DNA from: Oceanobacter kriegii DSM 6294 | Lineage (GTDB): Bacteria; Pseudomonadota; Gammaproteobacteria; Pseudomonadales; Oceanobacteraceae | Assembly (NCBI RefSeq): GCF_000422845.1 | Contig: NZ_AUGV01000020.1 | Coordinates: forward strand, 1 to 64,000 | Length of the DNA stretch: 64,000 nucleotides | Direction of reading: 5' to 3' | Shown: one piece after another, positions 1 to 64,000 of the stretch | How the letters are laid out: each line of letters begins with the position of its first letter | Position numbering within the stretch: position 1 is the first letter of the stretch | The notes under the pieces: generated by a model | What the model saw: the letters and a program-made list of their open reading frames with translations, nothing else | The model's database searches: none | What the model was told of the DNA's origin: nothing | Translations under genes and position numbers: made by a program

Positions 1-12
1 AGTTAAACAGCA
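1..12 (-). promoter_or_regulatory. boxA-like antitermination site of an rRNA leader
   Basis: Read on the minus strand the first 12 bases are TGCTGTTTAACT, which matches 10 of 12 positions of the boxA consensus TGCTCTTTAACA found in rRNA leader transcripts. It lies downstream of three minus-strand promoters, where the leader of an rRNA operon would place it. The rRNA genes themselves would be to the left of the window and are not visible. Confidence 0.55.
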
Positions 13-75
13 ACCAAATCGAACTTCTCAACCAACTCAAGAAGCGAAACAACAACCTCTCAAATCGTGCGGCGC

Positions 76-103
76 ATTATAGAGCGCCGAATCTTCTTGT
101 CAA
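76..103 (-). promoter_or_regulatory. Strong sigma-70 promoter, rRNA type (proximal)
   Basis: On the minus strand a perfect -35 TTGACA (98-103) is followed by a 16-bp spacer and a perfect -10 TATAAT (76-81), then the GC-rich discriminator GCGCCGC. The sequence upstream of the -35 is A/T rich, like an UP element. Consensus hexamers, a short spacer and a GC-rich discriminator are the signature of growth-rate and ppGpp-controlled rRNA promoters. It reads out of the left edge of the window. Confidence 0.85.
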
Positions 104-203
104 GCAATCATTTTCAAGCAACTCGATAAAAGTCATTTAAAAACAATCACTTACAATCGAAACGCTCAGCAACAAAACCGAGCACCTCGAACGAAGGCGG
201 CGA

Positions 204-231
204 ATAATACGCGATTAACCGAAGCGGTCAA
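204..231 (-). promoter_or_regulatory. Sigma-70 promoter, rRNA type (middle of three)
   Basis: On the minus strand TTGACC (226-231), a 16-bp spacer, TATTAT (204-209) and the discriminator TCGCCGCC. Spacer length and GC-rich discriminator are the same as in the two flanking promoters, so the three form a tandem set spaced about 120 bp apart. Confidence 0.75.
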
Positions 232-320
232 CACCTTAGTGAAGATTTATTTCAAGGACCGCAGCGGCTAAACACGCTGTTTTCCTTGCTCTTCTCTGCC
301 TGAGCAGCGAAGAGGCGCGC

Positions 321-348
321 ATAATACCGGTGTGACATTTTGAGTCAA
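321..348 (-). promoter_or_regulatory. Sigma-70 promoter, rRNA type (distal)
   Basis: On the minus strand TTGACT (343-348), a 16-bp spacer, TATTAT (321-326) and the discriminator GCGCGCC. It is the third and most upstream member of the tandem set reading towards the left edge. Confidence 0.75.
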
Positions 349-573
349 CGGTTTTTATGACAATTCCGTGAATTAGTCATTGGCTGCCTGATAGATGAAC
401 AATTTCATGTGTATTCGTATAAAAAGCAGGCAATAGCGGCTCGGTATCTTCAGTTAGCGCTGTTTGATAACCTACGCCCACTGTTTGTTGCGACTCGTTT
501 TTATCGACGGATAAAGAACGACGCAGCAGCCTCTTCTTCTATTGTTTTCAATCTGTACCGGTAAACCGCTTTC
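349..573 (+). other. Upstream region of mutS, no gene recognised
   Basis: This stretch separates the leftward rRNA-type promoters from mutS. No open frame of note, no convincing promoter hexamers and no clear Shine-Dalgarno sequence were found immediately before the mutS ATG at 574. The mutS promoter must lie here or overlap the rRNA promoter array, but I cannot place it. Confidence 0.5.
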
Positions 574-3171
574 ATGGCCAAGAACGCTTCTTCTGCGACA
601 TCGTCACACACCCCAATGATGCAGCAGTACTTCAAGATCAAAGCAGAATTCCCCGACACCATTCTTTTCTACCGTATGGGTGACTTCTACGAGCTGTTTT
701 ATGACGACGCCAGGAAAGCAGCCCATTTGCTGGACATCACCCTGACTGCTCGTGGCAAGAGCGACGGCCAGCCGATTCCAATGGCGGGTGTTCCCTATCA
801 CTCGGCAGATAACTACATTGCCCGCTTGGTGAAGTACGGTGAGTCGATCGCCATTGCCGAACAGGTTGGTGACCCGGCGACCAGCAAAGGACCGGTTGAA
901 CGTAAAGTGGTTCGTGTCATTACCCCGGGCACACTGACCGACGAAGCCTACCTGGATGAGCGTTCCGATAACTTGCTGGCGTGTATCTGTGGAGAAAAGG
1001 GCACCATCGCCGCAGGCGTTGCCGGTATTGCCGTGTTGGAAGTCAGCTCTGGCCGTTTTTCTGTTATGGAAGTTGCTACTGAAGAAGAGCTTCTGGCCGA
1101 GATCGAACGTCTGCGCCCAGCGGAAGTATTGTATAGCGATGACCAATCTCTGCCGGAAGCATTGGCAGAACGAGCCGGTGTGCGCAGTCAGGCCCCATGG
1201 CATTTTGAATCTGACACCTGTTTCAGACTGTTGACCCAGCAGTTGAAGACCAAGGACTTGCGTGGCTTTGGTTGCGAAGGCATGACCCAGGCTGTTCGCG
1301 CCGCTGGTGCTCTGCTGCACTACGCACGCGATACCCAGCGCAACGATCTGCCGCACGTTAGATCACTGCAAGTCGAACTGCCGGACGATGCCATCATTAT
1401 CGATCCTGCGTCACGCCGTAATCTGGAAATCGACATTAACCAGCAGGGCGATACCAGTCACACACTGGCGTGGGTAATGGATAAAACGTCCACCGCTATG
1501 GGCAGCCGTTTGCTGAAGCGCTGGCTGAACCGCCCGGTACGTCATCGTCACCTGTTGGAGCAACGTCAGCAATTCATCAGCGAGCTGCTCGACTCAGGTC
1601 TGTGGCAGGACATTCAGCCACTGCTGCGTAACATTGGTGATATTGAACGTATCCTGTCCCGTGTTGCATTGGGCTCTGCCCGCCCGCGTGACCTTGCGCG
1701 TCTGCGTGATGCTTACACCGTACTTCCGGATCTGCGTCGCGATCTGGAAACCATCGACTGCCAGCAAGCCAAACAACTGTGGACCGATGTACAGGAATTC
1801 CCGCAGTGGGTTGAACGCCTGCAGGCCGCCATTATTGAAAACCCACCGGTAGTGATTCGGGATGGCGGTGTCATTGCCCCCGGTTACGATGAAGAGCTGG
1901 ATGAGTTGCGAGGCCTGAGTGAAAACGCCGGTGACTTCCTGGTGCAACTGGAAACCCGCGAGCGTGAGCGTACCGGCATCTCGACCCTGAAGGTCGGTTA
2001 CAACCGGGTACACGGCTACTATATTGAAATCAGCAAGGCCCAGTCCGGCGAAGCCCCTACCGAGTACATTCGTCGCCAGACGCTCAAAAACGCCGAGCGT
2101 TTTATCACGCCTGAACTGAAAGAATTCGAAGACAAGGCACTGTCGGCCAAATCCCGTGCACTGAGCCGCGAAAAGCATTTGTACGAACAGCTGGTGATTG
2201 ATCTGGGCATGGACTTGCCTGCTCTGCAAACCAGCGCCGCCGCCGTTGCCGAGTTGGATGTTCTGGTTAACCTGACGGAACGTGCCGACACTTTGCGCTT
2301 CAGCCGTCCACAATTTACCGACGAAGCGGTTGTGGATATTCAACAAGGCCGCCACCCGGTGGTCGAGTCGTTGATTGATGATCCGTTCGTAGCCAATGAC
2401 ACTCGTCTGGATACCCAACAACGCATGCAGATTATCACCGGTCCGAACATGGGCGGTAAATCGACCTACATGCGTCAGGTTGCCCTGATCGTATTGCTGG
2501 CACATATCGGCAGCTACGTGCCTGCGGATGTTTGCCGCCTGGCCAGTGTTGACCGCATCTTCACTCGTATGGGTTCTGCCGATGATGTTGCCGGTGGCCG
2601 TTCTACCTTTATGGTGGAAATGACCGAAACCGCGAACATTCTGCACAACGCCACCAGTAACAGCCTGGTGTTGATGGATGAAGTGGGACGAGGCACCAGT
2701 ACCTTCGACGGTTTGTCACTGGCGTGGGCCAGCGCTGCTCACCTGGCCGAGAACATTGGTGCCTACACCTTGTTCGCAACGCACTACTTTGAAATGACAG
2801 CCCTGCCGGAAAATCACGACAACGTCGTCAACGTGCATTTGAAGGCCACCGAGCACGACGACAAAATCATCTTCCTGCATTCGGTGGAACAAGGCCCAGC
2901 CAGCCAGAGTTACGGTTTGCAAGTGGCTCAGTTGGCCGGAGTTCCAGCCAATGTGATCAACGGTGCCCGTGCTCAGCTCAGCAAACTGGAACAAGGCAGC
3001 CTGCCACCAACCAGCCAGAACTTCTCACAGCCGGAACAGCCTCCGTATCAGAATGATATGTTTGCCAGCCTGCCATCGGCAGCAGAAACCCGCTTGAAAG
3101 AACTGCAGCCGGATGATCTGACGCCACGCGAAGCGCTGAACCTGCTGTACGAACTGAAAGGCCTGCTGTAA
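574..3171 (+). CDS. mutS: DNA mismatch repair protein MutS
   Basis: MutS recognises mismatches and small loops in newly replicated DNA and recruits MutL. The 865-residue protein has the full family length. The N-terminal mismatch-recognition domain carries the Phe-x-Glu motif (F38, E40 in GDFYELF), which wedges into the mismatch. The C-terminal ATPase has the Walker A motif GPNMGGKS (about 623-630) and Walker B LMDE (about 700-703) followed by GRGTST and the conserved ATHYFE. A segment QNDMF at about 826-830 resembles a beta-clamp binding motif. The tail [17 protein letters not shown] is the usual MutS C-terminus. Followed by fdxA on the same strand, as in Pseudomonas. There is no obvious ribosome site before the ATG, but the N-terminus aligns with the family. 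Confidence 0.97.
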
Positions 3172-3255
3172 CCCGCCGTTCTGCCATCACAAGCGACATT
3201 CAACCGACCGTCGCTTGTGAAGCTGGCCATCACTACCTAGAATTGCACCCAATAA

Positions 3256-3276
3256 ACCCGAGCAAAGAACTCGGGT
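3256..3276 (+). terminator. Hairpin between mutS and fdxA
   Basis: ACCCGAG and CTCGGGT form a 7-bp stem with a 7-nt loop. The 3' side is followed by TAAATAA rather than a T run, so termination would be weak; it may be a partial terminator or processing site. Confidence 0.35.
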
Positions 3277-3338
3277 AAATAACTGATTAGCTATGTGCCG
3301 ATCCCGGCACGCAAACGAATTCTTTCAGGAGAGATCCC

Positions 3339-3668
3339 ATGCCGTTTGTTGTCACCGACAACTGCATCAAGTGCAAATACACTGACTGTGTCGACGTCTG
3401 CCCGGTTGACTGCTTCTACGAAGGCCCTAACTTTCTGGTGATTCACCCGGATGAGTGTATCGACTGCGCCCTGTGTGAGCCGGAATGTCCTGCCGAAGCC
3501 ATTTACTCGGAAGACGAAGTACCAGCTGGTCAGGAGCAGTTCATCGAGCTGAATGCTGACCTGGCTGAAGAATGGGCTGGCAACAACATCACCGAGCGCA
3601 AAGACCCGCTGCCAGACGCCGAAGAGTGGGATGGCAAGGAAAACAAGATCGAGCTGCTTGAGCGTTAA
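3339..3668 (+). CDS. fdxA: 7Fe ferredoxin FdxA
   Basis: Small cytoplasmic electron carrier of the Azotobacter ferredoxin I type, with one [3Fe-4S] and one [4Fe-4S] cluster. The 109-residue product starts [16 protein letters not shown] and carries cysteines at 9, 12, 17, 21 and 25, then a second group in [12 protein letters not shown]. The length and the acidic C-terminal half ([16 protein letters not shown]) match the Azotobacter/Pseudomonas protein almost residue for residue. A clear ribosome site AGGAGA lies about 6 bases before the ATG. It sits between mutS and convergent rpoS exactly as in Pseudomonas. The electron partner cannot be read from the sequence; in Azotobacter the homologue is linked to oxidative-stress control. 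Confidence 0.97.
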
Positions 3669-3677
3669 TCGGATGTG

Positions 3678-3697
3678 AACCGGCGCTTTAGCCGGTT
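3678..3697 (+). terminator. Hairpin after fdxA
   Basis: AACCGGC, a 6-nt loop and GCCGGTT form a 7-bp stem 9 bases after the fdxA stop; the stem ends in TT then GATAA. Plausible intrinsic terminator with a short U tract. Confidence 0.5.
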
Positions 3698-3725
3698 TGA
3701 TAACGTGCCGCCTGATTGGGAAACA

Positions 3726-3754
3726 TCCGGTCAGGCAGGCGGCGCCTGACCGGA
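3726..3754 (-). terminator. 11-bp hairpin downstream of rpoS
   Basis: TCCGGTCAGGC, a 7-nt loop and GCCTGACCGGA form a perfect 11-bp stem in the space where fdxA and rpoS converge. On the minus strand the stem is followed by TGTTTCCC, a weak U tract. It could serve rpoS, fdxA or both. Confidence 0.5.
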
Positions 3755-3833
3755 CAGAGAGTGCTGAACGGTCACCTCCCCCTCAGAAGGTGTCGTTCAA
3801 TCGTCACCGACACGATGACAAGAGTGAGCCTGT

Positions 3834-4796
3834 TCAGGCTTCACCAAACAGGGTTTCAGCAGTCAAACCCTGGCCTTCCATAATTTCACGCAGACGCTTC
3901 AGTGCTTCGACCTGAATCTGGCGCACACGCTCACGGGTCAGGCCAATTTCACGACCCACATCTTCCAGCGTGCTTACCTCATGGCCGCGCAGACCAAAGC
4001 GGCGAGCCAGTACTTCGCGCTGCTTTTCAGGCAGCTCGTCGATCCAGTGTTCCAGATTGCTCTGGATGTCGTTGCTTTGCAGCTCTTCGCTTGGGTCTGA
4101 AGAGCGCTCATCTGCGATGGTATCCAGAATGGATTTGTCGGAGGAGTTACCCAGCGGGGTATCTACAGACGTCACGCGCTCATTCAGTTTAAGCATGCGT
4201 TTTACGTCTTCCACCGGCTTTTCCAGCAGTTCTGCGATTTCTTCCGCGGATGGCTCATGATCCAATTTCTGGGTCAGCTCACGGGCCGCTCGCAGGTATA
4301 CATTCAGTTCCTTGACCACATGAATCGGCAGACGGATGGTACGGGTCTGATTCATGATCGCACGTTCGATGGTCTGACGAATCCACCAGGTTGCGTAGGT
4401 AGAGAAGCGGAAGCCGCGTTCAGGATCGAACTTTTCAACCGCACGGATCAGGCCGAGATTACCTTCTTCAATCAGATCCAGCAGCGCCAGACCGCGATTG
4501 ATGTAACGTCGGGAGATTTTCACCACCAGACGCAGGTTACTCTCGATCATACGACGACGGCCCATCTCATCACCTTTGCGGGCCAGACGTGCGTAGTGCA
4601 CCTCTTCCTCGGCAGACAGTAATGGCGAGAAGCCAATCTCGTTCAGGTAAAGTTGGGTTGCGTCCATTTCCTTGTAGGAAGTGTCCGCAGCGAAGCGTTC
4701 TGGTGTTTCCTCGGCCTGTTGTTCTTGAGCCTCGGTTTTCATTGCTTCTTGTTCGTCGAAGATCTCTTCATTCAGGTTGCGCTGTTGAAGTGCCAT
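3834..4796 (-). CDS. rpoS: RNA polymerase sigma factor RpoS (sigma-S)
   Basis: Alternative group-2 sigma factor directing transcription in stationary phase and general stress. Region 1.2 begins at [16 protein letters not shown]; region 2 contains [20 protein letters not shown] and [19 protein letters not shown]; region 4 has the helix-turn-helix [20 protein letters not shown]. The longest frame begins at 4802, but the ribosome site GGGGG (4804-4808) lies 1 base from that ATG and 7 bases from the ATG at 4796, which also gives the usual MAL start; I therefore use 4796 (320 residues). It lies directly downstream of nlpD on the same strand, the standard arrangement, in which the rpoS promoter often sits inside nlpD. 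Confidence 0.96.
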
Positions 4797-4894
4797 GATC
4801 ATTCCCCCGCCTATGGTTTTTTTTGTCCTGCATCACCTCTCATTGGGTAGATACAGGAACCATGCCAGAACGGTTGAAAATCAATCCAGGTGGA

Positions 4895-5704
4895 CTACCG
4901 TTGTGGCAGGTAGAGCAGCGGATCAACCGGTTTACCGTTCTTCCGGATCTCGAAGTGGAGTTTCACTTCGTTGGTTCCGGTAGAACCTGTTTCGGCAATT
5001 GTCTGTCCAGCTTTAACAACTTCTTTCTCGCTGACCAGAATCCGACTGGCGTGGGCGTAGGCGCTGAGGTAGGTGTCATCGTGTTTGATGATGACCAGGT
5101 TCCCATATCCCCTGAGCCCTTGCCCGGCGTACACCACAGTTCCCGCCGCTGCTGCCATTACAGATTCCCCCAGCGCCCCGGACAGATCAATCCCCTTGTT
5201 GATTGGCTTAGAGGTCGAGAATTGAGCCTTTAAGTTGCCTTGAGAAGGCCATTGCCAAACCAGAGGTTCGCTACCGTCAGCAACCACTGGCGGCTTTTGA
5301 CCACTCGCAGAAATCTCACTGGAAGAAGGTGAAGGTTTTGACGCAGAAATTGACGGTTTGCTGACAGGACTTGAAACTGCTGGTTTTTTGACCACTCGGC
5401 GGGAAGTGCCGGATTTCCGTACGTCAATTTTCTGACCAGGATAAATGGTGTAAGGGCTTGGAATACCGTTGTTGCGGGCCAGATCCATATGGTCGACCCC
5501 ATAACGCCAGGCAATGGAGTACAAAGTGTCACCCTTGGCTACGGTGTAATAACCAGATGAACTTTGCGCTGTCCCTCTTTGTTTATAGACCACTCGTTCA
5601 GAATCACCAAATTTCTCCTCAACAGAGATAAAGCCGCCGGTTCCGGAGCATGCCGTCGTCAAAGTGGCTATTGTGACTATCGTGACAGCGTACAGGCGAT
5701 TCAT
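4895..5704 (-). CDS. nlpD: Lipoprotein NlpD, LysM plus degenerate M23 (LytM) domain
   Basis: Outer-membrane lipoprotein that activates the septal amidase AmiC during cell division. The longest frame starts at 5767, but the ATG at 5704 begins a typical lipoprotein signal (NRLYAVTIVTIATLTTAC) with lipidated Cys19, so 5704 is used (269 residues). A LysM peptidoglycan-binding domain spans about 52-95 (YYTVAKGDTLYSIAWRYG), then a Ser/Pro/Lys linker, then an M23-type domain at about 166-265. The catalytic His of the first motif is replaced (NKGIDLS) and the last motif is KLHFE instead of HLHFE, the same losses as in E. coli NlpD, so it should be an activator and not an enzyme. Upstream of rpoS. Confidence 0.93.
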   Translation of the reverse strand: MNRLYAVTIVTIATLTTACSGTGGFISVEEKFGDSERVVYKQRGTAQSSSGYYTVAKGDTLYSIAWRYGVDHMDLARNNGIPSPYTIYPGQKIDVRKSGTSRRVVKKPAVSSPVSKPSISASKPSPSSSEISASGQKPPVVADGSEPLVWQWPSQGNLKAQFSTSKPINKGIDLSGALGESVMAAAAGTVVYAGQGLRGYGNLVIIKHDDTYLSAYAHASRILVSEKEVVKAGQTIAETGSTGTNEVKLHFEIRKNGKPVDPLLYLPQR

Positions 5705-5906
5705 GATTTTTCCGGGTCGGGTAAATTTTGACACCTTGAAGTGACAGGTTTCCGTTAACAGGCGCATCCCTGAACCAATTTATACAAGGTGAATTAAAAT
5801 TCCATTGTTTATGCTTATTAAGTATAAAAAAGAGGAGCAGTTACCAGAATTTTTTTATCAGGCCACCAATGAACGGTCGGACATCAACGTGACCGACCAA
5901 ACCCCA

Positions 5907-6824
5907 CTATTCTTTAACATTTTTTTCTGAATTGCCCCGAGCGGCGATCCACTCCAGCCCCAGCACCAGCGCGGCACCGGCAATCATTAATAGAATCGCC
6001 AGCATCAAATCCGTTCCCATGTCCGGCAACACGTTCATCTGGTTAACCGGCACCGTCTCGCCTTTGCTGTTGATTCGAGTCGTCAGGGTTTCTTTCCATG
6101 GCCACACCTTCACCAGTGAGCCCACCATAAAGCCTGTCAGCACCGCAAAGGTCGCTTCTTTCCAGCCAGCCAGCAACCAGGTCAGAAAACGGGAGAAGCT
6201 CATCAGGCCAATCACTGCACCAGCGCCAAACAACGCCATGATGGCCAGATCGAAACTTTTCAGCGCTCCCAGAATGGGCTCGTACAGTCCCATCAACAAC
6301 AGAATAAAGCTGCCGGATATGCCCGGCAAAATCATGGCACAAATGGCAACGCTGCCTGCCAGGAACACAATCAGTGGTGTTGCTTCAACCGAAGTAGGTG
6401 ACGCTGCACTGATGCCACCGGCAATCAAGGCCCCCAATACCAATAGCACCATGCGTTGTGGATTCCACTGTGTGATCTCGCGGCCGACATGAAATACCGA
6501 GGCGATGATCAAACCAAAGAAGAAGGCCCACAACCAGATCGGGTAATGAATCAGTAAATAATGCAGTCCTTTGGCCAGCGACAGCAGCGCCACCAGAATG
6601 CCGCTACCCAATACCAGCAAGAAGGTGCCATTAATGTAGCGCCATGCGGCTGCGGGCCCTTCCGAGAACAAAAGCTTCACGGCCTTGGCGTCGACCTTGC
6701 GAATGGAGCCCAACAGGGTGTCGTAAATACCGGTTACGAATGCGATGGTGCCACCGGAAACGCCGGGCACCACATCGGCAGCGCCCATCGCGATGCCTTT
6801 AAGAAACAACCACAGGAATTGCAT
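5907..6824 (-). CDS. DUF368 (PopT-type) polyprenyl-phosphate transporter
   Basis: Polytopic inner-membrane protein of 305 residues with the DUF368 signature GAADVVPGVSGGTIAFVTGIY near the N-terminus and a second glycine-rich LPGISGSFILLLMGLYE repeat in the middle, consistent with an inverted-repeat transporter. Members of this family (PopT) have been implicated in recycling undecaprenyl phosphate across the membrane for cell-wall synthesis. A ribosome site AAGGA lies about 7 bases before the ATG. It sits in the surE-pcm-nlpD-rpoS string, between pcm and nlpD, where Pseudomonas has no such gene. Specific substrate is inferred from the family only. Confidence 0.88.
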   Translation of the reverse strand: MQFLWLFLKGIAMGAADVVPGVSGGTIAFVTGIYDTLLGSIRKVDAKAVKLLFSEGPAAAWRYINGTFLLVLGSGILVALLSLAKGLHYLLIHYPIWLWAFFFGLIIASVFHVGREITQWNPQRMVLLVLGALIAGGISAASPTSVEATPLIVFLAGSVAICAMILPGISGSFILLLMGLYEPILGALKSFDLAIMALFGAGAVIGLMSFSRFLTWLLAGWKEATFAVLTGFMVGSLVKVWPWKETLTTRINSKGETVPVNQMNVLPDMGTDLMLAILLMIAGAALVLGLEWIAARGNSEKNVKE

Positions 6825-6857
6825 GGAACGTCCTTGCCTGAGAAAGAGATTGGAAAA

Positions 6858-7526
6858 TTAGCGTTGCACGCCGGATAAGAAAGGTACGAACCAGGCATCT
6901 TCCAGCTCTTTGGTGACAAAATTGTCGCCGTGGCGGGTGATCAGCACCAGTCGTTGTTGTTTGCGGCCACCCACCGGCATCACCAGTCGGCCGCCGTCGG
7001 CCAGTTGTTCCTTCAACGCTTGTGGAACCTGCTCGGGTGCTGCGGCAACCAGAATGCCTTCAAACGGGCCTTTTTCCGGCAATCCCCAGCTGCCATCGGA
7101 CAGCGAGCAGGACACATTGCGGTACTTGAGGTCGTACAGGCGGTTGCGGGCCTTGGCGTAGAGCGGCTCGATGCGTTCGACCGAATACACCTGATCAACA
7201 AACTGCGAAAGCACGGCCGATTGATAACCGCAGCCGGTGCCCACTTCCAATACCCGCCCCAGACGTGGCTGCTCACCCAACAGAATTTCTGTCATGCGCG
7301 CCACGGTGTAAGGCTGACTGATGGTTTGGCCATGACCAATCGGCAATGGCGTGTCTTCGTAAGCACGGTGAGAAAGGGCTTCATCCACAAACAGGTGCCG
7401 TGGGATCGACGCCATCACCGCCAGAACCTGTTCGTTCTTGATACCGGCATCGCGCAATCGTTGCACCAGTCTGTCACGGGTTCGTTGTGAGGTCATGCCA
7501 ATGCCGCTGACCAGCTGGGTTGTCAC
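6858..7526 (-). CDS. pcm: Protein-L-isoaspartate O-methyltransferase
   Basis: Cytoplasmic repair enzyme that methylates L-isoaspartyl residues in aged proteins using S-adenosylmethionine. The 222-residue protein has the family block LPIGHGQTISQPYTVARMTE and the SAM-binding motif VLEVGTGCGYQSAVLS. The start is GTG at 7526, chosen because AGGAG lies 9 bases upstream; an internal ATG at 7496 (MTSQRTRDRL) matches the Pseudomonas N-terminus but has no ribosome site. It lies 17 bases after surE in the usual surE-pcm order, suggesting one transcript. Confidence 0.95.
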   Translation of the reverse strand: MTTQLVSGIGMTSQRTRDRLVQRLRDAGIKNEQVLAVMASIPRHLFVDEALSHRAYEDTPLPIGHGQTISQPYTVARMTEILLGEQPRLGRVLEVGTGCGYQSAVLSQFVDQVYSVERIEPLYAKARNRLYDLKYRNVSCSLSDGSWGLPEKGPFEGILVAAAPEQVPQALKEQLADGGRLVMPVGGRKQQRLVLITRHGDNFVTKELEDAWFVPFLSGVQR

Positions 7527-7543
7527 CTTGTTGTTCTCCTCGT

Positions 7544-8284
7544 TTACCCCAAAACCACCTGCAAGTGTTCCAGCGCAGTGTGGTGTGTCATGTCCATCTG
7601 AATCGGCGTAATGGATACGTAGCCGTGTTCAATGGCATGAAAATCGGTTCCTGGCCCGGCGTCTGCAACCTCTCCAACCCCGGCAATCCAGTACAGCTGT
7701 TTACCGCGGGGGTTGGTGGTCAGTACCGGGTTATCAGACTTGAGTCTGTGGCCCAGCCGGGTAATTTTGTGGCCGGCCAGTTGTTCATAAGGAACATCCG
7801 GCACGTTGATATTGATGACGCTGTTGACTGGCAACTGCAAACGTTCGAGCTTTGGCAGCAGCTCAATAATAACCCGGGCAGCAGTTTCAAAATGCTGTTT
7901 GCCGACCAGCGAAACCGCCACCGGCGTTTTGGCCAGAAAGCGGCCTTCCATCGCCGCGGCAACGGTGCCGGAATAAAGCACGTCATCGCCCAGGTTTGCG
8001 CCTGCGTTAATGCCCGATACTACCCGCTCGCATTGTCCTTCAAACAGCGAGTTAATGCCCAGATGCACACAGTCAGTCGGCGTACCGCTGACACTGACAA
8101 AGCCGTTGTCCAGGGTGGTTGGCAACAACGGGCGATCCAGCGTCAGAGAATTACTGGCACCGCTGCGATCGCGGTCGGGCGCAATCACCGACACCTGATA
8201 GCCGTTGGACTGCAATGTCTCGGCGAGCATTTTCAGGCCCGGCGCCTGGGCACCGTCGTCGTTCGATAGCATCACATGCGTCAC
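7544..8284 (-). CDS. surE: 5'/3'-nucleotidase SurE
   Basis: Metal-dependent nucleotidase acting on nucleoside monophosphates and short polyphosphates, associated with stationary-phase survival. The 246-residue protein begins with the metal-binding motif [11 protein letters not shown] (D9, D10) and contains [19 protein letters not shown] and the GTPTDCV segment. The start is GTG at 8284, with AGGAG 7 bases upstream. It lies 13 bases after truD and before pcm in one direction. Confidence 0.96.
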
Positions 8285-8297
8285 GATTTGTCTCCTG

Positions 8298-9404
8298 TCA
8301 TTCCGGTGCTGTCGGGGCTGGAGCCAGCTCCCGTTGTGGTTCTTCGGCGACCAGAATTTCCTTCAACAATGAAGTTGCATAATAACCGGCCCCGAGGCAA
8401 AAACAGACCTTCAGGGAGAGGGAATTGTCGGCTTCTGCCAACCAGGTCCAGCTCATGGCTTCCGGCATCACCACCAGAGAACGGCGCTCCTGACTGAGGC
8501 CACTGTGCTCCAGCGCATCCAGTACGTCCTTGTAACGGAACAGCACGCCCGCTTCAAAACCGCCCAGCTCACCGCTCACCAGTGAACGGCCACGGCCCCA
8601 CATCGGGCCGGTAGGCAAGCCTTTGTCGTCGAGCATTTGCTCGGCCGCATCGTGTGCCAGCGGACGATTCCAATGGCCACAAGCCACCCGTGCTGCCAGC
8701 ACTTCATTGAATAGGTAAGACCGAACCGCCGACAGGTAAATGCTTTTCTTGTTGGCGTTACGAACGCGCATTTCACGGCGCAGCATTTTGATGCCCGCTT
8801 CAATGTTGCCGCCGTCATGGCCAAAACGCTGATCACCAAAGTAGTTCGGGTAGCCGCCCTGCTGAACCTGTTGCAGGTTGTGCTCCATCGCCTCGCGATC
8901 GCCAGTGACGTTGCGCAGGGTAATCACAAAGCGGTTGCCCAGCAGATCGCCACGGCGCAGTTTTTTGTTGTGGCGGGCCTGGCTCAGCACCTTGAATTCG
9001 TCATGCTGGATCGAGGTAAAGTCCGGCGTTTCGCCTTTGGGCAGATACACACTGAACCACTGTTTGGACACCGAATGGCGATCCTTGAGGCCAGCAAAGC
9101 CCACGTCGAGGTCACGGACACCGGCAAAACGGGCAATTTCAGCTGCTACAAAAGCGGTGTTGGCGCCAGTCTTTTCCACCCACATCCAGACGTGCTCGCC
9201 TTCGCCGCAGGGCATGCCCAGCGGCAATTCATCGACCAGAAAATCCTCTACCGCCTGTTTCAGCGTGCCTCGACCATCGGTTTGTGGCAAACCCGACGGC
9301 CACCAGGCTGGCCATTGTGGCAACGGCTGTGCGGCCACCGGCTTGTCTTCCGCAGGCGCCGAAGGAGATCGGGATGATTCGTTTTGGGTGTTGGCTTCAG
9401 TCAA
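8298..9404 (-). CDS. truD: tRNA pseudouridine(13) synthase TruD
   Basis: Converts uridine 13 of tRNA-Glu to pseudouridine. The 368-residue protein contains the catalytic motif [18 protein letters not shown] with Asp108, and NYFGDQRFG, both diagnostic for TruD. The frame opens with a TTG codon at 9404, with GGA about 9 bases upstream; the first 40 residues are Pro/Ala/Ser rich and poorly conserved, so the exact start is less certain than the rest. Located between ispF and surE as in Pseudomonas. Confidence 0.95.
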
Positions 9405-9465
9405 GGTGTGTTTCCGACAGACAATACGTTCGATAGAGCGCAGGCTCGCCGAGCCTGCGCCGGTG

Positions 9466-9945
9466 TTAATTGGAAGACGCGACGATCAGTGCGACCGCGT
9501 GCACAGAGATGCCTTCCTTGCGCCCCACATAGCCCAGCTTTTCGGTGGTGGTGGCTTTCACGTTGACGTCATCAAGGCGCACGTTAAGGTCAGCGGCAAT
9601 GGCCTGACGCATATTGCTGATGTGCGGTGCCATTTTCGGCGCCTGGGCAATGATGGTGACATCAACATTTCCTACCACATAGCCTTTGTCAGCAATCAGG
9701 CTGACCACATGACGCAACAACATGCGGCTGTCGGCCCCCTTCCACTGCTCATCGGTATCCGGGAAATGCTGGCCAATATCGCCCAGCGCGGCAGCGCCCA
9801 GCAAGGCATCGGCCAGTGCGTGCAGTGCCACATCGCCGTCCGAGTGCGCCTTGAGGCCGTGGGTATGAGGAATTTGTATGCCGCCCAGCGTAATAAAGTC
9901 GCCTTCGTCAAAGGCGTGTACATCAAAACCGTGTCCGATTCGCAT
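9466..9945 (-). CDS. ispF: 2-C-methyl-D-erythritol 2,4-cyclodiphosphate synthase
   Basis: Fifth step of the MEP isoprenoid pathway: cyclisation of CDP-methylerythritol 2-phosphate with loss of CMP. The protein starts [12 protein letters not shown] with metal ligands D8 and H10, then [18 protein letters not shown] and a conserved C-terminal GYVGRKEGI. The longest frame begins with GTG at 9957, but GGAG abuts that codon; the ATG at 9945 gives the standard family N-terminus, so 159 residues are annotated. It follows ispD in the same direction with about 90 bases between. Confidence 0.96.
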
Positions 9946-10034
9946 GGCGTTACTCACTCCGTTATGAACATCCCGAGCGCTGGTAATAGTAGCGCCGGGA
10001 CAAGCAATGATTCAGGGGCTGTAGTGTAACGGTT

Positions 10035-10733
10035 TTAGGTCCGCTTTTGCTGCAAGAACAGCTCGGCAAGGGCAAGATCTTCCGGTCGGGTGACCTTGAT
10101 GTTGTCGGCACGGCCCGCAACCAGACGCGGCTGATGGCCAAGATGCTCTATCGCCGAGGCTTCGTCGGTCACGCCAAAGCCGTCTGCGAGGCTCTGCTCG
10201 ATGGCTTGCGTGAGTAATCCCAGCGGGAAAACCTGTGGGGTCAGGGCATGCCAGAGCTGTTCGCGTTCGACTGTATGGTCGATGACCGTATCGCCCGCCG
10301 CATTGGTGATGCCACGCTTCATGGTATCGCGGGTGGGACTGGCCAGAATCGCGCCGGGGAAGCTCAACTGAGCAATCAGGGTGTCGAGATCGCTGTGAGC
10401 AAGGCATGGACGGGCAACGTCGTGTACCAGCACCCAGTCATCTGGCTGGCCAAATTCAGCGATGCACTTGAGGCCGTTCAATACAGAAAAGTAACGCTCC
10501 GGGCCGCCACTGGCGCGCACAATGCGTTCGTCGTTGGCAAATTCGGAGTTTGGCCAGTACGGGTCCTGATCGGACAACACCAGAACCAGTTGCCGGAACG
10601 CCGGGTAAGCCAGCAGGGTTTCGAGTGTATGATCAATCAGCAAACGCTGATTAAGGGAAAGGTATTGCTTGGGGCGGTCGGCTTGCATACGGGAACCAAC
10701 GCCCGCAGCGACCACCAAAGGCCAGATTGTCAT
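10035..10733 (-). CDS. ispD: 2-C-methyl-D-erythritol 4-phosphate cytidylyltransferase
   Basis: Third step of the MEP pathway, coupling CTP to methylerythritol 4-phosphate. The 232-residue protein has the nucleotide-binding N-terminus PLVVAAGVGSRM, the PKQY motif and the active-site segment DWVLVHDVARP. Its ATG overlaps the ftsB stop by 4 bases, so the two are translationally coupled; ispF follows, giving the common ftsB-ispD-ispF cluster. Confidence 0.96.
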   Translation of the reverse strand: MTIWPLVVAAGVGSRMQADRPKQYLSLNQRLLIDHTLETLLAYPAFRQLVLVLSDQDPYWPNSEFANDERIVRASGGPERYFSVLNGLKCIAEFGQPDDWVLVHDVARPCLAHSDLDTLIAQLSFPGAILASPTRDTMKRGITNAAGDTVIDHTVEREQLWHALTPQVFPLGLLTQAIEQSLADGFGVTDEASAIEHLGHQPRLVAGRADNIKVTRPEDLALAELFLQQKRT

Positions 10734-11023
10734 TTACCAGGCTCTACAAACAGAATCAGGGTTTCACCGTCTTCAACCAGCCCAAGGTCTTCGCGGGCTT
10801 TTTCTTCCAGAATGGCAGTGCCGTGACGCAGGTCGGCCACTTCCAGATGCATCTGGGTGTTGCTGTCGTCGAGTACCCGAATGTCTTCCGCAATGCGTTC
10901 GATCTGACGGCCCAGCTGCTTGCTGGCCAGTACGCCGCTGTCGTCCCACCAGATGCGGTATTGCAAGATCAGCAATAACAGCACACCAATGGTCAGCAGA
11001 ATACGTTGGGTCAGCAGGGTCAT
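10730..11023 (-). CDS. ftsB: Cell division protein FtsB
   Basis: Small bitopic membrane protein of the FtsQLB division complex. The product has a short N-terminal cytoplasmic stretch, one membrane segment (RILLTIGVLLLLILQYRIW) and a coiled coil (about residues 30-70) followed by ILEEKAREDLGLVEDGE, typical of FtsB. The longest frame starts at 11041, but the ATG at 11023 (MTLLTQ) has CGGA 8 bases upstream and removes six poorly conserved residues, so 97 residues are annotated. It overlaps ispD by 4 bases and follows eno after a strong hairpin. Confidence 0.92.
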   Translation of the reverse strand: MTLLTQRILLTIGVLLLLILQYRIWWDDSGVLASKQLGRQIERIAEDIRVLDDSNTQMHLEVADLRHGTAILEEKAREDLGLVEDGETLILFVEPGK

Positions 11024-11104
11024 GTTGAAGTCCGAATGCATGAATGGTCGTTGGGAAGCTCCGGCAACCCGAACGGTGACGGGTTATTCAGAGGGCTCAG
11101 ACAC

Positions 11105-11134
11105 AACAAAACCGGGTCAGTGCCCGGTTTTGTT
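11105..11134 (-). terminator. Perfect 12-bp inverted repeat between eno and ftsB
   Basis: AACAAAACCGGG, a 6-nt loop and CCCGGTTTTGTT form a perfect 12-bp stem whose minus-strand 3' arm is T rich. It lies 16 bases after the eno stop and about 80 bases before the ftsB start, and should end or attenuate the abundant eno transcript ahead of ftsB-ispD-ispF. Confidence 0.85.
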
Positions 11135-11150
11135 AATCAAGGTTAGACGA

Positions 11151-12533
<1,383 letters not shown>

Positions 12534-12537
12534 TCAA

Positions 12538-14697
<2,160 letters not shown>

Positions 14698-15702
14698 ATG
14701 AACACGGCAACCGCACGAACGGAGTCAAAAGACTCCGAAAACACCGGCTCTGACACTAGCACCGCCAACAGCGATCAGCGCTTTGGCCTGTTACTGGCGC
14801 TCTGTGCCGCTACCCTGTTTTCCACCAAGCCCATCATTATCAAGTGGCTGTATGCCGAAGGCGTCGATACCTTGCCCTTGATGTGGCTGCGACTTTCCAT
14901 CGCCCTGCCCTTTTATCTGGTGATCGGCTGGCTAGCGTTTCGCAAACGCACTGTGCCGGTAACCGTCGCAGCGGTCGTCAAAGCCATGGCCGTTGGTTTG
15001 CTGGGCTACTACCTGGCATCACTGCTCGACTTGTTAGGACTTCAGTACGTCAGCGCCCAGCTGGAGCGACTGGTGTTGTACGCCTACCCGTCCATCGTCG
15101 TGGTGCTGGGCATTGTGCTGTTCGGCAAAGCCTTTAACAAAGCGATCGTATTGCCGCTGCTTTTAACCTATGCCGGGCTGCTGTTTATGTACGGCAATGA
15201 CCTGACCATGCTGTCGGCCAGCAGTGAACAGGCAGCCTTTGCCTCAGATTCCAATGAATTATTGATCGGCAGCTTGCTGGTACTGGGCAGCGCCTTATCG
15301 TTTGCCTTCTACCTTGTGTACAGCAAACCCTGTATTCAACAACTCGGCAGCGTGTTGTTCACCAGCATCGCCATGACCTCGGCTACGTTTGCCACCCTGA
15401 TACACAACAGTGTCAGCGGTTGGATCACCGGCGAGCCTATGGTGTTACTGCCGGACTATTCGCTGGACGTTTGGCTGGGAATTATTGGTCTTGCGGTCTT
15501 TGCCACCGTCGTGCCGTCGTTTCTGGTCAGCACCGCCATTGGCCGTATCGGCCCAGAGAAAACCAGCATGAGCGGCACCCTTGGGCCGGTTGCCACCACC
15601 CTGATGGCGGTATGGTTGCTGGACGAGCCGATGTCGCTGTTCAGCGTTGCAGGTATGGCATTGGTGGTGTTTGGGGTATGGCGTTTGAGTAAGGTGAAAT
15701 AG
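14698..15702 (+). CDS. EamA/DMT-family inner-membrane transporter
   Basis: A 334-residue protein with about ten membrane segments in two EamA repeats (about 30-160 and 195-330), after a 25-residue polar N-terminus rich in Thr and Ser. Typical EamA features are the early STKPIIIKWLY, YVSAQLERLVLYAYPSIVVVLG in the first repeat and GPEKTSMSGTLGPVATTLMA in the second. The ribosome site AAAGGA lies 7 bases before the ATG. Such proteins export amino acids or other metabolites; the substrate cannot be read from sequence. No operon partner is evident. Confidence 0.9.
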   Translation: MNTATARTESKDSENTGSDTSTANSDQRFGLLLALCAATLFSTKPIIIKWLYAEGVDTLPLMWLRLSIALPFYLVIGWLAFRKRTVPVTVAAVVKAMAVGLLGYYLASLLDLLGLQYVSAQLERLVLYAYPSIVVVLGIVLFGKAFNKAIVLPLLLTYAGLLFMYGNDLTMLSASSEQAAFASDSNELLIGSLLVLGSALSFAFYLVYSKPCIQQLGSVLFTSIAMTSATFATLIHNSVSGWITGEPMVLLPDYSLDVWLGIIGLAVFATVVPSFLVSTAIGRIGPEKTSMSGTLGPVATTLMAVWLLDEPMSLFSVAGMALVVFGVWRLSKVK

Positions 15703-15770
15703 CCCATCGGCAGCAAGCTGTATTTCACAAAAAGCAGCTGGCTACCACAAACATTCGGCGATCATATACT

Positions 15771-15793
15771 GTGGGAGAGAGCTTGCTCTCGAA
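15771..15793 (+). repeat. REP-like palindrome, GTGGGAG type
   Basis: GTGGGAGAGAGCTTGCTCTCGAA: a 6-bp stem GAGAGC-TT-GCTCTC after a GTGGGAG head. The same element recurs at 30649. About 60 bases to the left is a partial inverted copy (CGGCAGCAAGCTG), so the two resemble a BIME-type pair between the converging EamA and LysR genes. Confidence 0.7.
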
Positions 15794-15797
15794 TAGC

Positions 15798-16706
15798 CTA
15801 GGACGTCACCAACACATCGGCGGCGGCTTTGACGACGGCCTCGCGCAAACCGCGCATGGCCGGGCTTTCGGTTTGCCAGTAGTGCCAATACAGCGGCACG
15901 TCGAGGTGATAGCCCGGCACCACATCCACCAGCGCGCCGCTGTCGAGTAAATCCTGCACCTGTATTTGCGGCATCATGCCGTAACCCAACCCGGCTGCGG
16001 CCATACGAATAAACCCTCCCGCCGATGGGCAAATGTGGTAACGCTGAGGCTCCGGTGTTTGCGGGTGCGGTGTATGAGGTGCAACGGTGCGCAAAAAACG
16101 GTGTTGCAGTTGGTCGTCTTGGTTAAAGATCAGACTGGGCAGCTCCCCCAGCGGTGGTTGTGGTTGCCCCAACGGTTGGCCGCACTGGTGGCGTTCAACA
16201 AACCCAGGACTGGCCAGCGCCCGATATCGCAAAATTCCCATCGGTTCGGCCAAGCCGCCATTCACCGGGTGTGCTTCGGCACAAATACAGGCCATCACTT
16301 CGCCGTTTTTCATACGGCGCAAGCCCACGTCCTGATCTTCCACCAGCAGCTCGAAATCCATTCGTTCGGCTTGCTCCGCCTGTGCCAGTGCCGCGGGTAA
16401 CCAGGTGTCGAGGGAATCGGCGTTCACCGCCAAGCGCACTCGTAAGCTGCCGGTTTCTTCATCCGGCAACAGCAAGCCTTGCTCCAATTGCTGCACCTGC
16501 TGCAAATGGTTGGCAAGTTTTTGGCCCAGTTCGGTCGGTTTTGGGGGCGTGGTTCTGAGCAGTACCGGCTGGCCGAGTTTGAATTCCAGCTGGCGAATGC
16601 GCTGGCTGACCGCCGATTGACTGACGTTCAAACGCTGCGCCGCACGTTCAAAACCACGGGCTTCAATCACCGCTGCCAGAGCCTGTAACGCGCGATAGTC
16701 GATCAT
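15798..16706 (-). CDS. LysR-family regulator, ArgP-like
   Basis: Cytoplasmic transcription factor of 302 residues with the N-terminal winged helix-turn-helix (ALAAVIEARGFERAAQRLNVSQSAVSQRIRQLE) and a C-terminal effector domain. The N-terminus IDYRALQALAAVIE and KLGQPVLLRTTPPKPTELG match the ArgP/IciA/LysG branch, which controls amino-acid exporters in response to lysine or arginine. It is transcribed away from a LysE-type exporter across a 178-bp space with repeated CTTATAT boxes, the normal ArgP-ArgO/LysG-LysE layout, so the exporter is its expected target. Confidence 0.9.
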   Translation of the reverse strand: MIDYRALQALAAVIEARGFERAAQRLNVSQSAVSQRIRQLEFKLGQPVLLRTTPPKPTELGQKLANHLQQVQQLEQGLLLPDEETGSLRVRLAVNADSLDTWLPAALAQAEQAERMDFELLVEDQDVGLRRMKNGEVMACICAEAHPVNGGLAEPMGILRYRALASPGFVERHQCGQPLGQPQPPLGELPSLIFNQDDQLQHRFLRTVAPHTPHPQTPEPQRYHICPSAGGFIRMAAAGLGYGMMPQIQVQDLLDSGALVDVVPGYHLDVPLYWHYWQTESPAMRGLREAVVKAAADVLVTS

Positions 16707-16714
16707 AAGCCAAC

Positions 16715-16750
16715 CTTATATCCCATTAGATTTATGATTTGGACTTATAT
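16715..16750. promoter_or_regulatory. Direct CTTATAT repeats, candidate LysR operator
   Basis: Two identical CTTATAT boxes (16715-16721 and 16744-16750) lie 29 bp apart, close to three helical turns, in the A/T-rich divergent region between the ArgP-like gene and the LysE-type gene. LysR regulators bind such spaced sites, so this is a candidate; no binding motif for this protein is known to me. Confidence 0.4.
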
Positions 16751-16884
16751 CAGTCTGATCACTAATCTTCCACCCAGTCGCTGATGCCACTGCGGTTTCT
16801 GCGCCAGATTTATCACGGCATCGCCTGCGCAACGATGCCAAGAAAACAATCGCTGAACCTCCACGTTTTAGAAGAAGAACCACC

Positions 16885-17508
16885 ATGTCTGATTTACTGA
16901 TTCACATCCAACCTGCGCTGACCGGCTTTGCCATTACCATGGGCCTGATCGTGGCGATTGGCGCCCAGAATGCCTGGATTTTGCAAAAGAGCCTGCGTGG
17001 CGAAAACCCGTGGACCATCGCCAGTGTGTGCATTGCGCTGGATGTGGTGCTGGTGTCGGTGGGTGTGTTTGGACTGGATTACATTCAGGGCCTGATTCCG
17101 GGACTGGTGCCGGTGTTAACCTGGATGGGCGTTGCCCTGCTGCTGTGGTTGGCCTTTCAAGCCTTCGGGCGAGCCATGCAAAGCGGCGATGGACTGGTGG
17201 CTGCGGGACCAGCTGAAGCGGTCAGTCCATGGAAAAGCGCTGGTCAGGTGATGGCCCTGTCACTGATTAACCCACACGTTTATCTGGATACCGTGGTATT
17301 GATTGGCAGCGTTGGTGCACAACAATCCCACCCCGGCGTGTTTGTGATTGGCGCTGCTATGGGGTCTACCTTGTGGTTCTGTACGCTGGTGACCGGCGCC
17401 AAGAAGCTGCGCCCTTACCTGACCTCGGCCCGTCATTGGCAAATTCTGGATGCCACCACAGGCTCTGTACTGGTGCTGGTAGCGCTGTCGATTGCGCCGA
17501 TTTGGTAA
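16885..17508 (+). CDS. LysE/ArgO-family amino-acid exporter
   Basis: A 207-residue inner-membrane protein with about six membrane segments. The N-terminal block GFAITMGLIVAIGAQNAWILQKSL and the central MALSLINPHVYLDTVVLIGS are diagnostic for the LysE/ArgO family, which exports basic amino acids (arginine, lysine, canavanine). Its neighbour is a divergent ArgP-like regulator, which fits induction by the exported amino acid. The stop is followed within 5 bases by a 7-bp tandem array. Confidence 0.93.
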   Translation: MSDLLIHIQPALTGFAITMGLIVAIGAQNAWILQKSLRGENPWTIASVCIALDVVLVSVGVFGLDYIQGLIPGLVPVLTWMGVALLLWLAFQAFGRAMQSGDGLVAAGPAEAVSPWKSAGQVMALSLINPHVYLDTVVLIGSVGAQQSHPGVFVIGAAMGSTLWFCTLVTGAKKLRPYLTSARHWQILDATTGSVLVLVALSIAPIW

Positions 17509-17513
17509 AAACG

Positions 17514-17597
17514 TCGGATGTCGGATGTCGGATGTCGGATGTCGGATGTCGGATGTCGGATGTCGGATGTCGGATGTCGGATGTCGGATGTCGGATG
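17514..17597. repeat. Perfect 7-bp tandem array, 12 copies of TCGGATG
   Basis: Twelve uninterrupted, identical copies of TCGGATG, beginning 5 bases after the exporter stop codon. Because the unit is 7 bp, all three frames are read through in turn. Perfect identity points to recent expansion by slippage, so copy number is probably variable between strains. It is followed by a long palindrome and a REP-like element. Confidence 0.97.
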
Positions 17598-17610
17598 TCA
17601 TCAGAACCGT

Positions 17611-17659
17611 CGTAGGCTGGGCCCTGCCCAGCAATCGTTGGGCGGGGCCCAACCTACGA
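17611..17659. repeat. Long imperfect palindrome with CGTAGG ends
   Basis: The left arm CGTAGGCTGGGCCCTGCCCA and right arm TGGGCGGGGCCCAACCTACG are inverted copies with only a few mismatches around a short AT-rich centre. Each arm itself contains a GGGCCC-type palindrome. Sequences of this GTAGG-TGGGC type are dispersed intergenic repeats in many gammaproteobacteria. It sits between the 7-bp array and a REP-like element. Confidence 0.75.
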
Positions 17660-17755
17660 ATATGCCATGCTGCGAGGGTCAAACCGTAATGTCAGATGGC
17701 AGTCGCTTCGCGCCTTTATCAAACCTACGAGATTCACCTGATATGAGCAGTACGT

Positions 17756-17780
17756 TGTAGGAGCGAATTTATTCGCGAAA
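17756..17780 (+). repeat. REP-like palindrome, GTAGGAG type with GCGAAT stem
   Basis: TGTAGGAGCGAATTTATTCGCGAAA: head GTAGGA, stem GCGAAT-TT-ATTCGC, tail GAA. Same architecture as the elements at 15771, 26469 and 30649 with a different but self-complementary stem. Confidence 0.75.
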
Positions 17781-17799
17781 CACAGACCCCAGGCTATCC

Positions 17800-18570
17800 T
17801 CACACCGGATTATCAATATCCACAAAGGTCACTTTCACGCCGAATTCGGTTTCCAGATGCTGGCCCAGCGCCCGGGCACCATAGCGTTCGGTGGCGTGGT
17901 GGCCAGCGCTGTAGAAGTGGGTGCCGGTTTCGCGGGCAAGGTGTACTGCCGGTTCGTTGATTTCGCCGGTAATAAAGGCATCCACACCGGCGTCCACCGC
18001 CAGTTGCAAATACCCTTGTGCGCCCCCCGTACACCAGGCCACGGTTTCAACGATGTCTTCGTTTTCGCCAATGTGCAGCGGCTCGCGGTCGAGCTTTGAC
18101 GCAATCCACTGGCTGAATTCAGCGGCGGTCATGGCTTTGGGTAGTTTACCAATAGAGCCCGGTGTCGATGGGTCAAGCGGGTCAATCGGTCCGGTGGTTT
18201 CCAATTCCAGCAGATCGGCCAGCTGCGCGTTGTTGCCCAGCTCCGGGTGAACATCCAGCGGCAAGTGGTAAGCGATCAGGTTAATGTCGTGCTGCAGCAG
18301 CGCTTTCAGGCGTTCTTTTTTTATCCCGACCACCCGCTGGTCTTCGCCTTTCCAGAAATAGCCATGGTGTACCAGCAAGGTATCGGCACCCAGTTCAATG
18401 GCTTCTTCAATCAATGCCTGACTGGCGGTCACGCCCGTCACGATGTGATGAATGCGCTCGCGGCCTTCCACTTGCAAACCATTGGGGCAGTAGTCCCGGG
18501 TGCGGCGGGATTGCAGCAAATTTTCAAGATGCGTCAGTAATTGCTTTCGATCGATGGCCGTTTCCAACAT
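17800..18570 (-). CDS. Nif3-like dinuclear metal-centre protein (YbgI family)
   Basis: A 256-residue protein of the Nif3/YbgI (GTP cyclohydrolase I type 2-like) family. Metal-ligand motifs are visible: [33 protein letters not shown] and [20 protein letters not shown]. The biochemical role of the family is unsettled. It is divergent from the AlgW/DegS-type protease, the same pairing as in Pseudomonas aeruginosa. The two longest frames overlap, but the protease start used here (18712) leaves a normal intergenic promoter space. Confidence 0.93.
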
Positions 18571-18711
18571 GATGCTTCCAGACTATTTTCGTTATGGCGA
18601 CAGACTGGCAGAATACCCGCTATTACCCCTGTTTTTAAATGGCCTGCCGCACGCTACCGGTTACCGCCGCGTATTTGGCATTGGCCTGCTTCCTCAAGGA
18701 GACTCTATCGG

Positions 18712-19944
18712 ATGGCAAGATATTCCTTCGTACACTCATTGCTGGTTCCAGCACTGGTTGGCTTGTGCGTTGCTTTGATGATCTTGCTTTGGGCACCCCA
18801 GTGGATAACCGGCGAAACCGCAACCACCAGCCCGCTGCCACCTGCACCAGTAACCGATACCGAACAACCGGCCGACGTAACGCCGCTGCCGGCCATTGTC
18901 GACGACGTTGAAACAGCCGCTCCAGCAACCGAAGCCATGCCGTTTGTGGCCAGCTACGCCAACGCCGTTGAGCGCGCCGCCCCTGCGGTTGTGAATATTT
19001 ACACCAGCAAGGTGATTCGTCGTACCGCGCATCCGCTCTACAACGACCCGATTTTCAAACGCTATCTGGAATCGAACCCGGAGCCGAGCGAACGCATTCA
19101 GTCGAGCCTGGGGTCTGGCGTCATCATGACCTCTGACGGCTACATCCTGACCAACAACCACGTGGTAAAGGATGCCGACCAGATTGTGGTGGCGTTGCAC
19201 GACGGTCGTGAAGCCAAGGCATCACTGATTGGTACCGACCCCGAAGCCGATCTGGCGCTGTTGAAAATCACGTTAGAAAAGCTGCCGCACATTACCCCGG
19301 CCGGTTCACACAAGATGCGGGTTGGTGACGTCGTGCTGGCCATTGGTAATCCGTTTGGTGTTGGCCAGACCGTCACCCAGGGCATTGTGTCGGCAACCGG
19401 GCGCAACCAGTTGGGTCTGAACACCTACGAAAACTACATTCAGACCGACGCAGCGATTAACCCGGGCAACTCGGGCGGCGCGTTGGTAAACGCCTGGGGC
19501 GAGTTGGTAGGCATCAACACCGCAATTTACTCCCAAAGCGGCGGCAGTGAAGGCATTGGCTTTGCCATTCCGGTCGACGTGGCTCAACGTACCCTGAAAG
19601 ACATTTCCGAACACGGCGTCGCCATTCGCGGCTGGCTTGGCATCGAAGTACAGGAAGCCACGCCCAAGCTGCTGTCTGCGTTGGCCTTACCCGACGCGCT
19701 GGAAGGTTTGATTGTGACGGGGATTTATGAAGAAGGCCCGGCCGACCGTTCCGGCCTGACCGTGGGCGATATCATCGTCAAGATTAACGAGCAGGATGCC
19801 AGCGATGCCCGCGCGTCCATGAATCAGATTGCCGCTTTGCGCCCGGGCGACCGCATCCAGCTGGAGTTCATTCGTAACGGCAAGATCAACAAAACCGAAG
19901 CGATTGCCGGTCAACGCGGTCAGCCACAGCAGCCCGCTGGTTGA
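18712..19944 (+). CDS. algW: Periplasmic serine protease of the DegS/AlgW type
   Basis: Membrane-anchored HtrA-family protease that, in Pseudomonas and E. coli, senses misfolded outer-membrane proteins and starts cleavage of the anti-sigma factor for the envelope-stress sigma factor. A membrane anchor near residues 6-27 (FVHSLLVPALVGLCVALMIL) is followed by a Pro/Thr-rich linker, a trypsin-like domain with the triad H150 (TNNHVV), D180 (EADLAL) and S254 (NPGNSGGA), and one PDZ domain (about 300-395). One PDZ plus an anchor marks DegS/AlgW and not DegP. The longest frame starts at 18541 but the ATG at 18712 has AAGGAG upstream and begins the anchor; 410 residues. Adjacent to the divergent Nif3-like gene. 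Confidence 0.93.
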   Translation: MARYSFVHSLLVPALVGLCVALMILLWAPQWITGETATTSPLPPAPVTDTEQPADVTPLPAIVDDVETAAPATEAMPFVASYANAVERAAPAVVNIYTSKVIRRTAHPLYNDPIFKRYLESNPEPSERIQSSLGSGVIMTSDGYILTNNHVVKDADQIVVALHDGREAKASLIGTDPEADLALLKITLEKLPHITPAGSHKMRVGDVVLAIGNPFGVGQTVTQGIVSATGRNQLGLNTYENYIQTDAAINPGNSGGALVNAWGELVGINTAIYSQSGGSEGIGFAIPVDVAQRTLKDISEHGVAIRGWLGIEVQEATPKLLSALALPDALEGLIVTGIYEEGPADRSGLTVGDIIVKINEQDASDARASMNQIAALRPGDRIQLEFIRNGKINKTEAIAGQRGQPQQPAG

Positions 19945-21081
19945 TCAGCGTTGTAACTCTTTCAGACCGGAGTAGCGAAAAGCTTCTTTCATCAGCCGGT
20001 CGATCTCGTCTCCGGTCATGTGGTTGTTCACCACCGTGATGCGCCCGAGGTAAATCTCGGGCACTTCGTCTTGCCGACCTTGCAGGTAATAGCGAACGGC
20101 TTCGGCGGTAGCCACGCCCACGTCGTCGCTCATGCGCATCGGTGTGGCGTCGAGCTTGCCTTCACGAATCTTCTGAATTTCCCTGCGGGTGCCGCCCCAA
20201 CCGGTAATGTACAGGTCGTGATGGGCATCACGGCGGTCTGCTTCTTCAATAGCGCCCATGGTCATCGCTGTATTGGCGTTATGCAGCACGTAGATTTCCG
20301 GGAAGTTTTTCAGAATCAGCGCCGCACCATCGGCACCACCGGCCTTCTGATACTGGCCAAAATGTTCGTACAGATTGATCCAGTGACCTTCCGACTCGAC
20401 ACAGTCCTTGAACTCCTGCGAACGCTGCTGATCGGTAACCCCGGGAATCCCCCGGTTCATGCCAAAGTACAAATCCGGCCCCAGTTCTTGCAGCAGAAAA
20501 TCACACATGGCCTGCGCCCCCTGCGAACTGGAAAAGTCGAACCAGGCCGCTGGCTTGTGGGACCACTCCTCATCCGGGGTATGAAACGCCCAGATAAAGG
20601 TGCTGAACTGTTGCTCTGCTGACAAGCGCTGAATGTTGGATGCCTGCACTTGCAGTTCGGTAGGGCCCAAAATCACAAAGTCGAATTCGTCAGCACGTTT
20701 CAACACCTCGTCGGTATGCCGATCCTGCAACGAATGCTCCAGCTGGGCAGAGCTGAACTCGGTGATGTTGTAGTCAATGTTCAGCTCGTCCAAACGCGAT
20801 TTCATGGCCACAAAGTTACGGTCCCAGAAGTCCGATATGTCGGCATTTGGGTAAATCAAGGCGATCGAAACCGGGCTGTTTTGCTCCAGTGCCGGTGGCT
20901 GGCTTGGGGCGCTGACCACCTGCTGGAAAGCACGCTCAACCGTGTTTTCCGACGCAGGGTCAGTCACCGACTCGGTCTTTGACGCCGGCACCGGCCCTGT
21001 CGACGCATGCGCCGCAGCCGCCAACACCAATGTGGAAAGTTTCAGGAACAGGCGGGTGGTTATGGTCACAGGCAAGCGCAT
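19945..21081 (-). CDS. LuxP-like periplasmic binding protein
   Basis: Type-1 periplasmic binding protein of 378 residues. The start at 21081 (MRLPVTITTRLFLKLS) gives a signal peptide cleaved after AHA (26); the longer frame to 21186 would add a non-signal extension and overlap the divergent gene. The C-terminal half, from memory, resembles Vibrio LuxP closely: ITGWGGTRREIQKIREGKLD, PMRMSDDVGVATAEA and MKEAFRYSG. Positions matching LuxP ligand residues appear partly kept (S83, W86, R220, R316) and partly changed (D81 where LuxP has Gln; no Asn before HTP at 167-169). A related but different ligand from AI-2 is therefore possible. It is divergent from a second binding protein and a GGDEF-EAL protein, suggesting it feeds that sensor as LuxP does LuxQ or TorT does TorS. 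Confidence 0.85.
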   Translation of the reverse strand: MRLPVTITTRLFLKLSTLVLAAAAHASTGPVPASKTESVTDPASENTVERAFQQVVSAPSQPPALEQNSPVSIALIYPNADISDFWDRNFVAMKSRLDELNIDYNITEFSSAQLEHSLQDRHTDEVLKRADEFDFVILGPTELQVQASNIQRLSAEQQFSTFIWAFHTPDEEWSHKPAAWFDFSSSQGAQAMCDFLLQELGPDLYFGMNRGIPGVTDQQRSQEFKDCVESEGHWINLYEHFGQYQKAGGADGAALILKNFPEIYVLHNANTAMTMGAIEEADRRDAHHDLYITGWGGTRREIQKIREGKLDATPMRMSDDVGVATAEAVRYYLQGRQDEVPEIYLGRITVVNNHMTGDEIDRLMKEAFRYSGLKELQR

Positions 21082-21119
21082 CGCATCAAACCCCAATCGA
21101 TAAAGCACAACAACATGCC

Positions 21120-21125
21120 TATAAT
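21120..21125 (+). promoter_or_regulatory. Candidate -10 element in the divergent sensory promoter
   Basis: A perfect TATAAT lies 33 bases before the ATG at 21158 in the 76-bp space between the two binding-protein genes. No good -35 is present at the expected distance, so an activator may be needed or the hexamer may be fortuitous. Confidence 0.35.
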
Positions 21126-21157
21126 ACATAGCAAATAACAATTTGTGCCGCAGCAGT

Positions 21158-22261
21158 ATGTCGACCTTGAAGTTACTGAAGCTCATGATGTTGCTCAGTC
21201 TGGTTCAGTCAGCTCAAGGAACGGAGCATGAACACGCCACCGATACCAGCCAGCGTGTTCAGCTAGCCATTCAGAACGAATCCTCATGGGATGGACCAAC
21301 CACAGGCCCCGCCCTGAAACAGCAGCGCCAGATTATTCTGGTGGCCTCCGATCTTCGCAATGGCGGTGTTAACGCCGTTGCCAAAGGCATGTCCGAAGCC
21401 CTGACCGGCACCGACTGGAACCTCGGCTTTCTGGATGGCATGGGCTCGCCCTTGCGTCAGGGCATTGCCATCCGCAAGGCCATTGCCGCCAACCCCGATG
21501 GCATTGTCCTCTGTGGTCTGGATGCCAACCAGCACAAAGACGTACTGGCGCTGGCCAAACAACGAGGCATCACCGTTGTAGGCTGGCATGCCGCCGATCA
21601 GGCAGGCCCTCGGCCGGAAAGCCACCTGTTTACCAACATCACCACCGATCCGATCAAGGTCGCCGAAATTGCCGCCCTGCTGGCCATCAGCGACAGCGCC
21701 GGGCAGGTAAGAGCGGTGATTTTTACCGACTCCCGCTACCAGATTGCCAAACTCAAGGCCGAGCGCATGGCCGCCGTACTGCATGACTGCAAAGGCTGCG
21801 ACGTGCTGGAGGTCAAGGAAGTGCCGCTGGATCAGATTGCCGACCGGATGCCTGACGAGCTGGAAACCCTGATGCAGGAATATCCGCAAGGCATTACCCA
21901 CCTGTTGGTGATCAACGACCTGTACATCGACTTTGCGGTGCCCACCCTCGAGCGTCGCCACGAAAACGATCAACCGATTCCGCAAACCATTTCCGCCGGC
22001 GATGGCAGTCGGGCGTCGTATCGTCGTATTCGCCAGGGACTGTATCAGCGCGCCACAGTGCCAGAGCCCCTGACGATGCAGGGTTGGCAAATTGTTGATG
22101 AACTTAACAGAGCGTTCAATCAAGCCCCTCCAAGTGGCTACAGCGCTCCTGTGCATCTGGTAACCCGCGACAATATTGGTAAGCTGGGCAAACGTTACGA
22201 CGTCTACGATCCCATCAATCGTTACCGTGACGCCTACCGAGCCATCTGGAGTCTTCAGTGA
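21158..22261 (+). CDS. Periplasmic sugar-type binding protein (Peripla_BP_4)
   Basis: A 367-residue type-1 periplasmic binding protein. The ATG at 21158 begins a signal peptide (STLKLLKLMMLLSLVQSAQG); the open frame extends to a TTG at 21143. The fold is recognisable from RQIILVASDLRNGGVNAVAKGM, the strand-turn segments PDGIVLCGLDAN and VVGWHAADQAG and the hinge region VINDLYIDF. No ABC permease or ATPase is nearby; instead its stop overlaps by 4 bases the GTG start of a membrane GGDEF-EAL protein, so translation is coupled and the protein most likely presents a ligand to that sensor. Ligand unknown. Confidence 0.85.
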   Translation: MSTLKLLKLMMLLSLVQSAQGTEHEHATDTSQRVQLAIQNESSWDGPTTGPALKQQRQIILVASDLRNGGVNAVAKGMSEALTGTDWNLGFLDGMGSPLRQGIAIRKAIAANPDGIVLCGLDANQHKDVLALAKQRGITVVGWHAADQAGPRPESHLFTNITTDPIKVAEIAALLAISDSAGQVRAVIFTDSRYQIAKLKAERMAAVLHDCKGCDVLEVKEVPLDQIADRMPDELETLMQEYPQGITHLLVINDLYIDFAVPTLERRHENDQPIPQTISAGDGSRASYRRIRQGLYQRATVPEPLTMQGWQIVDELNRAFNQAPPSGYSAPVHLVTRDNIGKLGKRYDVYDPINRYRDAYRAIWSLQ

Positions 22262-24729
22262 AGCTGCTACCGATGTCCATTGCCACTCGTCTGATGCTGA
22301 CCGTAATGGTTCTGGTAGCTTTGGGCGCGGCCGGGTTTTTGTTTGCGGTGCGCTCACTGGATGCCTTTGAAAACATCCTCGACTCCGAATCCAGCGAACA
22401 CATCGACCTGCTGACCACCAACTCCGTTGTCAGCCGTCAGGTATTTGAGCTGACTACCCGGGTGCAATTGCTGGAACAGGCGTTTCTGTACAACGAATCG
22501 GTACTGACTCAGGAAGGCTTTAACATCGACCAACAGTTGTTGCGCATGCGCGACCTGTCGGCCGACGCCGCCTTCACCACCAAGATGGACCGCTTCATTG
22601 AAGACTTTCACCGCTTTCTCGGTAATTCGCTGGCGCTGAACCACATCATCCGGGAAACCAAGGAAATCGACGAAACCCTCGCCGAGCAAATTGACCAGCT
22701 CGACCTGATGATTGCCAATCAGCATCTGGCGCAACCGGACTCCGTCGTTGGTGATGATCTCAGCCACGACCGCGACCTGATCCACATGCTGCGCGAAACC
22801 TTTCTCGACACCGGCAAAATGGTCGGCAGCATTCGTAGCCGCATCACGCCCGAAACCGAGAAAGTCGGCATTATCGAAGTGCAAAAAGAGCTGGATATCT
22901 TCCAGCTGCACCTGGCCAACCTGGCCCTCAGCAACCACAATATGGCCTCCCACCAGCAGGCCATGGATCGCTCGGTGCATCGCTACATGACGGCACTGAG
23001 AAAAATGCAGGCCAATCTGGACCAGCGCTGGAACGTCATGAATGCGTTGATGAATTCCCAGAACGAATTACTGACACTGGTAGAAAGCACCGAAGCCAAC
23101 GTTCAGAACAGCGCACTGGGTCTGAAGTACCGACTGCAAAACGACATCCGCCAATCGCGGCTGATCTTTATGGCACTGGCCATCATTGTGCTGTTTATCA
23201 GCCTGTTTATGATCAGCTACGTGGTACGCCGCCACGTGCGGGAGCCACTGGAAAAAATCAGCGAAGGCCTGCGTCAGTTTGAAGCCTCGGAGTTTTCCCA
23301 GCGTATTTCACTGCACCGCAATGACGAGTGGGACCGCATCGAACGGGCTTTCAATAAAATGGCCGACCGCTTGCAGCAAAGCTATGGCCAGATCAATCAG
23401 GAAAAGAAAAACTTCGACTTCCTGGCGCACCACGACCCGCTGACCAAGCTGTCCAACCGGCTGTTCATCAACAAATACCTCAACCAGCAAATCGAACTGG
23501 CCAAGGACGGCAAGCAAAGCCATTTTGCCCTGCTGTATATGGATATTGATGAATTCAAAACCATCAACGACTCCCTCGGCCATGGCGCCGGTGACAAGCT
23601 GCTGATCGACATTGCCGATGTGCTGTCCAGCGAGATTCACGAACTCGGCACGGTGGCGCGTATGGGCGGTGACGAGTTCATGGTGCTGTTGCCGGATATC
23701 CGCGACCAGCAAGAAGCCGAAGACATTGCCGCCAGCATCAACAGCAACCTGCGCCGTCCCTACTTTCTGGAAGACAAAACCGTCTTTGTATCTGCCAGCA
23801 TTGGCCTCTGCATGTTCCCGCAGCACGGTAACCAGGCCGATACCCTGGTGCGCAACGCCGACACCGCCATGTACCACGCCAAGCGGCGCGGCCGCGACCA
23901 GTATTGTGTTTACAACGACGACATGACTCTGGAAGCCAAGGACCATATCGACGTCAGTGCCGGTTTGCACCGCGCCATCAACAATGGCGAACTGGAACTG
24001 GTGTTCCAGCCGCAATACCGACTCAGCACTGAAACCATTATTGGTGCCGAAGCCCTGATCCGCTGGAACCATCCGGAGCACGGCTATCTGGGGCCGATGT
24101 CGTTCCTCGCCGTTGCCGAGAAAACCGGCTTGATCAACCTCATCGACGACTGGGTATTCCGTCAGATGACAAGCCTGATTACCGAATGGCAACGACAGGG
24201 CATCTGCCTCGAGGGTCTGAAATTTGCCATCAACTTCTCGGGCCGCAAATTCCTCGATGAAAAGCTGGTCGAACAGTTAACCGACATGATTTCCACCACC
24301 GACTGCAAGCCGGAACAGCTAGTGCTGGAAATTACCGAGCGGGATGTGATGTCGTCCATCGACACCAGCGCCGCCACCATCAAACGGCTGCGCGAAAAAG
24401 GCTACCGCATTGCCATCGACGACTTCGGCACCGGCCACTCGTCACTGGCACTGCTGAAAAACCTGCCGGTCAACACCATCAAACTGGACCGCAGTTTTAT
24501 TCAGGACATTGCTTCCAGCGAACGGGATTTGGCCATTGTCCGCTCAGTGCTGACACTCACCAGCGAACTGAAGCTAGGCACCGTTGCCGAAGGCATCGAA
24601 TGCCGCGAACAAGCCGAAAAACTGAAAGAGCTGAACTGTCCCAACGCCCAGGGCTATCTATTCTCGAAACCACTCAGCATTGACGACTGGCTGGCGCTGA
24701 TTCAGCAACAAAATCAACAAAGCGTCTGA
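22258..24729 (+). CDS. Membrane sensor with HAMP, GGDEF and EAL domains (c-di-GMP turnover)
   Basis: An 823-residue inner-membrane protein. Membrane segments near 11-31 and 302-322 enclose a periplasmic domain of about 270 residues that is almost wholly helical by composition, with no Cache or PAS signature; this recalls the TorS-type sensor that docks a periplasmic binding protein. HAMP (about 323-376) is followed by GGDEF (intact motif at 470-474, no RxxD inhibitory site 5 residues before it) and EAL (E598-A599-L600, with ITERDV, DDFGTGHSS and TVAEGIE all intact). Both synthesis and hydrolysis of c-di-GMP are therefore possible. The start is GTG at 22258, overlapping the preceding binding-protein gene by 4 bases. 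Confidence 0.93.
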   Translation: MKLLPMSIATRLMLTVMVLVALGAAGFLFAVRSLDAFENILDSESSEHIDLLTTNSVVSRQVFELTTRVQLLEQAFLYNESVLTQEGFNIDQQLLRMRDLSADAAFTTKMDRFIEDFHRFLGNSLALNHIIRETKEIDETLAEQIDQLDLMIANQHLAQPDSVVGDDLSHDRDLIHMLRETFLDTGKMVGSIRSRITPETEKVGIIEVQKELDIFQLHLANLALSNHNMASHQQAMDRSVHRYMTALRKMQANLDQRWNVMNALMNSQNELLTLVESTEANVQNSALGLKYRLQNDIRQSRLIFMALAIIVLFISLFMISYVVRRHVREPLEKISEGLRQFEASEFSQRISLHRNDEWDRIERAFNKMADRLQQSYGQINQEKKNFDFLAHHDPLTKLSNRLFINKYLNQQIELAKDGKQSHFALLYMDIDEFKTINDSLGHGAGDKLLIDIADVLSSEIHELGTVARMGGDEFMVLLPDIRDQQEAEDIAASINSNLRRPYFLEDKTVFVSASIGLCMFPQHGNQADTLVRNADTAMYHAKRRGRDQYCVYNDDMTLEAKDHIDVSAGLHRAINNGELELVFQPQYRLSTETIIGAEALIRWNHPEHGYLGPMSFLAVAEKTGLINLIDDWVFRQMTSLITEWQRQGICLEGLKFAINFSGRKFLDEKLVEQLTDMISTTDCKPEQLVLEITERDVMSSIDTSAATIKRLREKGYRIAIDDFGTGHSSLALLKNLPVNTIKLDRSFIQDIASSERDLAIVRSVLTLTSELKLGTVAEGIECREQAEKLKELNCPNAQGYLFSKPLSIDDWLALIQQQNQQSV

Positions 24730-24804
24730 AAAGCACCTTAATTGCGCAACAAAGTATTGCGGCCGTTAGATCACAGCGCTAGCTGACAAGCTGTTCATTT
24801 AATA

Positions 24805-24831
24805 GAATAATGAGAACAGTTTTCATTATTC
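24805..24831. promoter_or_regulatory. Fur box upstream of fecI-like gene 1
   Basis: A 27-bp near-perfect palindrome, GAATAATGAGAAC-A-GTTTTCATTATTC, with 12 of 13 paired positions symmetrical. The core 19 bases (24809-24827) match 14 of 19 of the Fur consensus. It covers a TAGAAT that could serve as -10 (24803-24808) and overlaps the ATG of the longest open frame, which argues that the sigma gene starts further down at 24852. Confidence 0.75.
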
Positions 24832-24851
24832 ACCGCCAACTGACTCCATTC

Positions 24852-25379
24852 ATGAAGCCGTTTAACTCGTTGCTGGCCACCTTGCGTCAACAGGAAGATT
24901 CCCTGCTGTATTTTCTGACCAGCAAAGTCGGCTGTCGGGACACCGCCGCCGATTTGTTTCAGCAACTGGCCGAAAAGCTGTTACGCAAAGAACAACCCAG
25001 TGACAAACCGGTCGATAACGAAACCGCCTACCTCTACAGGGCAGCCAGAAACGAAGTGATCAGTCATTTTCGCAGTGAACAAAGTCGTGCCCGCTACGAA
25101 CACGACTACATGGAAACCAGCGCCAGCAACGACAGCTACAATGTCGAGGAAGCCGCCCTGGCCCGTCAGAAAGTGCAGCAACTGAACACCACCCTGAAAC
25201 AGCTGCCGCCACTGACCCAGGAGATTTTCTGGCGCTACCGGATCGACGGTCAACGTCAGAAAGACATCGCCGAGGCTCTGGATGTGAGCCTCTCTACCGT
25301 CGAAAAACACCTGGCCAATGCCACCAGCACCATGCGACAAAGTCTGCGTCAGACAGACACGCGCCCGGCCAACCGATAG
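24852..25379 (+). CDS. ECF sigma factor, FecI type (module 1)
   Basis: Iron-starvation extracytoplasmic-function sigma factor expected to transcribe the downstream receptor gene when the receptor signals ligand through FecR. The 175-residue product has region 2 (SLLYFLTSKVGCRDTAADLFQQLAEKLL, ETAYLYRAARNEVISHFR) and region 4 (QLPPLTQEIFWRYRIDGQRQKDIAEALDVSLSTVEKHLANA). The open frame begins at 24810 inside the Fur box, so the next ATG, 24852, is used; no strong ribosome site is seen at either. Followed 15 bases later by fecR. Confidence 0.9.
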   Translation: MKPFNSLLATLRQQEDSLLYFLTSKVGCRDTAADLFQQLAEKLLRKEQPSDKPVDNETAYLYRAARNEVISHFRSEQSRARYEHDYMETSASNDSYNVEEAALARQKVQQLNTTLKQLPPLTQEIFWRYRIDGQRQKDIAEALDVSLSTVEKHLANATSTMRQSLRQTDTRPANR

Positions 25380-25394
25380 CAGACCGATTAGCAC

Positions 25395-26450
25395 ATGGAT
25401 AACGCAACCTGTCCCGACGCCCTGGCCGATGAAGCCTTTGCGATGATCCGGGATTACTACGATGCCGACACCGATGGTGCCGCCGCCGTAACCAAACAGC
25501 ACATGGAAACCTGGTGCCAGCAATCCGAGCAACATCGCTTGGCGATGGAACAAGCCAGTGAAGAATGGCACCTGATGGGCGCATTGTCCCAGGTGGCAGA
25601 GCGCCCGCCATACACCCACAAGGCAGAAGCCAGCTGGCTGGCCCAATGGCTGACACCCGTTCGACTGATGCAGGCCGGGTCGGCATTTGCCGTGATCCTG
25701 ATGCTGGCCATTCTGGTGCCGTCATTCTGGAACACGGATGCAACTACTGGCAGCGCCAACATAGCCAGCAGTCAGGCCAACCGCCAGCAGGACCTCAATT
25801 ACCAAACCCGCTTGCAGTCGGTGTACGGCGAAATCGTCACCCGCACGCTGCCGGACGGCAGCACCGTGTCGCTGAACTGGGACAGTGAAGTGGCGGTGAA
25901 TTTCAGCGCCGGCCAACGCTCGCTGACCCTGATTCGGGGCGAGGCGTATTTTGAAGTGGCTCACGACACCAGCCGACCCTTTATTGTCAGTGCCGGACAG
26001 GCCCGAGCGCGCGCCGTTGGCACCGCCTTCAATGTACGCGCCGACAGCGGAAAAACCCGTATTGCGGTCACCGAAGGCACCGTCGCAGTCACCGGCAGCT
26101 CACGCTCCACCACACTGGTGAATGCCAGCGAAAAAGTCGCCGTGACCGATGGCCAAACTGGCGCAGTCAGCCCCTCGGCCAACCTGCAAGCCACTGCCTG
26201 GCAGCAGGGCTCGATGATTTTCGACGGCCAACCACTGGCCGACGTACTGGACGAAATCAATCGCTACACCCAATACCAGATTGATACCCGCTTCCTGCCT
26301 AACCCCGAAGCGCCGGTCAGCGCCACCTACTTCATCAGCCGCACCGACGAAGCCGTGCGCTCGCTGATGCAGCTGTTCAATTTGCGGGCCGACATGCGCA
26401 ACGGCATTGATGGCCCACGGCTGGTACTGCGCGCTCGCCTTGGGCGTTGA
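25395..26450 (+). CDS. FecR-type anti-sigma factor / regulator (module 1)
   Basis: Inner-membrane protein of 351 residues linking the TonB receptor to the sigma factor. Cytoplasmic N-terminal part (about 1-85, MDNATCPDALADEAFAMI with an acidic, Trp-containing region), one membrane segment (about 96-117, AGSAFAVILMLAILVPSFW), and a periplasmic FecR domain with RTLPDGSTVSLNWDSEVAVNF, FEVAHDTSRPFIVSAG and ARAVGTAFNVRAD, then a C-terminal STN-like segment that meets the receptor signalling domain. Immediately downstream of the sigma gene, upstream of the receptor. Confidence 0.93.
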   Translation: MDNATCPDALADEAFAMIRDYYDADTDGAAAVTKQHMETWCQQSEQHRLAMEQASEEWHLMGALSQVAERPPYTHKAEASWLAQWLTPVRLMQAGSAFAVILMLAILVPSFWNTDATTGSANIASSQANRQQDLNYQTRLQSVYGEIVTRTLPDGSTVSLNWDSEVAVNFSAGQRSLTLIRGEAYFEVAHDTSRPFIVSAGQARARAVGTAFNVRADSGKTRIAVTEGTVAVTGSSRSTTLVNASEKVAVTDGQTGAVSPSANLQATAWQQGSMIFDGQPLADVLDEINRYTQYQIDTRFLPNPEAPVSATYFISRTDEAVRSLMQLFNLRADMRNGIDGPRLVLRARLGR

Positions 26451-26468
26451 GGCCGGAAACCAACAGGC

Positions 26469-26492
26469 TGTAGGAGGGAATTTATTCCCGAA
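26469..26492 (+). repeat. REP-like palindrome, GTAGGAG type with GGGAAT stem
   Basis: CTGTAGGAGGGAATTTATTCCCGAA: the same head and tail as the element at 17756 but the stem is GGGAAT-TT-ATTCCC instead of GCGAAT-TT-ATTCGC, that is, one base pair changed on both sides. It lies 18 bases after the fecR stop. Confidence 0.75.
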
Positions 26493-26506
26493 GACATTCC
26501 CAAATT

Positions 26507-26531
26507 GATTCCCGGTGCCCCATCGGGAATC
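26507..26531. terminator. 8-bp hairpin between fecR 1 and receptor 1
   Basis: GATTCCCG, a 9-nt loop and CGGGAATC form a perfect 8-bp stem without a T run. It shares ATTCCC with the adjacent REP-like element. It could slow transcription between fecR and the receptor, which is usually expressed from its own promoter. Confidence 0.4.
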
Positions 26532-26686
26532 AACGTCCTGCTGCAACACGCAACTCATCATCACCAGCAAGAAGCTATCGCTCTCGCCCCACATACACCC
26601 CGCCCCCATCCCACTGACATATCTTTTAAAAAACTTTTTTACGGGTTTTCTGCGGCGGCTGCGTCTTCCTTTTATTCGTTATTAAT

Positions 26687-26713
26687 TGTGATTCTTATTT
26701 ACATAAAATCACA
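26687..26713. promoter_or_regulatory. A/T-rich inverted repeat before receptor 1
   Basis: TGTGATT and AATCACA, separated by 13 bases, lie 24 bases before the receptor start in a strongly A/T-rich stretch. The halves resemble a CRP half-site but the spacing is not that of CRP. It lies where the FecI-dependent receptor promoter is expected; no known sigma motif was recognised. Confidence 0.3.
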
Positions 26714-26736
26714 TTCAGGTATCAAAGGAGCCCCCC

Positions 26737-29133
26737 TTGCAACGCCCGGTATATGCCCAACGCCAGTTGTTATCCCTCGCCATCAGCGCCGCCTTGTTGT
26801 CCCCTGTTGCCGTTAGCAGCCTGCCAGCTAATGCAGCCGCGGCTTCTCCGGCCTCTGCCAGCACCCAGTCTATCAACATCGCCGCTCAGCCACTGGATCA
26901 GGCTCTGAACCAGCTGGCCATTCAAACGCGCACTCAAATCAGCGCCAGCAGCGTCGACCTGCCGAGTGTTCAGGCTCCGGCCATTCAGGGTAACTACAGC
27001 GTTGAACAGGCGTTGCAGACCTTGCTGCAAGATACCGAACTGACCGTACGCAAGGTTGGCAACAACAGCTACGTCGTTGAAGCACCAGTGCAACCGTACA
27101 GCTACGTTGATCAGCCGCTGGAAGAAGTGTTCGCCGTGGGTGGTTACATTGAGCGTGAACAACTGGACACCGCCACCGGTCTGGGTCTGAAGCCGATTGA
27201 AACCCCTCAGTCCGTTACCGTATTCACAGCCCAGCGTCTGAAAGACCAGCAGCTGGAAACCATTCAGGACGTGATCAGCAGCACCATCGGTCTGACCAGC
27301 ACCGATACCGACACCGTTCGAAACACCTTCTCTTCCCGTGGTTTTGAAGTATCCAACTACCAGGTCGATGGCCTGCCATTGTCCTGGTCGCTGGGCGGCG
27401 ATTCCGGTGAAACCATTGCCGATGTCTCCATGTACGAGCGCGTTGAATTTGTTCGTGGTGCCACTGGCCTGCTGACCGGTGCCGGTAACCCGTCAGCGTC
27501 GATCAACTTTGTTCGCAAGCACGCTGACAGCGACGAATTCCACGCCACCATCGATGCCTCCGTGGGTAGCTGGAACAAGAAAGAAGTGTCCGTTGATGTT
27601 GGTGGCGGTTTGAACGAATCCGGTTCTATCCGTGGCCGTCTGGTCGCCAAGCGTGGCAGCAAGGATTCCTGGCAGGATCTTTACCATGAAGACCGCACTG
27701 TGTTGTACGGCACAGCCGAAGCTGACATCAGCGACAGCACCCTGGTACGCATTGGTGCCAGCATGGACCACCACGAACCAACTGGCGTGACCTGGGGTGC
27801 TCTGCCAAGCAACTTCAGCGACGGTAGCCAGACCGACTGGGACCGTTCCAAAACCACCTCTGCCGACTGGACCAAGTGGGAAACCAAGGGCACCAACCTG
27901 TTCCTGAACGTCGAGCACACGCTGGACAATGGCTGGTTGGTCAAGGCCAACGCCAACCGTCTGATTTACGACAAGGACACCAAACTGCTGTATCTCTACG
28001 GCAGCCTCGACAAAGAGACTGGTACTGGTCTGGTCACCTCTCCAATCAACTCCTACGGCTACAGCCGTCTGGACACCGTCAATCTGCAGCTGCAAGGCGA
28101 TTTTGAACTGGGTGGCAACTACCACGAGTTCACCATGGGCATTCAGCGTTCGATCCAGAAAGCCCAGACCTGGGAATATGACGAACCAGAAGATACCCCT
28201 ACCACGGGTAATTTCTACGAGTGGGATGGCAATGTAACGGAACCCGACTGGGCTGATACTGCAACCGAAAAACTCAACATGCGCACCATCCAGACAGGAG
28301 CCTACGCAGCAGTACGTTTCAACATCACTGACGAGTGGAAAACCATTGTTGGCGGTCGTATCGCCAGCTGGAATCGCTCCGGTAATAGCTGGGGCGCAGA
28401 TACTAACTTTGGCGACAACGGCGTATTTATCCCTTACGCCGGCGTACTGTACGACCTCAATGAGCAGCACCGCCTGTACGCCAGCTACACCACCATCTTT
28501 ATGCCGCAAAACGCGTTCGAAGCGAACGGCGACCAGCTGGACCCACTGGAAGGTAGCAACAAGGAAATTGGCCTGAAGAGCAGCTGGCTGAACGACCAAC
28601 TGCACACCACCATTACCGCCTTCCGAATCGATCAGGACAACCTTGCACAAGACCTGACCGATGAAAGTGGCGGTATCGTTTACATCAATGGTGACACGGA
28701 TCGTGGTCAGGCCAGCTATTCAGCCGACGGCACAGTCACACAGGGCTACGAACTGGAAGTCGTTGGTGACCTGAGCGAAAGCTGGAAGCTGCACACTGGT
28801 TACACCCACTTCACCGCCGAAGACAAAGACGGTGGTGACGTAAACAGCAATCAGGCTCGCGAAACCTTCAACCTGTTCACCACCTATGAAATGGCCGACC
28901 TGACCGTGGGCGGTGGTGTCGACTGGCAAGGCCGCACCTACAACGGCGACCTGGAGCAAGAAGCCTATGCACTGGTGAACCTGATGGCTCGTTATCAGAT
29001 CACGCCGCAATTCTCGACCCAGTTCAACGTTGCCAACCTGACCGACAAGAAATACTTCAGCCAGGTTGGCAGTGGTATTTACCGCTACGGCGCGCCACGC
29101 AAACTGAATCTGGCGGTCAGCTACAGCTTCTGA
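26737..29133 (+). CDS. TonB-dependent siderophore receptor with STN signalling domain (module 1)
   Basis: Outer-membrane transducer of 798 residues. Signal peptide to about residue 36 (ends NAAAA), STN domain about 45-110 (INIAAQPLDQALNQLAIQTRTQISAS, GNYSVEQALQTLLQDT), TonB box region around EEVFAVGGY, plug domain with ETPQSVTVFTAQRLKDQQ and RGFEVSNYQVDGLP, then a 22-strand barrel ending in the terminal aromatic SYSF. The plug and the ferrisiderophore-type signatures resemble FpvA/FhuE/FoxA receptors for hydroxamate-type siderophores, but the ligand cannot be named. The start codon is TTG at 26737, fixed by AAGGAG 6 bases upstream. Downstream of sigma and FecR genes that should control it. 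Confidence 0.95.
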   Translation: MQRPVYAQRQLLSLAISAALLSPVAVSSLPANAAAASPASASTQSINIAAQPLDQALNQLAIQTRTQISASSVDLPSVQAPAIQGNYSVEQALQTLLQDTELTVRKVGNNSYVVEAPVQPYSYVDQPLEEVFAVGGYIEREQLDTATGLGLKPIETPQSVTVFTAQRLKDQQLETIQDVISSTIGLTSTDTDTVRNTFSSRGFEVSNYQVDGLPLSWSLGGDSGETIADVSMYERVEFVRGATGLLTGAGNPSASINFVRKHADSDEFHATIDASVGSWNKKEVSVDVGGGLNESGSIRGRLVAKRGSKDSWQDLYHEDRTVLYGTAEADISDSTLVRIGASMDHHEPTGVTWGALPSNFSDGSQTDWDRSKTTSADWTKWETKGTNLFLNVEHTLDNGWLVKANANRLIYDKDTKLLYLYGSLDKETGTGLVTSPINSYGYSRLDTVNLQLQGDFELGGNYHEFTMGIQRSIQKAQTWEYDEPEDTPTTGNFYEWDGNVTEPDWADTATEKLNMRTIQTGAYAAVRFNITDEWKTIVGGRIASWNRSGNSWGADTNFGDNGVFIPYAGVLYDLNEQHRLYASYTTIFMPQNAFEANGDQLDPLEGSNKEIGLKSSWLNDQLHTTITAFRIDQDNLAQDLTDESGGIVYINGDTDRGQASYSADGTVTQGYELEVVGDLSESWKLHTGYTHFTAEDKDGGDVNSNQARETFNLFTTYEMADLTVGGGVDWQGRTYNGDLEQEAYALVNLMARYQITPQFSTQFNVANLTDKKYFSQVGSGIYRYGAPRKLNLAVSYSF

Positions 29134-29188
29134 GCCAACGCCAATCAAGCCCCCGTCAGAGGGGCACCCTGCCAAGGCAGGGCACAAC

Positions 29189-29224
29189 CAGCCTCGCTCA
29201 CCTGACGATGAGCGGGGCTGTTTT
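29189..29224 (+). terminator. Intrinsic terminator after receptor 1
   Basis: CAGCCTCGCTCA, an 8-nt loop and TGAGCGGGGCTG form a 12-bp stem with one G-U pair, directly followed by TTTT. A smaller hairpin (CCCTGCC-AA-GGCAGGG, 29167-29182) precedes it. Confidence 0.8.
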
Positions 29225-29302
29225 ACAACTTAGCCAAGGGCTTACAGCCCGGCAAATCACCATCAGCAACCCGAATTGATCACCGACTCAAGAGAGAACA
29301 AG

Positions 29303-30589
29303 ATGCGCGCAACCTTTGTACTGCTGCACCGCTGGGCCGGCCTGACCACCGCCCTGTTTTTGTTTATTACCGGCCTGACCGGAGCTGTAATCTCCTGGGA
29401 TCACGAGCTGGATGAATGGCTGAATGGCCATTTGCTGGACGCGACAACTCCCATCACCGCTGAGCACCAACCACAGCCGGTGATGCAACTGATTGAGCAG
29501 GTTGAACAACGTCACCCGACCATGCAGGTGCTGTACACCTCGCTCACCTCGGAACCGGGCCACTCCTACAGTTTCTACGTTGCCCCACGACTGAACCCGG
29601 ACACCAACAAACCCTACGACGCCGACTTCAATCAGGTGTTTGTCGACCCCGTCAGTGGCGACGAACTGGGCACCCGCGAATGGGGAGCGGTATGGCCAAT
29701 CAGCACTGAAACCTTTGTCTCCTTCCTCTACAAACTGCACTACAGCCTGCACCTGCCGGAAATGTGGGGCATCAATGAATGGGGCGTATGGTTACTGGGC
29801 ATCATTGCCATGATCTGGACGCTGGACTGCTTCTTCGGCATCGTGCTGACCTTCCCGAAAACCAAAACCCAACGCGGAGAGAACGCTAGCCAGAAGACCC
29901 GTAACTGGTTCTCCAACTGGTTCAAGCGCTTTGGCATCCGTTGGAACGGCGGCAGCTACAAACTCAACTTCGACCTGCATCAGGCGGTCAGCCTGTGGAC
30001 CTGGGGCCTGTTGTTGATTGTTGCCTTCACCGCGTTCTCGCTGAACCTGTACCGCGAAGTGTTTTTCCCGGCACTGTCAGCGATTTCCGACGTCACCCCA
30101 ACGCCGTACGACGAACGCCCTTACGTTGAGCTGCACGAGGTCAAACCACCTCAGCTGAGCATGCAACAAGCCATCGACATTGCCTCCGAACGAGCCGAAC
30201 AACTGGGCTGGGAAGAACCCGCCAATGCAGTGTTCTACGCCCGTCAGTTTGGCTTCTACGACATCAAGCTTTACCACCCGGAAGACGACCACGGCACCGC
30301 TGGTGCGGGTCATAAAGAACTGTTTGTAGACGCCTACAGCGGCGAGATTCTGGGCAAGCGCATTCCATGGCAAGGCACCGTCGCCGACCTGTTTGTACAA
30401 GCGCAATTCCCGCTGCACTCGGGCCGCATTCTGGGCTTGCCGGGGCGCATCCTGATTTCGTTTATGGGGCTGGTGGTGGCCATGCTGTCAGTGACCGGCG
30501 TGATCATCTGGTGGCGCAAACGCAAGGCGCGAGTTGCCAGCCAGCGTAAGCAGCAACAGAAGCAACAAAGCGAAGCGGCGTACTCCTGA
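29303..30589 (+). CDS. PepSY-associated membrane protein (siderophore-reductase type)
   Basis: Inner-membrane protein of 428 residues of the PepSY_TM family (PiuB/FegB-like), often found beside siderophore receptors and thought to reduce ferric siderophores or assist iron release. It starts MRATFVLLHRWAGLTTALFLFITGLTGAVISWDHEL, has further membrane segments near WLLGIIAMIWTLDCFFGIVLTF, LWTWGLLLIVAFTAFSL and ILISFMGLVVAMLSVTGVIIWWRKR, and a periplasmic PepSY domain between them. The frame is open from a TTG at 29276, but AGAGAG before the ATG at 29303 sets the start. It follows receptor 1 after a terminator, so it probably has its own promoter. Confidence 0.9.
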   Translation: MRATFVLLHRWAGLTTALFLFITGLTGAVISWDHELDEWLNGHLLDATTPITAEHQPQPVMQLIEQVEQRHPTMQVLYTSLTSEPGHSYSFYVAPRLNPDTNKPYDADFNQVFVDPVSGDELGTREWGAVWPISTETFVSFLYKLHYSLHLPEMWGINEWGVWLLGIIAMIWTLDCFFGIVLTFPKTKTQRGENASQKTRNWFSNWFKRFGIRWNGGSYKLNFDLHQAVSLWTWGLLLIVAFTAFSLNLYREVFFPALSAISDVTPTPYDERPYVELHEVKPPQLSMQQAIDIASERAEQLGWEEPANAVFYARQFGFYDIKLYHPEDDHGTAGAGHKELFVDAYSGEILGKRIPWQGTVADLFVQAQFPLHSGRILGLPGRILISFMGLVVAMLSVTGVIIWWRKRKARVASQRKQQQKQQSEAAYS

Positions 30590-30593
30590 AGCG

Positions 30594-30640
30594 TCTGGGG
30601 TCTGGGGTCTGGGGTCTGGGGTCTGGGGTCTGGGGTCTGG
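30594..30640. repeat. Perfect 7-bp tandem array, 6.7 copies of TCTGGGG
   Basis: Six identical TCTGGGG units followed by a partial TCTGG, starting 4 bases after the stop of the PepSY gene. Unit length and placement immediately after a stop codon match the array at 17514, although the unit sequence differs. A REP-like element follows 9 bases later. Confidence 0.95.
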
Positions 30641-30648
30641 ACAATACT

Positions 30649-30700
30649 GTGGGAGAGAGCTTGCTCTCGATAAACCATCGGCAGCAAGCTACCTCCTACA
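30649..30700. repeat. Convergent REP-like pair
   Basis: First element GTGGGAGAGAGCTTGCTCTCGA (30649-30670), identical in its palindrome to the copy at 15771, then 7 bases, then an inverted relative whose reverse complement begins TGTAGGAGGTAGCTTGCTGCCG (30678-30700). Two inverted REP-like units separated by a few bases are the BIME arrangement. Confidence 0.7.
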
Positions 30701-30706
30701 ACCAGC

Positions 30707-30730
30707 AGGGTGGGCACTCGTGCCCACCCT
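30707..30730. terminator. Perfect 11-bp hairpin
   Basis: AGGGTGGGCAC, two bases and GTGCCCACCCT form a perfect 11-bp stem with a 2-nt loop. No T run follows, so it may be another dispersed palindrome and not a true terminator. Confidence 0.5.
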
Positions 30731-30769
30731 CCCTCTACACAGTCTGCACTACCCGCACCAACTGCAACA

Positions 30770-30791
30770 TCGCAGGCAAGCCTGCTCCTAC
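30770..30791 (-). repeat. REP-like palindrome in reverse orientation, AGGCTTGCCT type
   Basis: On the minus strand GTAGGAGCAGGCTTGCCTGCGA: head GTAGGAG, stem GCAGGC-TT-GCCTGC, tail GA. It is a fourth stem variant of the family seen at 15771, 17756 and 26469. Confidence 0.7.
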
Positions 30792-30896
30792 ACGCTCCCT
30801 CTACTCCCGACACCCGAGCCAGACATCAGCACCGCTTTTGAGTATTCTGCATCTGAACGGGGTCAAACCCTATGGATGCCAGACAACGGAGACGAC

Positions 30897-31274
30897 ATGG
30901 CCGACTTTGATCACGACAGCAACACCACTGACAGTAACTATCAGCCCCTTTCTGCCCGCGACGACAGCGCCAAAACCAACGCCCTGTTCGCCTATATCAT
31001 GATGGGGCTGGGGTACTTCACCGGTATCTGCTGGTTTATTGGTGGCATCTGGGCCATCGTCAAAATCAGCGATTACCGTGGCACCCAGTTTGAAGACCAC
31101 TACGCCAACATCATCAGCGTGTTCTGGTGGGGTCTTGGTCTGACCATCATCGGCATGGTGACCACCTTTATTTTCATTGGCTGGCTGATTCTGTTGGGGA
31201 CCTTTGTCTGGAGCATTTTCAGACTGGTCAAGGGTCTGGCAAACCTGACATCGAACAAACCTTACAACCGCTGA
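30897..31274 (+). CDS. Small membrane protein, DUF4870-like
   Basis: A 125-residue protein with an acidic/polar N-terminal 30 residues (MADFDHDSNTTDSN) and three hydrophobic segments (ALFAYIMMGLGYFTGICWFIGGIWAIVKI; IISVFWWGLGLTIIGMVTTFIFIGWLILLGTFVWSIF), with the short Tyr-Arg-Gly-Thr-x-Phe-x-x-His motif between them that is common in DUF4870-type proteins. Function unknown. The frame is open far upstream through the repeat region, but CGGAG 5-6 bases before the ATG at 30897 fixes the start; 30876 is an alternative. It lies between the two iron modules and has no obvious functional tie to them. Confidence 0.75.
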   Translation: MADFDHDSNTTDSNYQPLSARDDSAKTNALFAYIMMGLGYFTGICWFIGGIWAIVKISDYRGTQFEDHYANIISVFWWGLGLTIIGMVTTFIFIGWLILLGTFVWSIFRLVKGLANLTSNKPYNR

Positions 31275-31409
31275 TCTTCAGCGGTTGCCCACAGCCCGCG
31301 TCTGCGGGCCTGCCACTGCCTTCCCTTAAAGGCAATTTCCCCCCTGTTAATGCCCCCTGTTTGCCCCCGTTCATGGCTCGACTTGCACTTGGCAAAGTTC
31401 CACCCATAA
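31275..31409. other. Intergenic hairpins before iron module 2
   Basis: A 9-bp stem (AACCGCTGA-TCT-TCAGCGGTT, 31266-31286) overlaps the stop codon of the DUF4870-like gene and a second stem (GCCCGC-GTCT-GCGGGC, 31294-31309) follows. Neither has a T run. They may act together to stop transcription into the sigma gene. Confidence 0.4.
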
Positions 31410-31428
31410 AATAAAAATAATTATCATT
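31410..31428. promoter_or_regulatory. Candidate Fur box upstream of fecI-like gene 2
   Basis: AATAAAAATAATTATCATT matches 13 of 19 positions of the Fur consensus, in an A/T-rich stretch 45 bases before the sigma gene. Less symmetrical than the box of module 1, but the position is the same. Confidence 0.5.
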
Positions 31429-31472
31429 CTTGAAAATAACCACGACTGTTCATCAGCCATGGAGTACGGGCT

Positions 31473-32003
31473 TTGACCGAGTTAACGCGCGAACGCAGCA
31501 TTGCCGATGTTTTTGCAGACCATCACAGCTGGCTAAAGCGTTGGCTGATGGAACGGACCGGCTGTAACGAACAAGCGGCCGATCTGGCACAGGACACCTT
31601 TGTAAAAGTGCTTTGCAAGCAGCCAACGTTTGAGCAAGCGGCAGCCGAACGCAAGTACCTCAAAGTGGTGGCAGACCGCCTTTGCATTGATATGTGGCGA
31701 CGCCGGGCACTCGAGCAGGCATGGCTGGAAAGCATCCAGCAACAGCCGGAAGCCGTGGATATTTCTCCCGAAACCCAAACCATGATCATCGAGTCGTTCC
31801 TCGATCTGGACCGCCGCCTGCGGGCACTGCCCGACCACATCGCCAACGCTTTTATTGCCCATAAATTTGAGGGACTGGGTTATCGCGCCATTGCCGAACA
31901 GCAAAACGTCACGGAGCGTACGGTGAAAAACTGGATGGCCAAAGCCATGCTGGCTTGCATTGAAGTCGAAGCCGAGCTGGATCAGGTGCTGGCACCAGCA
32001 TGA
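31473..32003 (+). CDS. ECF sigma factor, FecI type (module 2)
   Basis: A 176-residue iron-signalling sigma factor. Region 2: WLKRWLMERTGCNEQAADLAQDTFVKVL and RKYLKVVADRLCIDMWRRRALE; region 4: ALPDHIANAFIAHKFEGLGYRAIAEQQNVTERTVKNWMAKAM. The start is TTG at 31473 with GGAG about 8 bases upstream. Its stop overlaps the fecR start by 4 bases, so the pair is coupled. It is diverged from the module 1 sigma factor and should serve a different receptor, the one at 33053. Confidence 0.92.
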   Translation: MTELTRERSIADVFADHHSWLKRWLMERTGCNEQAADLAQDTFVKVLCKQPTFEQAAAERKYLKVVADRLCIDMWRRRALEQAWLESIQQQPEAVDISPETQTMIIESFLDLDRRLRALPDHIANAFIAHKFEGLGYRAIAEQQNVTERTVKNWMAKAMLACIEVEAELDQVLAPA

Positions 32004-32977
32004 AAAAAGACATTCCCTACCCGGTACTGCAACAAGCCGCCGAGTGGTACGTCACCCTGGCCGATGAAGCCGTGTCGGAACAGGACACTCGTCAGTGGCA
32101 AGAGTGGCTGGCTGCCGACAGTCATCACCGTAAGGCCTGGCACTATGTCGAGGTCACCAACGCCCGCTTTCATGGCCTGGGTCAAATCGCCGGGGCTGGC
32201 AGCAGTCGCCAGATTCTGGAAGCAGGCCGCAGTATTGGTGCTCAACGTCGGCGTTTGCTCAGTTGGTCCATTGCCGGAATTGGCACGGCTCTACTGGGTC
32301 GTTATCTCTGGCAGCAGCCAAGTCTGTGGTCACCGGCTGCACTGGTTGCAGACTTCAGTACTCGTTCCGGCACACCGTTACAGCATCAGCTCAGCGATGG
32401 CAGCCAACTGTGGATAAACGCGGAATCCGCCGTCAATCTGGCTTATGGCATTCGGCAGCGACAAATCCACCTGCTGTGCGGCGAGGTGTATGTTGCCAGC
32501 AGTCAGAAGAAAGACCCTCGCCCACTGCAAGTCGTCAGTCAGGGCATCCGGTTCCGGGCCTTGGGTACCCGTTTTTCCGTCACCAGTCAGCCATCCGGTT
32601 TGCAACTGAATGTGTTTGATGGGCGAGTGCAGGTGACTCTCAGCAATGGTCAAACCCGCATAGTGAACACCCGCAGAGGCTTGGTTATCCAACCTTCGGG
32701 AGACATGACCGAACAGCCCGTCGACATCAACCGGGAGCTTTGGCGAGATGGCTTGCTGGTGGCCGAGAACATGCCCTTGCAGCAACTGCTGGAGCAGCTT
32801 CAGCCTCATGTTCGTGGCCATTTGGGCGTATCCGATGCTGCGGCGTCCATCAAGGTCGTCGGTACTTTCCCGCTCCAACAGCCGGAACAGGTCATCCGGA
32901 TGTTGAGCCTGTCATTGCCAATCCGGCTCAAAACCACGCTGCCCTGGTGGCGCACCTTCGAGCTCGAAACCGAATAA
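32000..32977 (+). CDS. FecR-type anti-sigma factor / regulator (module 2)
   Basis: A 325-residue regulator. The N-terminal cytoplasmic part has the FecR_N block AAEWYVTLADEAVSEQDTRQWQEWLAADSHHRKAWHYVE; a membrane segment lies near 88-105 (LLSWSIAGIGTALLGRYLW); the periplasmic FecR domain includes HQLSDGSQLWINAESAVNLAY, LLCGEVYVASS and FRALGTRFSVTSQ; the C-terminal part ends in an STN-like stretch (ENMPLQQLLEQLQPHVRG). ATGA overlap with the sigma gene. The receptor begins 75 bases downstream. Confidence 0.94.
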   Translation: MKKDIPYPVLQQAAEWYVTLADEAVSEQDTRQWQEWLAADSHHRKAWHYVEVTNARFHGLGQIAGAGSSRQILEAGRSIGAQRRRLLSWSIAGIGTALLGRYLWQQPSLWSPAALVADFSTRSGTPLQHQLSDGSQLWINAESAVNLAYGIRQRQIHLLCGEVYVASSQKKDPRPLQVVSQGIRFRALGTRFSVTSQPSGLQLNVFDGRVQVTLSNGQTRIVNTRRGLVIQPSGDMTEQPVDINRELWRDGLLVAENMPLQQLLEQLQPHVRGHLGVSDAAASIKVVGTFPLQQPEQVIRMLSLSLPIRLKTTLPWWRTFELETE

Positions 32978-33052
32978 ATCCTGTTTTTGCCTTTCCCTTT
33001 TTCTGCGCTCAACCGTTAAGGGACTGATTATTCCAAAAATACAGGTCCTGAC

Positions 33053-35380
33053 ATGACTGCCTTGAAGAACCAAACCCTCACCAAAAGTCGCCAACTTTGT
33101 TTCGCCAGCAACCTGCTGTGGCAAAGCTGTCTGTTTGCAACGCTGGCAAGCCCGCTGCTGTTCAGCCAAACCGTCCATGCGGAAGCCAGCCAGCAAACGC
33201 GCTTCAACATCGAAGCGGGAGCACTGGCACCGGCATTGAACCAGTTTGCCCAGCAAGCCGGGGTCTTTATCAGCGTTGATGCCCGCCTTACCCGCAGTAA
33301 AACAACCGCTGGCGTGCAAGGTAGCTACAGCACCCGCACAGCCCTGCAAGAGCTGCTGAACGGCAGCGGCCTGGTGTATGAATTCAGCGGCCCGAAACAG
33401 ATCACCCTCAGCGCTGAAGACAGCCACGGCATGATCACCCTGCCACCGGTCACCGTCACGGCTGAGAAGGTTAAACGCTCCCTGCAGGACACCGCCACCG
33501 CCGTCACCGTGGTGGATGGGGACGCCATGCAGCAAGCGCATTACCGTGAAATCAACGAAGTCATCGAACAGGTGCCTAACACCATCGAACATCCGTTCGG
33601 TGTTCCCAGCATCCGTGGTGTCGATGGCGCAGGGGCTGCCCAAGGCGTGTTCTCGTTTATTTCCGGCGGCCGCCCGCGAGTCAGTACCGTGGTCGATGGA
33701 CTGGCAGAAACCTGGACCGGCCAACGCTACATCAGCACCGATGTCTGGGACAGCGAACAGGTTGAGGTGCTGCGCGGCCCTCAATCCACCACTCAGGGAC
33801 GTAACACCATGGGCGGCGCCGTGGTGATGACCACCGCCGACCCAAACTGGCAACCGGAAGCGAAACTGCGCGCGGGTTATGAGAATCAGGACGCCAAATA
33901 TCAGTTGGCTGGCGTGGTATCCGGTCCACTGGTCGAAGACCAATTGGCCTACCGACTGGCCGCCGAGCACCTGCAAGGTGACAGCTACATCGACTACCAC
34001 ATCGACGATGAAGAAACCGGCGACTGGTCCGACGACCCGGGCCATTCAGAGTCCACCAGCCTGCGCGGCAAGCTGTTGTGGCAACCCGCTTCGATTGAGC
34101 AGCTCAGCGCCAAACTGACCATCAGTCACCGCGAAGCCGAAGGTGAATACCTGAACTACATCAACGGCCCGGACTACAGCGACTACGACTTTGATGGCGA
34201 CGACAACAACACTCGCTTGCAGGATTCCAACGAGACCTCCATCAGTCTCGACCTCGACTACGCCATCAACAACGATTGGTCTGCCAAAGTCCTGCTGGGC
34301 AGCCAGAGCTATCACTCGGAATTTGTGCAGTCGCCATCCACCTTTTACATGGATCTTGATGAAGACAGCGTGACGCTGGACGCTCGTCTGGTGTACGAGC
34401 CCATGGGCAGTGCCAGCAACGGCATGGTAGGCCTCTACTATTACGACCGCTCCGAAGACATTCGTATCTGGGATGGCGGTTTTGAAGGCACCGACGACAT
34501 CGATACCTGGGCGCTGTACGGCGAAGGCAATATTGCCGTGACGGATACCCTGTCGATCATTGCTGGTGGCCGTGTCGAACGCGAGCATCAGGTACGCGAC
34601 ATCGTCGCCTGGCCGGGCACCAGCTGGCAGGGCATTGTCGATCTCGACCACGCCAAGACCATCTACCTGCCGAAACTGGGGGTGATGTATGCCGCCAACG
34701 ATCACACCAGCCTAAGCCTGACCGCACGCAAGGGGTACAACGCTGGCGGTGGCGCCCTCGACTGGATCAGCAGCGAGTTCTACACCTTTGATGAAGAGCG
34801 CGTGACGACCTTTGAAGCCAGTCTGCGTTCGTCACTGTGGCAGCAGCGGCTGGAGCTGAATACCACCGTGTTCCACAACCGCTTTGACGGTTATCTGGCC
34901 TACGTCATGCCACGCTTCACCAACCTTGAAGAGGCCACCAGCACCGGTCTTGAGCTGGAAATCCGCGCGGCAGTGTCTGAATCCACCTTGCTGTCTGGCT
35001 CTGTGGGCTTGCTGAAAACAGACATCACCGATGCCGGAGAAGGCTACGAAGAGCTGGAAGGCAATGAATTCGGCTACGCCCCCAAAGCTACCGCCAGTCT
35101 GGGAATCCAGCAGCAGATTGGTGATGACCTGAGCATTGCGGCCAACGCCCATTACGTCAGCAGCTATTACTCCGATGCCAGCAACGACGACGATCTGAAA
35201 CTGGATGGCTACACCACCATCGCGGTGAATGCCCAGTGGCAGGTCATTCCGCAACTGAGCCTGTCGCCCTACATCAAAAACCTGACCAACGAAGAAGTGG
35301 TGTACCGCAAGACCCAGTACAACCAGGCCAACGTCGGTGGCCCTCGCACCATCGGTCTGACGGTCGATCTGGCCTACTGA
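33053..35380 (+). CDS. TonB-dependent receptor with STN signalling domain (module 2)
   Basis: Outer-membrane transducer of 775 residues. Signal peptide ending near HAEA (about 44), STN domain about 48-125 (FNIEAGALAPALNQFAQQAGVFISVDARL, GSYSTRTALQELLNGSGLVYE), TonB box region LPPVTVTAEK, plug (DTATAVTVVDGDAMQQ, VLRGPQSTTQGRNTMGGAVVM) and barrel ending TVDLAY. Strand-rich loops are acidic. The neighbouring Fes-like esterase suggests a catecholate ferric siderophore as ligand. Controlled by the coupled sigma/FecR genes just upstream. Confidence 0.94.
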   Translation: MTALKNQTLTKSRQLCFASNLLWQSCLFATLASPLLFSQTVHAEASQQTRFNIEAGALAPALNQFAQQAGVFISVDARLTRSKTTAGVQGSYSTRTALQELLNGSGLVYEFSGPKQITLSAEDSHGMITLPPVTVTAEKVKRSLQDTATAVTVVDGDAMQQAHYREINEVIEQVPNTIEHPFGVPSIRGVDGAGAAQGVFSFISGGRPRVSTVVDGLAETWTGQRYISTDVWDSEQVEVLRGPQSTTQGRNTMGGAVVMTTADPNWQPEAKLRAGYENQDAKYQLAGVVSGPLVEDQLAYRLAAEHLQGDSYIDYHIDDEETGDWSDDPGHSESTSLRGKLLWQPASIEQLSAKLTISHREAEGEYLNYINGPDYSDYDFDGDDNNTRLQDSNETSISLDLDYAINNDWSAKVLLGSQSYHSEFVQSPSTFYMDLDEDSVTLDARLVYEPMGSASNGMVGLYYYDRSEDIRIWDGGFEGTDDIDTWALYGEGNIAVTDTLSIIAGGRVEREHQVRDIVAWPGTSWQGIVDLDHAKTIYLPKLGVMYAANDHTSLSLTARKGYNAGGGALDWISSEFYTFDEERVTTFEASLRSSLWQQRLELNTTVFHNRFDGYLAYVMPRFTNLEEATSTGLELEIRAAVSESTLLSGSVGLLKTDITDAGEGYEELEGNEFGYAPKATASLGIQQQIGDDLSIAANAHYVSSYYSDASNDDDLKLDGYTTIAVNAQWQVIPQLSLSPYIKNLTNEEVVYRKTQYNQANVGGPRTIGLTVDLAY

Positions 35381-35486
35381 TTTATCCACAACGGGAGCAG
35401 CCGCAGCGCCATCAAGGATGGATGCGCTGCGGCTGGCTCAGCCAGGTTCATTCCCACCTCATCAGATCACACCATCAGAGCACATC

Positions 35487-37130
35487 ATGAAAAAAAGACT
35501 TTGCCATACCATTTGGCAGCAACTGCTCACCACGCTGGCGATCTTTCTATCTCAGTCGGGTCAGGCACAAGAATGGCTGCTGCAAACGGAACAGCCGTTA
35601 GAAGCGCAGCAGGTCCTTACGCAAGAGCTATCGCTTCCCGCAAACCATATCGTAACCGGACTATTAACCGGCCCTGAAGGCACCCGTCTGTCATTAACCT
35701 CTAAGGGCGAACATCTACGCTGGTTGCTTACCGGCGAATACCCTTCAGCGGACTTTATCTTCACCGTGCCTGCCACGGGTCGCTATCAGCTGAACATCAT
35801 CAGCCCCGTTGCTGGCAAAGCGACCCTGAGCATTCGTCAGCCCGTTGCCATCAACTACTTTCAACCAGCCGGCAAGGTTATTTCCGAATTGCCGCCTGCC
35901 ACTGACACAACCTTCAGCGACATAAGCCCCAGCGACATAATCCTCAGTGACAAAGTCAAACAGGCACTCTCGCACTACCTGCAACACCGGGATGAGCAAG
36001 CCGCATGGCAACAACTGACGGCCAACGGCGTACCAAGTGTAGAAGCTATCGATAGCAACACCGACCGGGTCACCTTTCTGTACCGTGGTGCCCGGCACAA
36101 CGTCAAACTGATGCGAGGTCCATCAGGAACCCACGAGTTTCTCGACCAACTGGCCAACTCCGCTATCTGGTTCAAAAGCTTTGATGTGCCCAGCGATACC
36201 CTGCTGTCTTATCAACTGGCACCGGATACCCCGACCCGTTTAAAGCACCTGCCAGGGCCAAATGTATTACTGGCCAGCGCCCGGCAAGACCCCATGAACC
36301 CGATGCAACGAACCACCAGCCAATACGCCGATGTGTTCAATACCGAGTCTGTGCTGGCGCTCAGGGACGCCGCGCTGTCTCCCTGGTTAAACGCGCCACT
36401 GACACCACCGCACGTCGAGCACCACCGCTTTACCAGCCAGCGGCTGAACAACGAACGCAGGGTCAGCATTGCCTGGCCCAGCCTTGCCGAGGGACAACGT
36501 CCTACGGCCGTCGCCATTTTCTTCGACGGCCGAGCCCATCAGTCCACCATTCCGGCGGCCAATATCGTCCAGAACCTGATCGACGCTGGTGAGATTCCTG
36601 CCACTCTGTGCGTGTTTATCAACAACCCCAGTCGGCAGGCACGCAATACCGAGCTGCCAGCCAACGATCACTTCGCTGACATGCTGGCGTTTGAACTGAT
36701 GCCATGGCTACGGCAAACCACGGGATTGGAGTTTGACGCCGAAAACACCCTGCTGGCGGGAGCCAGCTACGGCGGCTTGGCGGCGGTGTTCAGCAGCTGG
36801 AAACATCCGGATGTTTTTGGTCTGGCACTGAGCCAATCCGGCTCTTTCTGGTGGCCAGCGAACGGCAAGGAACCCGAGTGGCTGACGCGCCAACTGGCTA
36901 ACTCAGCAACCGGTACATCACGCTTCTACCTCAACGCTGGGCGGTTCGAGACCGGTTTTGCTTCGATCGACATTCTTGAGTCCAATCGCCATTTGCGTAC
37001 CGTACTGCAGGCCAAGGGCTACGATGTGGTGTATGAAGAATTTTCGGGCAACCATGATTCGCTGCAATGGCGCAACAACCTCGCCAACGGACTGATGGCA
37101 TTGCTTGGAACACGCACCAACGAGATATAA
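35487..37130 (+). CDS. Secreted Fes/IroE-type siderophore esterase
   Basis: A 547-residue alpha/beta-hydrolase. The ATG at 35487 begins a signal peptide (KKRLCHTIWQQLLTTLAIFLSQSGQAQ), so it should act in the periplasm, as PfeE and IroE do, and not in the cytoplasm like E. coli Fes. An N-terminal beta-rich region (about 30-330, with an enterochelin-esterase N-terminal segment VTFLYRGARHNVKLMRGP) is followed by the esterase domain: FFDGRAHQ, VFINNPSRQARNTELP, nucleophile S427 in LAGASYGGLAAV, and H523 in SGNHDS. Expected to hydrolyse catecholate siderophores brought in by the receptor upstream. A bidirectional terminator follows. Confidence 0.9.
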   Translation: MKKRLCHTIWQQLLTTLAIFLSQSGQAQEWLLQTEQPLEAQQVLTQELSLPANHIVTGLLTGPEGTRLSLTSKGEHLRWLLTGEYPSADFIFTVPATGRYQLNIISPVAGKATLSIRQPVAINYFQPAGKVISELPPATDTTFSDISPSDIILSDKVKQALSHYLQHRDEQAAWQQLTANGVPSVEAIDSNTDRVTFLYRGARHNVKLMRGPSGTHEFLDQLANSAIWFKSFDVPSDTLLSYQLAPDTPTRLKHLPGPNVLLASARQDPMNPMQRTTSQYADVFNTESVLALRDAALSPWLNAPLTPPHVEHHRFTSQRLNNERRVSIAWPSLAEGQRPTAVAIFFDGRAHQSTIPAANIVQNLIDAGEIPATLCVFINNPSRQARNTELPANDHFADMLAFELMPWLRQTTGLEFDAENTLLAGASYGGLAAVFSSWKHPDVFGLALSQSGSFWWPANGKEPEWLTRQLANSATGTSRFYLNAGRFETGFASIDILESNRHLRTVLQAKGYDVVYEEFSGNHDSLQWRNNLANGLMALLGTRTNEI

Positions 37131-37168
37131 AAAAACCGGCCATGCAGTCACTGCATGGCCGGTTTTTT
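37130..37168. terminator. Bidirectional intrinsic terminator
   Basis: An 18-bp perfect stem (AAAAAACCGGCCATGCAG with CTGCATGGCCGGTTTTTT) around a TCA loop, with T runs on both strands. It separates the esterase from the convergent sugar transporter gene. Confidence 0.95.
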
Positions 37169-37199
37169 GTGTCTTGCGATACGGTTTTGAAAGCAGAAC

Positions 37200-38468
37200 T
37201 TACTTCAGCTCAGAGCCTTTCAAACCGTAGAAGACGATGTACAGGTAACAGATGGCCGGTACGATGAAGGAGATTTGCAGACCTATAGAGTCAGCCACCA
37301 CACCTTGTACCAGCGGCACCAAAGCACCACCCACAATCGCCATACACAGGATGCCGGAACCCTGGGAAGTGTGAGCACCCAGTGCACGAACGCCCAGCGA
37401 GAAAATGGTCGGGAACATCACCGAGTTACACAGACCCACCAGCAGGATGGCGAACATCGCCAGCTTGCCAGAGCTGAAGGTCGCCAGCAGGATCATCAGC
37501 ACCGCCGCCGTGGCATTGAACGCCAGAACCTTGGATGGGTTCACCTTGGTCATCACCGCAGAGCCGATGAAACGACCGACCATGGCACCGCCCCAGTAGT
37601 AAGCAACGTAGTGTGCTGCTTCGTGCTCGGCCAAGCCTGCGATGTGGCTTTCGCCGAGGAAGTTCACCAGGAAGGAACCAATCGCAACCTCACCACCGAC
37701 GTACATAAAGATGGCAACGGCACCCAGCACCAGGTGCGGGTACTGCCAGGCAGAATCACGGGAGCCCTTGGCAACATCCGCAGAAGTATCAGTGGTGGCA
37801 TCGTCAGACAGGCGTGGCAGCTTCAGCATGGTGAAAATTGCCGCCAGCACAAACAACGCGCCTGCGATGATCAAGTAAGGCACCTTGACGGTTTCGGCTT
37901 CGTGTACGGCTTCAGAAACCGCATCGGACGCTTCTGGCACAGCGGCCAGAATCAACAGCGCACCAAACGCCGGAGCCACCGTTGTACCCAAGGAGTTGAA
38001 CGCCTGGGTCAGGTTCAGACGGCTGGAAGCGGTCTTGGCAGAGCCCAGTACGGTTACGTACGGGTTCGCCGATACCTGCAACAGGGTCACGCCGCTGGCC
38101 AGTACAAACAACGCCGCCAGGAACAAGCCATACACCTGCATGCTGGCCGCCGGGATAAACAGCAAGGCACCCACGCCCGCAACCACCAGACCAACAACCG
38201 CGCCCATTTTGTAGCCCAGTTGGTGAACCAGCTTGCCGGCAGGAACCGACATCACAAAGTAAGCACCGAAGAAACAGAACTGCACCAACATGGCCTGGGT
38301 AAAGGTCAGGTCGAAGACGTTTTTCAGGTGTGGAATCAGAATGTCATTGAGGCTGGTAATAAAGCCCCACATGAAGAACAGAGACGTCAGCGCCACCAGC
38401 GCAAAACGGAAATTGCCTTGGCCTTCAGCCGCGCTTGGCTGTGAACCGATACCGGGAGTTGTGCCCAT
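37200..38468 (-). CDS. MFS sugar:H+ symporter, FucP/GluP type
   Basis: Inner-membrane transporter of 422 residues with twelve membrane segments. The block [28 protein letters not shown] and [19 protein letters not shown], with [16 protein letters not shown], are hallmarks of the fucose/glucose-galactose/N-acetylglucosamine (FGHS) branch. The open frame runs to 38546, but the ATG at 38468 has GAGGA 8 bases upstream and begins the family N-terminus. A LacI regulator is divergent, with a palindromic operator in the 315-bp space between. Sugar specificity cannot be read from the sequence and no catabolic genes are next to it. Confidence 0.92.
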
Positions 38469-38783
38469 GACGGGGTCCTCTTGCAGCAGTTTTATCGTTA
38501 TTAACTCGGTTTGGTTTGTCCTTTCACCTTCGCCACACCGCCTCACTCAATCCGGAGTTGGCCTGAAATGTAGCATCGAGCAAAATTGCCGCGCATACTG
38601 TCCATTTATGACAACGCTGTCAAACAATAACCGCAACGAGTTTGTAACAAACCCTTGCGCAGCCTCGGGCAGCAAACGGCAAGTGACTGATTTCCATGAC
38701 TTTGCTGCAGTGTGAGATACTTCGCCTGTAACAAAGACAGACCAACGACAATAACGACCGACGACACCTCAAGAGACTCTGCT
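38469..38783. other. 315-bp divergent control region of the sugar transporter and LacI gene
   Basis: Apart from the palindrome at 38609-38622 this space holds repeated TGTAACAAA motifs (38643-38650 and 38728-38736) and the open-frame extension of the LacI gene. No further gene is supported. Confidence 0.5.
38609..38622. promoter_or_regulatory. Candidate LacI-family operator
   Basis: TGACAAC-GCTGTCA is a 14-bp palindrome with 6 of 7 pairs symmetrical and a central CG-type step, the usual form of a LacI/GalR site. It lies in the divergent space between the transporter (start 38468) and the LacI gene. Confidence 0.65.
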
Positions 38784-39803
38784 GTGGCCAATCCGACCAT
38801 TGATAACGTAGCCCAACTGGCGGGCGTATCCATCAAGACCGTATCCCGGGTGGTCAATCAGGAACCCAACGTCAAACAGCAGACCCGCGACAAGGTGCAG
38901 GCGGCCATCGACGAGCTGGGCTACAAACCCAATCTATCCGCCCGCAGTCTGGCCAGCAAACGCTCGTATCTGGTCAGCCTGTTGTACGATAACTTTCTGG
39001 CAGCCTCTGCCTACGTGGTTAATTTGCAGTGCGGCGTAATTGAACGTTGCCGACAGGAAGGCTACGAACTGCTGATTCACCCGCTGAACTATCAGGCGCC
39101 CAACCTGATTGAAGAAATCGAACGTTTCATCAATGCCTCTGGCATCGATGGTCTGATGCTGACACCGCCACTGTCTGACGACCCCAAATTGATCGATGCC
39201 CTGAAAACCCTGGGCAAACCCTTCGTTCGTATCTCACCGGCCACCTGTAACGGCGATGCCTCTTGCGTCTACACCGACGACCGTCAGGTCGCCGACGAAA
39301 TGACCCAGCATCTGATCGATCAGGGACACCGCCAGATTGCCTTTATTGCCGGCCGACCGGACCACCTGGCGGTGGGCCAGCGTCAGCTAGGCTATGAAGA
39401 TGCGATGCATAGAAACGGCCTGACCCCGAGCACCTGTCAGGGCTACAGCTCGTTTGAAACCGGTGCCGAATGCGCTCGTCAGCTGCTGCAAGCCCCCCAG
39501 CGTCCAACCGCTATTTTTGCGGGCAACGACGAAATGGCCACCGGTGCCATCAGCACCGCCCATGAAATGGGAATTGCCATTCCTGCGCAGCTTTCCGTTG
39601 CCGGCTTTGACGACAACGACCTCGCTACCCACTGCTGGCCTGCCATGACCACAGTGCGTCAGCCGGTGGCCGAAATGGCCGCTGCCGCCGCTGATATTCT
39701 GTTGCAGAGCCTGAAAACCAAACAGCCGCCGGTGCAGCAGCTGCAACTGCAATCCAGCGTGGTGGTGCGACAGTCGACCGCTGCGATCAGTGAGCCTGCT
39801 TGA
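38784..39803 (+). CDS. LacI-family transcriptional regulator
   Basis: A 339-residue DNA-binding regulator. The helix-turn-helix PTIDNVAQLAGVSIKTVSRVVNQEPNV and hinge helix KPNLSARSLASKR are typical; the C-terminal periplasmic-binding-like domain contains ISPATCNGDASCVYTDDRQVADEM, IAFIAGRPDHLAVGQRQLGYED and STAHEMGIAIPAQLSVAGFDD. The open frame starts at 38712, but the GTG at 38784 has AAGAG 8 bases upstream and begins right before the helix-turn-helix. Divergent from the FucP-type symporter, its likely target. The N-terminus resembles regulators of N-acetylglucosamine or beta-glucoside genes in other bacteria, but the effector is not known. Confidence 0.93.
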   Translation: MANPTIDNVAQLAGVSIKTVSRVVNQEPNVKQQTRDKVQAAIDELGYKPNLSARSLASKRSYLVSLLYDNFLAASAYVVNLQCGVIERCRQEGYELLIHPLNYQAPNLIEEIERFINASGIDGLMLTPPLSDDPKLIDALKTLGKPFVRISPATCNGDASCVYTDDRQVADEMTQHLIDQGHRQIAFIAGRPDHLAVGQRQLGYEDAMHRNGLTPSTCQGYSSFETGAECARQLLQAPQRPTAIFAGNDEMATGAISTAHEMGIAIPAQLSVAGFDDNDLATHCWPAMTTVRQPVAEMAAAAADILLQSLKTKQPPVQQLQLQSSVVVRQSTAAISEPA

Positions 39804-39829
39804 CCTTACCCCAATAGACCTTGCCCCGC

Positions 39830-39860
39830 TTGACCTTATAGCCACTGCAAGGTTTATCGT
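39830..39860 (+). promoter_or_regulatory. MerR-type promoter with long spacer and dyad
   Basis: TTGACC (39830-39835), a 19-bp spacer and TATCGT (39855-39860). The spacer holds the dyad ACCTTATAG-CCAC-TGCAAGGT. A 19-20 bp spacer with an ACCT...AGGT dyad is the hallmark of promoters activated by MerR-family metal regulators such as ZntR, CueR, CadR and PbrR. It points to the CzcI-like gene and czcCBA. No merR gene lies in the window. Confidence 0.7.
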
Positions 39861-39952
39861 TGTCTCTACCAGATAGATAAATGCACGCTGTGAAACCAGC
39901 GCGTAGGTAAAAAACAGAGTAGAAGCACCGACACGACCAGACAGATAGCCAT

Positions 39953-39967
39953 TGAGAAAATTTCTCA
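39953..39967. promoter_or_regulatory. Perfect 15-bp palindrome before the czc cluster
   Basis: TGAGAAA-A-TTTCTCA is a perfect A/T-rich palindrome 62 bases before the CzcI-like gene. It may be an operator for a second regulator of the efflux genes; no matching consensus was recognised. Confidence 0.35.
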
Positions 39968-40028
39968 TTCTGGTCACACTGGCGCGCTGCCAAAGCAATC
40001 TCATCAAAGGCTGAACAACACACCGGTT

Positions 40029-40418
40029 ATGAATACCTTCCATCGCTTGCGCACATTACTGACTGTCGGCCTGATGCTCGTCATCACGCTGGGCCAGTCC
40101 GTGGCTGCCAGCATGGAATCGGTCAGCCTGCTGAGCAACGCTGGCGATCATCACCATAGCCAAGTCACCGCTGCACTGACGGTCGATCCGTTGGATGCAA
40201 GCCTTTCCGTTACACCAGAAGCCTCAGCCGCTCACCCGGAAGCTTCTGCTGAAACTTGTGACAACTGCTGTCACTGCCACGGCTCCCACGTATTTTCCCT
40301 GACCTTGCTGCCCGAATTACTGGCCAATGGCCGCTATTCATCGCCACTTGCCCGCTTGCAGCAGGCTCCAATCGGTCAGCCCACCACCTTGTTCCGCCCT
40401 CCCCGCCTGTTGAGTTAA
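40029..40418 (+). CDS. Small exported Cys/His-rich protein, CzcI-like
   Basis: A 129-residue protein with a signal peptide (TLLTVGLMLVITLGQSVAAS) and a cluster of candidate metal ligands, H41-H42-H43 and C77, C80, C81, H82, C83, H84, H87 (TCDNCCHCHGSH). Size, signal, His/Cys cluster and position directly before czcC resemble CzcI of Cupriavidus, a periplasmic protein that influences czc expression. Sequence similarity in the rest is not evident to me, so the name is by analogy. A MerR-type promoter lies about 170 bases upstream. Confidence 0.65.
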   Translation: MNTFHRLRTLLTVGLMLVITLGQSVAASMESVSLLSNAGDHHHSQVTAALTVDPLDASLSVTPEASAAHPEASAETCDNCCHCHGSHVFSLTLLPELLANGRYSSPLARLQQAPIGQPTTLFRPPRLLS

Positions 40419-40491
40419 CGACCCGACTTCACACCCCATAGGCCAGCCAACGCTGCGCCGGGGCGATATTTCGTTAATCACAGGAAAACCC

Positions 40492-41966
40492 ATGAAACCC
40501 GATTTTCATCAGGCACCGTCATGCCTGCGTGCTGGTCAGGTCCTGGCGTTGTCAGTGCTGTTTGTACTGACGGCTACCGTCAGCCTGAACAGCCATGCAG
40601 AGTCTGAGCAAAACCAGACCAGACAAGCCCAGAACAGACTGGCTCAAGCCCAGACCAGCCAGCTGAACAGTGCGGTCAAACCACAAACGTCGCCACTGAC
40701 TCTGCAACAGGCCAGTCAGCTGATGCTGCAAGGCAACCCCGAGCTGGAAGTCTTCCAGTGGCGTCAGCAGGCCAATCAGGCGGCCCGCCAACAGGCGGCA
40801 CTGACACCTGCTCTGTCACTGGAACTGGCCGCCGACAACCTCACCGGCAGCGGCGAATACACCGACACCAGCGAAACCGAACTGGCCATTGGCCTGTCCT
40901 CAATGCTGGAACTGGGACAACAACGCCAACGCCGCATTGCCAGCGTGGATGCCCGCCAGCAGCAATGGGCCTTGCAACAACAAGAGCGCCAACTGGCACT
41001 ACTGGGCCAGCTGACCCGGCAGTTTGCTGAAGCACTGGCGCAGCAGCAGCAACTGCAACTGGCGAACCGCCAACAGCAGCAAGCCGCGGACAGCCTGGCC
41101 ATTATTCAACGCAAGCACTCCCAGGGTGCGGTTGCCGAGGCCGATGTATTGCAGGCCGAGGCCGAACTCGTGCGCTTGAAGCTGGCCGCCGATTTGGCCC
41201 AACGGCAGTTGTGGCAAGCCCGCTATCAGGTGTTCAGCCTGGTTTATCCAAGCCGCCCTGCCAGCCAGATTCAGCCACTGGCAGAATCCACCGACAGGCC
41301 GCTGCAAGGGCAACTGGTAGCCGTCGATACATCCAACAATGCATCTGCTAACGGCGGCCAGTGGCAAACGCTGCTGCAACAGTGGCAGCAGTCACCCGCC
41401 GCACTGCTGATGCAACAACAACAGCGGGTGCAACAGGCCCGCATTGATGAAACCCGCGCCAGCGCCGACAGCGCCATTGGCTGGAATATGGGGGCCACGC
41501 ACTTTAACGCGACAGGGGACGTCGCATTCAGCCTCGGGGTTAGCGTTCCGCTGGGTAGACGCAGCCGCAACATCAGCCAATTGCAGCAACAGCAAGCTGA
41601 GTTGGGTGCCCTGCACAACCAGCAACAAACCGCGGCCCAACAGCAACAGCAGGCCCTTTATCAGGCTTGGCAAGGTTATCTCAGTGCCCAGATAGGCTGG
41701 CAGCAATACCAGCAAGGCGTTATTCCGCGTCTGCAACAGGCACTGAATGACATCCGCACCGGCTACCAACAAGGCCGCTACGACTACAGCGCCTGGCAAC
41801 AAGCGCAACAAAGCCTGTTCGACGCCCAACAACAGCGCATTGCCCATGCGTTGGATCTGGCCATTGCCCGCAGCTGGCTGGAACAGCTGACCGCAGCGCC
41901 CTTCGAGATGTCCAACAACACTCTCCCTTCGTCCGCCATTCGCCAAACACACACGGGAACCCAACC

Positions 41967-41970
<4 letters not shown>
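40492..41970 (+). CDS. czcC: CzcC-like outer-membrane efflux protein
   Basis: A 492-residue TolC-family outer-membrane factor of a tripartite metal pump. Signal peptide to about SHAES (residue 37), then the long alpha-helical, very Gln-rich domain (repeated runs of Q, as in LAEQQ and QQQQ segments), with the CzcC-type start of the mature domain PLTLQQASQLMLQGNPELEVFQWRQQANQA and LALELADNLTGSGEY-like region typical of HME-RND partners. Its stop overlaps the czcB start by 4 bases. Confidence 0.93.
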
Positions 41971-46371
<4,401 letters not shown>

Positions 46372-46413
46372 CTCGTCTGGTTTCTTACAGGCCCGGAACT
46401 GGGGTGGCGAACG

Positions 46414-49326
46414 TCACTCCAGTACCACCCAGAACTTCACTTCAAAACTCGGGTTACCTGAGTCACTTCGGCCCTCCATTACACCGGGAGGGCTAACCCG
46501 CACATGAGTCACGTTTTCTGTGGGCGTTTCGGTCCAGCTACTCCCATTATCAACGGAATACTCAACCTCACTGTCGGACAACGACAAACCGGTGCTAATA
46601 CTGCCCTCCTGCACTTGCAACGGCGGAGTTGCCCCCCCCTCGCTACCAGAGACATAAAAATGCAAGTTGTCCGGTATGGCGTCGGTCAACACCATGGAGT
46701 CCTGCCCCACTGACCCCAAACCGGAGTTTTCCACTTCGATGGTGTACTCCACCAATGATCCCGGTATGGCTTTTGGCGACACCGACTCATTCACCGGGTC
46801 CCATATGACCTGATTGGTCTTGACCAGTTGCAAGCGAGGCTTCAGCTGCTCATTGGTGAAGGTGCAAGTGATGTCGGTATCGTCGACGCCAATCGTCAGT
46901 GTATTGGTCGACGCATCAAAACCGGCGGTGCCTGTGCAACTGAGCGCTTGCTCGAAGTCGGATAAATCCAGGCCTGTCGTCGAAGCCGCCCCCCAGCTCT
47001 CAGCCAGAGTGCCGGATTCCAGAATATAGACGGTGACTGGATCACTGGTGGTCAGGTTATCCCCTGCCGATGTCGAAGTGTGGGTGACCGCAGCGTCGTT
47101 GCTGAAACCACTGCCACCGATACGAATAACCGATCCGTTGTCCGAGTTGACCCATTGTTTTTGCAACACCAGATTGGCGCTTTTGCGGGTGTTAGTGAAG
47201 GTACAGTCGATGGCCGTATCGTCCTGACCAACCGTCAGAGTCGCATCCGTCAGGCCATCCGTTCCGGAACAGCTGATGCTGGTGTTGTAATAATCAGAAT
47301 TACCTGTCGTCCAATTCTCCGCAAGAGTCGCGGTTTCACCCACATAGACCGTGCTGGCCGCGCCAGAGTCCGTGTTGTCTCCAGTAGCACTGGAGACCGA
47401 ACTGGCGAGACTGGCGTTATTAACAAAGCCGCTGCTGGCTAAGCTCACCTCATCGTTTTCGAAGCCAACCGCCCACTGTTTGGTCAAAATCAGATCTGCA
47501 CTCTTGCGATCGTTAGTGAAGGTACAGGTGATGTCGTTATTCGGCATGGTGAAGCTGGTGCTGGTGCCCGAACCGGAAGCAACGGCGGTCGTTGCAGGCA
47601 CGGTATCGCAGCTGAAACTGGCATTGTAATTGGCCATATCAGTAAATATATCGCCAGTATCGGGGTCACTCGCTATTGCGGAGGTTCCCACAACTTCAGA
47701 AGCGGTGACGGTGCTGGCCACATCGACCCGTTCCAGGACTGTTGTACCGTCGCCACCTTCGACAGAATCAGTGCCGTTAGCGTTCAGCACAAACAGCCCA
47801 GGCTGGAAAGGGTCATTCAGAACCTTGGTCACTGACAGGTCGCGCTGTCGTACACTGGTATAAGTACAAAGAATTTCCGCACCGGCCTGCATTTCAACGC
47901 TGGAGAGGCCAATTTGAGCAGCGTTGGTGGCATCCACGGTGCCGACATTCGTGGCGCTGGAACCATAATAGGTCGGCAGGTAGTCCAGACACTCGACGTC
48001 CTTGAAACGGAAATCGCTGTTTGCGGTTTCGGCAATATCAATGGCATTTCCGACTGAAAACAACTGCACCGTGCTCTGGGTTGGAGTAACAACCGCCGGG
48101 GCGGTATCCGGTGTACTGGCGGTTGTCGTCGTGATGGTTTCGGTGGTCCAGCCGTTGGTGCCGGTAAATTCAAAAGTACCGACATCCTGCTCGGAGACTT
48201 TCTCCACCTGCACGGTCGGCTGCTTGATATTGGTAATGGTGCAGGCAGCAGACACTGCGCTGGTACCGAGAGTGGCGGTCATGGTGCGGGTGACAGTATC
48301 GCTGGTGATGGCGACACCGCCACTGCAAACGATACTTTCAGCCGTGTCTTCCCAACCGGTGGTGGCCGCTTCAGTTACCGTGATGGTTTGATCATTCTCA
48401 TCAACCGTCATAAATATTCGTGCCGTTTCACCGTCACTCAGGGTAAACGTGGTGGTGTTTGTCGCATCATCAAGAGATGCCGGAATATACGTCCCGCCTG
48501 TAACATCGGAATCCGTCAATGTCGCTCCTACCAGAGCCATCACCTTGGTACCCGCAGGGCCAGTAGCAGTGTATGAAAATTCCTGCGGAGCAAACCCGTC
48601 GGCGGTCATGGATTGCTGATCCGGTGTGGTCTGCTTGGTGATATCAAACCAGACACCCACCTCGACAGCGACGACACCATTAACATAGCCAGCACCGGAC
48701 TGACATTTGGAAGGTGAAAGGGCCACAACATCAGCCGGGCCAGAACAATTAAGGCCACCGCGGTTCTGAACATACGTTAGAATGTATGGGACCTCCAATG
48801 CAGAAGTAGATACAGAGCTTGCTGCGTTCGCCGAGCAAATGACCTTGATTTCGTTAATGATATTGGTCGTTTCAGCCTTCCTGGGATAATCACCACAGGC
48901 ATCACTATTATTGCCTTGCGTCTCAAGATCGCTCCATGGTGACAGCGACGTTGGAAAGGTTGCTACCGAACACTGCGCCAAACCAGTACTGGAAATACTG
49001 CTGGGCGTTGATGCCACCGGGCTGTTGCCCTCTTGCCCCACAAAAAAACCGATGTCGTAACGGTTGGCATTGGATTCCGACAGATCAACCTCAACGACGA
49101 ATTCAAATTCTTCGCCGCTCATACAGAACGGTGGCGTGTTATCAGCGGCACTGAATGTCGCGTTGACCACGAACTCACCGGCCGTACAGTTAGTGATTTT
49201 ACTGTCTCTATCAGCCATACAAGGTAAATCCTTGGTGGCACTGACATTGACTTCAGTAAAGGAAAAAGCGGGGGACGACAGCAACAGTCCAAAAAACAGG
49301 AAAATCGCCCGGGTTGGGAAATTCAT
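46414..49326 (-). CDS. Large secreted repeat protein with prealbumin-like/DUF11-like domains
   Basis: A 970-residue exported protein. Signal peptide RAIFLFFGLLLSSPAFS, then an N-terminal domain of unknown type with paired cysteines (PCMADRDSKITNC). From about residue 250 five related beta-sandwich repeats end in an [A/L/T/D]C-T-[I/Y/F]-T-[N/S] strand at about 364, 487, 604, 710 and 823, each followed by a Val/Leu-Lys strand (DLILTKQW, NLVLQKQW, RLQLVKTN), so the period is about 105-125 residues. The last domain (about 825-970) is DUF11-like, with PGSLVEYTIEVENSGLGSVGQDSMVLTDAIPDNL. Ser, Thr, Asp and Asn rich, no Lys/Arg clusters; no sorting or anchoring tail was seen. Likely a surface or released adhesin-like protein; function unknown. 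Upstream DNA is A/T richer than its neighbours. Confidence 0.85.
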   Translation of the reverse strand: MNFPTRAIFLFFGLLLSSPAFSFTEVNVSATKDLPCMADRDSKITNCTAGEFVVNATFSAADNTPPFCMSGEEFEFVVEVDLSESNANRYDIGFFVGQEGNSPVASTPSSISSTGLAQCSVATFPTSLSPWSDLETQGNNSDACGDYPRKAETTNIINEIKVICSANAASSVSTSALEVPYILTYVQNRGGLNCSGPADVVALSPSKCQSGAGYVNGVVAVEVGVWFDITKQTTPDQQSMTADGFAPQEFSYTATGPAGTKVMALVGATLTDSDVTGGTYIPASLDDATNTTTFTLSDGETARIFMTVDENDQTITVTEAATTGWEDTAESIVCSGGVAITSDTVTRTMTATLGTSAVSAACTITNIKQPTVQVEKVSEQDVGTFEFTGTNGWTTETITTTTASTPDTAPAVVTPTQSTVQLFSVGNAIDIAETANSDFRFKDVECLDYLPTYYGSSATNVGTVDATNAAQIGLSSVEMQAGAEILCTYTSVRQRDLSVTKVLNDPFQPGLFVLNANGTDSVEGGDGTTVLERVDVASTVTASEVVGTSAIASDPDTGDIFTDMANYNASFSCDTVPATTAVASGSGTSTSFTMPNNDITCTFTNDRKSADLILTKQWAVGFENDEVSLASSGFVNNASLASSVSSATGDNTDSGAASTVYVGETATLAENWTTGNSDYYNTSISCSGTDGLTDATLTVGQDDTAIDCTFTNTRKSANLVLQKQWVNSDNGSVIRIGGSGFSNDAAVTHTSTSAGDNLTTSDPVTVYILESGTLAESWGAASTTGLDLSDFEQALSCTGTAGFDASTNTLTIGVDDTDITCTFTNEQLKPRLQLVKTNQVIWDPVNESVSPKAIPGSLVEYTIEVENSGLGSVGQDSMVLTDAIPDNLHFYVSGSEGGATPPLQVQEGSISTGLSLSDSEVEYSVDNGSSWTETPTENVTHVRVSPPGVMEGRSDSGNPSFEVKFWVVLE

Positions 49327-49677
49327 CTGAATACATCCGTTGTAAATACAAGCCAGACACGAAGTGGTCGGCTACTGACAAGCGTGTCAAAATTGTAGGA
49401 CAATCCTTTAGATCAAAAGATAAACAAGAACAAAGGTAAACAAAACAATCAATAGCCTGACCATTATTTCCCCCATGGAATTAACGAGCCATCTATGAGC
49501 CTCTGTATACGCTGATATCCCACACTCCCCTTGCCAGCTATTCCCCGCAACATCACCCTCTACAGACGGTAATAACCCCTCACTTTCGACCAACTATTGA
49601 CCCTGACCACAGGTCTGGTTGACAGAAAACCGGCTGGCCCTATGATGACGACTTCTTCTTAGTCAAAGGACACCGCC
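49327..49677. other. 351-bp A/T-rich region between divergent genes
   Basis: Separates the secreted repeat protein from the CorC-type gene. It is noticeably A/T rich in the half next to the secreted protein. Apart from the very short frame listed separately, no gene or classic promoter hexamers were found. Confidence 0.5.
49408..49464 (-). CDS. Possible 18-residue hydrophobic peptide
   Basis: On the minus strand GGGGG lies 5 bases before an ATG encoding MVRLLIVLFTFVLVYLLI and a stop: one membrane-spanning stretch with a single Arg near the N-terminus. It lies 81 bases upstream of the secreted repeat protein on the same strand, so it could be a leader peptide or a small membrane peptide. The frame extends upstream to give 61 codons, which look unrelated. 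Evidence is only the ribosome site and composition. Confidence 0.25.
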   Translation of the reverse strand: MVRLLIVLFTFVLVYLLI

Positions 49678-50964
49678 TTGAACGAGGTTCCCTTAAGTGT
49701 GCTATTCGGCATACTCGTGGTACTGATCATCTTTTCAGGATTCTTCTCCAGCTCTGAAACCGGCATGATGTCGTTGAACCGTTACCGGCTCCGCCATCTG
49801 GCCAAGAACGACCATCAGGGCGCCAAACGAGCTTCCAAACTGCTCGATAAGCCAGATCGCCTGATCGGCACCATTCTTACCGGCAACAACCTGGTGAACT
49901 TCGCAGCGGCTGCCCTGGCAACCATCATCAGCCAGCGCCTGTGGCCTGATAACCCGGATTTGGCGGTGTTTGTGAACACCATTCTGTTCACGCTGGTGGT
50001 ATTGATTTTTGCCGAGCTGACGCCCAAAACCCTGGCGGCCATTGCGCCCGAAAAAATCGCCTTCCCGGCATCGCGCATTCTGTTGGGGCTGCAGTGGGCC
50101 TTGCACCCGTTTGTCTGGTTTGTGAACACCATTGCCAACGGCATTCTCAAGCTGTTCAAAATGGACGTGAACAACGCCAACTCAGACCACCTCAGCACCG
50201 AAGAACTGCGTACCGTGGTACGTGAAGCCGGTACCATGATTCCAAAGCGTCACCAGCACATGCTGTTGAGCATTCTGGATCTGGAAAAAATGACGGTGAA
50301 CGACATCATGGTGCCGAAGAATGAAGTATTCGGTATCGACCTTGATGACGATCTGCCTGACCTGATTGAGCAACTGCGTACCGCCCAGCACACCCGAGTG
50401 CCTATTTACCGTGGCAACCTCAACAACATCATTGGTGTATTGCATGCCCGTTCTCTGGCGCGTGTATTAAGCCGCGAGAGCTTTTCCAAGAAAGACATTG
50501 AGGACGCTACCCGCGAGCCTTACTTCATTCCGGAAAGCACGCCGCTGCACACCCAGCTGTTCAACTTCCAGAAAAACCAGCGTCGTATTGCACTGGTGGT
50601 GGATGAATACGGGGATGTTCAGGGTGTTTGTACGCTGGAGGACATTCTCGAGGAAATCGTCGGCGAATTTACCACCGACGTGGTCGCCGCCACGACGCCG
50701 GATGTTCACCCGCAGGAAGACGGCAGCTACATTGTCGACGGCACCGCCTACATTCGTGATGTGAACAAGTCGATGAGCTGGGAATTGCCAACCGATGGCC
50801 CCAAAACCATCAGTGGTTTGATTGTAGAAAGTATCGAACACATTCCCGAAGCGCCGGTGTGTTTGCGCATCGACAAGTACCGTTTCGAGATTCTGGAAAT
50901 CCGCGACAACATGGTGAAAGCCGTGCGCGTAACACTGGACTCCAAGCGCAAACAGCAGGACTGA
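49678..50964 (+). CDS. CorC/HlyC-type membrane protein (DUF21, CBS pair, transporter-associated domain)
   Basis: A 428-residue inner-membrane protein. DUF21 membrane domain (about 1-190) beginning EVPLSVLFGILVVLIIFSGFFSSSETGMMSLNRYRLRHL, then two CBS domains (about 205-330; VNDIMVPKNEVFGIDLDDDL, HTRVPIYRGNLNNIIGVLHARSL, RRIALVVDEYGDVQGVCTLEDILEEIVGEF) and a CorC_HlyC domain at the C-terminus (DGSYIVDGTAYIRDVNKSM, RIDKYRFEILEIRDNMVKAVRV). Homologues (YfjD, YtfL) are linked to Mg or polyamine efflux; the substrate here is inferred only. The start is TTG at 49678 with AAAGGA 8 bases upstream. Confidence 0.93.
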   Translation: MNEVPLSVLFGILVVLIIFSGFFSSSETGMMSLNRYRLRHLAKNDHQGAKRASKLLDKPDRLIGTILTGNNLVNFAAAALATIISQRLWPDNPDLAVFVNTILFTLVVLIFAELTPKTLAAIAPEKIAFPASRILLGLQWALHPFVWFVNTIANGILKLFKMDVNNANSDHLSTEELRTVVREAGTMIPKRHQHMLLSILDLEKMTVNDIMVPKNEVFGIDLDDDLPDLIEQLRTAQHTRVPIYRGNLNNIIGVLHARSLARVLSRESFSKKDIEDATREPYFIPESTPLHTQLFNFQKNQRRIALVVDEYGDVQGVCTLEDILEEIVGEFTTDVVAATTPDVHPQEDGSYIVDGTAYIRDVNKSMSWELPTDGPKTISGLIVESIEHIPEAPVCLRIDKYRFEILEIRDNMVKAVRVTLDSKRKQQD

Positions 50965-51008
50965 TCCTGCCATCTGACTGAGTCACCATCACACTCCGGA
51001 GGCCCCGT

Positions 51009-51725
51009 ATGATCACCCGTTTACCACGATGGGCAGAATGCGGGGCCTTTTTGTTAGCCTTCATTGCCGGCTACATCAACGTGGTGGGGCTGCTGGGCTT
51101 CGACCATCAATCCATATCCCACTTATCCGGCACCGCCAGCCAGTTGGCCAGCAGCATCAGTGAGGCACAACCACACGGTTGGCATTTACTGGGCGTGCTT
51201 CTGAGCTTTCTGGTTGGTGCCGTGATTTCCGGTGCGGTACTGGGTAGCAGCGCCTTGCAGCCCGGTAAACCCTATGAATTGCTGCTACTGCTGGAAGGCG
51301 GGTTGCTGCTGTTGTCGATCTGTCTGTTGCAGCAACAATCCGGTTGGGGTCATTTCAGTGCGTCGATGGCCTGTGGTTTGCAAAATGCCCTGGCCACCAC
51401 TTTCAGCGGTGCCATCATCCGCACGACCCATGTTACCGGCATCGTCACCGACCTGGGCATTATGCTGGGCCACTGGTTCCGCAGCGGCCAACTGGACAAG
51501 CGTAAGACACGGTTGTTTGTGCTGATTCTGGCAGGCTTTATCAGCGGCGGTATTCTGGCCACCCGGCTGTTTGATCACTGGCAATTCAATGCCTTGCTGG
51601 TTCCGGCCAGCCTCTGTTTATTGGCTGCACTGGCGTATCGCTTTTCTCTTAAAAAGCCGTTCAAGAAAACCGATCAAGAAACCGCAAATCAGGAAGGGCC
51701 CAGTAAGGAACGGCCATCGCGATAA
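51009..51725 (+). CDS. YoaK/DUF1275 family membrane protein
   Basis: A 238-residue protein with about six membrane segments. Family features: FLLAFIAGYINVVGLLGFDHQSISHLSGTASQLA near the N-terminus and MACGLQNALATTFSGAIIRTTHVTGIVTDLG in the middle. The function of DUF1275 proteins is not established. GGAGG lies 6 bases before the ATG. The polar tail (KKPFKKTDQETANQEGPS) is encoded in DNA that also encodes, on the other strand, the C-terminus of the convergent BASS-type transporter (37-bp overlap). Confidence 0.92.
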   Translation: MITRLPRWAECGAFLLAFIAGYINVVGLLGFDHQSISHLSGTASQLASSISEAQPHGWHLLGVLLSFLVGAVISGAVLGSSALQPGKPYELLLLLEGGLLLLSICLLQQQSGWGHFSASMACGLQNALATTFSGAIIRTTHVTGIVTDLGIMLGHWFRSGQLDKRKTRLFVLILAGFISGGILATRLFDHWQFNALLVPASLCLLAALAYRFSLKKPFKKTDQETANQEGPSKERPSR

Positions 51726-52567
51726 CGCAGCAAGGCAATAAACGCAAAACCCGGGATGTTCATCAGAATGCCGTACATCAGTGGAATCATCGCCAGTTCC
51801 GGGCGTTGCAGAAACGCCATCGCCACCAGAATTGCCGTACCCGCGTTCTGAATCCCCACCTCAACGGCAATGGTTCGGCTGTCCGCCGACGAGCAACCAA
51901 ACTGGCGCGCCATGGTAAGGCCACTGACAAACGCGAACACCGACAGCAACATCACCGCCAGCCCCTTCATCGAAAACAAATCGGCCATGATCGGCAAATG
52001 CGTTCCCATCAAAGCAAGCACCAGCAACATCATAACGATGGTGGACAAGCGCTTGCAGGGTTGCTCAATCCGGTTCGCCAGCGACGTCGCCCAATGACGA
52101 ATCGCCATCCCCACCACCACCGGCACCGCCGTGACCACCAGCAACTGCTTGATGGTTAACGCCAGCGGAAAATCAAACGCCGCCAGCGTGTCGCCGGATG
52201 CATTCAGATAACTGACAAACATCAGCGGCAGCGTGAATGGTACCAACAAACTGGTGACCGCCGTCAGCGCAATACTGAGCGCAACGTTGCCGCCCGCCAG
52301 ATAACTGAACAGGTTCGAGGTCGCACCGCCCGGGCACAACGACAGTAAAAATAGCCCCGCCGCCACCGGGCCATCCAGCCCCAACGCAATAATCAGAATC
52401 AGCGCCAGGCTGGGTAAAAACACCATCTGGGCACCAAAGCCCAGCAACATGGCCTGCGGTGAGCGCAGGATTTCCCGGAAATGCACCAGCCGCAATCCAA
52501 GCCCCATGGCAAACATAATAAATGCCAGCACAATCGGCAGTACTACCTGAGACAACGCTTCCTGCAT
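51689..52567 (-). CDS. Bile acid:sodium symporter (BASS) family protein
   Basis: A 292-residue membrane protein with about nine to ten segments. Typical BASS motifs are FLLSLCPGGATSNLFSYLAGGNVALSIALTAVTSLL and SSADSRTIAVEVGIQNAGTAILVA, including the crossover regions that bind Na+. The longest frame begins at 52648, but GAGGAG 7 bases before the ATG at 52567 (MQEALSQ) fixes the start. In bacteria such proteins carry organic acids or related anions; the substrate is unknown. Its 3' end overlaps the convergent DUF1275 gene. Confidence 0.93.
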   Translation of the reverse strand: MQEALSQVVLPIVLAFIMFAMGLGLRLVHFREILRSPQAMLLGFGAQMVFLPSLALILIIALGLDGPVAAGLFLLSLCPGGATSNLFSYLAGGNVALSIALTAVTSLLVPFTLPLMFVSYLNASGDTLAAFDFPLALTIKQLLVVTAVPVVVGMAIRHWATSLANRIEQPCKRLSTIVMMLLVLALMGTHLPIMADLFSMKGLAVMLLSVFAFVSGLTMARQFGCSSADSRTIAVEVGIQNAGTAILVAMAFLQRPELAMIPLMYGILMNIPGFAFIALLRYRDGRSLLGPS

Positions 52568-52937
52568 CGCTAATCTCCTCAACCAACGGCTCAGGAACCC
52601 TCCTGAACCAACAACAAAACCGACGTTATCGGCCTGACAATACAACACCTGAAGGGCAGCATCTGTGCTGCACGTCCGTGACGACGGATCAACGCCCCGT
52701 TATCCAGAGCGAACACCGGGTTATTCATAGCGCCATTAAGGTTCTATTATCGACCAAAAATCCATCTTTGTCCGCTCGACCAAAGCCGAGCCAACCCAAC
52801 CCAACCCAACACCACCCCGGGCCGTACAACATCAGCCCAAACCGATTCTTTGCAAGCCGTGCAGCACACGTCATGGAAAACGTCATACAAATCGGCCATG
52901 CTCCTAACGGACAATCCGCACAGGGAGCGAGGACAAC
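52568..52937. other. 370-bp intergenic region with a small tandem repeat
   Basis: Lies between divergent BASS and menA genes. It contains four tandem copies of CCAAC (52791-52810). Open frames crossing it have no ribosome sites and unusual composition, and are not called. The menA ribosome site (GAGG, about 5-6 bases before the ATG) is at the right edge. Confidence 0.5.
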
Positions 52938-53810
52938 ATGGTGAAGTACTGGCTGTTGGCGATTCGCCCCAGAACCATTCCTGCATCGGTTGGCCCCGTA
53001 TTGCTGGGCACCGCACTGGCCTCGCAAACCTCAAGCATTCACTGGCCGCTGTTTCTGCTTGCCATGGCCTGCGCCGTGCTGCTGCAAATTGCCGTCAATC
53101 TGGCCAACGACCTGTTCGATGGTCTGGCGGGGATCGATACTGCCGAACGGCTGGGGCCCGCTCGCATGGTCAGCTCCGGGTTTATTTCAGCGTCTGCTAT
53201 GTCGGCCGCTCTGGCGCTGTTTACCCTGGCAGCCATGGCCGCTGGACTGATGTTGGCCGCCATGACCGACTGGGCATTGTTGTGGTTCGGGCTCGCCTGC
53301 ATAGCCGCCGTATTTGCCTACAGCGCAGGGCCTTTACCGTTGGCTTCCGCCGGGCTTGGCGAAGTAGCAGTGCTGGTGTTTTTCGGCTGGGTCGCGGTAA
53401 TGGGCAGCTATTGGCTGCAAACCGGTGAGTTAACACCCACTTCGTTTCTTTATGGCAGCAGCGCTGGGCTGTTCAGCGTGGCGATTCTGCTGGTGAATAA
53501 CCTCAGGGACATTCCCACCGATCAACATACGGGCAAACACACACTAGCAGTTCGGCTGGGTGCAGACCGCACCGTGCAGCTGTATCAGGCCAGTTTGATA
53601 TTGGCGCTGCTGATTCATGTGCTGGTCAGCCTGCCCAATCTGCTGTTGGCCATTGTGCCACCACTGCTGCTGACCAAAGCCGTCACCCGCTTGTCAAAAG
53701 ACATCAGCCATACCCGCGGCCGCGCACTCAACCCCATGCTCGGGCGCACCGCCCAAACCGGGCTGATGTACTGCGTGGTCACCTCGCTGTTACTGATTCC
53801 CTGGAACTGA
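52938..53810 (+). CDS. menA: 1,4-dihydroxy-2-naphthoate polyprenyltransferase
   Basis: Membrane-bound prenyltransferase of menaquinone synthesis, 290 residues, UbiA superfamily. First Asp-rich motif in VNLANDLFDGLAGIDTAER, second in NNLRDIPTDQHTGKHTLAVRLG; the latter form, with TD-x4-GK-TLAVRLG, is characteristic of MenA as opposed to UbiA. Nine hydrophobic segments. No other men genes are nearby. Together with the cytochrome bc1 gene at the right end it suggests that the organism makes menaquinone in addition to ubiquinone. Confidence 0.9.
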   Translation: MVKYWLLAIRPRTIPASVGPVLLGTALASQTSSIHWPLFLLAMACAVLLQIAVNLANDLFDGLAGIDTAERLGPARMVSSGFISASAMSAALALFTLAAMAAGLMLAAMTDWALLWFGLACIAAVFAYSAGPLPLASAGLGEVAVLVFFGWVAVMGSYWLQTGELTPTSFLYGSSAGLFSVAILLVNNLRDIPTDQHTGKHTLAVRLGADRTVQLYQASLILALLIHVLVSLPNLLLAIVPPLLLTKAVTRLSKDISHTRGRALNPMLGRTAQTGLMYCVVTSLLLIPWN

Positions 53811-53943
53811 CTTTTATTTCGTCATTTTCACGCTTTTCAAAGCCCTTGATACCGTCCCACTGGATGAAGGCCGCAGCCGAACCCGCTACAATACCGCCCT
53901 TTGATTTTTCCACGATATTGAATCGCAACGAATCGGTAGCAAC

Positions 53944-56055
53944 ATGACAAACAGCCAACGCAAGATCCTGGTCACCAGCGCGCTCCCATACGCCAACGGC
54001 TCCATCCATTTGGGCCACCTGCTGGAATACATTCAGACCGACATCTGGGTACGTTTCCAGAAATCTCGCGGCCACATGTGCACCTACGTTTGCGCCGACG
54101 ATGCTCACGGCACCGCCATCATGCTGCGCGCCGAGAAAGAAGGCCGCTCTCCGGAAGAACAGATCGCTGCGGTAAAAGCCGAGCACGAAGCCGACTTCGC
54201 CGCCTTCCAGATTGGTTTTGATAACTTCCACAGCACTCACTGTGAAGAAAACCGCGAGCTGTCGTCGCTGATCTACACCCGCCTGCGTGACAAGGGCCAC
54301 ATTGCTGTGCGCTCCATCAAACAGGCATTTGACCCGGAAAAAGAAATCTTCCTGGCCGACCGTTACATCAAGGGTGACTGCCCGAAATGTTCTGCTGCCG
54401 ACCAGTACGGCGACAACTGCGAAGCCTGTGGTGCCACCTACACCCCGGCCGAGCTGAAAAACCCGTACTCCACCATTTCCGGTGCCACTCCGGTTGAGAA
54501 AGAGTCCGAGCACTACTTCTTCAAGCTGCAGGATTTCGACGCTTTCCTGAAAGACTGGACCCGCTCCGGCACCCTGCAGAACGAAATTGCCAACAAGCTG
54601 AACGAATGGCTGGAAGCTGGCCTGCAGGAATGGGACATCTCCCGCGACGCGCCGTACTTCGGTTTTGAAATCCCGGATGCCCCAGGCAAATACTTCTACG
54701 TATGGCTGGATGCACCGATCGGTTACATGGCTTCCTTCAAGAACCTGTGTGACTCCGACAAGGGTCAGGCGGCCGGTCTGAACTTCGACGACTACTGGAA
54801 AGTGGGCTCCGACGCCGAGCTGTACCACTTCATCGGCAAAGACATCGTTAACTTCCACGCGTTGTTCTGGCCTGCGATGCTGAGCGCCTCCGAGTTCCGC
54901 ACTCCAACCGCAGTAAACGCTCACGGCTTCGTGACTGTGAACGGTGCCAAGATGTCCAAGTCCCGCGGTACCTTCATCAAGGCCCGTACTTACCTGAACC
55001 ATCTGAACCCGACTTACCTGCGTTACTACTTCGCCGCCAAGCTGGGCTCCAGCGTGGACGACTTCGATTTGAACCTCGAAGACTTCGTTCAGCGCGCCAA
55101 TACGGATTTGGTCAACAAACTGGTGAACATCGCCAGCCGTACCGCCAACTTCATCAAAAAAGCCGGTGGCAAACTGAGCGACAATTGCGTTGAAGAAGCC
55201 ATGGTGCAGGACTTCATCAATGCCGGTGACCAGATCGCCGCGCACTACGAAGCCCGTGAATTTGGCAAAGCCATGAAAGACATCATGGCACTGGCCGATC
55301 GCGCCAACGAATACATTCAGGAAAAAGCTCCTTGGGCGATGAACAAGGAAGAAGGCCGCGAGCAGGAAGTGATCGACGTTTGCTCTGTTGCCATCAACCT
55401 GTTCCGTCAGCTGATCACCTACCTGGCACCGGTACTGCCGGAAATCGCCGAGAAAACCGCTGAGTTCCTGAACCTCGACGACATGAACTGGGATTCCCGC
55501 AGCAATATCCTGCTGGGCCATGAAATCAACAAGTTCAAGCCGATGCTGGCTCGTGCCGAAATGGACAAGGTGACCGCCATTCTGGAAGAAACCAAAGCCG
55601 AACTGGCGATCGAAAACGGCGAGAAACCTGCTGCCGAAACCAAAGCGGCTGACAGCAAAAAGCAGGAGAAAAAGAAGAAGTCGAAAGGTCCCGAGCTGCG
55701 TGAAGACGGTAACGAAGTGATCGCCGACACCATCGAATTCCCCGACTTCGCCAAAGTCGACCTGCGCGTTGCCCGCATCGTCAAAGCCGACCACGTCGAA
55801 GGCGCCGACAAACTGCTGCAACTGACACTCGACATCGGCAACGGCGAAACCCGTAACGTCTTCTCCGGCATCAAAGCCGCCTACCAGCCAGAAGACCTGG
55901 AAGGCAAACTCACCATCATGGTCGCCAACCTGGCACCACGTAAAATGAAGTTTGGCCTCTCCGAAGGCATGGTACTGGCCGCAGGCCCTGGCGGCTCTGA
56001 AATCTACCTGCTGGAACCAAACGACGGTGCCCAGCCAGGAATGCGAGTCATGTAA
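53944..56055 (+). CDS. metG: Methionyl-tRNA synthetase
   Basis: Class-I synthetase of 703 residues. HIGH motif as HLGH in [19 protein letters not shown], a four-Cys zinc knuckle ([21 protein letters not shown]), KMSKS in [12 protein letters not shown], an anticodon-binding domain (about 400-545), a Lys/Glu-rich linker (about 555-595) and a C-terminal EMAP/Trbp111-like tRNA-binding dimerisation domain ([24 protein letters not shown]). Length equals that of the E. coli-type enzyme plus a slightly longer linker. Strong codon bias. Ends just before an intrinsic terminator. Confidence 0.97.
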
Positions 56056-56088
56056 GGACGGGTGATGTAATTACCCAAGTGTTAAACG

Positions 56089-56120
56089 CGAAAAAGGCTG
56101 CCAATTGGCAGCCTTTTTCG
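56089..56120 (+). terminator. Intrinsic terminator after metG
   Basis: CGAAAAAGGCTGCC-AATT-GGCAGCCTTTTTCG is a perfect 14-bp stem with a 4-nt loop, followed by TTTT. It starts about 33 bases after the metG stop. Confidence 0.95.
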
Positions 56121-56264
56121 TTTTCAGGGGTATTAATAACCCCCTTCTATCACCCGCTGCACAAAAAACAATCGCTGTGTTTCCGGCCTGAACCTACTAT
56201 CGGTAACCGTGTCCAGAGTTCGTTAACCAATAACAACCAGCAAACTACTTTCCGAGGATGTGCC

Positions 56265-57137
56265 ATGGAACGCGATCATATCGATCCGAAGATTTATGAG
56301 TTGTACGACGAGTATTGCCACAGCGGTATGAGCCGCCGGGATTTTCTGGCCAAGGCTGCGGTGGTAACAGCAGGTGGTGTGGCGATGGCGCAGGCGTTGC
56401 TGCCTAATTACGCCAATGCCGAGGAGGTGTTGTTCACCGATGATCGCATCAAGGCCAGTTACGTTGAGTACGATTCTCCCGGTGGTACGTCAGGCAAGAT
56501 GCGTGGTTATCTGGTGAAGCCCGAGGGCAAGGGGCCATTTCCGGCAGTCTTAGTGGTGCATGAAAACCGCGGTTTGAACCCGTATATCAAGGATGTTGCC
56601 CGCCGGGCTGCGGTGGAAGGTTTTCTTGCTCTGGCGCCGGATGGTTTGTTTCCGGTCGGCGGCTATCCCGGCAATGATGACGAAGGCAAGGTGATGCAGG
56701 CCAATCTGGACCCGGCCAGGCTGTATACCGATATGCTCAACAGTGCCAAATTCATCAAGCAGCATGAGCTGTCTTCCGGCGAGCTTGGGGCCACAGGCTT
56801 CTGCTATGGCGGTGGTGTGGTGAACCAGTTGGCAGTGGATATGGGAACCGGCCTGAACGCTGGCGTGCCGTTTTATGGCCGTGCGCCATCGTTGAATGAC
56901 GTCGCGGCCATCAAGGCTCCCTTGATGGTGCAATACGCCGAGGAAGACCCACGTATCAATGCCATGAAGCCGGACTACGAGGCTGCGTTAACCAAGGCCA
57001 AGGCGGAGTTCGTGATGCATGTGTATCCGGGCACCCGTCACGGCTTCCACAATTATTCCACGCCCCGTTACGACAAGGAGCAGGCGAAAATTGCCTGGCA
57101 GCGTACGGTGGGCTTTTTCAAGGAAAAGCTGGCTTGA
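56265..57137 (+). CDS. TAT-exported dienelactone-hydrolase family protein
   Basis: A 290-residue alpha/beta-hydrolase. The twin-arginine signal SRRDFLAKAAVV (about residues 23-34) followed by a hydrophobic stretch and ANAEE indicates folded export to the periplasm. The catalytic set of dienelactone hydrolases is present: C180 in GFCYGGG, D228 in AEEDPRIN and H259 in TRHGFHN. Resembles YghX-type hydrolases; substrate unknown. The frame is open from 56079, but GAGGA before the ATG at 56265 and the signal peptide fix the start. Its own terminator follows. Confidence 0.92.
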   Translation: MERDHIDPKIYELYDEYCHSGMSRRDFLAKAAVVTAGGVAMAQALLPNYANAEEVLFTDDRIKASYVEYDSPGGTSGKMRGYLVKPEGKGPFPAVLVVHENRGLNPYIKDVARRAAVEGFLALAPDGLFPVGGYPGNDDEGKVMQANLDPARLYTDMLNSAKFIKQHELSSGELGATGFCYGGGVVNQLAVDMGTGLNAGVPFYGRAPSLNDVAAIKAPLMVQYAEEDPRINAMKPDYEAALTKAKAEFVMHVYPGTRHGFHNYSTPRYDKEQAKIAWQRTVGFFKEKLA

Positions 57138-57174
57138 TGCTATAAACAGTTGAGCGACTGTTTACCTACACCGG

Positions 57175-57203
57175 CCAAACACCCGATCTATTCGGGTGTT
57201 TGG
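57175..57203 (+). terminator. Intrinsic terminator after the dienelactone-hydrolase gene
   Basis: CCAAACACCCGA, a 5-nt loop and TCGGGTGTTTGG form a perfect 12-bp stem followed by TTTC. Confidence 0.85.
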
Positions 57204-57210
57204 TTTCAAG

Positions 57211-57285
57211 CTTCTGGCACCTGAACCTCTAGGACCTAAACCTCTAGAAGCCAAGCCACTGTCATTTAAACCTCTGGCACCTAAT
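57211..57285. repeat. Degenerate 15-bp tandem repeat, five units
   Basis: Five contiguous 15-base units share the pattern CCTCTxGxACCTxAA: 57211, 57226, 57241, 57256 and 57271. Units 1, 2 and 5 are most alike, the fourth is the most changed. Read on the plus strand one frame gives the pentapeptide series LAPEP-LGPKP-LEAKP-LSFKP-LAPNL. The last unit overlaps the stop codon of the convergent PhoD-like gene. Confidence 0.8.
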
Positions 57286-59170
57286 CTTCCACCTCAAACA
57301 CTACCCGCTTGCCATCCGCCTGATGCACAATCGCCTGAACGTCTTCGATTTTATCCGCCAGTGCCAGGTCCCCTACTCCACTGTGGTTGTGCAGCACCCG
57401 GCTTTCGCGGCCATTGGGGTGACGGCGTTCGATTTTCATATCTCGGCGTCGGGTGAGGAAGTTCAGCGGTGACTTGCTGCCAAAAATCATCAGGTTTATA
57501 CGGTCGAACCAGGCCAGCAGTTTGTGGGGAAATTCGTTTTTCAAACCGCTGCAGGTGATCTGCAAAATGCGCGGGCTGTGTTTGCGGAAGCGCAGAGTGA
57601 TGTCGTAGGCAAAGGAGTAATGCACATCCCCCGACAAAATAATGAACTGCGGTGGGGTTTTCTTGTGGCGGAAAATATTCAGCATCACATTGGCCGCCCC
57701 CGGATGGGCCATCCAGTTTTCGGCGTCCACCATCAGCGGTTTGCCTACGAAGGTAAATATCCGCTGAATCACTTCGATCAGCTTTACGCCAAAGATAGGG
57801 GCTGGTGATACCAGAATCACCGCTGGCTGGTTAATCAGCTCCTGTTGTAGCTCGCTCAGGCTTTCCCAGTCCATCAGGCCCGAAGGCTTGTTGGCGCTGG
57901 ATTCTGAGCGCCATCGATGGGTACGAGTATCCATCACCACCAGTTTTGGGGTGGTATCCAGATGGTAGTGCCATTCGTCAAACTCCAGCACCCGATCAAC
58001 CAGTTCATCGTGCTGCTGAATGCCTTGTGGCCCAAACCAGTCACGGACCTCGTCCGTCAACTGGCGATATTTCTGCGGCTGATTGCCCCAGCCCTGACAC
58101 AACCAATACGCGATCAGGGCATTGCCGATGATGCGACGGGAAAAGTCGTTGTTGTAGGCGGCTTCTTCCCAGCCACGGGTAAGGTTCCAGTCGTCGGTAA
58201 CGTCGTGGTCGTCAAACATCATGTAGCTGGGGATATGCGCCAGTACGCGTCGCACCTTGCCAAGGCCACGACTGAAACCCTCGATGATCGGCTTCTCGCG
58301 GTCATAACGCGCTGCATGTTGCGCCGGAATACGCTGCCGTCCGGCATCCAGGTCGACCCACTGCCATGGCGTGTCGGACCACACCAGCAAGTACATGGCC
58401 ATCACTTCCGCGAACGACACCAGATGGTTATGAGCGCCATCGGCGGTGAAGATGGGTTTGCGGCCGCCCCGAAACACCATTTTTTCGACCTTTTCGTCGA
58501 CTTCGGGCAGCAGGTGTTCGCGGCCGTAATAACAGTTGGGATGCTCTATCAGGTCTTTCAGATTGGTGGCTTCGGTGCCTTTCCAGTCTTCGTCGTAGAG
58601 GCCCAGCGCCTCAATCACCTGATGAATCGCCACCAGCATTGGGCCTGCGACGTCGTCGGCGTAAATCTGGTCGCCATGCATCATCATCAGGGACGGCCGG
58701 CTACCCGGCTCCAGCAGGCTTTGCTGAACCTGTACGTCAGCCTGAATCAGGGCGTCGTCATTGGGGTAATGAGGTTTGCGGCAAGAACCGTGCAGCATGC
58801 GCTTGATAGTAGGCTGCACCATAAATACCGGCAGCTGCTGACCGTCGTAGCACAACGGCAAGTCGGCCAGCAGCGAGGCATTCTGCTGATCCAGCAGGTC
58901 GTAACACAGTGCTGTATCCACAGGTAAGTCAGCACTGACTTCCAGCAAATGCACCACGCAGCGCTCGCCTACCGGGATCGCTTGATGCTGCTGCGTGCAA
59001 TCGACCAGCTCGCTGGAGTTGGCATCCGTCAGTTGCACGCTTGGCATAGTGCAGTCCCTGGTCACCAGCCACAGCACCAGCCCTGCTGGTGTCGTATGAC
59101 GCAGCATGGGGCCAGCGATAATGGCTGGAATATCAGTGGGTGCAGTTGCAAGCGGTTCAGTCAATGCCAT
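57281..59170 (-). CDS. PhoD-like metallophosphatase
   Basis: A 629-residue protein of the PhoD-like (metallophosphoesterase) superfamily. Metal-binding motifs visible are MMMHGDQIYADD, MMFDDHDVTDDWN and ILSGDVHYSFAY, with LVVMDTRTHRWRS between. The N-terminal about 100 residues form a beta domain (LRHTTPAGLVLWLVTRD) like that of other PhoD-related proteins. There is no signal peptide or TAT motif, so it appears cytoplasmic, unlike classical PhoD. Substrate unknown; phosphodiester or phosphomonoester hydrolysis is inferred from the family. No clear ribosome site precedes the ATG. Confidence 0.88.
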   Translation of the reverse strand: MALTEPLATAPTDIPAIIAGPMLRHTTPAGLVLWLVTRDCTMPSVQLTDANSSELVDCTQQHQAIPVGERCVVHLLEVSADLPVDTALCYDLLDQQNASLLADLPLCYDGQQLPVFMVQPTIKRMLHGSCRKPHYPNDDALIQADVQVQQSLLEPGSRPSLMMMHGDQIYADDVAGPMLVAIHQVIEALGLYDEDWKGTEATNLKDLIEHPNCYYGREHLLPEVDEKVEKMVFRGGRKPIFTADGAHNHLVSFAEVMAMYLLVWSDTPWQWVDLDAGRQRIPAQHAARYDREKPIIEGFSRGLGKVRRVLAHIPSYMMFDDHDVTDDWNLTRGWEEAAYNNDFSRRIIGNALIAYWLCQGWGNQPQKYRQLTDEVRDWFGPQGIQQHDELVDRVLEFDEWHYHLDTTPKLVVMDTRTHRWRSESSANKPSGLMDWESLSELQQELINQPAVILVSPAPIFGVKLIEVIQRIFTFVGKPLMVDAENWMAHPGAANVMLNIFRHKKTPPQFIILSGDVHYSFAYDITLRFRKHSPRILQITCSGLKNEFPHKLLAWFDRINLMIFGSKSPLNFLTRRRDMKIERRHPNGRESRVLHNHSGVGDLALADKIEDVQAIVHQADGKRVVFEVED

Positions 59171-59397
59171 GGGGGCGCGTCAATCGGGAAAAGGATATGG
59201 AAACAAAGCGCGGATTAACGCCGGGTTAATCCATTTCTGCTTCACACGGTGTATTGAAAGATGGTCAGGTATTAGGAGAGGGATATGCCTGACATTGTTC
59301 CCCTGCGCGGCAGAGTTCAGCGACGGCAGGCACTGAAACGCGTACACTGCGCGCTTCAACAGAACCACCCACCAAACGCACCGCTTTCAGGAACACC

Positions 59398-59970
59398 ATG
59401 ACAGACGAAAACCAAACCAACTACCAGAACAACCCGCTGCACGGCGTCGGCCTCAAGCAAATGCTGGAGGAGCTGGTGAGTCACTATGGCTTTCAGATTC
59501 TGTTCGCGTATCTGAACATCAACTGTTTCAAGACCAACCCGACCATTATGGCCAGCGTGAAGTTTTTGAAGAAGACCACCTGGGCGCGTGAAAAGGTCGA
59601 AGTGTTTTATCTGTATCGCTACAAGAACCTGCCGAATCCGTCTTCCGAACAGTTCAAGCAGTCGCCGCGGGATCGGGTGATTCCTGCCCATCAGCAGGTT
59701 GGTGAGCCACAGGAACTGTCGTTGGAAGACGCAGAGCAGGAACAGCAAAAGCGTGAGCGCCGCAGCGCGGCACACAACAAGCGTCCTCATGGCGGCAAGC
59801 CATTCGGTAATCAACGCAATATGGAACGTCGCCGGGTTACGTCCGGGCAGGACGGCCGCACGAGCTCAAGCTATAACTCTAACCGCAGCCCAAATCAGGG
59901 CTCAACAAAGAGCGCGAGCACTGACCCGTGGGCCAATGCTCGCAAGAAAATCCAACAAGACGACGAATAA
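59398..59970 (+). CDS. VF530-family (DUF2132) DNA-binding-like protein with long basic tail
   Basis: A 190-residue protein. Residues about 10-78 ([62 protein letters not shown]) are the VF530 domain, whose fold has been proposed to bind DNA and which is normally almost the whole protein. The remaining about 110 residues are low complexity, rich in Arg, Gln, Ser and Asn, and likely disordered. The stop is only 5 bases from the stop of the convergent chemoreceptor gene. The function is unknown. Confidence 0.85.
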
Positions 59971-59975
59971 CCGCG

Positions 59976-61898
59976 TCAGTTGAGTTTGTACTGACCGATC
60001 TGAGACTCCAGCAAGCGCACCACCGAAGACAACTCTTCACAAGCGGCCTGGGTATCTTGCGCCAGTTGACTGTTGCGGTCGCTGGCGTGGGAAATGGATT
60101 CGATGTTTTGCGACATGCTTTCCGTAACCTGGCCCTGCTCGCGGGTTGAGTTGGCGATTTCGGCATTGGCATGACTGAGGCTGGCCATGGCATCCACCAC
60201 TTGCGCAAAGGTGTTGCTGACCTGCGCCGTCATGGAGGCATTTTCAGACGATTCAGCGCGATTGGTTTGCATCAGTTCGGTGGCGTGCTGACCTTGTTTC
60301 TGCAGTTTGGCGACCATGTCGTTGATCTCTTCGGTCGACTGCTGGGTACGGCTAGCCAGCGAGCGTACTTCATCGGCCACCACCGCAAATCCGCGGCCTT
60401 GCTCACCTGCCCGTGCGGCTTCAATCGCGGCGTTCAATGCCAGCAAATTGGTTTGCTCGGCAATGTTGCGAATCACATCCAATACAGTCGAAATGCTGGC
60501 ACTGTCAGCAGCCAGTTGTTCCACCGCCCGTTCCGATTCCTCAATGCTGGAGGCCTGGGATTGAATGCGTTCACAAGCAGTCTGCAACAACGTCGCGCCT
60601 TCCTGTACCTGCTTCAACGCCATCGACGTGGTGTCCTGCGCCCGACCGGTGGTGCCCGCCACTTCTGACGCGGTCATCGACAATTCATGAGCAGCAGAGG
60701 CCACATTTTTGGTCTGATCTGCCTGTTCCAGCTGGTTGGCATTGAGGCTGTCGGCCATGCCGCCCAGCTTGGCGGTCACCTGACGTACCTTGGCAGACTC
60801 GGATGCAACGCTTTTCATGGTGGCCTGCAAACGATCCAGCAGGCGGTCAAATTCGTTGGCCATGGTGCCAAATTCGTCATCACGACCGGAGTTGAAGCGA
60901 CGGGTCAAATCCCCTTCCCCATCGGCCATTTCCTGAATGGTACGAATGCGGTGTAACAGCGGTCGCATCACCACTTTCTGAATCATGGTGAACACCACCA
61001 CGCCCAGTACCACCAACAAGCCCAACAATCCGGCCAGTCCTTCCATCACTGCGGCTCGCACCATCGCCGCGGTTTCACGGGTGTCGGTGCCCAGAGCAAT
61101 GCCGTAGCCCCAGGGGGCAAAGGCTTCGGTTCTGATCTGCCAGCCGGATTCACCTGCCAGTGCCTGTTCAATGGTGTCTGTGTTGACACTTTGGGTATGC
61201 AACCGGACGGCACCTTTGCCGTCCAGCAGGGCAACAAAGCCCTTATCCAGAATGCTAAGGTCTGCCAACGCAGCGGCGAGGGATTTCAGGTCGGCCGAGT
61301 AACCCACGTACCAGATGCCGATGACCTCGCCACGGGCGTTGACCAAAGGTTCATACGCCGTCAGGTAAGGTTTGCCCAGAATATCCACTTCGCCGTAATA
61401 AGCCTTGCCCTGACGAATGGCCGCCATGGCCTTGCCGCCGGGAGCCAGTCGGGTACCAATGGCGCGCTTGCCTTCCTTCATTACGTTGGTGGAAATCCGA
61501 ATGAAGTCGTCGCCCTGTTTGGAAAAGATGGTCGCTGTGCCGCCCATCACTTCGGTCAGTCTATCGACCAACGCAAAATTATTGGCCAGTGCCATATTGC
61601 CCAGATACAAGTCGTTGGCGCGTGTGCCGTTCACACTGATGGTTTCACCCAGCTCCGCAGCGCCCAGCGCCATGCCCCGCTCTTTCAGCAGTTTCATCGA
61701 GCTGACCACCCGCTCGCTCATGATGCCATCGGTCACTTCCAGCATGCCGACCACTTTCGAGAGCGCCTGCTGTTGTTCCTTCAGCACCCGCTGTTCAACC
61801 GCCGCTACATTGCGGTTGTAGGAAAACCAGGACAACACCACGGCAAACGCCAGAATGGTAAACACCAGGGTAAAGACCAATTTTTTCTGAATGGACAT
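59976..61898 (-). CDS. Methyl-accepting chemotaxis protein with Cache sensor
   Basis: A 640-residue transmembrane chemoreceptor. First membrane segment about 8-28, periplasmic single-Cache type domain (about 35-275; [59 protein letters not shown]), second membrane segment ([20 protein letters not shown], about 290-312), HAMP, then the cytoplasmic signalling domain with the conserved hairpin tip [40 protein letters not shown]. There is no NWETF-type CheR tether at the C-terminus. Ligand unknown, but the Cache subtype often binds organic acids. No other chemotaxis genes lie nearby. Confidence 0.95.
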
Positions 61899-62077
61899 GA
61901 CAGCATGCCTCTCCTTGAATGCATTAATTCAAAGAGTAGACAGCCACAGCGTAATGGCAGGCTGGAGTCAGGAAAGTCGGGTTTTGAGGCTCTATTCTGA
62001 ATCCTTTGTTTGATTCAGCTCAGCGTTGGCAATGGTAGTGACAGAGGCGAACAGCAAACAGGCTCGTCACCAACAAA

Positions 62078-62105
62078 AACGCCCGGACCTTGCGGGCCGG
62101 GCGTT
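62078..62105 (-). terminator. Intrinsic terminator of the petC-sspAB string
   Basis: On the minus strand AACGCCCGG, a 10-nt loop and CCGGGCGTT form a 9-bp stem followed by TTTTGTT. It lies 7 bases after the sspB stop. Confidence 0.85.
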
Positions 62106-62112
62106 CTCGGGA

Positions 62113-62535
62113 TTACTTGACGACTTTCAGCGAAGGTCGTCCAGACGTTGACGGCGCCGGTTCTTCGGCTTCCGGCTCGGTTTTGGTCGGCGTTGGATCA
62201 TCCGGGTCCGGCGCACCGGCTTCGGTTCCAAACACCATGCCTTGGCCGTTTTCCTTGGCGTAAATCGCCAGAATCGCAACCGTCGGTACATAGACCGACA
62301 TAGGCACACCGCCGAAGCGGGCGTTAAACGAGATACCGTCGTTATCAATCAGCAGGTTTTGCACCGCGACCGGGCTGACATTCAGCACGATCTGGCCCTG
62401 ATTGACGTAGTCCTGAGGTACCTGGACCCCAGCAAGCGATGCATCCACGAGTACGTAAGGCGTGCACTGGTTATCGAGAATCCACTCGTTCAGGGCACGT
62501 ACCAGGTATGGTCTGCTTGGGGTCATGGTACTCAT
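62113..62535 (-). CDS. sspB: ClpXP protease specificity-enhancing factor SspB
   Basis: Adaptor that binds the ssrA degradation tag and delivers stalled-translation products to ClpXP. The 140-residue protein has the folded tag-binding domain (PSRPYLVRALNEWILDNQCTPYVLVDA, GQIVLNVSPVAVQNLLIDNDGISFNARFGG) and, after an acidic Pro/Glu/Thr linker, the C-terminal ClpX-binding tail GRPSLKVVK. The start overlaps the sspA stop by one base (TGATG), so the two are coupled. Confidence 0.96.
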   Translation of the reverse strand: MSTMTPSRPYLVRALNEWILDNQCTPYVLVDASLAGVQVPQDYVNQGQIVLNVSPVAVQNLLIDNDGISFNARFGGVPMSVYVPTVAILAIYAKENGQGMVFGTEAGAPDPDDPTPTKTEPEAEEPAPSTSGRPSLKVVK

Positions 62536-63161
62536 CAGTCGCGCATTTCCCGTTCTGCTTCAGTCAGGGAAGCCTGGAACGATTCACGATCGAACAGACG
62601 GTCCATGTATTGCAGCAGTGGCTTGCACTGTTTTTCTGGCAGTTCGATGCCCAGAACCGGCAAACGCCACAGGATTGGTGCAACGCAGCAATCAACAATG
62701 GAGAAGTCTTCGCTCATGAAGTACGGCATTTCAGCGAAGATCGGCGCAATGCCAACCAGGTTGTCGGTCAGTTCCTTACGCGCTTCTTCAACGCCTTCGT
62801 TGCCTTTCAGGATGGTGTCGATCAGACCGCCCCAATCCTTTTCAATGCGCTTGATCCACAGACGGCTCTCGGCACGGGCAACAGGGTAAACAGGCAGCAG
62901 CGGAGGATGCGGGAAACGCTCGTCCAGGTACTCCATCATGATGTTCGGATCTTCGTACAGAGTCAGATCACGATCCACCAGCGTTGGCAGGCTGTTGTAC
63001 GGGTTCAGAGACGTCAGATCTTCCGGCAGATTGTTCGGATCGACATCCAGGATTTCCACGGCTACACCTTTTTCAGCCAGTACGATACGTACGCGGTGGC
63101 TGAAGTGATCCGTGGCATCGGAATAAAACGTCATGGTAGAGCGCTTGGCTACAACCCCCAT
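62535..63161 (-). CDS. sspA: Stringent starvation protein A
   Basis: RNA-polymerase-associated protein of 208 residues with a glutathione-S-transferase fold that helps transcription under starvation and acid stress. N-terminal thioredoxin-like domain [23 protein letters not shown], with the catalytic GST residue lacking as in the family, and a C-terminal helical domain containing [21 protein letters not shown]. Coupled to sspB; cytochrome c1 lies upstream, the common gammaproteobacterial petABC-sspAB order. Confidence 0.96.
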
Positions 63162-63252
63162 AGTGTCCTCGCTTGCTAAAAAATCAATTATCTAAAAACA
63201 AAGATAGCCCGGCCGCAGAACGGCCAGGCTAACTTCGGGAAGTGAACAGCGA

Positions 63253-64000
63253 TTATTTGATATCGCGCCACATTTCCTTGTTCAGCAGGTATACCGGTAC
63301 GAAGAAAATCGCCAGGAACAACAATACCCACCAACCCAGGCGTTCACGCTCTACAGCGATCGGCTCGGCTACATAGGTCATGAAGTTTACCAGATCGAAG
63401 ACCAAATCGTCGTATTCTTCTGCTGTCAGTGTGCCTTCTTCTGCAATATACAGCGTATGTTCCTGCTCTTCCGTGATCGGTTGACCAGTCAGAGTGTCAT
63501 AGCCGACAGTCACATCCGCGGTACCCAGCTTCTGGACACCTTGCAAATCAGCCAGAACATGCGGCATACCCACGTCCTTGAAGACCACATTGTTAACGCC
63601 CCATGGACGGCTCGGGTCTTCATAGAAGCTGCGCAGGTAGGTGTACAACCAGTCCGGACGGCGCACACGGGCAACCAGTGTCAGGTCTGGCGGCGTGGCA
63701 CCGAACCAACGCTTGGAGTCTTCCTGCTGCATGCCGATGGTGGCCAGATCACCGAACTTCTTGTCGGTATCGAACACCAGGTGTTCCATCATCATGGCTT
63801 CCGGAATGTCCAGATCCTTGGCGATGCGGTTATAACGCGCATGTTCAAGAGAGTGACATCCCATGCAATAGTTCATGAACGTCTGGGCACCACGTTGCAG
63901 CGATGCCTTGTCGGTCAAGTCGGTACGGTGCTCGTCCAGTGGGACGCCAGCACCGGCTGCGATTGCCAGAGACGGCAATACGGCAGCGATCAATGCGAAA
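63253..64000 (-). CDS. petC: Cytochrome c1 of the bc1 complex (5' end cut by window)
   Basis: Heme subunit of ubiquinol-cytochrome c reductase. The heme-binding CMGCH lies in QTFMNYCMGCHSLEHARYNR; the distal Met region, PHVLADLQG, and the C-terminal anchor WWVLLFLAIFFVPVYLLNKEMW complete the protein. The reading frame stays open through the right edge (residues FALIAAVLPSLAIAAGAG form the end of the signal peptide), so the true start is outside the window; the TTG at 63993 is not the start. petA and petB are expected further right. Confidence 0.96.
   Translation of the reverse strand, partial: FALIAAVLPSLAIAAGAGVPLDEHRTDLTDKASLQRGAQTFMNYCMGCHSLEHARYNRIAKDLDIPEAMMMEHLVFDTDKKFGDLATIGMQQEDSKRWFGATPPDLTLVARVRRPDWLYTYLRSFYEDPSRPWGVNNVVFKDVGMPHVLADLQGVQKLGTADVTVGYDTLTGQPITEEQEHTLYIAEEGTLTAEEYDDLVFDLVNFMTYVAEPIAVERERLGWWVLLFLAIFFVPVYLLNKEMWRDIK

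Follow-up and report, generated by a model that had tools for sequence, protein, structure and literature searches.

A divergent gene trio of two periplasmic binding proteins and a GGDEF-EAL receptor as a candidate c-di-GMP signalling cassette of Oceanobacter kriegii and other marine gammaproteobacteria

Three adjacent genes of Oceanobacter kriegii DSM 6294 encode two periplasmic binding proteins, here called A and B, and a membrane-bound receptor with a GGDEF and an EAL domain, here called the sensor, and we consider it fairly likely that they work as one signalling cassette in which B, with A as a second reporter, acts through the sensor on the c-di-GMP balance. The genes are located in a window of 64,000 nucleotides, which is the whole stretch of DNA analysed, and an ORF check of the window bore out the gene coordinates, frames and spacing given in an earlier note on this DNA. 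Gene A (19945..21081, minus strand) codes for a LuxP-like binding protein of 378 amino acids with a Sec-type signal peptide recognised by eye. It diverges from gene B (21158..22261, plus strand), the partner gene of the sensor, which codes for a ribose-type binding protein of 367 amino acids; the two ATGs are separated by a presumed promoter region of 76 bp (21082..21157), a spacing that assumes a start of A at 21081 and not at an upstream ATG at 21186. The intergenic stretches of seven loci and of the window were inspected by eye for a candidate promoter motif. Both proteins were assigned to the Pfam family Peripla_BP_4 (cut-off 35.1) with 52.9 bits for A and 65.2 bits for B. The TGA of B overlaps by four bases (22258-22261) with the GTG start codon of the sensor gene (22258..24729, plus strand), whose product of 823 amino acids consists of a transmembrane segment, a helical periplasmic domain (modelled stretch 22351..23166), a second transmembrane segment (both by eye), and HAMP (23224..23379), GGDEF (23425..23901) and EAL (23965..24672) domains, all three above the Pfam cut-offs. 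The GGDEF motif of the window protein is intact and has no RxxD inhibitory site, and the checked catalytic residues of the EAL domain are present; indeed, the checked GGDEF and EAL positions were complete in 34/34 sensors including that of the window, so that the intact output domains described earlier were confirmed.

The scanned neighbours of the trio encode a trypsin-PDZ protease, an ECF sigma factor, FecR and a TonB-dependent receptor, and no transporter gene was found among them. The permease that accompanies A elsewhere has a sole match in the own genome, which is 30% identical and lies on a different contig. The absence of an ABC transporter, as claimed in the earlier note, thus holds for the scanned flanks. 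Neither A nor B was found in the other 43 genomes of the family at the thresholds used. The base composition gave no sign of a recent foreign origin (GC 0.556 in the cassette vs 0.559 in the window).

A survey of whether the three genes co-occur showed that the trio layout is more than a chance arrangement, since the same divergent layout recurs in 33 of the 80 loci that were kept of 167 relatives of A found (Marinomonas, Vibrio, Grimontia, Enterovibrio and others), although a search with A as query would miss any locus that lacks A. Searches with the sensor as query covered order genomes and one genus. The sensor domain was found in 3/293 order genomes, and the same three hold a close A. Among 48 genomes of one genus, Marinomonas by contig match, 12 encode the sensor and the same 12 hold a strong match to A (E below 1e-179), an overlap that would be expected by chance with 1/C(48,12) = 1.4e-11 if the two were independent and kinship is ignored. 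Two of these strong matches (G698 and G708) were flagged with one internal TAA, and their coordinates are those of loci L035 and L064, where the TAA would directly precede the ATG and leave gene A open. For A, B and the sensor domain, pairwise distances correlate with r 0.94-0.96, a value that shared ancestry alone can give, and the three are linked across genera at a mean sequence difference of 36-40%. All 33 trio loci were used for the motif, pocket, CxxC and distance comparisons, and near copies were thinned from the alignments (L038 and L051 out of A4; L038, L049, L051, L057 and L062 out of A5 and A6, L057 for a B ORF call that runs past the start). A wider conserved operon was not apparent: after clustering of neighbouring ORFs of at least 120 amino acids into groups present in at least six of the 33 trio loci, no group exceeded eight loci; an MsrA-like gene occurred in eight loci of Marinomonas and Grimontia, and the remaining groups were within Vibrio.

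The relatives of A and B outside the trio point to the kind of ligand. In 45 of 47 non-trio loci A lies beside the permease gene of a sugar-type transporter, and in 33 of the 47 a second transporter with the homologue of B is present. In Rhodobacterales and relatives the homologues of A and B adjoin permease and ATPase genes. Since in Alphaproteobacteria two adjacent ABC transporters of the sugar type, encoded near sugar-acid enzymes, have these homologues as their binding proteins, the ligand of the trio is probably a sugar or a sugar acid rather than AI-2. For substrate assignment, ten proteins of the transporter loci L069, L085 and L104 were scanned and none was above the NCBIfam cut-off. 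The stretches fetched for the 33 trio loci gave no match to the permease; ABC ATPases occur in five of them, with 24-29% identity and at a distance of several kb. Sensor-linked and transporter-linked B differ further in sequence. A CxxC motif (C211 and C214; 21788..21799, plus strand) is present in 34/34 sensor-linked B proteins (33 loci and the window) vs 0/33 transporter-linked ones, compared over the last 345 residues, and the two groups differ at 30 listed conserved positions, so that the ligand of B may have changed.

In the proposed mechanism, B would be exported to the periplasm and bind a small, sugar-like ligand, and ligand-bound B would dock on the sensor at its helical periplasmic domain. 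Docking would be relayed via the second membrane helix and the HAMP domain and shift, in one direction or the other, the balance between c-di-GMP synthesis by the GGDEF domain and breakdown by the EAL domain, and with it whether the cell lives motile or attached. A may serve the same sensor as a second ligand reporter, which docks together with B, competes with it or reports a second, related ligand. More tentatively, the sensor could be a dual-input receptor, a bifunctional c-di-GMP enzyme addressed via an undescribed helical sensor domain. Two binding proteins from neighbouring sugar transporters, one of them of a new, non-AI-2 LuxP subfamily, would report to it jointly, and the cell would compare or sum two related sugars of algae or hosts before it attaches or leaves. 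Somewhat less probable is that B alone is the ligand-loaded partner of the sensor and that A is merely co-regulated for another use, e.g. scavenging or competing for the ligand. The two assessments are not exclusive, since the part played by B is common to our preferred reading and to this one. The genes of B and sensor overlap or are at most three bases apart in all 33 trio loci, and A is encoded on the opposite strand. Further, one genome (G715) has a second sensor with a B-like gene upstream and without A, and therefore B looks like the core partner. Because A is transcribed divergently and absent beside this paralogous pair, and because an extra sensor of another genome (G713) stands in tandem with no dedicated binding protein gene, it is possible that the receptor complex does not include A. 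Against a role of B alone stand the presence of A in all 12 sensor-bearing Marinomonas genomes and in the 33 trio loci, though the latter were found by searching with A, and the distances of A, which follow those of the sensor (r 0.943).

Protein A is closer to LuxP than to other binding proteins in sequence searches, as the earlier note had proposed: LuxP was the top match in the PDB (phmmer E 3e-35), followed by a ribose-binding protein at 4e-6, and a second search gave LuxP at E 5e-54. Seven residues of LuxP that form hydrogen bonds to AI-2 are named in PMC9687752; aligned with these, five of the seven contacts are kept in 81/81 A proteins, and the residues S83, W86, R220 and R316 singled out before are indeed AI-2 contact positions, identical in all 81. 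The other two contacts are changed throughout. LuxP Gln77 is replaced by Asp (codon 81, 20839..20841, minus strand) and Asn159 by Ala (codon 165, 20587..20589, minus strand) in 81/81 A proteins, whereas Q and N are kept in 12/12 LuxP-like outgroup proteins. By this comparison A is a member of a LuxP-like subfamily with a pocket that differs from that of AI-2 receptors, and the different signal suspected earlier is likely. A quorum-sensing receptor in which A binds AI-2 like LuxP and reports to c-di-GMP is therefore improbable, despite the kinship to LuxP and the five contacts kept. Of 267 predicted LuxP receptors, three were chosen at random, and their sensory domains, which may not carry the D/A signature, are reported to bind AI-2 (PMC12268683), a result that raises the odds of this reading slightly. 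In a Vibrio, AI-2 can act on c-di-GMP by another route, AsrK-AsrR (PMC11796354). Three observations count against an AI-2 function: the altered pocket, the absence of any match to LuxS from the genome of the window, and the transporter context of A; two other trio genomes (G250 and G269) do have a LuxS match. Further, G715 has, besides its trio, an A-like protein that adjoins a LuxQ-type kinase.

The periplasmic domain of the sensor had been described as all-helical and an AlphaFold2 model agrees (mean pLDDT 80.9). No Pfam family was found in this stretch at its cut-off. The LuxQ periplasmic domain PF09308 was not detected in the sensor of the window at E 0.1, nor was it, for 32 sensor domains, among the 25 of 32 families listed. 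The fold matches included ligand-binding domains of McpS (TM 0.58-0.62) and the helical sensor domain of TorS (TM 0.40-0.49; E 0.013 and worse), and none of them reached E 0.001. McpS binds carboxylic acids directly and TorS works through a binding protein; the helical domain is similar to both and McpS fits better. Despite this fit, it is improbable that the domain itself binds a small-molecule signal in the manner of McpS, with A and B as leftover transporter parts. Both remain linked to the sensor across diverged genera, no permease homologue was seen in the fetched stretches of the 33 trio loci, and the CxxC is confined to sensor-linked B; leftovers in decay would hardly be conserved in this way.

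Compact and patchily distributed among marine gammaproteobacteria, the trio is a cassette that probably couples one specific sugar signal to the choice between attaching and swimming. Relatives of its two binding proteins are coupled to transport in one group of loci and to c-di-GMP in the other, which makes it possible to look for the ligand among the transporters and to test it in the signalling group. The replacement of Q/N by D/A is a two-residue signature that sets apart a LuxP-like subfamily, here of 81 proteins. This suggests that likeness to LuxP need not imply AI-2 sensing, and homology surveys may count proteins with the D/A signature as AI-2 receptors.

Compared with known systems, the trio resembles CUT2-type sugar ABC transporters (with RbsB-like binding proteins) in its two binding proteins, whose homologues stand beside permease and ATPase genes, but no permease homologue was found in the trio loci. 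With TorT-TorS it shares the logic of a binding protein and a membrane receptor, and TorS is among the fold matches given above, but the output is c-di-GMP and not a kinase; the likeness of the binding proteins to TorT considered in the earlier note was not borne out, as TorT was neither in the sequence match lists of A and B (E 0.1, 0.01 and 0.001) nor among the 50 listed fold matches of B, which leaves membership in this system unsupported. NspS-MbaA of Vibrio cholerae has one, PotD-like binding protein for polyamines, whereas the trio has two sugar-type (Peripla_BP_4) proteins encoded by divergent genes. The likeness is that the gene of the binding protein lies directly upstream of that of the membrane GGDEF-EAL receptor it controls (PMC8079147, PMC5646818); an NspS-MbaA system is also listed for Sinorhizobium meliloti. 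In ScrABC of Vibrio parahaemolyticus, docking of the binding protein ScrB makes the bifunctional receptor ScrC change over from producing c-di-GMP to degrading it (PMC11315295), but the operon has one binding protein and includes the signal-making enzyme ScrA, for which the trio has no counterpart gene. From LuxP-LuxQ, with which it shares a LuxP homologue, the trio differs by the two changed contacts in A and by a sensor that is not a kinase and has no detected LuxQ periplasmic domain. Gene-level hallmarks of ScrB-ScrC and NspS-MbaA, a binding protein gene adjoining a GGDEF-EAL receptor gene, no transporter and both catalytic motifs intact, are present in the trio. The earlier statement that no such system had been described was too strong: pairs of a binding protein and a GGDEF-EAL receptor are known, although we found none with this make-up. 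The type of sensor is already known, but the make-up of the trio and its likely non-AI-2 signal appear to be new.

The gene for the LuxP-like periplasmic binding protein A (378 aa) was found at 19945-21081 on the minus strand and that for the second binding protein B (367 aa) at 21158-22261 on the plus strand; 76 bp separate the two ATGs and both proteins match Peripla_BP_4 over cut-off (Pfam). The sensor gene (22258-24729, plus strand, 823 aa) starts with a GTG which overlaps the stop of B by 4 bases, and its product contains HAMP, GGDEF and EAL domains, all over cut-off (Pfam). Coordinates, strands, spacing, overlap and domains are therefore as described in the earlier note. The 4.5 Mb genome (36 contigs) gave 35 GGDEF matches, 34 of them over cut-off, and is thus rich in c-di-GMP signalling. 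At lower coordinates, a trypsin-PDZ (DegS/HtrA-like) protease gene (18541-19944, plus strand) abuts the end of A (19945, minus strand), and a perfect tandem repeat of the heptamer GTCGGAT (17513-17599, 12.4 copies) lies just past ORF 16885-17508, which by eye resembles a LysE-type exporter. The cassette is followed by genes for an ECF sigma factor, FecR and a TonB-dependent receptor (24810-29133).

Only 1 of 44 genomes of the family, the window's own, contained A (E 1e-20), and the same was true for B. An A-like match at 1e-25 was present in 13 of 293 genomes of the order; a close A was confined to three of them, namely the own genome and a pair from a single genus, both at 58% identity. A profile of the sensor domain only found the identical three. 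In the class, 4 of 369 genomes matched A, own included; two matches at 51-52% adjoin ABC transporter genes, the fourth has 29%, and the sensor domain was found in the own genome only. GTDB genome contigs were then scanned once with a five-row A alignment, giving 199 stretches with 167 relatives. BLAST of the ORFs in the best 80 of these 167 showed that A has B and the sensor as neighbours, in the window's divergent arrangement, in 33 loci: 11 from Marinomonas, 17 from Vibrio or Vibrionales, 2 from Grimontia, 1 from Enterovibrio and 2 from uncultured Pseudomonadales. Eight of the 33 (L035, L036, L037, L038, L039, L047, L052, L060; Marinomonas and Grimontia) have an MsrA-like gene close to the trio; in L018 Pfam assigned this kind of gene to PMSR.

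Of 48 genomes from the genus to which G250 belongs, taken to be Marinomonas, the A profile matched 23 at 1e-10, 12 strongly (E below 1e-179) and 11 weakly (E 7e-11 to 5e-15), and the 12 strong ones were exactly the 12 with the sensor domain. The chance of such an overlap, if independent, is 1.4e-11, a figure made less extreme by kinship between species. L047, L052, L057 and L066 were taken to be genomes G250, G269, G713 and G715 and so count in both samples. The survey proposed in the earlier note thus revealed conserved co-occurrence. The 12 genomes held 14 sensor matches. The extra, paralogous one in G715 has a B-like gene with a CxxC motif upstream (the pair is at L121, G715:C9:1339000-1351000, 4823-8449, plus strand) and no A in the 12 kb read; in G713 (L122, G713:C4:630000-645000, 4740-10090, minus strand) two sensor-GGDEF-EAL genes stand in tandem downstream of one B. 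Because of these, B and sensor look like the core and A like an addition.

The LuxP likeness of A proposed earlier was corroborated: LuxP was the top PDB match by phmmer (E 3e-35; ribose-binding proteins followed from 4e-6) and with a 35-row profile (5e-54 vs 3e-11 for the runner-up). B gave a single weak PDB match by phmmer (E 0.08), but its profile had a sugar-binding protein on top (5e-6) and its model (mean pLDDT 91.8) fitted glucose-galactose and ribose-binding proteins best; B is a ribose/glucose-type binding protein. The likeness to TorT was not borne out, since TorT was absent from the sequence match lists of A and B and from the 50 listed fold matches of B.

According to PMC9687752, seven residues of LuxP (1JX6) hydrogen-bond AI-2: Gln77, Ser79, Trp82, Asn159, Arg215, Thr266 and Arg310. 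In the phmmer alignment, A has D81, S83, W86, A165, R220, T271 and R316 at these places. S83, W86, R220 and R316 are thus kept, as noted before, and D81 and A165 are changed; none of the seven positions varies among the A proteins compared, 34 of them sensor-linked and 47 transporter-linked. Twelve LuxP-like outgroup proteins, of which L029, L031 and L033 are so labelled by A-like sequence alone, all have Q at 81 and N at 165; at the place of Arg215, 11 have R and the twelfth has C. Neighbours scanned for nine of them were eight histidine kinases and one LuxQ-periplasm GGDEF-EAL protein, and of these nine, three had LuxQ-periplasm over cut-off, two had it below, and for four it was not listed. 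A quick maximum-likelihood tree of A set each of the three groups on one side of a branch (support: transporter-linked 97, LuxP-like 100, sensor-linked only 19), and B split likewise (100 and 84); long branches were flagged, window's A and B included, and the trees do not fix the ancestral group. Two LuxP kinds can coexist, since G715 has the trio and a separate A-like protein adjoining a LuxQ-periplasm kinase.

LuxS had no match in the own genome, G293, G582 or G618 and one each in G250 and G269. Against a ligand of A other than AI-2 counts a report (PMC12268683) in which 267 LuxP receptors were predicted and the sensory domains of three chosen from among them bound AI-2. At L022 (G293:C9:100000-115000, 3967-8126, minus strand) a LuxP-like gene with the AI-2-type Q and N overlaps by 4 bases a LuxQ-periplasm-PAS-PAS-GGDEF-EAL gene, plausibly an AI-2-to-c-di-GMP receptor of LuxPQ type with direct c-di-GMP output. 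This pair bears on the idea of a ligand-to-c-di-GMP module more directly than the window's cassette.

Most of the other 47 of the 80 loci come from Rhodobacterales or further Alphaproteobacteria; four (L100, L104, L109, L111) carry gammaproteobacterial titles. A is accompanied by a permease homologue in 45 (in the other two, L101 and L107, A sits close to where the fetched stretch ends), and in 43 there is an ATPase of around 250 aa. A homologue of B is present as well in 33, together with a permease of its own and an ATPase of around 500 aa. The families BPD_transp_2 and ABC_tran were assigned from L020 and L021 only. Two adjacent sugar-type ABC transporters, one with a LuxP-like binding protein, are thus seen in 33 of the 47 loci (L067-L113), mostly alphaproteobacterial and near sugar-acid enzymes. 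Since the AI-2-contact positions are identical, sensor-linked and transporter-linked A probably bind the same compound; for B this is less sure because the groups differ at 30 listed positions. The accompanying genes suggest a sugar or sugar acid: a LacI-type regulator (31/47; the one scanned was nearest GntR/IdnR models), PdxA-, DapA- and aldehyde dehydrogenase-like proteins (10/47 each) and a sugar-acid dehydratase-like protein (9/47), all labelled from sub-threshold NCBIfam matches of examples, and, named by eye, an SMP-30-like protein (23/47), a second, CUT1-like transporter (13 to 18/47, depending on component) and a gluconokinase-like protein (11/47). For two arginines of LuxP a role in holding the borate ester has been proposed (PMC3794749); both are conserved in A and would suit an acidic ligand.

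The periplasmic domain of the sensor is all helix in an AlphaFold2 model (mean pLDDT 80.9, pTM 0.68), in agreement with the first reading. No Foldseek match reached E 0.001; the 50 fold matches listed were headed by PilJ (1.6e-3, TM 0.37) and included McpS (TM 0.58-0.62) and TorS (TM 0.40-0.49). No Pfam family reached its cut-off in this domain, and for 32 sensor domains the best of 25 families listed was a coiled-coil model (E 0.003). The GGDEF and EAL motifs, reported earlier as intact, are intact at the checked positions in 34/34 sensors, the window's included, and the inhibitory RxxD site is absent from the window's sensor. Both synthesis and breakdown of c-di-GMP are therefore possible.

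A CxxC motif (C211, C214), placed by the model after helix 195-209 and before strand 215-221, was found in 34/34 sensor-linked B proteins and in the B-like protein of G715 that has no A nearby; in the last 345 residues of 33 transporter-linked B proteins it was absent throughout. Our guess is that a disulphide gives shape to the face that would dock on the sensor; redox sensing is another possibility.

The cassette may work like ScrBC and NspS-MbaA. ScrB switches ScrC from synthesis to breakdown (PMC11315295), NspS acts on MbaA (PMC5646818, PMC8079147, PMC11575326), receptor control by binding proteins is called general and widespread (PMC9602780), and in Vibrio furnissii AI-2 acts on c-di-GMP via the kinase route AsrK-AsrR (PMC11796354). 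The view that no described system has this exact make-up therefore holds in part: the gene combination was not met in the literature searched, which covers few subscription journals, but binding proteins docking on GGDEF-EAL receptors are already known from ScrB-ScrC and NspS-MbaA. Unlike these two systems, the window's cassette has two sugar-type binding proteins, one of them LuxP-like.
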